Shown: positions 1 through 64,000 of the stretch, one piece after another
Layout: every line of letters starts with the position of its first letter
Numbering within the stretch: the first letter of the stretch is position 1
Assembly (NCBI RefSeq): GCF_963675165.1
Contig: NC_087385.1
Coordinates: 2,294,501 to 2,358,500 of the forward strand
Source of the DNA: Halichondria panicea
Taxonomy: Eukaryota > Porifera > Demospongiae > Suberitida > Halichondriidae
Length of the DNA stretch: 64,000 nt
Direction of reading: 5' to 3'
Notes under the pieces: model-generated
Told to the model about the DNA's origin: nothing
What the model saw: the letters and a program-made list of their open reading frames with translations, nothing else
Database searches by the model: none
Program-made: the position numbers and the translations under genes

Positions 1-294
1 TGACTTCACTTACAGAATTGACACACCAATATTCATTACTTTCGCTATGCTGATGATGACGTTTATACAAAGTTAATGTGCAGTGTAACCTCTTTTTTGT
101 CATAGCAAACATGGTGGCCTTTGTTGAGAAGTTGTTTTGTCCACTAACGGACCTGTAACATTGGTATGCCTGGCCTATATAATTGTATTGCAGTTGACCT
201 CTCTTCAGGGATGGCTGTTAAGAAGGGTTCCACTGTTTAACAGTTGTCCCAATGTTACATGCACACATACATGTACATGTACGTACGTGTAAGT

Positions 295-319
295 ACACAC
301 ACACACACACACACACACT
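295..319. repeat. (AC)n microsatellite
   Basis: A run of about twelve AC dinucleotides directly upstream of the first recognisable TOP1 exon, inside an intron. The bases before it hold no exon I could support. Confidence 0.85.
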
Positions 320-330
320 GATACTCACAG

Positions 331-3300
331 CCCAAGAAACCTAAACCAACTCCTCCGTCCAAGACCAAATTAACCATTCCTAAATCTGCACCTGCTAGGG
401 GCAGAAAGACAAAAGCTCCCCCCAAAGGAGCGGCTAAAGCGGCATCAGGGGCCTCTGCTGTTGTAAGTGTTTATCTACAATATCTCCTTGTTGTCTGGTT
501 GTCTGGCTGTTATTCAATACTTGTTTCAATACAGATAAGTGTCGAATGTGTGTATTTCTCACCATTTAAATACATAATGTATAATTATTGGTTATTAGTC
601 GCCAGTGAAAGGAGGTCGTAAAAAGAAGGAGGAGGAGCGTGAGGTGTGGAAGTGGTGGGAGGAGAAGCCCCACCCAGAGGGAGTCAAGTGGCTCTCGCTA
701 GAACATAAGGTACACTGCAACTAGCAAATCGCCATTTTTGTGTGGTAGAATTTGAACTGCTGTACATACATGTATTCGTAGTACAGAAGTACATGATAAT
801 ATCTTTACACAACGTGCTTGCTATTAGACAGGATAGAAAGCCACACGTTTTGGTATGAAACTTTTGGTTTTTACACCCACCCATACAGGGCCCGTACTTT
901 GCACCCGCCTACGAGCCGCTGCCCAAAGATATCAAGTTTCGTTATGACGGTAAGGTGATGTCCCTCTCCACTAATGCAGAGGAGGCTGCCGGGTTCTTTG
1001 CCAAGATGCTCGACCACGAGTACACCACCAGAGATGTGTTCTGTAAGAACTTCTTCCAGGACTGGAGAAAGGTATATACAGTGTCGAGAATGGTTACATG
1101 TGTGTAATTGCTAGCACTGTGTTCGGCAGCCTGGAACCAATCTACATGCATGTTTCATGCAACAGTGGCTGTGTAATGTACTGTACATGTACGTAGCTAT
1201 ACTTTGTTACTTTCAGTTACTAATCCATGACATGAGGGTTCATATCACATCCCTCAATTGATGCCCTCACCACACACCCTTCTAGGAGATGACTGCCGAG
1301 GAAGCTTCAACCATATCAAAGTTTTCCAAGTGTGACTTCAAGGAGATCCATGCCTACTACAAGGAGAGGTCCGAAGAGAGAAAGGCAATGTCAAAGGACC
1401 AGAAAGCAGCTCTCAAGGCTGAGAATGAGGCGATTGTGGCTGAGTATGGATGGTGCATGATCGATGGGCATAAGGAGAAGATTGGCAACTTCAAAATAGA
1501 GCCTCCAGGTCTCTTTCGAGGCAGGGGAGACCATCCCAAGCAAGGCAAGATCAAGGTGAGCAGTAATAACTATGGTCAGGCCTGCTATGGTAGATGTTGG
1601 ATTGATTGAGTGCTCTGTAACAGGTGCTCATTAATTTTTACGAGAAATTTTATGGGAAAATATCTATTAATTGTGAGCATGCGTGAACAGTCAGTAGCAG
1701 GCCTTCTCAAGAGGGAGGCCTGTGAAGGAGGCTACGTGTATACCAACTGTCTTGCCTGTTCTATACGGTTATTTGGATATGACGCCTCGTACTGTATTTT
1801 TTGTTTTGTCAATAAAATGTGAATGCAGCAATGCATTTGTCTTCTCTCTGTACAGAAAAGAATCGAGGCTGAGGATGTTATCATCAATATTGGCCAGTGA
1901 GTTATTGCAACTGTGATGAGGCTTGACACAGCAGGATTTTGTTTTGAATAGGACAGTTAGTTTTAGAGGCTTCTTGGCACAGCAGGAACTTAGACATTCA
2001 GAGCAAGTACGTGTTAGGTGCCTATACTTCTGTTGTACACATCATTATTTCCCCCTACGTATCAACATGTACCACTCTCCCCTGCCCTTGCACAGAGATG
2101 CAGTGGCACCTGACCCTCCTCCCGGACACAGGTGGGGCAAGGTACAGCATGACAGCAAGGTCACGTGGTTAGCCTCATGGACTGAAAACATTCAGGCCTC
2201 CATCAAGTACGTCATGCTCAACCCTACCTCAAGGTTAAAGGTTAGTCAAGAATTTTGCTGTTAATTGGATATTACTTATGCGTACATTTTGTATGCCATA
2301 AAAAACTACATGTACATTTATTTTTTATCAGTTGAAAGTTCGTACTCTCCTTACATATCCCGTAAGCTTTATTGGGCTCGCATACCAAGAATTAACAGTA
2401 CAACGTCATAATTACTATTATACGCAATGGAACCTTTATGTAGGCGTCCTAATATGGAGTTGTGACTTGGTTGAGTTGTCCTGATTTCAACATTTACAAT
2501 GTAGAGGCCGGGTCGCTGCACACCTACATGTACACTGCATGTAGCTATCTTTAATGCCCACTTCCCAATACAAACACTTACAGGGTGAGAAGGACTGGGC
2601 CAAATACGAAGTGGCACGTCGTCTAAAGACTAAAGTGGATGTGATTAGGAGAAACTATGAGTCTGACTTCAAGTCTAAAGAAATGAAATCCAGACAGAGG
2701 TATACTTAGTCATACAGAAGTACTTATTGTTCTACATAATTATGCCTCGAGGCGTAGCCGCACGAGGGATACGGTAAAGCTGACTGTGTGTGTGTCTGTC
2801 TGTCTGTCTGTGTGTGTGTGTGTGTATTCCAGCTATAACTGCTCAACGGTTGCAATGTAACGAAAACTAACAGCTTCTATAGGCTTCTAGCCACGTTCTC
2901 TTGGATTTTGATTCGTGGATTAGCAAACTAAAGCTTCTTTCTCGAGTTATGGCTAGTTTGACTCACATTGAAGGCTGTTGCAGTCTCTTCAGAATCTTTC
3001 ATAGCATCATCTGTCCGCACAAACTTTCTATTCAACATATGAGTTAGCCTTGCACTAAAGCGCTAGCTTTTTGTTAGCTACAATACTCAGAAAATATCTG
3101 TTAAAACAGCTAGCTAGCAGTAGCCATTTGTGAAATTGATCTCTTTGGACACACCCTTTAATTTTCCTGTGGATGTAATGCGCATGCGCGCTCATTCCCC
3201 ACGTGTGAGAAAATAATATCCCAAGATCCTCCTGGCAGAATCATCTTTGTCTTGAGGGCCTGGTATATAAGCCACAAAACAACAATATAGATAAAAATAT

Positions 3301-6300
3301 GCATGTACACAGGTCTTTTCTTCTTAGATATTATATACACTGAACTACAGATCCTGGAAGAATCAATTTTCTTCTTTCTTAAGATCCTGGTAAGCCACAT
3401 AATACAACAATAGATGCATGTAAATAAGTCTTTTCTTCTCAGTGACTTATATAGATAAACTAACTTTAATACTAATATAACACTCTAATACTTTTAAGCG
3501 AAAGCAAAAACATGGCGAGAGGCATTAGCACAGCGCCAGCTTGAACACTAGTTATGTACATGTAGCTGAAACATCATTAGTGTCGTGAGTGTACATTATA
3601 ATACCGTATACAGTTTACTTAGTTCAACAAACTTTGCTTGCCATCTTGTTGTCTCTTTAAACAATTGTTCTAAATTGTTTACTTTGTTATGTTACATGTA
3701 CACACTTATTGCTTTGATTGCTGTGTCTAATATAAGAGCTAGTTCACTTCGTCTGTTTGTACGTACAGGGCTGTTGCGATGTACTTCATCGACAAGCTGG
3801 CCCTGAGAGCGGGGAATGAGAAGGACAGCGATGAGTCTGCTGACACTGTCGGCTGCTGCTCTCTCAGAGTGGAGCACCTCAGTGAGTGCATCCATTAGGG
3901 TGGCCGGTGTATGCGTGTTATCCACTGTACACAAAGTGGTCATGAGTTGGCTATTAAATAGGGTGTCACACGGTGTTTTAGTAGATGACTTTAACGATGC
4001 ATGAGTGTCAATAACTATATAGAGTCTAGAACATCCAATTCTTAATAAGAGGTGTCTGTGAAAGCTATTAGGGCATGCTCAATTTACAATGACGAGCCAA
4101 ATTTTACTTGCTGACCAAGAATCTACCTAACATGTGTCATGATGCTACCTCCTTACAAATAGAAACCATCTTAAACTGGTACCCCCTTCCCTCACAGCGC
4201 TCCATGATGAGTTGGATGGGAAAGATAGGATGGTGGTGTTTGATTTCCTGGGCAAGGACTCGATACGCTACCTCAACTCAGTGCAGGTGGATAAGGCGGT
4301 GTTCAAGAACTTGGGTCTCTTCATGAAAGACAAGGATCCAGGGGACGACCTCTTTGATAGGCTTAATGTGAGTGGGTTTGCATGTGATGCCGATGAATAG
4401 TTGCTTGTGATTCTCCCAGAACTTTCGTACCAACTCTGCACTATAATCCTTCACAAGTTATGCACATCGTTTGAATGCACATTGAATGACAGTGTTGATG
4501 TTCATGCATGCACTTTATGAACTTTGAGCCAAATGTCCAAATCAGTAACTCTATTAATCTAGTACTACATTCTGTATCTGTATAGCACAGAAGTACATGT
4601 ATCTCCATCAGCCTAAGGCTTAGTCGTTAGTTGCTTGACTATTTTACTATTCTCTCGGCCCAGACGGGAGTGTTGAACCAGCACCTATCCTCACTGATGG
4701 ATGGACTCACAGCCAAGGTGTTCAGGACCTACAACGCCTCTAACACCCTGCAGGAGCAGCTCATAGAACTTACACAAGGTACATAATACTGAAATATTAG
4801 GGTGTTTGATCGTTTTTGAGAGTACGTACCTGTGACAAGTATTAGGGTGTTCGATCGTTTTTAAGAGTACGTACCTGTGACATGTTGTCAGGGTTTTATT
4901 TAGTGGGGCGAGGGTATCCCCACTCCCACATTTTTTTGACATCATCACAATATTTTTATCGATAAGTGTAAGGGTAATTGTATTTGCTAAATTTATGTGT
5001 AGCTTGTTGATGTTCTCATTATTGTACAGCTAGAGATGTGCTTCCCTCCAAGATCCTCTCCTATAACAGAGCCAACAGGGCAGTGGCCATCCTCTGCAAC
5101 CATCAGGTACAGTATAATTATGTACATCACTTCCTCTACTTGTACAAGTGTTGCGAGACTGGTGATTCTCTGGCCTTTAATCTGACAAGTATTTTGTCGG
5201 TTTCAACCAAAGTTGTTTCTTACCATCTACATGTACATCTAGCGTGCTCCCCCAAAGATGTTTGACAAGCAAATGAGCAACCTTCAGGAAAAGATCGCAG
5301 CTAAAGAAGATTCCATCACTGAGACAAAGTCTGAGATTAAGTCTCTCAAAAAAGAAGTCAAGGCCACCAAAGACTCAAAGGCCACCAAGTAAGATTAATA
5401 TGTGCCCGGAAACCTTGTGATTGTGGCCATCCTTGGGTCGTACCAATAATCACTGTATTAAACTAATCCAACCTGGAACAAGCTTTGGCACTTATTACTA
5501 GTACCTAACTGAAGGCTCTTGATCGACCTGCTGTCTAAAAAGACTTGGTCTTACTGCACACGTATGATTGAGCCACAATAATTTTAGTGCTTCCCGATAC
5601 ATGTACTACTGTATTACTAGCTGGTGAAAAACGTTTGCAAATGAGCCAAAGGAGCAGAAAATGTAACCTTTGCGATCTAACTATTGTGTTCTGGCAAGGA
5701 TCGTGTAGTACTAATTTAGGTTTTGTGATTTTTTTGAGAATTGAGCAACCCTTGAAAAGTCCGCATGTGTTTGATGCTTGCAAAACATTCTAGTAACTAA
5801 TACGGTAGCTTGTGTACTAGTGAAATCATTCGAGATTTACAGTGTGTGGTGTTATGTTTGCAGGAAATTAGAGGCAAAGAAGAAGCAGTTGGTTCGTCTC
5901 GAGGAGCAGCTACAAAAACTGGAAGTCCAGGCCACTGACAAGGTATGATCTACTCTGTTATGGTTTTATGTACACATTATTTGACATTAGTATGTGCTAT
6001 GGTTGGTCTTAAGTCATTTTTCTGCCTTTAGGTATGGTACAATGTTAGTTATTAGTTTGAGTTGAAATTAGCCTTAGCAAATCATTCTATGAGTATACGT
6101 ATGTACATGTACATGTACATGTAGCAATAGTAGCATCATATGAAGGATAATGTTATTAAGTACGCAACATCATGCACACACTCACACAGCAAGAGAATAA
6201 AGAGATTGCCTTGAGTACATCCAAGCTCAACTACCTCGACCCCCGTATCTCTGTGGCTTGGTGCAAGAAATACGCCGTCCCACTCGAGAAAGTCTACAAC

Positions 6301-6363
6301 AAGTCACAGAGGGACAAGTTTGCCTGGGCCATTGACATGGCTGGTGAGGACTTTGAGTTTTGA
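331..6363 (+). CDS. TOP1: DNA topoisomerase I (type IB), 3' part, 14 exons
   Basis: Nuclear type IB topoisomerase that relaxes supercoils ahead of replication and transcription through a 3'-phosphotyrosyl intermediate. Exons: 331-462, 599-709, 889-1071, 1286-1555, 1856-1896, 2096-2240, 2584-2699, 3769-3881, 4198-4367, 4664-4778, 5030-5106, 5243-5388, 5864-5942, 6190-6363. All junctions are GT-AG and the phases chain, giving 623 codons. The order is a Lys/Pro-rich linker, the core ([17 protein letters not shown]), [33 protein letters not shown], a charged coiled-coil linker, then the C-terminal domain with the catalytic tyrosine in [10 protein letters not shown]. The residues matching human Arg488, Lys532, Arg590, His632 and Tyr723 are all present. 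The protein ends in DFEF, like the human DYEF end. The charged N-terminal domain and start codon lie left of the window. Identity is near certain. Confidence 0.98.
2741..3525 (+). repeat. Dispersed repeat family 1, copy in a TOP1 intron
   Basis: Begins with a short palindrome (TATGCCTCGAGGCGTAGCC then CGAGGGATACGG), runs through a TG/TCTG microsatellite, and continues with a body shared with copies at 13979, 21288, 35634 and 42135. Shared landmarks are TTCTATAGGCTTCTAG, TCTCGAGTTATG and AACGCTAGCT or a close variant. No coding capacity seen. The copy looks enlarged by an internal insertion near 3150-3480. Confidence 0.7.
4796..4882. repeat. Tandem duplication of a 45-bp unit
   Basis: Two nearly identical copies of a unit starting ATTAGGGTGTT, at 4796 and 4841, in the intron after the TOP1 exon ending at 4778. 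Confidence 0.85.
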
Positions 6364-6739
6364 TCTATTCTTCTACACAGTCTAATTATTAGGAGATATT
6401 TTCAATTGACTTTTTGCTACTTCTATCATTCACACTATATATGTATAATATTATAGGAGAACAATGTATTTTAATTTCCTTTACGTGCACATCATTGTCA
6501 AACGCCATGCAGCAATGTTACTATACCACCAGTCATTACATTTCTGTTTCCAGATTTTTATAGACCTAAAAATCCGCGCTTTAATTTGTACCCGTTTCTG
6601 CTAATAATAATTTTATATATACATTGCATGTACTTATTTATTTATAATATAAAATTATATACTAGCTGTTGAACCTCAATCGACTTTCATGCATGTATTG
6701 TACTAGCTCCATGCATGAAAGTATATATTAATTGGTAAT

Positions 6740-6757
6740 AATAAAGCAAATTTTATT
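6740..6757. promoter_or_regulatory. Back-to-back polyadenylation signals for TOP1 and ATMIN
   Basis: An AATAAA on the + strand at 6740-6745 lies about 380 bp after the TOP1 stop. A TTTATT at 6752-6757 reads as AATAAA on the - strand, about 50 bp past the ATMIN stop. The two genes converge, and the 443 bp between them (6364-6806) are AT-rich with no other gene visible. Use of these signals is inferred from position. Confidence 0.5.
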
Positions 6758-6806
6758 TAAAGATTGGAGATATATAAATTCCGATGATAAATAATTTGAT
6801 AATGAA

Positions 6807-9800
6807 TTAAGTCTGAGTGCCAAAGTTAGTCATGAACTGGTAGCCCAGCAGCGTTTGTGTTGCAGACTCACTCAGGATGGAGGTCTGTGTGAAAGAATCC
6901 GTCCCAGCACCTGTCTGTGTACTGAAATCCGACAACTCAGGAATGTTGGCGAGATCAACTAGACTTGATTGGTCGATAGTTTGTGTGCCAAAGTCTTGTC
7001 CATATCCAGACAGCAATTGTGATATTTCGTCCAATTCTGCACTGGTTTGTACTCCATATTCTGAAGTTGAAACATTTGTTGAAGTGGAGATGTCTCTGGT
7101 ATGGGAATGTGACTCAGAAAAATCAAAACTGCCGAAATCTGGTCCACCAGCAAAATCATGAGTTACGAAGCAGCTTGTGTAGTCATGTGATTGAGCTGAG
7201 AAGTCACCAGATGTATATTCACATGCAACATTAAAGTCGTGCGATTCAAGATCAATTTGAGGTAGTTCAGTTTGTGTAGCCAGATCGACGAGTGTGGCAA
7301 ATTCCTCAAGGTTTGTCTGTGTAGCCAACTCTACAGTGTCTCCAGTACACACACTAGATGATATAGTACTAGTGCCAGTGTCCACTCTGGACATAGGGTC
7401 AGCCCAGCTTTGAGGTAGTGTGTTAGTGCTTGCATCAATAAGTTGCTCAAACGAAGAGTAGGTGATGGGGTACTCGAGCATTGCTGTGTTTGTGCTTGCG
7501 TCCAGGGCTTGATACATGGGACTTAGTGAATCTAAACCAAATGGCTGTGTACTTGGGTCAACGAATGAACTTGTGCTGGTACATGTACTAGCATCTTCGG
7601 AGGTTAGGGTTAGGTTTGGAGAAATAGGCCCAATGAGTTGTGTACTTGCATCGATTTGTTTTGTGAAGTCTGTAGTCTGTGAGGCTGTGGCAATGGGGGT
7701 GGGCTCGGGGTCGGTCTGAGTGGATGTACTCTGATTGGACATTTCAGGCACTTGGTTCACAATAATCGGGTAGAGGATAATTCCATTCATGTGGCTGTTA
7801 GCATTGGAGCTCTTTTTGCTGCCCCTACGAGTGTGTGCAGAGTGGAAACAAGAAAACGTATTATTGTGTTTTTATGAAGTGCAGTCTATATACACTACCA
7901 GTATAATGATATTGTCATGAAGTTCTAAGGGTCACCACTATCTATTGGTACATCGCAAGCAATACTAGAGTGTGTACTACAAAACTAGTACACACACGTA
8001 AGTCAAGGCCGGAATCTGAAGACTAAACAATATAAACCGTAGACAGGCTAAGCAACAAAGCTACAGGGACAATTAATAACAGTTGGTTCGCACTGAGCAC
8101 ACATGTAGGGAATTGCTAAAGAAACGTTCCGACTCCATAATAACTATAATTATTATGTTATAGTTAAACTACGGCCTCAAGTAGTCTATTTGATTTACAC
8201 GCTCGGAGTAATCTGATAAACCAACTCGGCTTTGCCTTAGTACAACCATAGTACAAGTAATTATACTGCTCTTAAGAGAATCCCTATCACCTGTTACTAC
8301 CAGCCCTTGGTTTGGACCCTAGTGGCAGTTGGTGGCTCTTCCTCTTGGCATGCTGGTAGAGAGCATTCTTGCTACGAAACGTCTCCTTACATGTGACACA
8401 CTGCATCCGAGTCCCACACTCCGCCTGATGACGATTGCACACGTCCTTTAAGCCAAAGCTCCGTCCACACCGCTCACAACTGTACTCTTTCGTCCCGTGC
8501 ACTGAGTGGTAATGCTGGAGAAGAGAGAGGAAAGACTTAGTGACTGACGATAAACAGGTACACCAAGTACAGTAGAACCTCGATTATCCGGACACTTTGG
8601 TTCCAGAAGCAGGCCGGATAAGTGAATATGCCGGATAATCGAATAGATAAACCACGCCTTGATCCACCCACTTTATTGATAAACAGCAGTGCCACATGGT
8701 TGTCTGCGCATGCGCAGAAGATAAGCAGGCATGTCTCCATGGTAACAGCTGCAACGCGCATGCGCGTTTGAGGGACACGCCCATTTTCTGATCTGATAAC
8801 AAGAAAACTGCCAAGCCGGATAATCGAGGTTCCGGATAATCGAGGGCCGGATAATCGAGGTTCTACTGTAATCTGAATCTACCTGAAAATCAATCCGGTA
8901 ACAGATTGATAGGCATGCAGACTCATTCGGGCATGAACGAGTCTGAGATATGTAACGTTTTCTAAAGTACAGGGGGATTTCCCAAACGAAATTAGTAGAC
9001 ATGCAGACGCCAAAACAAGTGTGAAGTTACAGGAATCTCCATGCGGATATTTTATCTAAAAACATTTGCTAGTGGCCTCTGTTTCATCATCCTCCAGCTT
9101 TTAGTCGGTTTAAGCAGTTGTATGACAAATCAAAGCATCAGTAGGGTTCACTTAAGAAAAGGGGGTTTAATATTAGACTATGACTCATTGTAAAATCCGT
9201 CGCCACTGTTCGTTTATTGCCTAGTGAACTCCTGCTTTTTAAGCTGCATTCATTTCTGTTGTTACACGTGATTGTTCGATGCTTACCATTGATCTCCATG
9301 TCATACAGTAAGTGTGTGAACGTTTAATGTATCGTATAGCGGGTTATTTTCGAGGCACTAAATGTTCACAGATTGCCCAAACAAAACATTTTCGAGAATA
9401 GCCGGTTCAAATGACTACACTCCTACAGTAATGCCGATTTTCGAGGCACTAACTTTTTGTGTTTCTGGGTCAATCCTCGAAAACCCTTACTGCGGCCTTA
9501 CATGTACCTCGAGGAACAGGGCACGCAGATGTACAGGCGTGGCCTACTATCCTACATATGTGAAGTCATCTACTGACTGCTCAACTCTCTGGACACCCAA
9601 CCTCTAATACGACAGAGTCCAAAAGGCACGTGACACCAGCTTAGACCCGGTGTCGGAGGATTCAGGGACCCCGATCACTGGTTCCTAGGACTCAGTGACC
9701 CCCAGACACTGAGTCCTAGGATCCAGTGACCCCTTTAGGATTTATTGACCCCCCCCCCAAAGAACACGTACAGAAAGAGAGTACTAAGGCTTAAGCTATT

Positions 9801-10884
9801 ATATAATTATAAAGTATGTGCAGCGACAGTCAGACTAATATCAGCAGCTCAGACATCACTTAGCATATTGCAGACAAACTGGATTTCAAAGGCCATTGTC
9901 AATCTAACAAAAGATTAACATTGGAGCCCTGGAACTACTTTGTTGTTGACAATAGTGTCTGAGCTGCTGCTATTAGCCTGACTGTCACTGCATGCACACT
10001 TATAGCTTAGCGTCTTTGTACATGTATAAATAATACTTTGGAATATGTCACAGCAACACCAGATCCTCGACAATCGATCTCAGCTGGTAACACTTCCTGA
10101 CTCTTCCACTTTAAGTGCTCATGCAATAAATGTTGCAACACGCTGGTCCACGTCTATGTTTATATGGTAACCTGTTTGTGCAGGCTTGCCATCAACATTT
10201 CCTTGTCAAAGTTACAATATTTTATTTAATAATGTCCTTCGTGTTGAAAATCCATGTTATTGGGGAGGGGGGGGTAACAGGAGATAGACATTGGAGACCT
10301 GGAACTTGTTTATTGTTGAAGTATTGTAGTGTCTCAGCAGCTGCTATTAGCTTAGTATCTTTCCACACGTGTTATTAGGGAGGGGGTCACTGAATCTTAG
10401 AACCCAGTGTCCTGGGTCACTGAATCCTAAGACTCAGTGTCCGGGGGGGTACGGGTCACTGTAACAGGGGGTCACTGAATCCTCCGATACGGGTACTGCC
10501 CAAATGTTAATAATATCCACGCATCGGATATGGCGCGCACTAGTTCTTGCATACTCTTGCGATCAGAGTTTAAATAAAGCAGTGCATATATAAAGTGTCC
10601 AGCAACACCTTCCAGTACATCTTGGTACTTAACCCAAAGACAATTTCACTCACTTGCTTTAGCTGACTAAGTCTTGGGAATGGCTGACTGTTCCCCTGTG
10701 CTCTGTGACAACCCTCCACTGGACAGTAGTGCTCACTTGACTGTCCCACTTTGACTGGCAGTTTACAACCGTCATGACGTCTGAGTATGTGCATTGTGAG
10801 CTGAGAGGAGCCCCGAAACTCCTGGCAGCATGTATCCACAGGACACACACATTTATTTTCTATTGCTAGCTCAGGGAACTCCAT
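6807..10884 (-). CDS. ATMIN: ATMIN/ASCIZ-like zinc-finger transcription factor with TQT array
   Basis: Three exons, read 10884-10654, 8514-8291, 7824-6807, chain in phase to 490 aa. Exon 1 has a C2H2 finger (CPVDTC with HILRRH) and the start of a second (YCPVEGC ending SQLKQ); exon 2 completes it with HYHSVHG and adds CERCGRSFG and CVTCKETF fingers. This order matches the four fingers of human ATMIN. Exon 3 is a Ser/Thr-rich tail with eight exact TQT tripeptides plus variants (SQT, VQT, TNT, TQL, TQP); the protein ends with FGTQT and the stop. In vertebrates ATMIN activates the gene for dynein light chain DYNLL1 and is fed back on by DYNLL1 binding to its TQT motifs; the same role is inferred here. 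The start at 10884 is the first in-frame ATG before finger 1. It is shorter than the human protein (about 820 aa). Confidence 0.88.
8570..8868. mobile_element. Pogo/Tigger-like MITE in ATMIN intron 2 region
   Basis: A 299-bp element beginning CAGTAGAACCTCGATTATCC, with the inverted copy at its right end, flanked by TA on both sides (8568-8569 and 8869-8870). TA target duplications and CAG...CTG ends fit the Tc1/mariner superfamily, pogo/Tigger type. No transposase. It lies just upstream of ATMIN exon 2. Confidence 0.8.
9331..9500. repeat. Degenerate copy of the CGTATAGCGG MITE family
   Basis: Starts CGTATAGCGGGTTATTTTCG and contains two further TTTTCGAGGCACTAA blocks, as in the family copies at 33079 and 26787. 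The right end is decayed. Inside ATMIN intron 1. Confidence 0.5.
9646..10493. mobile_element. Non-autonomous DNA element with subterminal GTCACTGAATCC repeats
   Basis: About 850 bp with inverted ends (TCGGAGGATTCAG near 9653; its complement near 10475). Next to each end are several copies of a short repeat resembling GGGTCACTGAATCCTAGG, in opposite orientation at the two ends. The interior has its own inverted pair (CAGTCAGACTAATA near 9829 with a reverse complement near 9970). No coding capacity seen. It fills much of ATMIN intron 1. Terminal plus subterminal repeats suggest a hAT-like or related element, but no clear target duplication was found. Confidence 0.6.
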
Positions 10885-11047
10885 ACTTTGATGAACTCGA
10901 GCATAATTATTGTATAACTTTGTCTTGCTGTTCTCTTGGGCAGTGCAAAGGTCAGATTAGACATCAAGATTACTATTGTGCTGACATCAGCAAACTTAGG
11001 AAGCCAATCAAGCTCCACTTTTTGCTAGACAAGTGGCAGAGAGCTAC
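10885..11047. promoter_or_regulatory. Bidirectional promoter, ATMIN / unknown TQT gene
   Basis: Only 163 bp separate the ATMIN start codon (- strand) from the start codon of the + strand gene at 11048, so both promoters and 5' UTRs must lie in or near this segment. No TATA box is evident. This is inference from spacing. Confidence 0.55.
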
Positions 11048-12335
11048 ATGAGCTACTTTCAGCAGGTAAGTGTACAGGACCTGTAGGCAAGGATTTTAGA
11101 GGATTAAGATGTAGTCTTCCTATTGAGTTTCTCATTCCGCTGCAGAAAGAGTTGTGCTTAAATTCTGGTGAAAAGGGGGTGGGGCTGGTGAGCTAGTTCC
11201 TACTATTAATTAACACTTTGTCATTCTCCTATAGAAAATGCATCAGCCTGCAGCGAATGAGAAGCAGGACCTTTCTGTGCTCCTCAGTAGCAGCAAGCTC
11301 TCAACTAGATGGCAAGAAAGTAGTGTTGGTGTGGAGCAAAGGAAGTCTTTTTGTGGTTGGAAACTAATCCGACCAGCTGCTGCTTACGTTGTAACACAAA
11401 CACCATCCGTTACAAGAAGAAAGAAGATCTTACTACCTGATGCTGATTCGCATCCAAGCAGACATGTTAAGTTTGACTCTACATCCACAGGTAGATCTAG
11501 CAAGCTGGCTGATTACCCTTACATGAGCAACATGACTGGACATTTAAACGAAGATTATTCCTATGTGTATAGAGAAGGTTTAAGCTCTGATGTTAGTGGA
11601 AATAGTGTGTATCCTTTCTATAAACATTTTCCAACGCAGACAAGATCAACGATAGAACTTGAGCCGGTTGTACAATATAGATGTCCTGATCCATCGACTC
11701 AAATTGATATATCAAGGATTGTATCGATGCAACTTAAACCCGAGGTTCTAGTTGAGCAACTCTTAATTGAAAACAGGCTACGAACAATGAGTATGGCTGC
11801 CTTGCCTACTCTTAATCTTGAAGGAGTTGGAGTAAGCTCAGATAAATCTTCACAGAAGAGCGACAGTGCACCTTTGTTAAGAAAATCGTCCTACCAAAAC
11901 GTGAAGAAAAAAAGACGCAAGCCTTATGCACAATTAGAGTGGTGTAGCTTGAATGCAGGCTCAGATAACTCACCTCAATTGGGTCGACTACGTGAGGATC
12001 AATTGAAGCACATACAAACACAACAACCCACAGAAGATTTTCCATTCAATAACTTCAGCTATTCTCATCAAAGTAGTTTGAACTTCAGACACAGTCTAAA
12101 TCCTTCAGTAGACACTAAGGCCGAACATTATTCTCAAACAAAAGGAACTGGCAAACTACCTGAGCGGAAATCAAGTGCTCAGCAATCAGTTCATGTTGTG
12201 GAGCCTATACTGGATAGAACATTGCCTGTGCATACTGATAGGCAAAAATATCAGCGAGATTTGTTTGAAACAAAGTCACCGAATACATTGACTTCATTGC
12301 TGAAACTGTGGAAAAATACACCAGTTAGGTACTAG
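11048..12335 (+). CDS. Unrecognised 371-aa protein with two TQT motifs
   Basis: Two exons: 11048-11065 (MSYFQQ, then GTAAGT) and 11235-12335 (acceptor CTATAG), in phase; the second exon is one long open frame. The protein is hydrophilic, Ser/Gln/Lys-rich, with no signal peptide or membrane segment. Visible features: a tryptophan-containing stretch (TRWQESS, then CGWKLIRPAAAY) running into VVTQTPSVTRRKK, a second FPTQTRST, a hydrophobic patch (LKPEVLVEQLLIENRL), a basic cluster VKKKRRKPYAQLEW, and the C-terminus LTSLLKLWKNTPVRY. I do not recognise the family. TQT is the DYNLL-binding core and the head-to-head neighbour is ATMIN, so a link to dynein light chain is possible. In vertebrates an uncharacterised gene (C16orf46) sits beside ATMIN; whether this is its counterpart is untested. 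Confidence 0.75.
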
Positions 12336-13978
12336 ATATCTAGGACTTCACTAACGCACATTTGTACCAATATAATGCATTTCATTGTACACCAGCTGTG
12401 TATTACTGTTTATATTGCTTTTTAATAAGTGCTGACATCAGCGTTTTACATTCAAATTGCACAGGAAGCGACTCATCACCGACTGTGCAGATATTTTTCC
12501 ATATTGCACACCCGGAAGTATTATTGCACACTTGTTATTGCACACTAGGAAGTGATTCTTATTTGGAATACAACGTTTTCAGCAGTGAGAGAACAAGAAA
12601 AACATAGTTTACACACTTATAATTATGCATTGCAATGTTTATCAGTCTCTTTTCTTGTTTTCTGATGCTCTGTATCACTTCTGTGCTCTTTTTGCAGTGA
12701 AGCTGAGGGTCAGGAGGTTGTCAGTGTTCATATTTAACACATCAAACAGGCATCAGTGTTGGAAGTGGGTGCTTTGAGCAGAGTATTGCACATGTAGAAG
12801 TGTACTGCACCACCATATAAGCCTGTTCAGGCTTGTATAAAGTCGTTTTGGCTTCAAAAACGGTTGTCACACTTTTCTTCAGTTATAGCGGTGCATGTTT
12901 CCTCTTCTGATACACTGGAGCATGATAGAAAGCAAGCACATGCTGTTTATCCTTCAGAACTATCCATTTTCAAAACGGGTTGCTGGTTGTCAACGTTTTT
13001 CTTGTCTTTTTTCTTGTCTGTTCTCTACAAAATCTTCAAGTAGCCTTCTGCAAGCTCTCTTGGTGTTCTAGAGTCTTATTTCTTTGTCTTTCTAGCTGTT
13101 TTTTTTCTCTTAAACTCGTCTTCAACTGGGAGAAATCAATTTCGTTGCTACGCACTTCTGGTTGATAAAGCAACCGCATGTTGCGCATGCGCAGATTCAA
13201 CCTGCATTTTGGTTGCCAAGCAATAAATGCATTATCCCATGGATACTGATGATTATCACTCGTCCGTGCCTAGTAACTGTCACTCGTGCCTTGCAGGCAC
13301 TCGTGCAGTTACTGGCACAGACTCGTGATAATCTTCAGTATCCATAGGATAATATCATATTATGTACCATGAGCCCCATATTACCAGCCCCACCCCCTTT
13401 TTGTGGTGGCTCTCTATCTGCATGCATACATGCAGGACAGGTGAGAATATAATACAGACTGTCAGTGGTTCCAAACAGGTTGAAGTTCACTGTTGTACAG
13501 CAGTTTTAAGCACCTAAATTTAGCCATGATTTTAGCTTATATATAGCTGCATGCAACCATGTAATTTGTAAACTGTAGGAGCCCATAAATATGGGCTCCT
13601 TACTGTAGTTACTTGAATGTGGTGCATGAAACTATAGCTGTGATACAAATTTGAAGCCAGAGGAGGTACGACACGCGTGCCTTGATAAAAGCTGTACACA
13701 TGCATACTGTGTGTCAAGAGTAGATAAGAGCAGAGGAGGTCCGACAACCGTGCGCCTGGAATTAATATTTGCTGAATCAGCATTTAATAAAACTTGCCTT
13801 TACGGGAGAGTTAGAGCTCCTATTACTAAAACTAGACCTAACAATACAAGACAGAGGGCTAAGTCTAAGAAGAGTGCAACACCTACCTCTAAAGGCAAGT
13901 TTTATGAAAATGCTGATTCAGCAAACATTAATTTAGGCGCACGGTTGTCTGAGATAACACAGCTGTAGTAAATACTAA
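12336..13978. other. Intergenic stretch, no gene supported
   Basis: No ORF here has the codon character of a gene. It holds a partial inverted-repeat element (about 13731-13955: CAGAGGAGGTCCGACAACC on the left, its imperfect complement on the right) related to the element at 39893, and an inverted pair around GATAATCTTCAGTATCCAT near 13240-13350. A 45-codon Lys/Gln-rich frame on the - strand (about 13035-13170) is the only weak coding hint. Confidence 0.5.
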
Positions 13979-14555
13979 TTATGCCTCGGTGCGCATGCGC
14001 AAGCGAGGTATACGGTAGTGTGTTTGTGTGTGTGTCTGTGTGTGTGTGTGTGTGTAGACCGCTACAGCTGCTCAAGGATGAATCAAGTGCAAGTAAGAGT
14101 TTCTATAGGCTTCTAGTCATGTTTACTTGGATTTTAATTCGTGGATTTGCAAAATAATGCTTCGTTCTCGAGTTATGCCTAGTTTTGCTTACTTGGAATG
14201 CTATTGCAGCCTTTTCAGAAGAGTCCGTAGCAAAACTTGTTCACCGAGTGTTACTACTTTACTTAGTAGTTAGCTCTGCACTAGAACGCTAGCTATTGGT
14301 AGCTGCAAGAGTGAGCAGAGAGCTGCAAGGCTCTGCTGACTTGCAGCCATTAATTTTAGACTTGAACTTTTGGCATCGATCGTTTTTAACAACAATCATG
14401 GTCGATCATTACCCACTCTATTCGGTTGATTGCATGCAGCAAAATTCATCATGATAATTATAATCAATGTGTGTATAAAAGCTAGTAGTTTTATGTTATG
14501 TAGCTTTGGCACCTCCACCGAGGCATCAGCACCCGCGGTGCTTTTATTACTAATA
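13979..14555 (+). repeat. Dispersed repeat family 1, near-complete copy
   Basis: Starts TATGCCTCGGTGCGCATGCG (a hairpin with CGAGG on its far side), then a (TG)n tract, the family body, and an end with hairpin GCACCCGCGGTGC followed by TTTTATTA. The copy at 35634 has the same start and end, so these are probably the element boundaries. Confidence 0.75.
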
Positions 14556-14758
14556 GTAAAGGAGCAGGAAATTGCTGTTACTAGCAGTTCAACACTCTTA
14601 CTCTTATCTACTCTTGTGTGTGTAAACACACTACTGAGTGGTTGACTGTATAATGTTCTCCCTCATATTGAAGATGTTTTGCATGATCACACATCATGCA
14701 ATGCCAATTACAAACTGGCAATTATCACAATTATTCCAGCTTCAAATGCATGCCATAT

Positions 14759-15662
14759 TTATTTGGAACATACTACACAGTTAAGTTCTTTAGCTGGTTC
14801 GTAGGGTGGACAGGGCAGTCCACTGCAGGATGCTTCAGCATGCTGAAACCTAAAACCAATGGTACCGCCACCAGCACTCCCGGCAATCGATTCTTGGTCT
14901 TCGTCAACGCATTCGAACCTAGTTCGACTCCATTGATAATAACTAGTCATAATGTAGCCATAGTACTCTCTTGTCCATGATTTAGGGCATGTAGCTTTAG
15001 CTGGAATCATGATGATCTTGGCTCGGTTAGAGACCTCACATACAGCACAAGGAATGTTGTGATGGTTAACTCCTTGAATAGGTTCATTATATTCTCCTCC
15101 ATAGACATACGCATGATTTCTCACTCCTCCTGCGTGTGGAAGAATATATTCTGGGTCTGTCGGCATACATAGGTAATTGCCACCGCCTCCTTTGTGTGAG
15201 TAATGCGTCCCCCCGGCAATTCCGGAGTAGAGAAGCTCTGTTCCAGGAATGTCTGGACAGGAGCTCTTTCCCCATCGTGTGTACACCACCCCTCCACTGG
15301 CTGGTCCGGAAGGCCCTTGTGATCCAATTTTACCCTCTGGTCCAGAGCCTCCCCTTAAACCTGGTGACCCGTCTCTGCCTGGCGCCCCAGGTAGACCATC
15401 TCGACCGTCTCTGCCTCTCAGAATCTCGATATAGGTTGTCCGATTGTTTTCTGTTATTGTGATGCCTCTCTCTTCTCTTTGCAGAATATTTCCTGTATGT
15501 TGTACATTTATATAGTAGGGATGCAATTACACATAATTTTGATATCTACGTACGTGACTACAATGTCATGTAGAGTCTAATTTATGAGTAGATCTTACCA
15601 TTTGCTGCTGTTGAAATGCAGAAGGTGATGAACACAACTCCAGACAAGTTCTTCAAATACAT
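14759..15662 (-). CDS. Secreted short-chain collagen (sponge collagen C4-like)
   Basis: Two exons, read 15662-15599 and 15492-14759, in phase, 265 aa. Exon 1 encodes a signal peptide (MYLKNLSGVVFITFCISTAA). Exon 2 has a short spacer, about 14 Gly-X-Y triplets (RGRDGRDGLPGAPGRDGSPG and onward) and a large Cys-rich C-terminal domain with VVYTRWGKSSCP, HKGGGGNYLCMP, YGGEYN, CAVCEVSNR, MIPAKATCP and a final ELNCVVCSK. This architecture matches the proteins annotated as short-chain collagen C4, first described in freshwater sponges and found widely in sponges and cnidarians. Expected to be secreted to the extracellular matrix. The collagen stretch is very short, so the globular domain probably dominates its function. 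The stop is TAA at 14761-14759. Confidence 0.88.
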
Positions 15663-16026
15663 CGCCACAGATATTTACTGTTAAAATTAAGAACCAACTC
15701 CTATTTTTATAGCCCTCAGAATGTGGTTTTATTACACTGATAATGCAGGTGTGCTGAATGCTGAGATTGAATGTTATCAAGGGAGAACATCGAGGGTACA
15801 TGACCACTGGAATCACTTTATCTAAAGAACTCTGCCTAATTGATAGTAGTTTCAGCTCAAACCCACAAAGTTCAATGTCCTAATTCCCATTGCATACTTC
15901 GCCACATGTTACCCTTGTGAGTAGGCTAGGAACTGGACTTACGTGTGTACATGTATACGTTTCACAGTCTAAATCAATATGAAAACTATGAAACACGATA
16001 GTGGACAAACAAATCAAAGCAGGGTA

Positions 16027-19000
16027 CTAAATAATATCGTGTGAGCCTAACATATTCAAATACCAAAAATGACCAGTTCTGAACATGACTACAGTGTAAT
16101 GATTGTCACCAGATTGGCAGTAGCCATGCTCATTAGTTCTCCATGATACAGGGGCATCCTCGAACCCCCACACAGTCACAGCAACCCAGGGTGGTCCAGA
16201 GCCATCCACAGTTGACACATAGTCCCTGAGGTGGAATAAAACCAGCTCCTTTAGCTCACTATGTTAATCCTAATTGTAATCATACACAAAATGCACTGAA
16301 CAGACTCACTAATTAACTTAAGAGGACATATGCAGTGTATGATTGTAGCGAAGAACTGTACACAGTTCTACATACAGTTATAAATATTATACATAAGCAC
16401 CTTAATTTTTCCAATAGATGCACAATAGAAGCAGGAGACATCATTCCAGTCCACCTTGTCCTGATTCCATGCTGACACTCTGAATGTGGCTCGGGTGGTA
16501 AAAACCTAGACACATAACTGTCAACAGCTGATCCTTCGTAGAACGTAGTCAGTCCACCGTTAGCAACAACCCCTAGCCAAGTGTGGAACTCCTGTACAGT
16601 GCAGCTTAATACTTCACCATCCTCAACCAGACCGTGTGGGTGATCGCCTCGTATGGTTGGCATGGGGAAACTTGCAAGGGTTTCTTTATCCAGCTGGCAG
16701 ATTTGTTTGATGGCTTTGAAGTCCTCCAAGAACTTTGGTTCATCATCCACATCTAAAGTGCATGTGTATGGGACATTGTAAATATGATTTTAGTGCACTA
16801 TAAACACTATTAAGCACATGTAGGTACTCATGAAAAGCAAAAAGGGATAAATGGACTTTTTCAAACCTACCTAGCTTGAGAATCAAAGACATGTTCCTGT
16901 ACTATAAGTTATAAATTAGTTAAACACACCATTTCCATTCCAGCAGATGACAAAATCGACCTCCAAGTCTAGTCTCTCCGTGAGACACCACTTCACTCTC
17001 TCGTAGTTGGGCTTCCCAGGCTTGAAGTGAGGGGCTGTTAAGTCCAGCTCAACCACTGCAAAGGGTAACATGAGTATAGTCAAGCAGTTCTAATAAATGC
17101 TGGATTAGACCTATACCAGTATGTTAAATGCTAGACGAAATATGGCTTTACAGTCTTAGTAGATTCCAGGCGGCAAAAACGCTAATACAAACAGCCTGGA
17201 ATCGAGGCTAGTCAATCAGCTACTTTGTGCATAGATAAAGAAGAGAGGGATTGGCAACAAAAGCGACCTCAAATAACCATCCGTGTTGCCCCGGCTTTAC
17301 TCGAGGCTGTCTACTTTTACATGGGAAGAAAATCCAGGCTGGGATTGGCCGGGGAACGGTTGAGGAGACAAATGATTGTCTTACTGTCAGTATAACAATC
17401 CTGCTGCTGAACTTAGACTTCATTTCCATGCTTGAGGCTATAAGTGACCCAAGACACTACTTAGTTAGACAATCTTAGCTATATTATAGGTGCTATTGGT
17501 ACATAGCCATCAAAAAACGGTGAAAAGAGGTGAAAAAAGCGCTATGTACCGCTAGCTCTTTCTCAACAATCTAGAAAAAATTTTGGGAATTTCCACATAA
17601 TACCCATCATCAAGAAGCATGGAAATCAAGGTTTGGGGATTCTTAGAAAGCTCCGTGTAAGGCCTCAAACATAAAAAAGTGTTTCGCGGCGTTACGGCGA
17701 GGGACAACACGCATCGTTTCAGGATTAAGCCACACCCCCTGCACAAAAGTCTACGTTTTTCCGTTGCCAATCCCTCTCTTCTTTATCTATGCTTTGTGCT
17801 AGTTAAAGGAGCTAGGTGATGTAAGAGAATTATTATACTAAATCGCTGATTCTTGGTATATCTCGATGGTCGCCCTTGCAGCCCAAGTTGCTCATACGTG
17901 TCCTTGTCTAAAGAGAGGATCAGTTTCCCTGTACAGAAACAACAGACAAAGAATGTTATTGACAAAGGCACAATTCATAATTGCTATAGCCTAAGGTTAA
18001 ATATTGATACTAAGCGGTCATGTGCCATTTGTCATGTAGCATTTTTGGTTTGTGAGAATATTCGTACCTGTTGGTAGTAGACAGTAAACATTGTCAATGT
18101 CAATTCTTGTTCCGACCGAGAGGGCAGATATACTGCCTAGTGCTATGTACTTGCTAATGATGTCAGGCTGTATTATGTGACTCAGGGAAAGGTGTGCTGT
18201 GTAGTACGACTGGGGCGTAGAAAACAGTAGCTCGATGTAGTCAGGTACAGTAGCACTGTGTGGCAATAGCACCTCCAACTGAGTAAAGGGAGTAACAAAG
18301 AATTGCTAGCTGTTGTTACTGTACATGTACATGTAGTTAGATAGAAACACCTTGAATCAAGGCGTGGTGGTTAATATAATCGACGAGTATAATAACAGTT
18401 CTAACTCCTTCTGGGTCAGTCAATCTGAAGGAAGCCACATATACAAGATATTGTCTAGAAGCCAGACTCGATCATCCCATTGTAAGAGGTTACTTAGTTA
18501 GCCTAGTTCCCAGGCCAATTTTTCTTTGACCTAGCGTTCAATAGAGAGAAAAGTCGAGCCAGGAACAAGGCTAAAGTTGCTAGAACCACAAGAAAATACC
18601 TCAGCTATTGTTATTCCTATTGTGAGATTGTTCTCAGGTAGGGGTTTTCCACTACACGAGGTCATTAGAACTACATGTTGGGATTTTCCCATTTCAGGAG
18701 TACCTTAGCAGCAAGGGGTTTTCCCATACAAGATGTCAAGACAGATATTCAGCTATAGTATAGTACTGTAAGAAGGTATAAGGCCAACCTTGTACAATAC
18801 ATGTACTAGGAAAAATGATCTGACAACGTTAAAATACACTCTACCCGAGTAGACTCGCAAACCGCCACTGTTGCACAGCAAACAGTAGACTGGTCAAACT
18901 CCATGTAGAGACTTGTGTTGCACAGTCAGCATTATCAGATAAGATTTTAAGTGGCTGCGGTTTTCCGTCAGTATACTGCATGTGATACCAGAGTTTTCCA

Positions 19001-19345
19001 GTGCTTGCTACGTCACTATCAATGACTTGTGGTAACCGCATGCGGTCTAGCCACTTGAGTTGCCACAAATATCGTGGCAAACGTTGCACAAGTCTCTACA
19101 CGGAGTTTGACCAGTCTACTGTTCGCCGTGCAACAGTGACGGCTTGCGAGTCTACTACCTGAGTGCTTGTCCACATTTAATAGCCTCAAGCAAATAGTGC
19201 AATAATTCTTACAGTAAAATCAGCTTACTGCATGGTTGAATGGATGATCTGCTATTCTCTTGGCAAGGGTATTCCATCTGTGAGAGCAATCTCCCTGGAT
19301 CAGCCAAAGTTGACTGCTGGGACCACTAGGTACCTTTATAGCCAT
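16027..19345 (-). CDS. RPP40: Ribonuclease P/MRP protein subunit p40
   Basis: Complete gene, six exons read 19345-19229, 18278-18068, 17928-17839, 17055-16930, 16752-16401, 16225-16027. All junctions are GT-AG and phases chain to 364 aa; human RPP40 is 363 aa. Recognised by LILSLDKDTYEQLGLQGRPS (human LILSLDKDTYEETGLQG), by FMVELDLTAPHFKPG..NYERVKW across exons 3-4, and by the C-terminus WVAVTVWGFEDAPVSW...NEHGY. RPP40 is a scaffold subunit of nuclear RNase P and RNase MRP, which process tRNA 5' ends and rRNA precursors. The start is the ATG of MAIKVPSG. It lies head-to-head with TOPBP1, 173 bp between start codons. Introns 1 and 3 each hold an inverted-repeat element. Confidence 0.95.
17229..17792. 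mobile_element. Inverted-repeat element in RPP40 intron 3
   Basis: Perfect 30-bp inverted ends at 17229-17258 and 17763-17792 (core AGAAGAGAGGGATTGGCAAC). The interior holds a smaller palindrome around GGTACATAGC / GCTATGTACC near 17490-17550 and no transposase. Non-autonomous DNA element of unknown superfamily. Confidence 0.65.
18849..19155. mobile_element. Inverted-repeat element in RPP40 intron 1
   Basis: Arms of 69 bp at 18849-18917 and 19087-19155 that are inverted copies with about six mismatches (core AGTAGACTGGTCAAACTCC), around a 170-bp centre with its own shorter inverted pair (AAGTGGCTGCGGTTTTCC / AACCGCATGCGG). Foldback-type MITE. Confidence 0.7.
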
Positions 19346-19518
19346 GTGAGTTGGTAAAGATCCACATAATAAAATGCATGTGATAGACTAGTAATTATCT
19401 ACACCCACGTGGCAGAGGTCAACTGAAAATTAAACTGAACTGAGCAACAGGAGATCGAGAAAAGAGACAAGCACATCTATTAAAGTACCAGAAATTAAAG
19501 CTTTAAGAGGTCTCAGCT
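19346..19518. promoter_or_regulatory. Bidirectional promoter, RPP40 / TOPBP1
   Basis: 173 bp separate the RPP40 ATG (-) and the inferred TOPBP1 ATG (+). Any promoter for both must lie here or in the 5' UTRs. No motif stands out; inference from spacing. Confidence 0.5.
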
Positions 19519-22500
19519 ATGCTCAGTAAGTGTCATCTAGTGCATGTTCAGAGGAATTCCTATCCAATCCAAAACTTCTGAGCTAGCTAGCTAGCTACAG
19601 CTGACAAAAAAGCACTCAAACATTTATTAGACTGTCAGTAAATCTAGTGCCTATTGATAATACTTCCCTGGCCTGGTAGGTATCATACATACTCTGAGAA
19701 AGTATATTGGTGCTAAAATATGTCCTAGCTGGTGTATGATAAGAGACACGAGTATCCATGGTGATAGTGTAGCTTAATTAAACCATATCTGAGCTATTAT
19801 ATTCTAGGAATGAGCACACTCCAAATCTAAAGCAAGCATAGTTGTTATTGCAATGTCTTACTCACATCTGTTGTTCACTTGCAGGCTGCCTCAGATTCTG
19901 CAGGTCAGGAGAAAGTGATGCTCTCTTTCAGCAGGCGGTTAAGGTTTGTGCGTTAGTGCATCGCTTGTTTTAGATACTTGAATAAGGGTATCTGTTGGAT
20001 GAGCTAACACCAACATAAATTGTCAGGAACTTCTTTACAGTTCATAATAATACTGATTGCAAAGCGTCATGTAAGAACAGCTTTGTAAATAAGAAACAGC
20101 AATTGGTCAATCTATCCTGAGTCATGAATACTGTCAGTCAACGATCTAATAATCTAATCATGTCCCCAGGCTGTGAGTGGTGTGCCTGATGTGGAGGTGG
20201 TGTGGGTGGGAGAAGAAGTGGAACCAGACAAGAACCTTATCTACGTCTTGGCATCGTTCGACACACCTCGCTACAACTCTCTGCTCAACAAGTGCAGGTG
20301 AGCCATTGCTCATTTCTGTCTCTAGGCAACAGTAGGCAATATTAGAGAGTCTCTTGTTAATCCGTACATGTATAGTTGGTTACATCGTAATTTGACCGTT
20401 AGTATGTCGAATCATTTGTTTGACCCACCTTATGATTGGAAACTAGTTGAACCGTTGCCATGGAAGGATACAGTACACCATAAAAAGATTCTCACTATTC
20501 CCCCCACAGGATAATCGGGCCTGCTGTCGTACTGGCTCACTTGGAACATGGATGGGTGAGTAGCAGTGGATAGTAACTCTATAGTAACTTCTTGTTTCTA
20601 TAACTACCAAACTCCTACACAGTCTCCTTCAATGAATGTATACACTATAAAACTTAAAACAGGATGTGTACTGTACGTAGGTTACAGTAGTACTTATAAT
20701 AATAGAAGCAGTCTTTTCGCCCTGCTTTGGACATTGTTTCTCAAATAGTGTATAGAAGACAGTAAATTGTGCTTTTATTTCTACCCACCCCATATTTAAT
20801 AAATAACGCGTTCTCTATTACGGTATGTTAACCCCCCTCCCCTCCTCAGCCATTCCCGGCTAGTTCCCAACCAGTGTTCTCTCTGGCCATGCATGGAGTG
20901 GTGGCTTGCTTCACTCAGGCAGGGAACAAAGAGAACAGAGTGAGTCATTGTCGTCATGCAGCTACACAGTAACTATGCAACTGCCCTTTTATAGTGGTGG
21001 ATGTTAGTACCCTGATTGATCATTTCTTCTTTTAATAAGCTCAGTGTGCTTCAATGTAGGATGTAGATGTAGCACTTTGCCTGGCTAAGAGCTGCTATAA
21101 GCACACGCATGCACTTATAGTGCGTAATGGTGTTGAGTAGTGCAGAGCCTTAACCCACTGTAATGTACAATCATGTAAGTCCCAAATTTGGCCATTCTCT
21201 TGCAGCTAGTGAGCAGAACTCTATGCATGATTATAATTATGTGCTTTAAGTTTTATTGTCTGATATGGTAGTTTAGCTATAAAATTATTCGGAGCCGCAC
21301 AGGAATATGGTAAAGCTGACTGTGTGTTGTTGTCTGTCTATTCCAACTTAAACTGCTCAACGGTTGTAATGCGACGAATATTTACGGCTTCTATAGGCTT
21401 CTAGCCACGTTTCTAGAGTTATGGCTAGTTGCAGTCTCTTCAGAATCTTTTATAGCATCATCTGTTAGCATAAAGTTTCTATTTAACTTATGAGTTAGCC
21501 TTGCACTAAAGCGCTAGCTATGTATTAATCACAAAAAGCAGCAGCCATTGTGAACTTTGACCTCTCTGCAAGTCCTTGACAGGAAATGCACAGTGTTTCA
21601 CACTTTTGCTCCTCCTCCATAACACCCTAATACTTTTCACCAAAACAAAATATGCCTCAAGGGGTTAAATACTCGTTAAACCAGTCTTGTATATGAACCT
21701 GGTCGCTTCTATGTACAACTGTTAAGCTGCATTCTTTACGGCATCAGTTTCTCACTGTCTCATTTCAAATATCGTGTGGTACAGTATACATGAAATTATA
21801 AATGTACATGTACATGTGGACTTGTTGGGGCAATACTTATGCTAGCCGTCTAGTCGTACAAACAACCAAACACTCAATTTAGACCAGTAAAGTTGTACAA
21901 GGCTGGTTTGCTGGGACACCGTACAATGCTGAGTAGACAAGATACTGTAGCATCGCTTGGTATTAAGAAGTGTTGAGTACTATTCGCATCTGGATAAGTT
22001 ACTTCACACACACACCGAACCCTTTGATGTGAATCGTCTGGTCGTAGATAGGCTGACTCTAGAAAGATTCCGAACCGGTTAGAACTGTACTCACAGCGCG
22101 TACTCAGCGTGTAGTGGCCCTGCATGAGTACATCCAGTTAAATAATAACTGTATTGATGTACATGTATTGTTATGTATACTCTAAGATGAATAGGAAGTT
22201 GGAACGTGCAAGTGCACAGTTGGTAAATAATATAGTATTATTTTGTGCATTTGTGCATTTCACCCATTGTTCCTCTAGTACTGGTAGCTTATTTGTGCCA
22301 TACTGCATGGTTGACCGAACTAGTTTAACTTCCTATAGGTGAACTGCACGTACCCTAAGTTAGTAATACAATGCTGAGTTTATAAAGTAACTCATCATGC
22401 CTGTAGCTGGTTCACTTACAGGAGAGTCCATCGGTAATTCCTCTGTCGAGCACTGTCTCCAATAATGGTTACTGGCTGGACCCAGGTCACACGTTCTTCT

Positions 22501-25500
22501 CTCCGAGAAGCAGCCATGATAGAGATCAATTGGGGAGCTGATTAGACTTTTCAGTATGTTTAGATCGTTTTGAAGGGTGGTGCAGTTTGACTCTTGTATC
22601 TGCTGTAACTCATCTCGCACGGCTGCTAGCTCTAAGTTTAGTGACACGACTGTTGCAAGTGATATTAGCAGAGCCAGGATACACAATATAGCTATGCTTA
22701 ACAGTTTGTAGTCTATTGATTTCATGGAGTGTAGTCTGCTGTATGTTTCTGTGGGCCCCCAATTGAGGTGATTGTAGGATGACTCATCAGACCCACTTGG
22801 TAGTGGCCATCTGAAGAATCTCCTGTGTTCGTCATAGGCCGGATTCGATACCACGTTTTGAAATGATCCAGGATTTCTATGTGTAGGCGAATCTTCAGTT
22901 TCGAGCGGTTCATCTGTTGTAGATAATATATCAATGGGCGTGTCTTCATAAGAGTGACTTGACTGATAAGCACGGTTGTTTATCAAGCTTGACTCTAGTC
23001 TTGAGCTTTCAGTACTACTGCTTTTCATCGCTATAAAATCTGATGTTGGCTCCATCTTTAGGGAGCAGTAGACCAATTCTAGCTGCTGTGTTATGTTATG
23101 GCCTGTAATCTGACATGTGATAGTATGTGTCGCTCATAGAATGCCAGATTGTATGCATTGTGTCATTTTTAACAACAATGTGTTCTAATTTGCTAGATGA
23201 TTGGCTGTATATTTATGTGCGTAGTATGCTCCGTGCATGCAGGTCTAGCCTAACATTCAACTGTTGTTACGCGTATAGCAGCGAGGAAATAAATTTGACA
23301 AAATAGTTGGCGAGTCTATGTAGGGATCACCGAATAAATATTCTCTAATGTTCAATGAAGTGTGCATGCCTTAATCTATCTTAGGTAATCAGTAACCCAT
23401 GCACAGCAAGATTGCCAAATAAAACAATTATTCTAATCACCATGCAAGTATAGCTCACCAAATTAAAACTACCTGTTATACGGTATACATGTAGTAAACC
23501 TGTACATTCATGTATCAATGACATGCATCTTATACTATTATTTTGGTTACTCAGTTCCGATTTTAGTCTTGCTACATGTACATTGTATATACTATGGTGT
23601 TGATGCGTCCCATATTGTGTGTTAGTCAATCCAATTTCATTTTGACTATAATTTTATGTTCATAGTTATGTACGTATAATTATGTGCTGTTGATCATAGT
23701 CTTACAAATTTGTGCTTTAGATACTTGTAAGTCGCAACTAAAAAAATATTCTGTTTGTAAGGGCAGTGAGATTTTCTTGCACTATTGCCAGATCTTGTTA
23801 AACTTGGTTCCTAAGCTGTGATATATAGTCAGTGTTAGCAGTAATGTTGGTCATCAGGGATGATAGATTCTGCTGCAACTCTTGTAGCTGTACAACCTTT
23901 ATGCTCATTGCAACGGTTACTGCTATGCACAACACAAGACCCAAGATAGATAAGATAGATAATAGAGCTAGGCCATAGAATAATTTATTCGTAGATCGTA
24001 CACCACTGTGTTTTTCTCCAATCTCTGTGTACTGTTGACGGTATTTTGCTGCACCTGCCACTGATTGTTGGTAAAGAGGATTTATTCCTCCTCTGTGCTG
24101 ATGATACATGTATGCTGGATTGGCTGTGAGCTGTGTTGATTGACTAACTGAATGGAAAATTCCCATGGAGTCGACGTACTCGTACAGATCACTTGGCACA
24201 GAACTATGCTGTTGCGGTGACCTTCTAATCACGTCTTCATCTAGCTTCAGATAATCTGAGATTTTTGGTTCCATGTTCAGGCTTAGTCGTAGAAATTGAT
24301 TCGATTTGTGATAGTCTTGATACGTCTGTGAAGCTTTATAGTGTTAGGAAGAATACATGTAGTACTCTGTGTAATATGCAACTGCCACTGAAAACAGTGA
24401 ACATGTCCATTTAAGAAAATGCTGTATTCTTTATTGTATTCTTATATCCGTTTTAATGTTTGAGTGTAGTAACAGGATGATCATTGTCTTTAGGTATTTT
24501 CCACTGTGACATACATAGATGATACAAGGTCATCTATACGGAACTATCCAAAATGACCTTACTGCTCAAATCCCCCAAAATACAATGCTTAGTAAATTAT
24601 TGGGGCGAGTAAAGCGAGTCCATATACATATACCTTTTCTTCAACGTTGCATTTTTGTCTGTCTGTATTATGTGTGTATGTCGTGTACCAGCACGATAAT
24701 TTGCTTTTGGGACTCATGATCCTTTACCTAATTTACTCGATCATGCGCAATAAGCTGGCAATTATTATACATCGATCAGCTACAGAGACTCCTGAGGCCA
24801 CAGGCACGCCTGGCTCAAATGGGGACTCATGAGGTCACACAGGAACACCTGCAGCATCTGACTTGCTAGTTGCTACGAGTAGTAGAAGGTTGTTGTTTTC
24901 ATCAACAATAAATATTGATAATACTCGGTCAGTCCTTCAGTAATCAACATAATATAGCTACTGGTGTATGTCAGCAATTGGCAACACAGAGCTTAAACAG
25001 ACACAGACACTCCTGAGAGGCGGCAGGCACATCGAAAATCTCAATGTTTTGGAAATATCTATGGGATTTAGAAGCCCAAGGCACTGATTTAGTATCCCGA
25101 GCGGCTTCTAAATCACATGGACACTGTCAAAACAGTGTCTAGATTGCGCAAACCTTGCCTCAGCTTGACTATAATACAACAAGTTTACTTTGCTTGACAA
25201 CAGGATACTAAATAAGTTGCAGGTATACTAAGTCTCATAGTATACCTCCTCTGAGGCGCTTTTCCCATGTACTTCCATGTAGATCTTATCTAGTGTCTAT
25301 AAGAGCTAATTTGTTACTGAACAGGTTACGTAGAACTAGACAAGTAAAATTTATGGTTTGTAGCACACAAAAAACCAAATTGCACCTAAGATAACCATTC
25401 CTCAAAACATTTTCCAGGGGAAGATTCCCCTCAATTAAACGTTTCCCCCTCCCAGCTAAAAAAATCCTGTATGAAACCCTGTGTAAAACTTACAGTAATG

Positions 25501-28500
25501 CTAATGGGAAACTGTTCAGTTGAACACTGCCTCCAATAGCGGCCTGTGGTTGGAGAGAGGTAACACTCAGCCGTTTTTTCATAGCAATTCTGATAGAGGT
25601 TGACAGGAGAGCTGATTTGATTTGTAAGGGTGGTGACATCGCTCTAAATTGTGGTCTGATCTAGTTGGAATTGGTTCTAGCTAGTCAAAAGCTGCGATAC
25701 TGTACTGTCCAGTTGTGTTACCCTTGGACCTGCTGTAGGTGTCTCGATGACTCAACACTTTCGGACAACATGTCCACTGAAGATTGTAGGGAAAGGTGCT
25801 CTTGCTGCAACTGTTGTTGGGCCGATGACAGTTGAGTCACCATATTTTTGACTACTTCAACCTCTTCCAGAGTTACATTCAATTTATTCTCCAAAATTTC
25901 AATATCTTGTAAAGTGTGAGTACTATTAGCTGGAGGAGCTGTGGTATATGCACAATTCTTTCCTTGATCTTCCGAAGGCAACTGTACACGTGTAATGGCT
26001 AATTGTTGCCAAAAAAGGTGTACTTTGTTACTGCATGTATAACACTGTCTGTGTTTAATACAGCAGTGTGCTTTGTTGTCAAGAGTAAGAGTGTTCTTAT
26101 TTACTTTTGTTATTGTATAAACCAGTTTGACAACAATAGCTTATTGTGTTCTTCTGCATGCCTTGTTTTATTGAACAGGTGCATGCACACGTCCGATTTA
26201 TGATGACAGACACAATCAATTGTTACCTTTTTAGTTACTGTATATTCTACCGAGATTACGCCCACCCTAATTGAAAGGTGGGATGAGTGAATAGTTTTGT
26301 CTCGAAATTACGCCCACTCACTAAGAAACTATTATAAAGTATTTTCTATCGGAGGCCTACCAGCGCTTGAAATACATTGAATACAACAATGGTATAATGC
26401 ATTTGTGTGTAAAGTAGTGGAGATGTCCACGCAAGGCTACGGTTAGCATTATTTTTTTTTTAGAAAACAAATTTGTTAAAATTTGTGTTTCATCCAAGGA
26501 TATAGGTCACAGTATAAATGCTTGTCTACTTGGCGTTCAGCATGGTCTTGTGTCTTGTGATAATAAACCTTGCTCCACAATAACATTGATAAACCAGACA
26601 GCAGATCAGAAAAGTACTATTAAGCTACATGTACATTAAACCTGAAACGAACGGGAGTCCTGCATGGGGTCACAGGCACGCCCAGAGCAGATCACAGGCA
26701 ATTTTTCACAGTATAGTAGAGGACTATTGCTTGTACTTGTCATCCTGCAAGAGGTCCCAGGCTAGGCTGAAGCATACGTATCTATATACCGTATAGTGGG
26801 TAATCTTCGTGGGGCAAAATATTCGTGGTTTTCGTGGTTGGAGGTCTGACCACGAATATTTTACCCACGAATGAAGCGACCTTGCCTACCTTTACTTGCA
26901 GTGCAAGCTAAGCAACCACGAAAATATTACCCACGAAATGTCTCAATATTGCTGAACCACGAATATTTTGTCCCCCGAAAATTACCCGCTATACGGTATA
27001 TGGCTGAGGCTATCACCACGGTACAACCATCTAAAAACAAATCATCACTACAACTATCATGAATCATCACAGTACAATTAATTAAAACTCCAAATTTTGA
27101 ATTCAAACGCTGCTGCTCCCACATGACACCATGTGTGACCATGTAGTTATACATAACTAGTTGTACAAAGTGGATGCAATAGGACATCTGATAATAGTCA
27201 GTTTGCAAAATAGGTCCACATCACTGTCGCCAGGTATGAGCCAATGACCATCTGCATCCTCTCTTGGGTAGGTTGTATCGCACACACAACGAACATTCTG
27301 GTTCGAGTCGTTTGGTCGCAGATATGCTGACTCTTGAAAGATTCCAAACCGTCTTGATCGATGCTCACATCGCATACTCAGTGTGTATTGTCCCTGTATA
27401 GAAGTGAATAACAACAACTGTCATCAATTTATTTGCCTACGTATAATCCCATTATATAGCCTTACACATATAATACTAGTGGAAACTACACCTGTCACCT
27501 GGACATGTCAGTGCATATATGCATGTACGTATCTGTATATTGATTAATGCAGAGAATAGAAAAGTTTGTCTCCCGCATACATGTATATACAAAATTCTAT
27601 GGAGCTTAATCCCCTAAGTATATATAAGAGCTAATTTATTAGTCGTTTACTGAACATATAATTACTACACTACAGTTATACTAGGAGAATGCAGAGCATG
27701 TTTGGGGCGAGCGTGGGAAAATTGTGTATTTGGGTTCTCTTGTTACAAGGTGTAGCCATTATATTATTGCAAACCTTGCCAAATTCTAAAACAGCACAAC
27801 AGTAGATCTAATGCGGAGCCTAACCAATATCTCACGTATAAGTTGGTAAAGGATCATGAATCTCAAAAGCAAATATCGTGCTGGTCCATATATACATATA
27901 CAGACAGACAGACAAAATTGCAGCGTTGATGACTAGGTAGGGACTCGCTTTGCTTGCCCCAACTATACCGTATAGCGGGTATATTTCGAGGGTGTAAAAT
28001 GTTTGCGGTTTTTTCACTGATTCAGCACGTACCGCGAACATTTATAACCCACGAATTTAATATCACATGCATGTGCATGCTGTAAAAAGGCTGCTATTCG
28101 CGAAAACCTTTCTAACAATCTGTACTAATGACAATGTTCTTACTGTAAGATAAAGATTAACAACAATGCATGCATGCATGTACATGTAAGACTTACAGTT
28201 ATGCTAATGGGTAGCTCTCCAGTTGAACACTGCCTCCAATAGCGGCCCATGGTTGGAGAGAGGTAACACTCAACTGTTTGTTCATAGCAATTCTGATAGA
28301 GATTGACAGGAGAGCTGATTTGATTTTTTAGGGTGGTGACATCGCTCTGAAGTGTGATCTGATCTAGTCGGAATGTGTCCACTGAAGATTGTAGGGAAAG
28401 GTGCTCTTGCTGCAACTGTTGGTAGGCCAATGAGATTTGAGTCACCATATTCTTGAGTACGTCAAGTTCTTCCATAGTTGTATTCAATCTGTCCTCCAAA

Positions 28501-31500
28501 TTTTCAAAATCTTGTGGAGAGCGGGTGCTATTAGCCAGAGCTGTGGTACATGCACAATTCTTTGCTTGTTCTGCTAAAGTTTCTTGCTGACCTATCTCAT
28601 TATGAAGGCTTGCTTGTGCTGTTATAATCCCCAACACCGCTGCTATGGACAAGACAACAGCCAAAGTAGCCACCACTGCTAAGCAACTTAGTTTGCAGCC
28701 TGTTGTCTGCTTCTTGAGCATTAGTTGGCTGTAGATTTGTTTAGATGTCCTAGATAAACTAAACAGATGATTATATTCTGTTGTATCTGTCTTACCTACG
28801 TCTTCATAAACTGGGTTTATTGTTACATGCTCAAATGAGTCTCCCATAGTGCTGGAATCTCCATTGTTAGTGGTCTGTTCGTAGTCAGGTTCAACGTGTG
28901 TTATGTAGCCACTGTTGTACACCATGCTGTGTTGTCCTTCTGATCTGACTGAGCTGTATATATCCTTCTCACTTATCTCCATCTCTTCTGGCTAGTTCAA
29001 TGTCTGATACATATAGTACTATAATAGTTATGTGCGCTGCTTTACCTTATGATAGGCAAGCTGTATAATGGCTAATTACTTATTCTGAACAGGTGTTTTA
29101 AGTATATACGTTCTTTGTTATGGTACAAACAGTATTACAATAGCTTATTGTAGACTGTTTATTGTTTTTCTGCTTCTCTTTTCACATAGTGCTGGTGCAT
29201 GTGATGTGTTGCTGTGCATGGTATGATCGTAACCAGGAGTGCATGGATAGAAGTATCTGACTACCAAGCACATTTGATTTTCTCTGTTGACAGTGCAAAC
29301 ACTTGTTTCATCAAAACTAAAAAACATTTGCGATGTGAACGTTGCTAGGATTGCCAGGAAAGAAAAGCGCGAAAAAGCGAAGAAACAAGAAATTCGGCGA
29401 GTACATAACTCCAACGTCATTCACATGTACTGTTTAAGCTATTTTTGTTTTGGTACTTTTTCTTGGCCAATCCTTTCACATTGCAATTATAGTGATGTTT
29501 ATGATTGTGTTTTTGATCTGACAGTGTTTGAGCAAACACACTAGTGTTGGATGTGTGCGGGGTGGAAGTATTCCAAGTTTATATGACCAGCAGATAAAGA
29601 CCCTTTCAAGAGGCATAGATCTAACTACTTCTTCTACAACAATGAGTACTGTGTACTGTGTTCTTTTATATCATAGAAAGTCAGTGTTAGTAGTAATTAT
29701 TCAAACCATTGTTTCACTGTCCAAAGGTGAATTCTTATTGTAGTGCAATGACTGTGCATTTTACCCAACCTGTATTTTGATTCTAAAATTCCTTATCAAC
29801 AGTAGGTCACTCGACTGTACATGTTCATGACATTGTAACGGATTGGAGTTATGCACTCGCCAAATTTCTTGTTTCTTCGCTTTTTCGTGCTTTTCTTTCC
29901 TGGCAATCCTAGCAACGTTCACATTGCAAATGTTTTTTAGTTTTGATTCCCTTTCTTTTTCATTACAGTAGTACATTAATAAATTAATATGACGTTGCCG
30001 GATTAATTTGTCATCGTCCTGTAATCTTGTTGAAGATAATAATTATGTAAGTGGTCGTTTGACAGAAGTATAATTATTATTATACTCCTCAATAATGAAA
30101 GTGAAATACCTAAGAGGAACATGAAGAAGCAAGAGAAGTTCAAGAAGAGAAGACAGGACTGGAATATAAAACATTATTATTTTATTCAATCATTTATCTA
30201 TATGATAAAAATAATTGCAGCCATGTTTATACTGTAGATGTACTTCCAAGTGCAAAAGCATGGAGGCCTACAGTCAGTGCATACGTCTAGCATGCATACC
30301 TAAAGTGAGAGAATGTAGAGCTGAGACGTTGAGCTGAAGAAAGGAGGTTTTGATGTCACAGCCACGCCCATCTCATAAGTTGCCATGTGCGTTGCTGTGG
30401 CAGTCATTTAAAGATGGCGGAATTGCGTAGGCAAGAGAAGTGAAGCATGAGAAGTCACCTGCTACCTCTTGGAAGCAAACGCAATTCTGAGAAAAACGCC
30501 CATGGTCCGGTTTGTAATTGACTAGAGGCTGAACATGTCTGTACAAGGAGGAAATGCTTTCCAAGAATATTACTTACTTACTAACTCAGTCAGACGAAAC
30601 GCGGTGAAATATGAAAATAGTGCAAATATCAATAGTAATGCATGAGAGTATTCATAGACTATAATATCGCACATTTAAAAGGCTAACTAAGCTATCTATC
30701 CAGTCCATTTCTTGCTGTGGCCTTTCCCTGCAGAAATAGAGCAGTCTAAACACGAATCAAAATGTGTGCAATAATTGAAAACACACACTACTGCACTGTC
30801 AATCCTATGTACAACCTACTGGTTGTACTAATACAGTATAATTATGAAGTAATCTCCTAAAAATTCCACTGCAATACACAGACACACACACACAGACACA
30901 CACACACAGTCAGCTTTACCTTATTCCTCGTGCTGCTACGCTACTATAGGCATAATTATGCATACGCTTACACACCATCAACAGACACACTTGTGTGATG
31001 TTATGTGCATTTTCATCGTAAGTGTATTCGTGCACTCTAGCTGTGATTGCTATGATAAGTATACGTATAGTATGACGGCGGTCACAACACAACGAAGCCA
31101 TGCATTGTCTAAAATGTGTGGGAGGCAGATCTCCTAATCATGACCAGCACTCCTGTTGTGACTAATAGTCCCCCGGGTTTATTTCAGTGCGAGTTAGCTG
31201 GTTAATTTTCACCCGCTTGAAATATCCTGTTACCCGCTTCCAACAAGTAAATTTTCTACTTGCACCTTGTCGATTACCTGCTTAATATTTAAAACCCACG
31301 TTTTCACCCAATTCTGAAAGAAAGCCATGTTGTCCCAAATATGTACATTGTACGTTGAGCAATATGCCATTGTCATGTGATCTCTACCTACTTAATTTCC
31401 TTGTCAGAAAACTTGTTCATTGTGAAAAGGAGGTGCACATAGTAAATTTTGCAGACACACATGATCGTTCTATAGGACTTCAATTACTGTTGGGCATCTA

Positions 31501-34500
31501 GTGATGACTAAATTGCATGTGTACACTAGACCACTCGGCAGTATAGCATGTCCTGGGGTGTTCTTGATCGGATTGGTCACTTCACAAGCACATTGCACGT
31601 TGCCCTGTCCGTCAGGTCGTATGTAGGTAGACTTGAGGAGGGAGCTGTCATCTCTGTTGCAACTCTGCTCACAGTGCATGCTCAATGTGAAAAAACCCTG
31701 TCAATAGTGTGTGGTGTACACATATAAATATAGATGTCATTGAAACGTGAGCACTTTATAACTCTGTCAACAATGTCCAAACGATCCATAACACTGCACA
31801 ATGTACTTCTTACATAATTATAGCTCCACTAAGCTGTTAAAAAAGTAGTCTACAGTGTGTAATAATATCTATTGAACGTAGCTCTGTTCTTATAACGAAT
31901 CCTCATGAACGTTAGGAACATGCATGCACACTTATATGCATGATATTATAACTTACATCTCTTGTAATAGGCTGAGAATTTGTGAAACATTGACTCCAGT
32001 AATTGTTTCCATTTGCTGTGCACATAGTCGTATCATCGTAGCACGCCTGGTAGAGGCTAATGGAAGTACTTTGTCTAGTAGATGAGTTCATCATGCTGTT
32101 TACTTGTGCTGTCAAATTATCCAATGAGGAAAGTAAAACTATTTGCTCTTGCTGTAACTCCTGTTGGTTTGCAGAAAGCCGAGTCACATTATCCTCAAGC
32201 TGCTGTATTTTAGGATCTTTTAGATCTACTGCCTCCAAGCTCTGAAATGTAGTCGTAACGTTTTGTGCTTCTTCCTGGAGTATTTTTATCTCTCCTTTTA
32301 GGCCTGCTACTTCTATCTTTGTCACTACCAGCGCTGTTACAGACAAGCTACATGCTACTATGCACAGTAGAAGTAGCAATACCATTGGTAGAAGATTGCT
32401 TGGTTTACCTTTGTATACTTGATCGTTGTTCGACTGCACCTGCTGCTTTTTTCGTGCCCAACTGAAAAGACGGTTGTATCGTCTGGTCTCATACGCAGGG
32501 TTAGCCATCATTTCATTGCTTTCCTGGTTGTCTTTTGCATCTGTCATACTAGTCACTTCGTACACCGTATTGTACTCCAAACTCGTCTCCATCTGCTCGG
32601 CATTGCCATCTGCAGATTGCAAACTGTTGTTCTCGTACTCGTTGATGGTTCCACTTCGTCCAGGTAGCTCCATTCTCACTCGAGTTGTGCTGGTAGCAAG
32701 TCACTCTACAGTCATCACCTATTGTTTCAATGAATTAACATGTCAGGATTGTCCACTCAAATATGGACATGGTCTGATCTGTAAAATCAGGCTATGGAAG
32801 TATTGCAGATAATTACCATTGTTTTTCAGGGTGGGGTATTTAATGCTAAACGATTCATCAGTTGTTTTAATTCATGCTATGGAGTAGAAAGTTGTGTTTT
32901 GTGATATTGATCCCCGTCCCCCGTCCCAAGTTGTTGTATGCAAGTTTTCACTTATGCTGTGTAATTTTAAATTTCGAATGCACATGTTTTTCCTGCGCAG
33001 GAGAAACTGACACAGCTCGTGCGATTGATGGGTGGAAAGGTAGAAGGGGACTTCACAAAGAGAGTAAGTTGTAGCTACTACCGTATAGCGCGAAATTTTC
33101 GAGGCACTTATATTTCGTGGATTGGCCTCTAAAAGCCATTTCGTTGCACAATGTTCGCGGAATGACTGCTTACCGGAAGCCACGCCTTTAAATATTTGCA
33201 TGATAGCAGGTAATTCTAATTAAAGAACAATTTTCGTAGACTTAATTTTCGTGTACAATTCTAACCCACGAAATCCGCGAAAATTAAGCCCCCCGAAAAT
33301 TTCGCGCTATACGGTATTTAATGGGTTGTGAATAATTTCAACCCATGAATGGCTGAGGAGGTGCGAAGCACTTGATCTTAGTTAATTAAGGTCACTACTT
33401 TTAGCCGAGTTTTTAGTGCTGTATAGGCTTAAAACGTAGTTGGGTTATAATTTATTTTCGCCAATTTTGCTCAGAAGCAAGATACACAGTGGAGCAGCTT
33501 GTTCTTGAGGTCAACACAAAACTGATCTTTCAAGTAGGGTTTTGAGTGAAATTGGCAAAATAAAATTATAAATACCCAACTGACATTTTAAGCTTACAGG
33601 CACTAAAAACTCAGCTAGAAGTAGAGAAGGTAGGAGAAAACCAATGATTAGTGACCTTCATTAACTACGGTGAAGTGCTCTGCACTGCGAATGGCCTGTT
33701 AGCTTTAATGTCAAGTTCTTAATTCCCACACCCTATACAAATAATTATGTCATGGCATGATGTTCAGCCAATTTTGGGGGTCTATATGAAGTTTATAGTT
33801 TAATTACGTAACCATATATGCATATAATTATTCTCCTATATGCTTTCATTCCTATAGCGGACCTTTAACATTCACATTTATGTTAATCTAAGTACGCATA
33901 TTGTACAGTACATAGCACAGCGATTACGTTCAGTACCAGTTATGTAGTTAGTAAACAGCATGACTGTGTAACTGCTATATAGCTATAGGTGTTCAGTTAA
34001 TTTTAGTCAGCCATACACGTACATAGCTTCTTGATATCTGCTATTATGTGTTACAATGCAAATGAGGACGCAAGAAACTTTTTTTCTTGTGGCAGGTCTC
34101 TGGAGAACTCTATAATACATGTATATACACGTAGCTCCTATGATTATGGAAGATGGTCTATACATGCAATTTGATAGTAATCTCTCCAAATCAACCGACA
34201 TCTTACGTGTACGTACGTACATTCATGCATTGTAATTTTGGAGACAATATAATTCATGTGCATTCCAATGACAAAATTCAGCTGGTATCAGAGTATAATA
34301 CTCAGTACTGCAAATATAGAACATATAATTATATTATGCATACATGTATATACGATACAGTCGTATTGATTACTATACTGTATGCCTGAGTGTCTATGGG
34401 TTTTTGACGCCGTACACTGTACGTGTTGGTGAATAATGTATTGCTGTATAGCGGGTAATTTTCGTGTGATAAAAATTCGTTATTTTCCTGGGCAAGCTGA

Positions 34501-37500
34501 CCTCGACGAAAATTTACCCACGAAAATGTAGGCGTGGTTTACTGAAACGCATGCAATGCAGTGCACCTAATGACATTTTTTACTCACGAAATCACCGCTG
34601 TTCAACTCCCATGAACATTATTTGCTATACGGTATAATTATAGGTACGTATGTACATGTATATGATGACCCGTATATACGTATGTATGATGATCCATACC
34701 ATGGAAAGTACTAATTGTTTTGTGAGTGTAAATCAATGGACTTGTACACAACTAATTGTAATCAACTACTTTGAGTCCTTCTTTCTGCTAGTGAAATATC
34801 CCACTCCACCCAAAATCGCACCCCCAACGAGAGCTCCCACGGCTAGAGGCACTGCTCCAATCCCTGAGCTAACAACGCCCACGCAACCTCCTACAGCAAC
34901 TCCAGCTGCACTGAATTTTGTTATCCTCATTAATATTTCTTTTTTCGTGTGGTCATGTACTACGATCGGTTGAAGCTCGATATCTTGTTGAAAATCTTTG
35001 TCTCTTGTATCTTGACGATTCTGTATTCGTTCGGCATTCATCGAGTAGAAAGCGTTTTTAGTTTCAGGTGTTGAAATAGTGTCCAAGCAACCGAACCACA
35101 ATTCTGTGAACCAATATTCGCGATCAGGTAGGCTGCGAACGTCATAGTAACCGGCTGGTAAAATTTTTATAGCATGTGCTACATCTTCTGAAACTTTCGC
35201 CTCTGTTATTATTAGATTTCGTACCTTTTTATCAAACTTAAGAATTTCTGCAACAAATTTTTCAACTTTCTCGCTTGGGCGAAGTCTTGACCAGCTAACG
35301 TGAAAATTTTCAATCGTATTCGCAAATGTAAGAACAATGACAGTCTTCTTCCAAATCTCCTCACTAAAAGCTTCGGTTAAAGTGCGAATGACGGAAGCCT
35401 CTGGATTTTCAGTGCCCGGCACGAACCGTGTTACACTTGAGTTGATACAGTATATCATCAAATCAATGTTTTGTGAGCACTTGTCAACCATTTCTTGGAC
35501 ATAGGCCTCTTGGTTCTGAGTCCCATCGTATAGTCCCGGGGTGTCCCAAACTGTGGCTAACACATCATCTTTCCTGCACTGGTACTGCTTGACCTCTGCA
35601 TGATAAAAATAAATTTCAGAGATTGGATGTTTATTATGCCTCGGTGCACATGCACAAGCGAGGTATACGGTAGAGTGTGTGTGTGTGTGTGTCTGTGTGT
35701 AGACTGCTGCAGCTGCTCAAGGATCAATAAAGTGCAATAGGCTTCTAGTTATGTTTTCTTGGATCTTAATTCGTGGATTTGCAAAATAATGCTTCGTTCT
35801 CGAGTTATGTTTACTTTTGCTTACTTGGAATGCCATTGCAGCCTTTTCAGAAGAGCACATAGCCAAACTTGTTTACCGAGTGTTGCTACTCTACTTAGTA
35901 GTTAGCTCTCTGCACTAGAACGCTAGCTATTGGTAGCTGCAAGAGTGAGAAGAGAGCTGCAATTAAGGCTCTGCTGATGCAGCCATTAGTTTTAGACTCA
36001 AACTTTTGTTTTTAACAACAATCATGGGTCGATCATTACCCACTCTTTGAGTTTGCATGCAACAAATTGCAAAAATGTTCATCATGACGGTGTATAAGTT
36101 CGTAGCTTTATGTTATGTAGCTTTGGCATCTCCACCGAGGCATCAGCACCTGCGGTGCTTTCATTTATTTGCTTAGCTATAATAATAATTATGTAGTACA
36201 CTTGTAACACAGCGTGAGAAATTATTGCTACAGTACACCCCTATAGTATACTTTTCATTTCCAAATGATACTCACCATCAGGGGTCATAATTATTATGCA
36301 CTGTGAAAAATGATATGTGACTTCAATACGTGCAGTCTTTGACATATGTATAAGTTTCCCGGGAGTTTTAGAACCGAAATGGGTGGTACCAGAGCCACTA
36401 CATAGACTTAAACATCACGTGAACCGCTTCTGGTTGTACTATTGGATCGGTGCTATAGTGACAGTAGTCTGTTTGCTTTCAGATTAGCCCCAGCTTTTCA
36501 TGTTTAGCTCAAAAAACTTGTTTGCAAGCTTTAGTTTTACTGTATAGCTAGGCTACTACTGTAATGGGCCCTACCAGTGGTGCATGTCTTTAGCTGAGTG
36601 TTGCTGTCATTTTCTTTTGCTTCTCCTTCACCATAGATAGTATCTATTCCTTCATCCTTGATCTTCAAGCCAAGTATCCCGTTCACGAGTGATGACTTCC
36701 CACTGCCTGCTTTACCGGTCACTAAGATATGGATCTCACGGGTCTCCTTGATATGACCTTCAGAAGTAGCCATACTCAACTCTTTGAAGTTGTGGACACT
36801 ATTTTTCTCCTATCAGTAGATCTACAGTAATTTACTGTATGCATTTACTGTGTAGGTACAGTATTATGGGACTGTTTACTTTACTAATTCTGTTTCTAGG
36901 ACACTAGATCATCTGATATAATGAATACTCTTGTAATCCAAATTTAGACTTGTAGGCCTATTTTTACATTTTGATCTCTTTAACAAAAATGGATACCGAG
37001 AACAATGAAGATGGTTTTCGAATAATGGAAGATAAAGGAAGCGATTTGGACCTTTCAAGGCTTTCTTCCGAAGTCAAGAGTCACCTAAGCTCTACAAAAG
37101 TGGCTGCCATTTTACGCAGTGGCAAGTCCATAGATATCCTTATTTGTGGTAAAACTGGCGGTGGAAAATCAACTCTAATAAACGGATTAATGGGAGTCAA
37201 ACTTATGGAAAAAGAGGCTGCTAAGGAAGGTGACAGTTTAACTCACTGCACCACTCGAGTGGATGAGTACAAAACGATCAAGGATAAAATTACTGTTACT
37301 GTGTGGGACACTCCTGGTTTACTGGATGGCACGGACAAGCAAGACGATTATTTGAGGGAAATTGAAGACAAATGTCCTCCCATACACCTCAAATTATTTT
37401 GTATAAGTTGCAGCCAAACACGATTTGTTTCTGGACCAAATAATGCTGATAATGGTGATTTCTTGGTCATGAAGAAGTTCACTGAAGCCTTTGGAATGGA

Positions 37501-40500
37501 ATTTTGGAAAAATACCGTTATTGTCCTTACTATGGCAAATACGGTAGAAGCCTTCAAACCCAAATGGAAATATTTGGCACCATCCGACAAACAACAAGAA
37601 TTCACGCAATACATCAATGAATTCAGGTCAAAAATTCGTTCTATCCTTGAAGACGATATCAAACTTGATAAAGACATTGTTACAAAGATGAAAATTGTTC
37701 CTGCTGGTCACTATGATGATAGAAAGCTTCCTGGTCGTGATTACTGGCTCTCTGACTTTTACTTTGAATGTCTGGACGCCATTCCCTCACCAGAAGCCAA
37801 AGGAGCTCTCCTCAATTTAAGCCTAGACCGGTTCAAGATGAAAAGTGAGGTGGTCGACAGTAACTTCAAAGAAGATGCTGAAATGCAACCGATTGTTGTT
37901 GATGTGGAGAATGGTTTTGTTATAATTTCCGAAACGATTGAAAACTGTTCAATACCAGTTGGGTCTGCAGCTCCTAACGATCAGCCTACTGAAGGTGGCA
38001 TAGGCACCAAAGGAGCAGCTGGTATCGGTAGTGGTGTGGGGGGTGTGGTTGGGGCTGGGCTTGGGTTTATCGGTCTTCTTGGTGGCCCACTCGCCTTTTT
38101 TACGGTTCCGGCTGGAGCAGCTGTTGGTACTGCATTGGGAGCTGGCCTGGGGTACGTCACAAAGAAAATTATCGGCTCAAGTGAACCGTCAGCCAGCAAC
38201 GAGTCTAAAACTGAGAAAAATTGACATTAATTAGCTAGCTCTATTTATTATATACTCACAAAACTTTGTAGGATCCAAAATGTTTACAGAATGATATTTT
38301 CTTAGTTTGTTGTTAACTCAGTATTTCTTTTGAGATTAAAACTTGGTAAATATAATGTGGTTGCTGTTCATGCAGGCTATTATACATGTACATTAATCTT
38401 CTTTGCATTAGGTAACCCACCTGATAGCCGGACATGTTGGCAGCACCAAGTACCATGTAAGCTTACATGAACTGCATCTCCACAGTTTGTAGGGAGATAT
38501 CAACTCGTCACATTGTAGAGAGCTAGGTTGTCCTTTTTCCGAGGTTTAATATATTTTGTAGGAAATAACATTTAGGGGGCAGATCAAAGCAATATATATA
38601 TATTTAGGTATATTAAGTGTTCTTATAGTTCCACTGTGTGTGCGATGATTAAATATTCATTCTACATAATTTTATATGTACAAGAATCAAATGCGAAGGA
38701 TTTTTGAGCTCATAAATACTTTTTCATTTAACATGTACTCTTATCTCCCAGGTGGCTCGAAAACTCCGGCTCCCAGTGTTACTACCATCCTGGGTGGAGT
38801 CCTGTTGGGGTGATGGCCTTAAACAAGTGATCTACGCCACCGACCCAACCACCTTCCCACCTCATCAGGCACCACCATTCACCGGAATTACTATCACTGT
38901 TACAGGACTCGACGAAAAAGCAAGGTCAAAGGTCAAGAATACGTGCTCGGAGAACGGAGGGAAATATTCCGGAGAGTTAACAAAGGACGTTTGCACTCAC
39001 CTCCTAGTGGGGAACAAGTCCAGTAAGTGCATGCATGTGGGTCATAGTTTATAATTATAGTATCTTCAATACTCAGCTGGGTTTTTTCCTAAGATGCTCC
39101 CCATAAAAGTCACGAAAGTCACGTTATTTCCACTATTGTCTAAGATTTGTATGTACATTTGTTGTTGCATTCAGCACATTGAAATGATTAATAAAAACTA
39201 GAGGATATTTTACCCGAGGCGCGCGTGGGCGGCCACGGGTATAGTAGTCTGTTGGTTTGTTTGTATAATGAGTGAGTCTGCTTACCTGGATGGATAGCCT
39301 TCATACAACAAGTAATAGTAGCAGATTTTGATGTTAAAGCCTCATTGTCGAATAAAAGCGAGCAAAAACGAACTTGCATGTTGGCAGCTAGCTAACTACA
39401 CGCGGCCTTTATTCGAAACAGATTCCGTATTTGCAGCTGAAGTGATCCCGTACCCTAATTATGGAAAAGGGTAACTAAAGTAGAAAGCTAGAATTGTGAC
39501 TGCTTCGAGTGGATCCTAGCGCCAAGGCTTCTCTGAGACTCTAGGCTTCTTTGCTGTGATCCTAATCCACAGTACATGTCTCATGGTCTCATGTACAGGC
39601 CTACCACTAAAACTCTATTCTCAGCATGCCTCATGAGTCCACTCTGATTTTATTGCTCCTGAGTTGCTGTGCTAGACATACATACTACATGCACTGGATC
39701 GTCTGGTTTCTTTATGCATGTCACCAGCCAGGGCTTGCACTTTAGTGCTCTATAGTTTCTCATTTGACACTCTGCCTAATAACTTGTGGTATTGAGGTAA
39801 TTTATACTACAAACGCACACACTTTTGGCATCCAGGTGAGTGAACACACACAGACAGACAGACTAATAAACCAACAGACTAGTATAACACACCAGAGGAA
39901 GTCGGACATCACTTGAACTTTCACTAATTATGACCTTTTAATGACATTCCAGGCCAAATTACTTTTCGTTTTTGCTGACTCAGCAGTAGAATACGACTGG
40001 ATTTAGCTTGTATGGCTATTATATGCTGATAGGGTTAGGTCCAGTAACCATCACAGACACCAACACAACAAGTTGTCAACAGATTCAGCGACAGAAACCG
40101 TGCAGAAACATTGTCTCATAAATCAGTCGCCCTCTATGACATGGACTCGTGATTAGGCCGCCCAACGTTTAGAGGGCAGCTGAAATATAAGACTAGCAGA
40201 AGTACAGTAGACGTTACTGCTGAGTCAGCAAAAACGAAAAGCAATTTGGCCTGGAATGTCATTAAAAGGTCATAATTAGTGAAAGTTCAAGTGATGTCCG
40301 ACCTCCTCTGATAACACACGGCTGCCTACACGCGGCTGCCTACACGCTGAACACACACACACAGACAGACTAATAAACCAACAGACTACTATAACACGCG
40401 GCTGCCTACACTACACGCCGAACACACACAGACAGACAGACTAATAAACCAACGGACTACTATAACACGCGGCTGCCTACACTACACGCCGAACACACAC

Positions 40501-43500
40501 AGACAGACAGACTAATAAACCAACAGACTACTATACGATGAGCTATCTCACTGTTACACAGCAAAAACACTTACATGCATCATCGTATTTTAGTGTTAAA
40601 ATGGCAGAAATTTATGTCATTTTATATGAAATTTCAAAAGATACGTTTCATTTAACATAATGTTTTGTTTTATGTTACTGTAACGAATGTGTTTTTACTG
40701 TGTATTTGTGTGTTCAAAGCTGTTGAAATGGTGAGTATATATTATTATAATTATGCACTAAACACTATATCTTATGTACATACAATATTAGTTTATAATC
40801 GTAGACATTGTCTCTATATCATCGAGCTGACATGTTAATAAGCATGCATGTAAAAGGGTGCATATAATTAATTATACTCGGAATCCTTTTAGCTGAACCA
40901 TACGTATACATGATGGTGGGTGGTAAAAATTGGTGACTTCGACGTGATTCGAACACGCAACCTTCTGATCTGGAGTCAGACACGCTACCATTGCACCACA
41001 AAGTCACTTCACAAAATATAACCGTGTTCGAACTCACCAAACCAGTGATGGAACTTCTTGTTGTGGATAGTACTTGACTTTCAAACTCTTGTAAAATATG
41101 TCAGAAAAAAAGCATGCTATTTAACGCAATTTTAACGTTAACAGAGTTTTTTTTAGTAGAGACTTCTGCACCTTACCCATACACTATAGTCTAAACTTTG
41201 TCTCTATGTTCAAGGTTTATTACCCCTTCAGGTACCAAGTACAGATACGCTCGTCAGTGGAAGATGCACTGTGTCACGTCTCAGTGGTTCTATGACAGCG
41301 TGGACTGTGGCTATTGTATGCCTGAGGTAGAGTATGATGTGGACGGTAGTGGAGGTGCCGAGAAGGAACCAGAGAAGGCAGAAAACGGCTGGAGGAAGAG
41401 CCTGGAGAGCTTTAAACTACCAACTGTGGCTGATGATGAATTTCTTGATGGCTGTAAGGTAGGCAGCCCATATTATTGTCAGAGATCATTCAGTAGGTTA
41501 TGTATATGCATATGACTCTTTCTGCCCAATGCATGCGTCTAGTTTGGTCCTTTGTGCACCATTGATACCATACTGCCTCTAATGTTCCTTAGTGGTAATA
41601 CTGTACATTAATGCTTGCCTACAACAGTTGTGTAAACTTCAGGTGCAATCAGCTTACCCCCTCTCCTCAGATCTTTCTGACTGGTTTCAGTGAAGAGGAG
41701 TTGATGGTAGTGTACAAAATCGTTAATCTTGGGGGCGGAGTCAGACTGGATCGGCTGAGTGAGGAGATCTCTCATGTGGTGATGGGGGACAGGGAGCAAT
41801 CCGTTGTTACCACAATACAACACCTCAACAGCAGGTTTGCGTGGACACACTAGTGCATGTGTATAATTATATCTGTCCCTTCAATGGTCAGAAAAACCTC
41901 TAGCACAGGAAGTTCAATTGTTACATTGAAAGACTGTATGTCACCTGTTGTATAATTTGTAGAAGTATGACTGTATTTCGTCCCACCCCCCTTCAGTCCA
42001 CGTGTGGTGAGTGCCCAGTGGCTATTGGACTGTTGCAGTATAGGGGAGAGGGTGAATGAGGAAGACTACCTCTGTCTCCACTCGGGTGAGAGCATGACTG
42101 CCGGGAAGAAGAGGTGAGGCTAAACAAACAATTGTTATGCCTCAGTTGCGCATGCGTAGCGAGGTATATACGGTGTGTGCCTGTTTGTTTGTGTAGACTG
42201 CCACAGTGAAGTACAAGTAAGAGTTTCTATAGGCTTCTAGTCACGTTTTCTTGGATTGCAATTTGTGGATTTGCAAAACATTGCTTCGTTCTCGAGTTAT
42301 ATAGCTATAGGTTTTGTTTACTTGGAATGTCTTTGTAACCTTTTCAGAATAGTGCGTAGAAAACTTGTCCATGGAGTGCTGCTACTATTTAACTCTGCAC
42401 TAGAACGCTATATAGCTATTGGTAGTGCACTTGGCTGTTTCATGCATCCATTAAATTTTGGCATCCTTTTTAGCAACGATCATGGTTGATCATTTCCCAC
42501 TTTTTAAGGCTTGTTTTTAGCAAGATCTAGTAGTTTTTACCGGCGGTGCATGCTTTCATTTATTGAGAGGACAACCTAAGAGTGGCAGAGGTTGTTTGCT
42601 TTGATGCTCATTGTGTAAGAACCTGCATGCCCTGTATAATTATGCATGGGATATTACTAGTAACAGTACATCGGGACATTTTGATTTAGGTATGCCTTGA
42701 CGTGTGATTCATGTGCCTAATAAGGGGATGTTAACTTTCTTCTATTACAGGAAGCTACCCGATGATAAGAATGATGGTATTGATGCTGCTAAACGGCCGT
42801 GTTACCAAGGTTATGATGACAATGAGCTGCTAGATGAGGAGGATTTAATGAATCAGTACAAAATGAGGGATTCCCTTACCGAAGCTCCACCCACAGGAAG
42901 CGGAGTGCTGAGTGGGTATTCTCTATCAGTGAGCAGAAGAATTCCAGCAGAGGATCGCAAGATGTCTGTCCGAGTTATCACAGAACAAGGAGGTATACCC
43001 CCAGTGCACGTAGCATTGTATATAACAGTGCCCTACTACCGGTAGTTGATAGTGCAAATAATGTACTGCTTTTAAATTAGCAGTGTACCCTTTATAGCAT
43101 TTCAATTTTACTATGTCTTGGTGTGCGCATGCGCAGCGAGGTATACGGTTGTGTTTGTGTGTATGTGTAGGAAAATTACATCTATAGAACGCTAGCTATA
43201 AAAGAGCTGCAAAGCTGTACTGTATACTAATGTAGTATCCATTCATTATAGACTTTGAACTTTTGGCAACCTTTTTAGCAACACTCAGAGTCGATCATGT
43301 CCCACTTGCACATTTCCTGCATGCTATTAAACAAAAAGTATTAGCTGCATGATTCTACATGTAGCTTTCCACTGAGACATCAGCACCTGCTATACAGTAC
43401 ATTTATTTGCAGGCAAGGTGGTGTCTCCTCCTAACGGCTCATTTTATATCCTACCTATTGAGTTTTTCGAAGAGAGTGCTATGCAACAGAGTGAAGCTAC

Positions 43501-46500
43501 TCACGTCACTATGATCTGGGTGGTGAGTGTGTGAGGAATGTAGTGTGTGGGGAGCAGACTGGATGGGTCCATGTTCTATTCACTCACAGATTGTACAATG
43601 TAGTTGAGAATTGCCTACTTTTCCCCCTTGCAGCTACACTCTATTGATGCCGGCACTCTACTTGAACCCTCCTCCCACTTCCTGTTCATGCCAATGGCCA
43701 CACCCATCTCCACAACCACCCTCTCTGGCTGTGTCCTTGCCTTCAGTCAGTTCTCTGACATAGAGAGAGAGCATCTAATCCGACTCAGCAAGAGCCTGGG
43801 AGCCGTGTGAGTGGTATGTGTGTGTGGGGTGGGAGGAGTGTGAGTGTGTGCAACTGTTCCGGGGAGTGGGTGGTGTGTGTGGGGTGGGAGGAGTGTGAGT
43901 GTGTGCAACTGTTCCGGGGAGTGGGTGGTATGGAGTGAATGTGTACACTAAGATGAGTATATGTATATATATACCCATTGAAGTGTTGTATACATGTACA
44001 TGTTTATAATGTTGGGGCAAATACAAGATTCAAACATTTTTGGTCTTCTGTATGATTTATGTTATGTGTATAATTGCAGTGTACAGGACCATTTTGCTCG
44101 GTACCCAGCCCATGGTCTCCTGGCGACTACCCACCTTATAATGAAGCACCCCTCAGGGGACAAATACTCGTTCTCAGTCAAGTGGGGGGTACCTGCTGTG
44201 ACAGACAGGTGGGGTACTAGTAGTACCATTCGTTTGTAGACTGTACCAATCACTAATGTTGTACGTGCATCGTAAGTTACTAAAAGTGTCCCCTTGTATA
44301 CGATGCATGTACATGTATATAAGCTGTGTTGCATCGATATCTCTTAGACTTCCAAGCAGGAAACAACCTTAAGATGTGTTCTTACAATTTACAGCTGGTT
44401 ATTTGCCTGTGCCAAGGCTCGGATTATTGTTGCCATTGACTCCCACCTTGTCAGTCTCCAGGAGGTTGCCCCGCCTCTCTCTGTTCCCACCCTCCCCTTG
44501 TCCTCGGCAGCCCCACCCACTTCCCTATCCAACAACGTTCAAGCTAGTCTGTCCACATCAAAAGAATGTGATGTTGAGAGAGCAGAGCCTATGAAAGATG
44601 TAAAAGGGAGGTTGACCATTCTCAGTGGTGTGGTAATAGCACTGAGTAAGAAGCTGGGAACTCAGGAGGGTGAGTCAAAGCATCGCTGTGCACATTAGTA
44701 GCACCTGAGCAGTGTATAAGCAATGGCTGGAAACTTGTTGAAGAAAGCTGTTCGCACTATCCATTTCGTTCCTATTTCAAAAGAAATCTGCCCGAATGTA
44801 CATATATGCGTTTACACAAACACTCACAAACATGTACAACACCTCAGAATTAGCGCTCTGCATGTGTTTATATACTCTTAGCTAAACCGCTTCTGGCACA
44901 ATCTACACCACCTCCAGAAGTGGGTTGGCTAATCCGGATTAGAACCCGGATAAGGCCGTTTACACGAACGCGGTTAGGTTTAATCCGGATTCCAACCCGG
45001 CCTGGTGTAAACGGGGCTTTATTTAAATAAAATAGCCTCTTTATGTTAGTACTGCTACAAATTAGTAGCTACTGTGCCCCTCCAGAAAAATCGTACCGTT
45101 TCTAAAAAGGGTGACCTCTGACCTTTAGAAGATATACTGTAGAGCGAATACTGTCTAGAAAAGAATCAAAGTTAGGTTGAGGGTTCATTTCGCTAATAAT
45201 AAGATGTCGTTATTAACGTTTTGGCTTTCGTGTCAAACCTCCTCTGTTTTTAGGACAATAAGAAGCTCTGTGCCAAATATTGTCAAGTAGTTACTGTACA
45301 TCTATACTGCCCCCCCCCCCCTCCTGGCCATAGTATAGCCACCCTGTTTGAACTTTACACTGATGGGGGAAGCACTGTATATAACTGAATTCTGAAATTG
45401 TACATTGTAACATGAATGCACGTCAACACATTGCCCTTGCTATACTCAGCCCAACTGAAATCTCTGGCCTTGGAGATGGGAGCTGAGTTCAAGAAGAGAC
45501 TGGACCACAAGTGTACTCACTACGTCTATCAGGTAGCAGCCATAAAAATTGTACCTTTAATGTGTTCTTTTACCGTGTTGTTGAGAAACCCCAATGACTA
45601 CACACTTATATTGGGTATAATTTGTAGGATTTCTATAATATGCATTTTCATCAGTCGTATTGATTCGTTGAAGGATTCAGCTGCATAGTGATTTAGTGTG
45701 TGCATCAATAAACTCATTTCTGTTCACTTATGCATGTACGCGTGCATGCGTGCAGGGTAAGGCTACAGAGGCACTGAGGGATCGTGAGGTGAAGATGGCT
45801 AAAGAACAAGACTGTTTCATTGTGTCCCCACACTGGATCACAGCGGTGAGTGGCTACATGTATAAATACTGTAGACTTTTGATTTGATGAGAAAATAATT
45901 GTACTTCGGTATGACGTATATATAGCACACGATACTAATAGTATAATTATAGCATATTCTACCGACCTACCCTAATTCCATACTACAAAAGCAGGTAGTG
46001 TGGATGGGCTTTCGAAAACAGTAGTTTTGTCTCAAAATTAGGCCTACCCAGGTGTTTGTCGAAATTACGCTCACTCATTAAGTATTTTTTGTCCGAGTCT
46101 GAGGCCTGCCAGCGCTTGAAAACAACAATATACATGGGTAAAGTAGCTAGGTATAAAGAAAAGTATGATTGTTTGCATCAGAAGGTTGTTATACCTGCAA
46201 ATAGGAGCAATAATAATGTTCACCTTTGACCCCACAGGAATTCTATAATAATTATGGTCTATAATTATTACATAATTGACCGCGTCATGATGATGCAAGC
46301 ATGTCCAACACTTCCTCTGATAGAACATTAAGTTGTGTGTGTAGCCCTCGTATCCAATTTTTGTAAAATGTGTATAAAAACAATAGAAACTGTTTGTGTG
46401 TGTAAGGCCTATACTACATGTACCATTACTCTTGTGTGCAATTATATATAGGCATGCTATCATTATGTTTCCCCCTCCCCCACACACATACACAGTGCTC

Positions 46501-49500
46501 AGAGCGGTGTGCTCGAGTAGAAGAGGCTGACTACCCTCACACCTACAACCCCAACATGGCTCTGGTGAGTAGCTGCACACAAATTTACTTTTGCATGGTA
46601 ATAACTAATCGGTATTAATGTGACAATGTTTTTTCGTTTCAGAGGAGGTCCGATCACCAATTACTATACAAGTTTAGTGCATTTTCAGCATTTAAATCAA
46701 AATGCAGGGCCCGAATAACATTAGTTATGGTCACTGTAATAATTACCTTAAGGTTACTATTATAGACGGGTAGTAATTTTAGCGTACTAATTTTGGCGGA
46801 TTTGTAGCAAATTCATTAGCACAATATTTGTCAAAAGATGCATGTACCGTACCCTCGCGAAAATACGCCCACCCTTTTCTGCAAGAAGTCTAGGCTTATT
46901 AGGGGACTGGGCATTTAATCGCGAACTGCGAGTTTTCATTTGAATATACGCCCACCCGCGGCCTCAAATCGAGGTTTACACTTTGCTCTATGACCATTCT
47001 TTATGTTTTCATTTTAACTCTATTCGTTGCTTGTCACTTGTGTCGATGTCAAATGTAGCAGAAACTTCCCAAAGGATGGAAGGTCATACTCCTACAGAGC
47101 AGCTATCAGGTACTTTTGTTTCAGAAAACCAAGGCAAGGTAACCTGCAAAATTGGCCTGTGTGATAACTTTCTTGGACTTCGTGTTTTCTTTTCTCTGCA
47201 TATAACCTTAGGACTACTTGTTCCCTGCATATACATCTTCAAGGGCAAACAGATCCATACAGAGAAAGTTATATGTCTGATCTGGTCCAGCAAGGAGTAT
47301 AGTCTTACTAGCTACTACCCTTTCTTCACTAAAATTAACAGTCAACATGTGGCATTTAGCTACTGCGCATGCTCAAACTCTTCATTCTGGGTGGGCTTAT
47401 AATCGAGTGAAAATACCCTTGTGCAAGAACTTCGAAGCAAAAGAGGGGATGGGCGTTTATTCAAGATGGGCTTATTTTCGCGAGGGTACGATACTAAGAG
47501 TATGATATAGATGGTTTTAGCATGCATATAATACTCTCAAAATCACATTTTCATTATGCGCATTACAATGTGCATTATATGCTGCGTGTAAACAGGGCTT
47601 ATTACAACATTAGAAAAATAAATAAATAGATTCATAAATTATTAGCGCAGACTTAGTTAGCGTTAATTACAAATTCGCTAAAATTAGTACCCGTTTATAA
47701 TAAGGTATGCATGCCTGATGGTCAGTAAAACAACGCTATATAGTGCAAGCTTTCACTCTGTTCAGATGATGGTCATCCAAATGCACTGCATATTGCAGGA
47801 TGTGAGTCTTTGGATATAGCCTTCATGCATGCTTCGTTCAAATAAAAGGGAGCAAAAGCTGAACTGAACTTTGTCTGCATGCATGCATGGCTACATGCTA
47901 CATGGCTAGCTACACGCGGCCTTTTAATCGAGGTACATAGAATTATTTATTTGGAGCTGAAGATATCCTTTACCAGGATCAATGGAAGAGGGACCCTAAA
48001 GTAAGAAGCTATAGCTATAGAATTATGATTTTGATTGTGGTTGCATGTGCTTACCCTAGCCCAGAACATACCAGAAGGCTTCTTTGCTGATTTTGCTGTG
48101 ATTCTAGTCCGCAGTGAATGTCTCATGCACTGTGTGCATGCATGTGTTATTGATATTTAGCATCCATTTTCTTCTATATTTAGGCTGGTCTCTCAATGCC
48201 AAGAAATACCCTCAGTCAGTTGCAAGCCAAGACCACATCAACACATTTGGATGCCCCACAATCCAACACCATGCATGGGAATGAAACAGGTTCTGAGGAT
48301 GACACCGATTCTTATAATTCTGAGAGTGATACGGATGACACTAAAGTTGCATCTTCGGAGGCTGCCAAACGTTTGCAAGAGCATCTTGAACAAATCAAGG
48401 AAGCCCCAATGGATCAGCATAAAAAACGGCGCAGTCGCCGACTCTTGGGCAAGGAAGACAAGACAAACGAAGCCCCACCACCCTCACACCAGCCACACCA
48501 TCGCAAGTCCCCACATAAAAAGGGGCGAAGTAGACGAGATCGCCGCGGAAAACGGAAAGAAGAACAGCTCCTCGAGAGTCAAGTAACTGATTCACAGCTG
48601 CTGCAAGTGACCTATGATGACCCCAACGGCAGGAAAGAGAGAGAGAAACTACTGGCCAAGATTGATAGGTGAGAACTGGGTTGTACTTCTTGTTACGTGA
48701 TTGTGGATTGTATATATAGAATAAGGTAGCAAGTGACTGAGTATATACAGTTCAGCTCCTACACATGCATGCAGTACTGGTATCGTAACTGTCCTTTGTT
48801 ATGGATTGATATAGAAGCTGTGTTTTGCATTTGCATTACAGAGGAGACAAATTGAAAACCCGTGGACTTGAAATAAGTGAAGCTGTTGGAGATGATGCTC
48901 CTCCGAAAAGTATAGATTGTCCGCTCAGTGAAAACAAACATCAAGTATTAAAACCTCAATCTTCCAAAGATTCAATATCTAGCAACAAACTTGTTTGTGA
49001 TAATGACCTCCCCCCGAGCACTCCCGCTGCTCCCTCATTGAACGTTCCCATAGTAACACACGCGAGCAAAGGTGGAGGAGTTCAACAACTGTATGATGAG
49101 AGAAACACTAGCATCACTACCAGGGTGAGTGAGTGCTTGTGTAATTTAATAGAGCCATCAGGTTCGTCTTCATGTGTTCTGTCTAAGTTTACTTTTGTCA
49201 ACCCTAAGCATGGAATTACATTATCAAAACATTGTTGGTTAAAAGTAAGCTCTATCACTTTCTTGTGACTTTTTAAGTCTTGTTCTACAATCCTCCATTG
49301 ACTGCAGACCCGGAGACAGTGTCAACCTAAGATTCTTCTGTCTTCTTTGGACCAGAGAGTAAGTGCATTATTCACACCAGCAGAAAAGTGCCTACGCAAT
49401 GCTATGTCACTGTATGTACCTCATTCTATATGAACAAGTTATAAAACACATGCATATGAGCGTTTGAAACATCGATACTCTGGAGAAAATGCTCTTCAAT

Positions 49501-51488
49501 TATTTTTGTTACATGCACAATCATGCAGTACTTGAAGCTCTTATGTTTAGTGTGTGTATGTATACGTATATACATGCATCTTTATGAATAATGTGATAAA
49601 TTTGAATTTTGCAAACTAATGCCTTTCTGCACGACAAGGTTACGAAATAAATCGTTGAAACACAGTCAGCTTACCGTATTCCTCGTGCGGCTACGCCTCG
49701 AGGCATAATTATTGTTCGTTGCCACAGGAAAAACTGGACTATGGTGCCCTGATCCAGGACCTGGGAGGAGATTACATTGACCAGGACTACTTTTCCCCAA
49801 AGTGCACACACCTTGTTGTTGGTAAGCTCAACTTTTCAACTTTCACATTACTGTTTCTATATCATACATGTAATTATGTGCAGATAAAAACTAGCTCATG
49901 TGTATTTTTTGTATACATATACATGTGTAGTATCGAATTATGGCCCGGTATTGTGGTGTATAAGCAGTGCTTTTTCAGCCAGGCTAGTCCTCGATCTGAT
50001 TGAGTGGTGTACACGCATGTTTCCATTATAGAAAGCAAGAATATCTTTGCACTCATAGGTAGAGCTAGTAGGACTGAGAAATACTTGGGAGCATGTGCAG
50101 CTGGGAAGTGGGTGCTACACAAATCATTTCTGGAGGAGTCTCGAGCTTGTGGTGCCTTCGTCAAGGAGGAGTCTCATGAGTGGGGTGTAGCCAAGGCAGG
50201 GGGCACGATCCAACCACTGGAGGCCGCTCCAAAAACATGGAGACTAGCTCTTGCAGAGAAACAACGACAGGTAGGGAATTTAGGCATGCATGTATACCGT
50301 ATATAGAGGGTAATTTTCGTGGGGCAAAATATTCGTGGTTTTTGTGGTTGAAGGTCTGACCACGAATATTTTATCCACGAATGAAGCGACCTTGCCTACC
50401 TTTACACAGTGCAAGCAGCAACCACAAAAATAATATCCACGAAATTACTAAATATACTGCTCAACCACGAATATTTTGTCCCCCGAAAATTACCCGCTAT
50501 ACGGTACTGATCCTGTATTAATTGTGTTGAATGGTGCATGATGCTATCACTTTATTATATGTAATGCATTTTCTTTCGATTAGAATCCTGGCCAGTCTGT
50601 GAGCGGAGCATTCGATGGTTGGAAGGTGAGTTTTTTTGCTGTTCCATATAATTATACTATCTATAAAACTGCTTTAAATTAATCGTGAACATGTTAGCTA
50701 TACTGCACATGCTCAAACTCTTCATTCTGAGTGGGTATATATCGAGTCAAAATACCCTTGTGCAAGAACTTACGAAGCAAAAGAGGGGATGGGTTAAAAT
50801 GAGCGTATTTTCACGAGGGTGCGGTAATTATTCAACTTGTTGCATGCTCTCTGTGTACCAGGTCTTGCTGTTTGCTGAGCGTAACAAAGTGCCTGGGATG
50901 AAGCGACTGCTTGAGGCCGGGGGAGCACAGGTCCTCACTCCTTCTAGTCACAAGGCTGCCACTCACGCTTTCATCAGCATCAGCTACTTCCCCAAGGACT
51001 CAGTAAGTATCGTACATTGTATGCCATGTATATATATATATATATGCATGAGAATTGTACATTTAAACAGTGCATGGGGAATAGTGGAATAGTCTATAAT
51101 TATAGGTTGTTGAAAAACATGTTCCTTGTACAATAATTATATGTACACTGCATGGACATATACGTATGGCTTCAGAACCCTATACTACTAGCATTACCGT
51201 GCTAACGATGTATGATTTCCCCACTATATATACATACAGTCCTTGCATGTATTGATTATCGAAAGGCAGCTCTATATTGGCACCCTATAGTTAGTTGGTT
51301 TGATATAATTACGACACCGCTGCCGTTATTTTTTCCAGCTCTCATTGGAGCAGCTTGTCAATAATGGGGTCCACTGTTTGAAGCCCGACTACATTGCGGA
51401 CTATTTAGCCAAGGGAAGTGCTCTAAAAACAGAGTCACTCTATATCAATGAAGTCAAATCGCTAACACGAAGGTGTGTGCATGTGTGA
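19519..51488 (+). CDS. TOPBP1: DNA topoisomerase II-binding protein 1, multi-BRCT checkpoint scaffold
   Basis: 27 exons in phase, 1281 aa (human 1522): 19519-19525, 19885-19943, 20170-20297, 20510-20555, 20850-20939, 33001-33063, 38412-38456, 38752-39022, 41232-41458, 41671-41834, 41997-42113, 42751-42992, 43413-43522, 43634-43806, 44080-44208, 44395-44669, 45450-45532, 45756-45845, 46496-46564, 48184-48668, 48842-49124, 49308-49358, 49728-49821, 50059-50270, 50584-50625, 50862-51002, 51339-51488. Matches to human include VTHLIAGHVGSTKY, HCVTSQWFYDS, FLTGFSEEEL with GGGVRLDRL, ATTHLIMKH, HYVYQGKA, PHTYNPNMAL, CAAGKWVLHKSFLE, SGAFDGWKV and DYIADYL, covering the BRCT 0/1/2, 3, 4/5, 6 and 7/8 blocks. 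TOPBP1 binds phospho-RAD9 and activates ATR. The exon at 48184 holds the ATR-activating region. The seven-base first exon is the least certain. The end is either the TGA at 51486 or a splice from 51472 to a tail near 53521. Confidence 0.93.
21288..21665 (+). repeat. Dispersed repeat family 1, partial copy
   Basis: Shares GCCGCACAGGAATATGGTAA, CTGCTCAACGGTTG, TTCTATAGGCTTCTAG and GCACTAAAGCGCTAGCTA with the copy at 2741. The 5' palindrome is decayed. In the large TOPBP1 intron. Confidence 0.65.
21874..23055 (-). CDS. Type II membrane protein, ITAM-like tail, coiled-coil stalk, 8-Cys ectodomain (member A)
   Basis: Two exons read 23055-22420 and 22119-21874, phase 0, 293 aa. Layout: cytoplasmic tail (1-116) with NPAY at 71-74 and two YxxL motifs, YNHL 94-97 and YSRL 105-108, seven residues apart; transmembrane helix about 117-140 (LLSIAILCILALLISLATVV); short coiled coil 141-172; ectodomain 173-293. 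The ectodomain starts SSPIDLYHGCF, has HYWRQCSTEELP, then in exon 2 GHYTLSTRCEY, ESAYLRPDD, VRCVCEVTYP and IVRCPS; eight cysteines shared with member D. No N-terminal signal peptide, so type II topology is inferred. Start chosen at the ATG of MEPTSDF; the frame is open a little further upstream but without ATG. I do not recognise the family. ITAM-like spacing suggests phosphotyrosine signalling. Confidence 0.8.
23056..23797. other. Spacer between members A and B
   Basis: About 740 bp, AT-rich. I searched it for the missing ectodomain exon of member B (landmarks LRPD, CVC, RCP on the - strand) and saw none. It presumably holds the promoter of member A. Confidence 0.4.
23798..24274 (-). CDS. 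Truncated paralogue of the receptor family, stalk only (member B)
   Basis: Single open frame of 158 aa. The tail (1-96) has NPAY 52-55, a second NPxY (NPLY 65-68), an N-terminal SDYLKL at 6-11 that fits the ITIM pattern S-x-Y-x-x-L, and YTEI 82-85. The transmembrane helix is about 98-125 (FYGLALLSILSILGLVLCIA). A short coiled coil follows and the protein stops at QLRNQV, which aligns with TLKNQI of member D just before the SSPV start of the ectodomain. No donor site near the end would let it splice to an ectodomain exon, and none is seen downstream. It may be a real tail-plus-stalk protein or an early pseudogene with an intact frame. Confidence 0.6.
   Translation of the reverse strand: MEPKISDYLKLDEDVIRRSPQQHSSVPSDLYEYVDSMGIFHSVSQSTQLTANPAYMYHQHRGGINPLYQQSVAGAAKYRQQYTEIGEKHSGVRSTNKLFYGLALLSILSILGLVLCIAVTVAMSIKVVQLQELQQNLSSLMTNITANTDYISQLRNQV
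24275..25493. other. Spacer, no gene supported
   Basis: No convincing coding region or clear repeat boundary. It lies downstream of pseudogene C, where an ectodomain exon 2 would be expected; none was found. Confidence 0.4.
25494..25981 (-). pseudogene. Pseudogene copy of member D, 5'-truncated and frameshifted (member C)
   Basis: Read from 25981, the frame matches the stalk of member D (GKNCAYTTAPPANSTHTLQD, VVKNMVTQLSSAQQQLQQEH, SLQSSVD) and is then interrupted by a stop at 25718. The match resumes in another frame with NQISSPVNLYQNCYEKTAEC and RYWRQCSTEQFPISIT, ending at a GTAAGT donor at the position used by D. The tail and transmembrane part are missing and no exon 2 is seen. Nucleotide identity to D is high, so the duplication is fairly recent. 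Confidence 0.85.
25982..27156. other. Spacer with one MITE, otherwise empty
   Basis: Apart from the element at 26787-26998 no gene is seen. Around 26250-26330 there are two ATTACGCCCAC blocks resembling the ends of an element seen again near 45960-46080. Confidence 0.4.
26787..26998. mobile_element. Palindromic MITE, CCGTATAGCGGG family, full copy
   Basis: Ends TACCGTATAGTGGGTAATCT and the complement of TACCGTATAGCGGGTAATTT, with TA at both outer edges. The interior repeats CACGAATATTTTxCCCACGAA in both orientations, so the whole 212 bp can fold on itself. TA flanks suggest the Tc1/mariner superfamily. Confidence 0.8.
27157..28982 (-). CDS. Type II membrane protein with ITAM-like tail, long coiled coil, 8-Cys ectodomain (member D)
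   Basis: Two exons read 28982-28197 and 27393-27157, phase 0, 340 aa, starting at a clear ATG (MEISEKDIY). The cytoplasmic tail (1-96) has NPVY 56-59, YNHL 70-73 and YSQL 84-87, ten residues between them, plus further tyrosines in DIYSSV, VYNSGY and PDYEQT. The transmembrane helix is about 97-122 (SCLAVVATLAVVLSIAAVLG). A long coiled coil covers about 125-222 with N-glycosylation sites (NSTR, NTTM). The ectodomain begins SSPVNLYQNCY, has RYWRQCSTGELP, then exon 2 GQYTLSMRCEH, ESAYLRPND, VRCVCDTTYP, FCKLTIIRCP. It shares intron position and cysteine pattern with A and E. It is the likely parent of pseudogene C. Candidate cell-surface receptor; ligand unknown. Confidence 0.85.
27967..28060. repeat. 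Half copy of the CCGTATAGCGGG MITE in the intron of member D
   Basis: Starts TACCGTATAGCGGGTATATT and includes the ACGCGAACATTTATAACCCACGAA-type interior, here imperfect; the right terminal repeat is lost. Confidence 0.5.
29311..29946. repeat. Inverted repeat with conserved Lys-rich frame
   Basis: Arms of about 103 bp (29311-29413 and 29843-29946) are near-identical inverted copies. Each arm, read outward-in, encodes SKLKNICxVNVARIARKEKx followed by EKAKKQEI, with changes at only a few positions. Either the ends of a non-autonomous element or an inverted duplication of an exon fragment. Confidence 0.6.
30850..30955 (-). repeat. Dispersed repeat family 1, reversed 5' fragment
   Basis: Reads as the complement of TATGCC..GTAGC..CACGAGGAATAAGGTAAAGC, then an (AC)n/(AG) tract. 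Only the first 100 bp of the family are present. Confidence 0.6.
31470..32673 (-). CDS. Type II membrane protein with ITIM-like tail, coiled coil, Cys-rich ectodomain (member E)
   Basis: Two exons read 32673-31957 and 31697-31470, phase 0, 314 aa, starting at MELPGRS. The tail has LEYNTV at 32-37 (fits the ITIM pattern V/L/I-x-Y-x-x-V/L/I), NPAY 58-61 and YNRL 66-69. The second YxxL of members A and D is replaced by VYKGK, so there is no ITAM-like pair. The transmembrane helix is about 94-117 (LLPMVLLLLLCIVACSLSVT). The coiled coil (about 118-205) has several N-x-T/S sites. The ectodomain has SLYQACYDD, NYWSQCF, then exon 2 GFFTLSMHCEQ, STYIRPDG, VQCACEVTNP and VITRCP, with one extra cysteine in exon 2. 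It is the most divergent and most upstream member of the array. Confidence 0.82.
33079..33316. mobile_element. Palindromic MITE, CCGTATAGCGCG subfamily, full copy
   Basis: 238 bp between TA dinucleotides, ends TACCGTATAGCGCGAAATTT and its exact complement on the right. The interior has AATTTTCGxGGxTTxGTGG blocks in both orientations. It begins 15 bp after the TOPBP1 splice donor at 33064. Confidence 0.85.
33343..33695. mobile_element. Foldback element in TOPBP1 intron
   Basis: Left arm (GAAGCACTTGATCTTAGTTA..., AGTTGGGTTATAATTTATTT...) and right arm (...AAATTATAAATACCCAACT..., ...TAACTACGGTGAAGTGCT) are imperfect inverted copies of about 150 bp around a short spacer. Confidence 0.6.
34443..34635. 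mobile_element. Palindromic MITE, GTATAGCGGG family, diverged copy
   Basis: Starts TGTATAGCGGGTAATTTTCG, ends TTGCTATACGGTA; the interior has paired CGAAAATTTACCCACGAAAA-type blocks. Just downstream of the - strand GTPase gene. Confidence 0.65.
34766..36773 (-). CDS. AIG1/GIMAP-like GTPase with C-terminal glycine-zipper membrane segment
   Basis: Two exons read 36773-36575 and 35595-34766, in phase, 342 aa. G1 is GKAGSGKSS at 20-28, the switch region has CTTG, G3 is WDTPGLYDG (DTPG 85-88). At the usual G4 place (N/TKxD) there is VIVLTFANTIE, as in its neighbour. The C-terminal 45 residues are glycine- and alanine-rich and hydrophobic (AAGVAVGGCVGVVSSGIGAV...) and end with a basic SRKKDSK, suggesting a membrane hairpin or glycine zipper. 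AIG1-domain GTPases (plant AIG1, animal GIMAP) dimerise on membranes of vesicles or organelles and act in lymphocyte survival or defence; function here is inferred. It lies in a TOPBP1 intron on the opposite strand, head-to-head with the next gene. Its own intron contains a family 1 repeat. Start ATG at 36773. Confidence 0.85.
35634..36165 (+). repeat. Dispersed repeat family 1, near-complete copy in a GTPase intron
   Basis: Start TATGCCTCGGTGCACATGCA with the CGAGGTATACGG partner, (TG)n, the family body, end hairpin GCACCTGCGGTGC then TTTCATTTATT. Its alignment with 13979-14555 defines both ends. Confidence 0.75.
36774..36988. promoter_or_regulatory. Shared promoter of the GTPase pair
   Basis: 215 bp between the two divergent start codons. 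AT-rich, no clear core motif. Co-regulation is inferred from spacing. Confidence 0.5.
36989..38224 (+). CDS. AIG1/GIMAP-like GTPase with C-terminal glycine-zipper membrane segment
   Basis: Intronless, 411 aa from the ATG of MDTENNEDG. An acidic N-terminal leader (1-45), then G1 GKTGGGKST 54-62, THCTTR 85-90 as the G2 region, G3 WDTPGLLDG (DTPG 107-110) and VIVLTMANTVE at the G4 place. The helical part runs to about 320. It ends in a glycine-rich hydrophobic stretch (GIGSGVGGVVGAGLGFIGLL, then GAAVGTALGAGLGYVTKK) and a short polar tail. Paralogue of the - strand gene; both share FWKNTVIVLT/IWKKTVIVLT, PAGHYD/PAGYYD and LPGRDYW/LPDREYW. No canonical base-specificity motif (N/TKxD) is visible. 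Membrane-associated GTPase by family; innate defence role is inference. Confidence 0.88.
   Translation: MDTENNEDGFRIMEDKGSDLDLSRLSSEVKSHLSSTKVAAILRSGKSIDILICGKTGGGKSTLINGLMGVKLMEKEAAKEGDSLTHCTTRVDEYKTIKDKITVTVWDTPGLLDGTDKQDDYLREIEDKCPPIHLKLFCISCSQTRFVSGPNNADNGDFLVMKKFTEAFGMEFWKNTVIVLTMANTVEAFKPKWKYLAPSDKQQEFTQYINEFRSKIRSILEDDIKLDKDIVTKMKIVPAGHYDDRKLPGRDYWLSDFYFECLDAIPSPEAKGALLNLSLDRFKMKSEVVDSNFKEDAEMQPIVVDVENGFVIISETIENCSIPVGSAAPNDQPTEGGIGTKGAAGIGSGVGGVVGAGLGFIGLLGGPLAFFTVPAGAAVGTALGAGLGYVTKKIIGSSEPSASNESKTEKN
39838..40534. repeat. Minisatellite of about 70-bp units interrupted by a transposon
   Basis: Units contain CACACAGACAGACAGACTAA, TAAACCAACAGACTACTATA and CACGCGGCTGCCTACAC. One unit lies left of the element at 39893 and three to its right. 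The insertion split a pre-existing array. Confidence 0.8.
39893..40310. mobile_element. 418-bp TIR element with 9-bp target duplication
   Basis: Inverted ends of about 95 bp starting CAGAGGAAGTCGGACATCAC (left) and CAGAGGAGGTCGGACATCAC (right, complement). The 9-bp ATAACACAC flanks it at 39884-39892 and 40311-40319. Long inverted ends with a 9-bp duplication fit Mutator-like elements. Related ends occur at 13731 and 46643. No transposase. Confidence 0.85.
40934..41005 (-). tRNA. tRNA-Trp (CCA anticodon)
   Basis: 72 nt on the - strand. The acceptor stem GACTTTG pairs with CGAAGTC, the D-arm contains GGTGCAATGGTAGC, the anticodon loop is CTCCAGA with anticodon CCA, and the T-arm is GCGTGTTCGAATCACGT. 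It closely resembles vertebrate tRNA-Trp. No intron. The three bases after the discriminator A also read CCA in the genome. It sits antisense in the TOPBP1 intron between exons ending 39022 and starting 41232. Confidence 0.95.
42135..42565 (+). repeat. Dispersed repeat family 1, copy
   Basis: TATGCCTCAGTTGCGCATGC start, CGAGGTATATACGG, family body, truncated end hairpin (GGCGGTGC). TOPBP1 intron. Confidence 0.7.
43115..43400 (+). repeat. Dispersed repeat family 1, internally deleted copy
   Basis: TATGTCTTGGTGTGCGCATG start, CGAGGTATACGG, shortened TG tract, then ATCTATAGAACGCTAGCTAT and the CATCAGCACCTGC end. It ends just before the acceptor of the exon at 43413. Confidence 0.65.
43815..43930. 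repeat. Tandem duplication of a GT-rich unit of about 60 bp
   Basis: Two copies of a block containing GTGCAACTGTTCCGGGGAGT and GTGGGGTGGGAGGAGTGTGA, in the intron immediately after the TOPBP1 exon ending 43806. Confidence 0.85.
46755..47705. mobile_element. Nested transposons in TOPBP1 intron
   Basis: The outer inverted pair (GACGGGTAGTAATTTTAGCG near 46766; complement near 47685) encloses an inner element at about 46845-47493 with ends TACCGTACCCTCGCGAAAAT and its complement. The inner element resembles the CCGTATAGCG family in having TACCGTA ends. It contains one frame of 139 codons (46983-47402) with no recognisable domain. Confidence 0.6.
49660..49710 (-). repeat. Dispersed repeat family 1, reversed 5' end fragment
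   Basis: Complement of TATGCCTCGAGGCGTAGCCG through CACGAGGAATACGGTAAGCT. It lies immediately upstream of the acceptor for the TOPBP1 exon at 49728. Confidence 0.6.
50297..50507. mobile_element. Palindromic MITE, CCGTATAGCGGG family, full copy
   Basis: Nearly the same sequence as 26787-26998 (shared ATTTTxCCCACGAA and TGAAGCGACCTTGCCTACCT blocks), ends TACCGTATATAGAGGGTAAT and CCCGCTATACGGTA. TOPBP1 intron. Confidence 0.8.
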
Positions 51489-52051
51489 TTATGTGCCCAC
51501 ATACTATTATAATATAGTGCATGCATGCATATAGTGTCGAGCTCCTTCTTAGTATACGGAAGAGAGAAACAGGTTCGCTTGACAATTGAAGGCCTCCAGT
51601 AAAGAATAGCAGAGTGTTGCACTAACTTACTCGGTAGATCAAAGAAACTCCAGTGGCAATGATTACTAATTATGGAGTAATTATGGACAGTCAAAAGTAA
51701 ATAGTTCTATATAGAGACTAAATTCACTGTACATAATAATAGCTGTGACTAAGAGTCATAAATTATTATTACACATGACAGTACAGTATTGTATATAAAT
51801 GTGATTTGTGGTAACAAAAAGAAGAACAATCCACCGGGTTTTATTTTTATTAAAGGTTTAGCAATTAATGCAAGGATACAACAAAATTAATATCTATAAA
51901 GCTATAGGGTGAAGTGTGTCCTATAATACAAACTTAAGTTTTAATAGCTACAACATGTCAACTCTATAAGTGAGAATACAAATATGTCTTAACATAATTG
52001 AACATAATTATTGTTGGATTCTTCTTGCAACCATGCATGCGAATTGAGTAA

Positions 52052-52232
52052 AGTATAGCGCGAAATTTTCGAGGGCTTAATTTTCGCGGATTTCGTGGGT
52101 TAGCAATCCTACACAAAAATTAAGGCGTGGCTTCCGGTAAGCAGTCATTCCGCGAACATTGTGCAACGAAATGCTTTTAGAGGCCAATCCACGAAATATA
52201 AGTGCCTCGAAAATGTCGCGCTATATACGGTA
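52052..52232. mobile_element. Palindromic MITE, CCGTATAGCGCG subfamily
   Basis: GTATAGCGCGAAATTTTCGA at the left, TCGCGCTATATACGGTA at the right; the interior is the inverse of that in the copy at 33079 (GCGTGGCTTCCGGTAAGCAG block). Confidence 0.75.
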
Positions 52233-52664
52233 TATATTATATAGCTAGACAGTCTAAACTATTGCTATTGTTTCAAGTTCAGAGATTGACTGCCAATAAA
52301 CATTTTTATTTTGTATAGTAAAGTACAACGACAACAACAACTGAAAAGGGTAATGAATGGACAACTATTTATAAGAGTCAGGTCCCGGGGGTGATCAATA
52401 ATAATCCAGAATAGTCCAGAACAATCCAGAGAGGAAGGGTGCATGATAATCGAAAACCAAAGAAAAACTGTGATCACACAACAATCATAAATGTGTATAA
52501 CAAGTGTGATAATTATAATTATACATAACAAAACACATCAGGATAGATGACAACACATCATGAACAATCACGCACATGCACCATGCAGTATATATACACA
52601 CCAACACATAATTTATACTAACACAGTATGAGAGGTATACCACCAACACATATATACTAGCACA

Positions 52665-52740
52665 GTATGAGAGGTACCGATCATAGACCTCTTCCACAAC
52701 TCCCTGAGGCTGATAACTCTCGTCTCTCAATCTCTTCAGG
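52665..52740 (-). pseudogene. Fragment of the SLC15-like transporter 3' end
   Basis: On the - strand this encodes KRLRDESYQPQGVVEEVYDR then YLSYC, matching the last 26 residues of the transporter at 57735-59305 (KRVRDESYQPQRVVEEVYDR). The rest of the gene is absent here, so this is a small inverted duplicate or the relic of a lost neighbouring paralogue. Confidence 0.8.
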
Positions 52741-53285
52741 CATGCATGCATGTGCAGTGAAGTATACAAACCCAACCAGACTGACTACCCATGCAAACTA
52801 AATGCTGAGCACATTTTAGTTTGTGGGCGGCGATTTTTTTTTTTTTAATAGGTGAAATTCATGACCGTGCAGAATCTTTAACATTAACGTTATAGCTAAA
52901 CCTGCTCTAGGATACTGCTTGGTTAATGATAACTTTGTTTTCTCCATGCAGAAATCACTAATCTACGCTACCCCCTCTTCTACGCAATTCTATGACTGCA
53001 TGCAGAAACAGTATATGCTCTGACCCTATAATATGTAAAAGAACTATGCCATTTTTAGTCTTTTGTATTCTACACTCTTTCTCATTGTAATAAAGCCGTA
53101 TTACTGCATGCATGTGTATAATTTCTGTTGACCTCACACAGCACACCTATTACAAAGTACAGTGTTAATTGTCCATAATGCATAATGCATGCATCAAAGT
53201 AAATAATTATTGATTATAATAGCCTTGATTCATGCAGCCTGCATGGAATCAAGGCCATGCGCAGTGAGGTGTGAGATCACGATAT

Positions 53286-53402
53286 GTTATAGTTATAACA
53301 CGGGCACAAGGGATGTATGGAATATATTGCACTGAAGCACGAGGGCGTAAGCCCCGAGGGCTGAGTGCAATATATTCCATGCATCCCGAGTGCACGTGTA
53401 AT
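53286..53402. repeat. Imperfect palindrome
   Basis: TGGAATATATTGCACTGAAG with its complement (TGAGTGCAATATATTCCATG) around a GC-rich centre. GTGCAATAT-type blocks recur at 54045-54120. It could fold into a long hairpin. Confidence 0.6.
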
Positions 53403-53520
53403 AACTAGTTTATATCCCGAGGGCATAGCAACATAACACTGTCTTAGTAACACAATATAAACTGCACAAAAAGATGACAAAGACAACTCTAGACACAGCT
53501 CCATCTCTTCTCTCTCCTAG

Positions 53521-53875
53521 ACGCCAGTATATTATGCAGCGTATAAGATTGGCATGACAGACGAATGGCTTGACAAAAATTGTTGGAGTTCCAACGCTGA
53601 AACCACTGCAAAACAGCCCCACCCCTCTACTGCTGCAAAGAAACAGCCCCACCCCATTTACTGCTGCGAAGAAACAGCCACAACCCACTATACTACTCAG
53701 TGTAACTGCTGCTCGAACAGCCCCCTCCACTAGCACTATCCTCGGTATCACAACCAAGCCAAAGAAGCTCGCCTCTACACTGCTGCAAAACAGCTCAAGC
53801 CCCCTGCAAAAAGAGCCGCTTCTAGTGCTATGATGAAGCCAGAATTGACCGTGCATCAAGAAGTGGAGGACTAGG
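53521..53875 (+). pseudogene. Possible decayed TOPBP1 C-terminal tail exon
   Basis: After a good acceptor (TCTCTCCTAG) the frame reads TPVYYAAYKIGMTDEWLDKN then Lys/Pro/Thr-rich repeats (TAAKKQPHP). The same style continues in the next frame (FTAAKKQPQPTILLSVTAAR, TKPKKLAS) and then back in the first frame (LKPPAKRAASSAMMKPEL), ending VHQEVED and a stop. The switching frames imply indels, that is decay or sequence errors. It could be the basic tail that follows the last BRCT pair of TOPBP1. Spliced in phase from 51472 it would stop after 13 codons. Confidence 0.35.
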
Positions 53876-54584
53876 TCTAGGATCACAGAATCTTCACAAA
53901 ATGAGCTTGGGACGATTTTAAAACCTGCATGGTTGCAAAGAAGAAGCTCCAGCAGTGCTGAACATTCATGCATGGCTGGACTTACTTTGATACTTATGAT
54001 ACAATATTTAATTTAATTATGCCAGAGGGGCGTTTTGTGGTCAGTGCAATATGACTTTTCAGCAGTGCAATATGACTTTTCAGCAGTGCAATATGCTTCA
54101 TATTGCACTTGGCAACAACATAGCAACGGGATATAACTGCAAATATAACATACATGCATGCAGTGCCTCCATATTATAGAGCTCATAATTATGCACTCCA
54201 TGCACTTCTTCTCAAGTACATGCATGTATATATGCTCGTATATATCTGAAGGGTTTTCAGAGAATGATGACAAAATTAAAGCACTTACGCTAATCAAGGC
54301 CATGCATGCATGCGCAGTGAGGTGTGAGATCATGATAGCATTTAATAGAGCAGATAGCCAACAATTGCAATAAGCAAAACGCTCAAGTGGGATCTAAAGC
54401 ATATATTGCATGCCTATATATACACGTTTAGTAAAAATAAATGATAGCTTTATAGCATGAAGCTACTGCTAGCTGGCTATTAGTTAACCCTCAATATTCA
54501 TGCATGTACTATAGCTTCATTTTCTATTGCTGTGCTTTGTATAGACACCTTGGCTGGGAATATAAGAAGGTCATGCATAAGCTA

Positions 54585-55045
54585 GCTATAAGTGACTGGG
54601 TATAGCTCCTATATATACCACCATTGTGTATCGTCTGTCCCTTGTTATGGATTGATAGAAGCTGTGGTGTGCATCGGCATGCATGCATGTTGCTAGTTGG
54701 GCGGAGCCCGACCGTCCCTGACGGGAGGTCGGGTTGCAAGCCTATCTGGAATTTGTTCTGCGCATTATGTAGTACTGCTATGAATATTATTATTCTCAAG
54801 TGGGTGTTAACCGACTTGATGACGTTGTAAACCACAGGATGGCACAGCAATACTGCATGCGGTTTTGCAACTAGATGCAAGCGGAAGTGTAACCAAGCCA
54901 CGTGAAAAATGCTGCAATCTGATAGGGCGCCACTATAGTGGCGCTAGAACAAATCCCAGATAGGCTTGCAACCCGACCTCCCGTCAGGGACGGTCGGGCT
55001 CCGCCCAACTAGCATGTTGCGTGGTTGTTACAGAGGAGACAAATT
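54585..55045 (+). pseudogene. TOPBP1 intron/exon fragment split by a transposon
   Basis: 54600-54680 matches 48730-48825 (CTTGTTATGGATTGATAGAA, GAAGCTGTG) and 55026-55045 matches the start of the exon at 48842 (TTACAGAGGAGACAAATTGA). The copy was interrupted by the element at 54694-55011. Confidence 0.75.
54694..55011. mobile_element. 318-bp MITE with about 65-bp TIRs and 9-bp target duplication
   Basis: Inverted ends start TAGTTGGGCGGAGCCCGACC and are identical for more than 55 bp. GCATGTTGC flanks both sides (54685-54693, 55012-55020). Long near-perfect ends and a 9-bp duplication fit Mutator-like elements. The near-identity of the arms suggests a young insertion. No coding capacity. Confidence 0.9.
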
Positions 55046-55224
55046 GACAAAATGAGACAAATTAACGTACTTTTTTGGTGTGATTACATGACTGTAATTG
55101 TTATTTTTAGGTATATATATATAAATTATACTATAAGTATACAGAATGATACACTTGTCAGTGGAATATGTATACTGTGTCATGCCTCAGTATATAGTTA
55201 TATGACAGTGGCAATTACATGCCT

Positions 55225-55420
55225 GCCTGCGATACGTAGAGTATGATGTGGAGGTGCGAGAAGGAACCATGCAGATAAGGCAAAAACGGCTGAGGGAAGA
55301 ATCTGGAGGGCTTTAAACTGCTAACTGAACTGACGATGCTGCATTTTTTTAATGGCTGTAAGGTGAGCAGCCCATATATATATGCTGTCAGAGATCATTC
55401 AGTATAGGTTCAGCTCATAA
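55225..55420 (+). pseudogene. Decayed copy of a TOPBP1 exon with its donor
   Basis: Matches 41328-41500: GTAGAGTATGATGTGGA, GAGAAGGAACCA, GGGCTTTAAACTGC, AATGGCTGTAAGGTGAGCAG and the following intron (GTCAGAGATCATTCAGTA). Several indels break the frame. Together with the fragment at 54585 this indicates a partial, decayed TOPBP1 duplicate downstream of the intact gene. Confidence 0.85.
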
Positions 55421-55736
55421 ATCGGAGGGGTAATATTGGCCTGATGTTGTCTCCATGATACTTGCTAAATATATAAACTGCATTGAGACTGAATAAGTGT
55501 ATGCATGCTCTATATATTCATGTCACGTGTTCTGCTGCATTTCACCATTTTTATTTAATCTGTTTCCAAAGACCCATGGCTACTGCATGTATATACTCAT
55601 CATATACTTGTGTATACTGCTGGAAGTCATTATTGCACATACATTTCTCCACTGAATAAAGAACACCTCCGAGTAGCGGACAAAACCTCATGTCCGTTAT
55701 TCGGAGGTTTCACTGCATGCATGTACCGTACATGCA

Positions 55737-55912
55737 GCAGGTGTATTTGGAGGGTATAAATTTCGCGGAATAGCAGCCTTTCTGCAGCATGCGTGCATAT
55801 ACATGCGATATTAAATTCGTGGGTATAAATGTTTGTGGTATACATGCTTAATTAGCGTAGACACAAACATTTATACCCTCGAAATATATACCCACTATAC
55901 GATATATGACTT
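55737..55912. mobile_element. Palindromic MITE, diverged CCGTATAGCG family copy
   Basis: Contains GAGGGTATAAATTTCGCGGA and, at the right, TACCCTCGAAATATATACCC with CACTATACGATA. Ends partly decayed. Confidence 0.5.
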
Positions 55913-56047
55913 TAGAATTTGTATTCTCTGTCTGTATATATAAAACAATTAAAAATGTATTATTACGATACATTTTACGGGCTAATATAGTTGCATGCGC
56001 AAACAATGTAGCAGGCCTTTTTTCTTCCTTCAAGGCTTGCATGTGGA

Positions 56048-56335
56048 GGAGGCTATTATTATTTTACTATTATTATGATAATGCATGGTATTCATGGTCT
56101 GGTGATTTGGGTTGTTGTCTCAGCGGTGCATGTGCATGTGGATACGTGCATGATGATGTGGAGGAGGCTATTATGCTCATTTTTGTGTGATAATGCATAA
56201 TATGGTATTCATGATCTGGTGATTTGGGTTGTTGTCTCAGCGGTGCATGTGCATGTGGATACGTGCATGATGATGTGGAGGAGGCTATTATTGTGTGATA
56301 ATGCATATATGTGTCAGCGGTGTGCGTATGGATAC
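56048..56335. repeat. Tandem repeat, unit about 120 bp
   Basis: Two full and one partial copy of a unit containing GGTGATTTGGGTTGTTGTCT, CAGCGGTGCATGTGCATGTG and GATGATGTGGAGGAGGCTAT. Confidence 0.85.
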
Positions 56336-56391
56336 GTGTGGATACAGGAATAGTGCATGTATACAGAAGACATTTATGAGCTTGTGGTATA

Positions 56392-56751
56392 TTAGTCTGG
56401 GGGCCAGACCTAATAGCTCGGGGGCAAAATCAAGAGAGCTAGGATTAGGTCTGGAGACTCTTGCAGCATTTCCGTGTGCTCTAGCGGAATGTGGCCAGAG
56501 CCAATGAAATGCATGTCATGTGATTTTTAACCCAATGAAATGCGAGTATTGCCTCTGTGGAATTTGGATTACAGCCAATGGAATTTGGATACAGCCAATG
56601 AAATGAGAGTATTGCTACATAACCTCCAATATCACAGTCTCCGCCCTATTGACATTCCAAGACTGTCACACGGAAGTGCTGCAAGAGTCTCCAGACCTCT
56701 TTCTCTCTTCCCCCTCCTCCCTCTTGAGAAAAGGTCTGGCCCCCAGACTAA
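56392..56751. mobile_element. 360-bp inverted-repeat element
   Basis: Ends TTAGTCTGGGGGCCAGACC and its perfect complement; subterminal GGTCTGGAGACTCTTGCAGC is also inverted at the right (GCTGCAAGAGTCTCCAGACC, one mismatch). The interior has three GCCAATGAAATG-like repeats. No coding capacity. Confidence 0.8.
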
Positions 56752-57734
56752 TGGTATATATAGGGTCTCCACAGCAAAATTTGATATGCAATATTAACGC
56801 TTCAGAATCTGCTAGCAGATGCTAATACAGTCACCTTTAATGAAATGCTTTGCAGCATTAAAAACTTTGTAATTCACTCAACTCTCACGCAAATGCTAGT
56901 AGAAAGGCAGAGGTAAAACGCAATTAACTGGTCACGTGACCAAAATTACAGTCTATACTTAGTTCAGCGTCTGTGATGTTGCAGTATAATTCCCGTTGAT
57001 GATTTTGAGACTAATGCATGGGTAATAATTAAAGACAATTGCAAATTGGTAAGAATTAAAGACTAATAGGTACAATGCATGAGACTTGGAGACTAGACTA
57101 TAATAGGCAAATTTTAGGCCTATACTCACCACAGCAAATTTAGATTTTGTTTACAAAGGGAGCAAAGCTTGTTACCCAGCTTTTATTAGAGATAATTATA
57201 TTGGCGTTGCGATACAAACCTCATAATAGACTGAGACTACCGGTACTAGATATCTAGCTGATAAGTTCACTATGAATATTATTATTCTCATGCTGACTCT
57301 GTCAGACTGCAGTGTGTCATATCATTATAAGTGCATGACCTATAATAACCCAAAATTATAAGCCTAGCTTGTCTTAGCTAGCTGTGGGTGATACTTTTAT
57401 TATTATTATCAGAATTGCAATACTCTTCTATATAAGACTATAGTTCTGTTTGTACTTCTATTCGCTGTAAATAGATCCATGCACACCTCAGGCCGATGAG
57501 GGTTTAGCATGCATGCAGTTTTTAAATCAGTGTGAGAGGAGTGTCAAAACAGGAAATTCCTTCATAGTTGCATGGTTGAAGGTCTTGCATTTATAGCACA
57601 TGCATGCAGTATAGGTATTTAGTATATAGATTCCATGCTGTAAAGTCAGATCAGCTATAGATCTATATACCTTTCTAAGAATCTAATATATACACTGAGA
57701 AACTCAGTCAGTTTGTTTCAGGAATAAACTATCT

Positions 57735-59305
57735 ATGAAAGCAGTCAAGCCGTCTGCAGTGAACTCGCATTGTTGTTTCAAGATGGGTTGTAGACTGAGG
57801 TTCTTCTATTCCAAGGGAGCATTTCTGGTCCTGCTGTGGGTGTTCTTGCAGAGTGCTACATGCTGGTCAATTGTCTGCCTTTTTAATCAGCTTTTCCGAG
57901 ATATTCCACGCAGTTCGGTGTACTTTTATGTTGCCCTCGTTCCTCTAGTACCACTTTTTGCTATTGCACCACTGGCTGGGTGGTTAGCTGATGCCCATTA
58001 TGGAAACTTTAAGGTACTTAAATTTGGTATGATATTGCTGTTCTTTGCTTCAGTTCTGGCTTGCATAAATTTACTGATCGATCCTGAAATTGAAAAATTT
58101 GGATACTTGAATATAGTGATAGCAAATGTCGTATACGCACTTTTGATATCAGGTTTCAGTTTTTGTGTAGCAACATCTCTTCAATTAGGCTTAGACCAGA
58201 TGCCAGATGCTTCAGCCAACAATATAATTAGCTGTATTAACTGGTTAATTTTTTCATTTTGCTCTGGAATATGGGTTTGCGATACCTCATGGTTCATTCT
58301 AGAGGAATGTGCTCTAAAAGACACGGTCAAGAAAGGTCAGCTTTTTAGCATTTTCCCTGTAGTTTGGATGTCCTTTTTTGCTGTACTGTATTCATTTTAG
58401 CACCAAAATGGCTGATTAATGAACCAAAATCACCTCAGTCGTTTAAAACTATCTATCGTGTTCTCAAGTTTACTGCCAAGCACAAGGCTCCCCTCAATCG
58501 CAGTGCTCTCACATACTGGGAAGAAAACGTCCCTTCGAGAATTAACTTGGGAAAATCGAGATACGGTGGCCCGTTCACCACAGAGCAAGTAGAAGATGTC
58601 AAAACCTTCTTTAAAATCATTGTTATTCATGTACCATATTTTATCAGTGCCACATCAATTGCATCTCGTCCCCCTTTCTTTTCCTTCGCCAAGAAAACAT
58701 TGCCTGGTCTTGGTGACTGCCAATCTGCTCTTGTATATGGTTTCACATGGAGTCCTGCGTGGTGTGCAATGCTTATGATACTGCTCACTGAGTTGGTGAT
58801 TTACCCACTGGTAAAAATAGAGCCACCAAGTCTTCTTAGGCGCATTGGAATTACTTTGTTTTTTATTCTGGTTGGGAGCATTGGATTTCTAGTTGTGGAT
58901 ATAGTGAGCTACGTCGTAGACATTCAGTTTTCTCACTGGCAACAAATCGCCTATTCTGTGTATTTTGCAGTCATTGATTTGTACCTATTGTTTAGCATTA
59001 CCCTTCAGTTTATCTGTGCTCAGTCACCCTATAACATGCGTGGCTTATTGTCCGGCTATTCAGTGTTCTTGCATTTGATTTCAGTAGGGATTGGAGCAAT
59101 AATTTATCGAATTATAACTGTAGCTTTCCCAGGAGATTACCAGCATATTATTCATTCTTCAGCGGGTGTTGTTCTGAGTCTGGTTGGGTTTGTACTTCAC
59201 TGCCTCCTGGCTCATTGGTATAAGAAGAGAGTGAGAGACGAGAGTTATCAGCCTCAGAGAGTCGTGGAGGAGGTGTATGATCGGTATCTCTCATATTATC
59301 ACTGA
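57735..59305 (+). CDS. SLC15/POT-like proton-coupled transporter, intronless, one frameshift
   Basis: Two overlapping frames (57735-58400 and 58364-59305) make one MFS transporter of about 520 aa; the switch falls near 58373-58400, next to a run of six T. A one-base length error or change in that run joins them, so this is either a sequencing error or a recent pseudogenising hit. Features: an N-terminal helix LVLLWVFLQSATCWSIVCLF, then VPLFAIAPLAGWLADAHYGN FKVLKFG, which fits the POT family signature after helix 2 (G-x-LAD-x-x-x-G-x-(Y/F)-K); later helices include PPSLLRRIGITLFFILVGSI and a loop SPYNMRGLLSGY similar to the S/P-x-x-M-x-x-x-L-x-G motif. The tail is cytosolic and tyrosine-rich (DESYQPQRVVEEVYDRYLSY). 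POT transporters import di/tripeptides, histidine or nitrate; the substrate cannot be told. Start at the first ATG; MGCRLRFF 16 codons later is an alternative. Confidence 0.7.
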
Positions 59306-61969
59306 ACACTTTGTACCTTTATTATTGTGCTGTATATAATTATATGCTCGAGATAAATTATTACCTATTTGCTACTTGTCTTAAGTTAACAGCCTCCTGT
59401 TATTCTTTTTAAATCGCCTATTATTCTCACATTATTCCTCCAAAGCACAAAATTATAGTTATTCTACACTGTTAATGTGTTAATTAACACACTTTAGGGG
59501 CAGCGTTGGGATGACTGTTTAAGTTTTAGGTGCTAAACAACACACCTATATGAAGAGTGCTGTTTAACACATTTTAAGTGTGTTCTATAGTACACTGCTG
59601 GGTGTACATGTGCTCTACTGCACATACATAATGAATGTAAAGTAACACCCTTGTTAGTGTGCTAGCCTTACCCTCGACGGTCCATTGTCCCGAAAGGAAA
59701 CTGCTAAAGGAAACTGCTAAAGGAAACTGCTAAAGGAAGGAAACTGCTATTCAGCTCAAATATCCCGGATTTTAAAGTTGCGCTCCTGATTTGGGTTACT
59801 AAGCTTATACTCCAATAAAGCTTCAAGCCTGGAAAAGCTTGGAAACTCTATAGCTGCTAGAATTTTAATGGCGGCTATATAGCTACATGTATATAGCCAA
59901 TAAGTGGGCGGAGCTAGCTTACTTGCATGTGCAATTAATGATGACGTTATTATTGTTATGAGCACGTGCAGTGAGCACGTGCAGTGAGCTAGCCGCATCA
60001 GCGGAGCCTCAAACAATTTATATATGAATTGTTGTCTTTGCACTGAAAAAAGCAGAGTTATGTGCTTAAATTATTGTGAATTCCCCCAAAAGTTGCCTCA
60101 TTTGGTGGCAGGCTAACGCGCCCATGTTTTGTCCCTGAAATTTGGCTGGGGAAGTTGGTACCTATGTAAGGATACTAAGTAGCATATTATATAGAATGAC
60201 TATATATACTTTGAACTTATCGTGCAGTTATCTTATAATGTGACATATTTTCACAGGTAGATTTTTCGGACAGTCTACGAGCAAATGATTTTGTTCTGGA
60301 TGATTGCATCAACTTAATTATACACTAGCGTAATTATTTCAACCCAGATTGTTTACTGTTCAACACATTTACTTATTGTTGTTGTTGTCATAATTATTCA
60401 TCAGCTGACAATGCACCAATCTCACTGATAATTGCTATAGCTCCATATATGTATTTGCTTCGAAGATTGGCAAGTTTATTGGGTGTATTTGCAGGAGAAC
60501 TAACTTCCCAGGCTATAATACTATTATAGTATTGGTATTTCCTCAAGTGCAACTCTTTTGCTTTTCAAACCAAGGCAATGAACTGTTTGGCAAATGGTGG
60601 ATATATACAACTGCATGTCAGTGAGTAGTCTGTTAAAACATAAAACTCTGTTTGCAGCTTCTCTATATAGGTACATTATTGGTTTATGTAACAGATTGCA
60701 ATATCGATTCTTGTTCAAAATCAGAGAGTATATAGAGGTCAATGACGTTGCTTATAGCTAGCACACCTGTTCAGTTGTCAAATGTACTGATCTACTCGGA
60801 TCTCTTTGATATGAAAATAATGTCATTCTGCTTTAATTTATGTCTTGATTTACCACGTATCAAATCGGAAGCCAAACAGATCTCCAGGCACCTGTAAGGT
60901 CCATAGTGCATGTATTCAATAGGCATTTCTTGGCACTTTTTCCTCAGATACATGCATGTATATACAGCTTAAATTATTCATCCAGAACGGTTGATTCTAT
61001 TCATAAAATACCACCGTCCACGGGCACTACTGAACACCACTGAGAAACTCTAGGACACTAGACACTATTGAATCAGTCTATTGGACACCATGCATGCATT
61101 CATATGGATACGTTAGGATACCATTATTGCATAGACAACATTGAAAACCATAGACACCATTATATTACTAATCTATGTAGAATGAGAAAGTATCACACTA
61201 GCTCGATTCCAGGCCGATTAAAATATGTACCGTATACTGTATAGCGGGTAATTTTCGGGGGACAAAATATTCGTGGATTAGACATTTAGTGGATAAAATG
61301 TTCGTGGTTGCTGCTTGCACGCGGTCGCTTCATTCGTGGGTAAAATATTCGTGGTCAGACCTCCAACCACGAAAACCACGAATATTTTGCCCCCATGAAA
61401 ATTACACAGTATTTTAATGCGGTCTGGAATCGAGGCTAGACTCTAAATAATGTGCCAGTACAGTGATAGCCTCGAGACCAGACCGGCCTGGATTCGAGGC
61501 TAGTACAGTGCCCATGTGATGATTCACGCATGCGTATAATTATAGTGAGAATTGTTTTAGGTTGAAGGTTTAGACCGCTAATTAAACTGGCTCCCGGGTC
61601 CCCAAGCAAGTACTGTATATAGTCTATATAGATATATCTAGGTACTGAATTCCACTTCAAATGCAGGTAAAGTCTAGATTTAGTAGACTAAGTAGTATAC
61701 ATCGAGTAGTACCATGCAGGTTTGCTTATTTGTGAGCATGTTCAATAAACCTATCATGCGATATGCATGTATGCTCATGTATTCTGTTACTGTGTACTAC
61801 ATAGATCTAGATCTAGTTATAGTAACTGATTTAATTACAAGTATGTATCTACAGTAATCTAATCAGGCAGCTTGTTTAAATATCCTGCTTTCATTTTCAC
61901 AACACCTGAATGCAGCTCAACTCTTCATACATGACTAACTAACCCAAGACCTGCCTCGTATTTTATCAG
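59306..61969. other. Intergenic region, no gene supported
   Basis: AT-rich. Contains a small tandem repeat at 59693-59750 (GGAAACTGCTAAA units, about four), a block around 59470-59640 in which ACACTTTA/GTGTTA-type words recur in both orientations, and a MITE at 61228-61411. Nothing else recognised. Confidence 0.5.
61228..61411. mobile_element. Palindromic MITE, CCGTATAGCGGG family, inverted relative to 26787
   Basis: GTATAGCGGGTAATTTTCGG at the left, then CAAAATATTCGTGG, GCGGTCGCTTCATTCGTGGG (complement of the block at 26787) and AACCACGAAAACCACGAATA; the right end is decayed (AAAATTACACAGTATTT). Confidence 0.7.
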
Positions 61970-64000
61970 ATGTGTACACACAGCAGCATACCCACACAAG
62001 TCTTCATTGAAATGGATGAATCAAGTTGCGACCTCTTCGATATTGTTCAGAACAATCATTTAGATCAGCTAAAACAGTTTTCTGGAAACAGACTTTTGTT
62101 ACAACGAAATAGAGAGGGAATGTCTCTTCTTCATGCTGCAGTAATAAGCAATAATCTTGAAGCACTTCAATTTTTACTCGATGAAAACATAATTCCAATC
62201 AACACACAAGATAAAAACAAAGAAACAAGTCTCCACTTATCTGTAAAAAGTGGCAGCACTGGTACCATGACAATGCTATTGAAGAAAGGAGCCGATAACA
62301 TGATAAAGAATAGTGATAACAACACACCTCTCCATTTGCTACTTCAGAGCGATAGTGAAAGTGTTGAGCAGCTGTCCGAATTCTTGAAGCATCCGGTTGA
62401 CATTTCGGTAAATGGTGCGAACGGTTCTTCAATATTCCATGCTATAGTAGAGAATGACAACATTGAAGCACTCAGGCTAATTGCTCGATTGCAAGTATTG
62501 GATACTGCCAAGTACTTCTACAATAACACATTTTGCTTGCAAAATGATTTTGGAATGTCTGCAATCCACTATGCTTCGTTGAGAGGTGCTCATAAGGTGC
62601 TAGATTTCATGTTGTCAAAAGCTAGGGAGTCCTCTGATTCTCACCTTAAAAAAGTCCTCTGCCATCTAGATAAGAGACTCAATACACCCCTCCATATTGC
62701 AGTAGAGCACGGTCACAAAGGTACAGTTGATATTCTTCTTAAGTATAAAGCCTCACCTACAGCTATCGAAGGAAACAAATTGCCACCGATTCACCTAGCT
62801 TGTGTGCAAAACAAGATGGATATCGCTATGGCTATGGTCGAGTCGTTTGGGGTGGAAGTTCTTCTCGGTCTAGATTCCACTGGGGCCACCCCACTTCATT
62901 GTTGCTCAAAGAGTGTTTCAGAGGAACTGTTTTGTTTTGTTGTCAACAATGGATCAAATCTAAATGCACAGGACAACAATGGTAACACACCCTTGCATGT
63001 TTCTGTTGTTCACGGAAATGCTGGAAAAGTAGAATTTCTTTTAGCCAAAGGATCTGATCCAACTATTCAAAACAAGAGCGGCTTCAATCCTTTTCATTTG
63101 AGCATATTATCCCGCCGAAGGGAGGCATTTAAAGCCCTTGCAAAGTCACAACATGCCAAACGTCTGAGCCTACTACCTGATAGTCAAGGCTATTGGCCTG
63201 TTCATTTAGCCCTGAAGCACAAATTCAGTCAATCTATCCCCACTCTCGTGTCATTAGCAATGGACTCTGATTCAAATTTTGATGATTTGAATATCTTGGC
63301 CTACAAAGACAAAGATGGCAACAGTTTCCTCCACACTTCTGCAGAATCTATGGATGTGAGTAGCTTAAAGTATCTATTGTCTCTCCGTTGCTCTAGGTAC
63401 TTGCTCAATTGCTTAAACTCAGAGGGACTCCTTCCTCTTCATTTGGCTGCTAGAAGTGGCTTTGTTGCTTCTGTTCGAGAACTGGTAGACCATGGTGCAG
63501 TAGAACAAATATCGTACAACGGAGACACTCCATTCATGCTAGCTTGTCGTCATGGCCACCTTGAAACAGCGAAATTACTCATTGAAGTTTCCCTAATCAA
63601 TAAAAACGAAGTGAATAACGGTGGAAATTCTGCCCTTCACTTGGCTGCAAGAAGTAAGAACGTTGATGTGATTCTCATGTGCCTTGACCTTGGTATAGAA
63701 ATTACCTTAAACAATTCAAGAGAGAGCTTTCTTGATATCATCCTGAGGGATGCGGTAGCAGAGACAGCCATTGCTATATTAAAGCACAAGCGTTATGAAG
63801 AATGCATCAACATGTACTCCCCTGACTTGTCCCATCCTATACTGAGAATTATTGAAACTATCCCCAAAGCTTTTCAGGCACTACTGGATCAATGTATGTT
63901 ATGCTCACCACTACAGCCGGAACACCCTGACTACTGGGAAGAGTATAACTTTAAATATCTCACACTTGATAGTGGAGCACCATCTCTATCACCTCAACGA
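61970..64000 (+). CDS. TRPA1-like ankyrin-repeat cation channel, N-terminal part
   Basis: One open frame of 677 codons that runs off the window. From about residue 30 to 590 it is a chain of roughly 15 ankyrin repeats, with consensus words such as GMSLLHAAV, NKETSLHLSV, NNTPLHLL, LNTPLHIAVEHGH, GNTPLHVSVVHGN, GLLPLHLAARSG and GDTPFMLACRHGHLETAKLL. After the repeats comes HKRYEECINM, then LLDQCMLCSP and EEYNFKYL, which match the linker between ankyrins and helix S1 of TRPA1 (human DFCML and EYNFKYL). The channel domain lies beyond the window. TRPA channels are tetrameric plasma-membrane Ca2+-permeable sensors of electrophiles, temperature or chemicals. The first in-frame ATG is 61970 (MCTHSSIPTQ); a second at 62012 (MDESSCDLFD) is also plausible. 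An upstream exon cannot be excluded. Confidence 0.85.
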   Translation, partial: MCTHSSIPTQVFIEMDESSCDLFDIVQNNHLDQLKQFSGNRLLLQRNREGMSLLHAAVISNNLEALQFLLDENIIPINTQDKNKETSLHLSVKSGSTGTMTMLLKKGADNMIKNSDNNTPLHLLLQSDSESVEQLSEFLKHPVDISVNGANGSSIFHAIVENDNIEALRLIARLQVLDTAKYFYNNTFCLQNDFGMSAIHYASLRGAHKVLDFMLSKARESSDSHLKKVLCHLDKRLNTPLHIAVEHGHKGTVDILLKYKASPTAIEGNKLPPIHLACVQNKMDIAMAMVESFGVEVLLGLDSTGATPLHCCSKSVSEELFCFVVNNGSNLNAQDNNGNTPLHVSVVHGNAGKVEFLLAKGSDPTIQNKSGFNPFHLSILSRRREAFKALAKSQHAKRLSLLPDSQGYWPVHLALKHKFSQSIPTLVSLAMDSDSNFDDLNILAYKDKDGNSFLHTSAESMDVSSLKYLLSLRCSRYLLNCLNSEGLLPLHLAARSGFVASVRELVDHGAVEQISYNGDTPFMLACRHGHLETAKLLIEVSLINKNEVNNGGNSALHLAARSKNVDVILMCLDLGIEITLNNSRESFLDIILRDAVAETAIAILKHKRYEECINMYSPDLSHPILRIIETIPKAFQALLDQCMLCSPLQPEHPDYWEEYNFKYLTLDSGAPSLSPQR

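Follow-up and report, generated by a model that had tools for sequence, protein, structure and literature searches.

We favor, with moderate confidence, the interpretation that a gene array inside one intron of Halichondria panicea TOPBP1 belongs, as an outlying cluster, to a multigene family of type II, tyrosine-tailed, stalked surface receptors with eight-cysteine heads. The array spans positions 21874-32673 on the - strand of the window (the entire 64,000-nucleotide stretch of DNA under analysis), with its ends set by the stop codon of gene A and the ATG of gene E. Array and flanking host exons comprise the following features:

20850..20939, + strand: TOPBP1 exon preceding the host intron; lies in the BRCT region (PDB 6hm5, 2xnk, 3olc), donor GTGAGT
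22119..21874, - strand: gene A exon 2; rest of the head (5 Cys) and stop, open frame, CAG acceptor
23055..22420, - strand: gene A exon 1; 118-aa tail with NPAY, transmembrane helix, short stalk, first head part (3 Cys)
24274..23801, then TAA (to 23798), - strand: gene B, truncated; tail with two NPxY, transmembrane helix, start of stalk
25977..25494, - strand: pseudogene C, broken by stops and frameshifts; without tail and without exon 2
27393..27157, - strand: gene D exon 2; rest of the head (5 Cys) and stop
28982..28197, - strand: gene D exon 1; tail (NPVYED and four YxxL/I/V), transmembrane helix, stalk, first head part (3 Cys)
31697..31470, - strand: gene E exon 2; rest of the head (6 Cys) and stop
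32673..31957, - strand: gene E exon 1; tail (NPAYET), transmembrane helix, stalk with significant heptad periodicity, first head part (3 Cys)
33001..33063, + strand: TOPBP1 exon following the host intron; lies in the same BRCT region, AG at 32999-33000

The array and its host gene

Two-exon models yield proteins of 293 (A), 340 (D), and 314 (E) residues, and all three introns are of the form GTAAGT...CAG, in phase 0 and inside the head. When the D protein was used as a genome-search query, it recovered A exon 2 at E 1.2e-24 and exons 1 and 2 of gene E at 7.5e-11 and 8.8e-8; judged by sequence, the homology of A, D, and E is far beyond chance. The models and the search bear out what the sequence-only reading had described, namely three complete genes, a truncated gene, and a pseudogene on the - strand, and the exon models do the same for the common tail-helix-stalk-head layout and the fixed intron position of A, D, and E. 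The strong divergence of both tails and heads that it reported among these genes also holds; protein identity to A is 43% for D and 32% for E. Head profiles did not find a head exon for gene B. Pseudogene C retains 84-91% DNA identity to part of D exon 1 over blocks of 165-190 nt. Database protein P0003 resembles C (77% over 93 + 75 aa) more than it does D (61% over 202 aa); the database thus includes a relative of C whose frame is open. The open frame of D exon 1 is likewise present there as P0001, which is recorded on 2 contigs. A collagen-like ORF lies near the array.

When joined, the host exons have vertebrate TOPBP1 as a PDB match (6hm5, E 2.1e-34). The two exons that border the intron align to BRCT residues directly next to each other, so the TOPBP1 coding sequence appears to be complete between them, and more BRCT matches follow downstream at window positions 38887-39027, 41225-41287, 44123-44212, and 45446-45529. 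The earlier description of the genes as nested in one TOPBP1 intron is correct for the array, which BRCT exons flank, but not for the family, since 25 of 29 eight-cysteine exon pairs are on C14.

The proteins have a type II single-pass layout, with an N-terminal tail, one transmembrane helix, a heptad stalk, and a C-terminal head. In all 22 first exons with a tail of at least 15 residues, the most hydrophobic 19-residue window averages 2.4-3.6; in gene A it covers aa 119-137. Of 22 stalks tested, 16 show a 3.5-residue periodicity that is significant at p<0.05; the other six, including A (0.054) and D (0.068), lie above that level. Stalk length is very variable across the family. The charge-free tail layout and the absent signal peptide suggest the type II orientation. 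The label "type II receptor-like" is therefore supported by this layout, with the addition of a signal-peptide-like variant.

A clustered, genome-wide family

The family extends across the genome and the array accounts for a small share of it, which the first reading of the window had missed. Genome searches turned up head exons in several parts of C14 and one on C4. First exons with an in-frame donor number 39 as listed, or 38 once an exon listed twice is counted singly, and the donor is GTAAGT in 29 of the 39. Joining each to a second exon within 1.5 kb gave 34 pairings, 29 with 3 + 5 or more cysteines. The pairing looked for phase-0 sites only, so phase is assumed across this set; RefSeq protein P0007 joins its exons at exactly such sites. 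Isoform X2 of LOC135347949 in RefSeq models a second exon spliced to the first exon of a neighboring unit. Short-tailed and signal-peptide-like paralogues are also present. Three database proteins differ from their best in-assembly matches (identities of 36% for P0008, 65% for P0027, and 77% for P0002) and thus derive from a different sponge, from a divergent haplotype, or from a unit absent from this assembly.

On C14, many units are fragmentary, and broken copies are present. Broken and partial units, both in the array and on C14, fit the birth-and-death pattern proposed for the array. Together with the broken state of B and C, the fragments could also be read as a decaying array of duplicates, non-functional or marginal and without a receptor role. 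We consider this very improbable, given that 29 of the 34 exon pairings keep all eight cysteines and readable splice signals, that dN/dS is about 0.5 in tail and transmembrane helix, and that RefSeq names an isoform for one locus. A bacterial or phage origin of the family was rejected: in a GTDB scan, P0007 had 12 pattern matches and no relative (very near records may be omitted by the scan), and PHROGs gave chance-level matches only (best E 0.17).

Divergence is unevenly distributed along the proteins. In the 6.3-Mb cluster of C14, the tails are nearly invariant and the heads diverged, with dN of 0.26 and 0.19 in the head halves versus 0.044 in the tail. Mean dN/dS reaches 1.27 in the first head half of this cluster and 1.21 in GYYTLS second exons, and is 0.51-0.55 in tails. 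The ratio is below 1 in three of five head partitions (0.60 in GYYTTDI second exons, 0.65 in DTQYF second exons, and 0.40 in the first head half of the 5.83-5.96 Mb genes). Positive selection on the heads was rejected as a claim, because dN does not exceed dS significantly: the bootstrap fraction at or below zero is 0.22 and 0.28, and 0.07 for the variable middle part, and one of 36 pairs has dN>dS at p<0.05, uncorrected. For this reason, a lineage-specific recognition system in H. panicea is graded plausible and no more. What stands of the "lineage-specific receptor system" suggested earlier is the unrecognized receptor-like family, with a recognition role that is plausible.

The same patterns bear on whether these proteins could instead be adhesion or matrix components, that is, structural cell-cell or cell-matrix links whose copy number reflects dosage or tissue diversity. 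Very variable stalk lengths, signal-peptide-like paralogues, and the nearby collagen-like ORF would agree with such a role. However, broken copies, cluster turnover, and 6.3-Mb heads that differ more than their tails are more typical of recognition families, and a structural link does not need tyrosine motifs. We regard it as quite unlikely.

The eight-cysteine head

The head is about 105-115 residues long and contains eight conserved cysteines, three from exon 1 and five from exon 2, in a pattern that includes C-x-C and a final C-x-L-x4-C. All eight are invariant in the 13 heads chosen for alignment; alignments with many short exon fragments were dropped because exon 2 fell onto exon 1. Known-family profiles of Pfam and NCBIfam reached the cut-off for no scanned member. 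The Pfam scan of the 13 heads, taken to E of 10 within HMMER's filters, contained no H-type lectin, SRCR, or resistin/PCSK9 cysteine-rich match; the last was also absent from the PDB profile search, and the C-type lectin profile had no match in any Pfam scan, all 13 heads included. For three full-length members, NCBIfam matches were weak and stayed far below the cut-off (the best, at E 3e-5, was to SMC-type coils in the stalk of P0007), and PDB sequence searches with family members returned chance-level rows only. These searches, with the chance-level PHROG result, sustain the view of an unrecognized family. In the literature searched (titles and abstract openings, most subscription papers being outside its scope), no description of the family was found. 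Lineage-specific expansions of immune-type genes (SRCR, NLR) have been reported in sponges (PMC10855680, PMC12909245); their domains differ from those here, and the abstract openings of these papers do not mention the present family. Surveys of sponge immunity that rely on known domains would overlook the family, as its head matches none of the profiles.

Structural comparison was based on two predicted head models (pLDDT 61.6 and 76.3), whose top fold matches differ. H-type lectins are among the nearest folds of both, with weak Z, and PCSK9 is the top match of the better model. The Foldseek and Pfam comparisons that the sequence-only reading had called for gave no PDB fold match at E 0.001 or better and no profile at cut-off; against viral models, the best Foldseek match (E 0.014) is a nameless siphovirus protein. 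C-type lectin, TNF/C1q, and SRCR folds are not among the fold matches listed, which excludes none of them. With disagreeing models and no Foldseek match at E 0.001, assignment of the head to a known fold was rejected.

The heads may nevertheless be a diverged known fold, and the proteins membrane-anchored versions of sugar-binding H-type lectin trimers or of the resistin/PCSK9 cysteine-rich sandwich. H-type lectins (the discoidin C-terminal domain, Helix agglutinins, SLL-2) would share with the heads the format of a small beta-sandwich of ~100 residues; the resistin and PCSK9 domains are small, disulfide-rich beta-sandwiches, and resistin has an N-terminal coiled-coil stalk. Unlike H-type lectins, the sponge heads have eight cysteines and sit on a membrane-anchored stalk; the Z of the fold match is weak, and Pfam gave no match. 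We judge this origin unlikely.

Tyrosine-motif tails and a candidate recognition system

NPxY occurs in nine of 22 tails (at least 15 residues), compared with 0.002-0.034 expected per tail after shuffling; on C9, where the array lies, each of the four readable tails has it (A, B, D, and E). The eight full tails of the 6.3-Mb cluster contain no NPxY, and all carry LYEHV-x8-YMTI. The ITIM consensus, (S/I/V/L)xYxx(I/V/L), is a loose motif; it is present in 12 of 22 tails, versus 0.02-0.43 expected per tail after shuffling. Eight of these matches are SHYMTI in the 6.3-Mb tails, a single inherited motif, while A, B, E, and a single 5.9-Mb gene contribute one apiece; the D tail has none. A strict ITAM consists of two YxxL/I arms 6-8 apart; the 6.3-Mb tails have a fitting spacing of 8, but their first arm is YEHV.

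These tails allow for scavenger or feeding receptors, in which stalked type II oligomers capture bacteria or debris and are internalized through NPxY or YxxPhi without a discriminating immune role. Sponges filter-feed, NPxY is frequent in the family and universal among readable array tails, and the stalk-and-head layout is that of class A scavenger receptors and collectin-12, which are type II proteins with a stalk, a C-terminal head, and uptake motifs (MSR1 and MARCO have the same layout). In contrast to those proteins, the sponge heads match neither SRCR nor C-type lectin profiles and the genes form large clusters; moreover, the 6.3-Mb tails lack NPxY, and their near-invariant YxxV-x8-YxxI looks more like signaling than uptake. 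We consider a purely scavenging role unlikely.

Under the favored receptor reading, the transmembrane helix would anchor each protein with its tyrosine-motif tail (NPxY, YxxV/I/L) in the cytoplasm, the heptad stalk would form a dimer or trimer, and the C-terminal head, putatively a disulfide-rich beta-sandwich, would be held out as the ligand-binding part. The tail may be phosphorylated by Src/Syk-type kinases or drive uptake through NPxY, in the service of immune or self/non-self recognition, and soluble and short-tailed members could act as opsonins, decoys, or non-signaling partners.

The closest parallels in organization are CLEC, Ly49/NKG2, and ASGPR receptors, which are also type II proteins with a stalk and a C-terminal disulfide-rich head, have tyrosine-motif or short tails depending on the member, and are encoded by clustered genes with broken copies. 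Relative to these C-type-lectin-like receptors, all 13 sponge heads are without the C-type lectin profile and have their own eight-cysteine pattern, with one intron inside the head. More tentatively, the family might be an undescribed clustered receptor system with its own head, in which some members signal (through ITIM/ITAM-like or NPxY motifs), others have short tails, and others are secreted, and which evolves by birth and death and can use neighbor-unit splicing: a candidate system for allorecognition or symbiont discrimination, convergent with vertebrate NK-type paired receptors. If confirmed, it would extend a logic like that of paired receptors beyond vertebrates, with a head that is unrelated. 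It is a long-standing question how sponges distinguish self from non-self, and food from symbionts, and candidate receptors are few; a clustered family with tyrosine-motif tails and diverging heads offers concrete genes with which to address it.

The array within TOPBP1

Between exons 20850-20939 and 33001-33063 of the host gene, firmly identified as TOPBP1, lie five units on the opposite strand (window positions 21874-32673), as the sequence-only reading proposed. In the direction of transcription their order is E, D, C, B, A, and the earlier division into three complete genes, one truncated gene and one pseudogene is borne out:

A, D and E: intact two-exon genes, with introns of 300, 803 and 259 nt, respectively
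B: a unit without the head, the C-terminal Cys-rich part
C: a disrupted unit that nearly duplicates a portion of D

A clustered family with two-exon genes

The existence of a large, clustered family to which the array belongs is near certain. Protein searches of the 131-Mb assembly (39 contigs; the window is C9:2294501-2358500) returned overlapping sets of at least 46 matches with D (E limit 10), at least 79 with a member from contig C14 (limit 1), at least 52 and at least 20 with two second exons (limit 1 each), and at least 33 with unit E (limit 0.1). Family matches fall in the C9 array, on C14 (3.06, 4.49, 5.83-5.96, 6.12 and 6.28-6.37 Mb) and at 4.329 Mb on C4; matches elsewhere are weak and mostly stalk-only. 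No description of this family was found in the titles and abstract openings searched.

Profile searches of readable loci recovered matches to both halves of the head, 41 for the first and 43 for the second; some of these are double hits or fragments. An in-frame donor is present in 39 first exons (38 distinct), reading GTAAGT in 29 of the 39. For 34 first exons, a second exon was found within 1.5 kb, pairing being confined to phase-0 sites with the database protein P0007 as the sole independent check of phase. Introns measure 49-93 nt in 22 of these 34 pairings, and 29 (25 on C14, 3 on C9, 1 on C4) carry at least 3 + 5 cysteines; the other five have too few cysteines or are doubtful. First exons reach 140 codons in 25 of 38 cases, so not all 29 eight-cysteine pairings include a complete one.

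P0007 (RefSeq uncharacterized protein LOC135347949 isoform X2, Halichondria panicea; span C14:5945355-5942406) joins first and second exons from neighbouring tandem units. Both exons match C14 letter for letter; the first (C14:5945355-5944603) is joined to a second starting at C14:5942615, in a junction that skips a closer second exon (5944547) and spans a degraded first exon (5942838). The prediction may rest on RNA-seq and, if the splicing is real, second exons would be interchangeable cassettes.

Architecture and divergence of tails and heads

All 22 long-tailed first exons encode a tail of 45-118 residues followed by a hydrophobic 19-residue window averaging 2.4-3.6. Stalks show 3.5-residue periodicity at p<0.05 in 16 of 22 (A and D just miss, at 0.054 and 0.068). 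Eight cysteines are invariant in 13 of 13 aligned heads, chosen for diversity among readable ones, and the P0007 head is predicted from alignment A7 as six strands (pLDDT 76.3, pTM 0.67). Two members at C14:4491637-4497676 have just 12-14 residues ahead of the TM helix, lack a Tyr motif there and keep the eight head cysteines. The 5.83-Mb gene starts with a signal-peptide-like stretch in place of the tail, as, judged by eye, do database proteins P0004, P0011 and P0041.

NPxY occurs in 9 of 22 tails, including those on C9 (NPAY in A and E, NPVY in D, two NPxY in B), and the D tail holds four YxxL/I/V motifs vs 1.15 expected after shuffling. Among C14 tails at 5.94-5.96 Mb, six of the seven compared have YEEV or YEEI, and LYEHVEMQEQ(Q/K)SHYMTI is found in all eight full 6.3-Mb tails compared. 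That single inherited motif supplies 8 of the 12 tails (of 22) with a loose ITIM consensus, which A, B and E possess and D lacks. Such motifs look like signals for signalling and/or uptake, with putative phosphorylation. For the family as a whole, we lean towards recognition receptors.

Divergence was compared outside A, D and E, which are too divergent from each other. Mean dN/dS is 0.55 and 0.51 for tails and 0.52 for TM; means for second-exon groups are 1.21 (GYYTLS, n=9 genes), 0.60 (GYYTTDI, n=4) and 0.65 (DTQYF, n=10), and for first head halves 0.40 (5.83-5.96 Mb, n=12) and 1.27 (6.3 Mb, n=8), those above 1 being inseparable from 1 in bootstraps. The highest single-pair value is 2.4, and 1 of 36 GYYTLS pairs reaches p<0.05, uncorrected. 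Within the 6.3-Mb cluster, dN is several-fold higher in heads (0.26, 0.19) than in the tail (0.044), a pattern shared with paired-receptor clusters, as a likeness rather than proof. The low tail divergence may in part reflect conversion of the 5' part, since dS is also lower there (0.086 vs 0.21 and 0.30).

Neighbouring features of the window

14762-15526 (-): ORF upstream of the array; a short stretch resembles collagen (PF01391, E 0.00047, under the profile's cut-off), and the C-terminal part is rich in Cys
16316-16789 (-): RPP40-like exon (PF08584, E 9.5e-13)
34769-35716 (-): AIG1/GIMAP-like GTPase ORF (Pfam PF04548, E 8.4e-8)
36956-38221 (+): AIG1/GIMAP-like GTPase ORF (PF04548, E 9.7e-15)
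40931-41005 (-): tRNA-Trp (CCA) gene that lies in the TOPBP1 region

The two GIMAP-like ORFs adjoin the array within the TOPBP1 region, between exon 33001-33063 and a BRCT ORF from ~38716. Between D and E lies an inverted repeat (arms 29310-29414 and 29843-29947, 96% complementary). Its arm recurs at 97% or more in at least 40 genome places, own locus included (40 of 335 candidates scored), several as inverted pairs; the repeat is therefore a MITE-like element.
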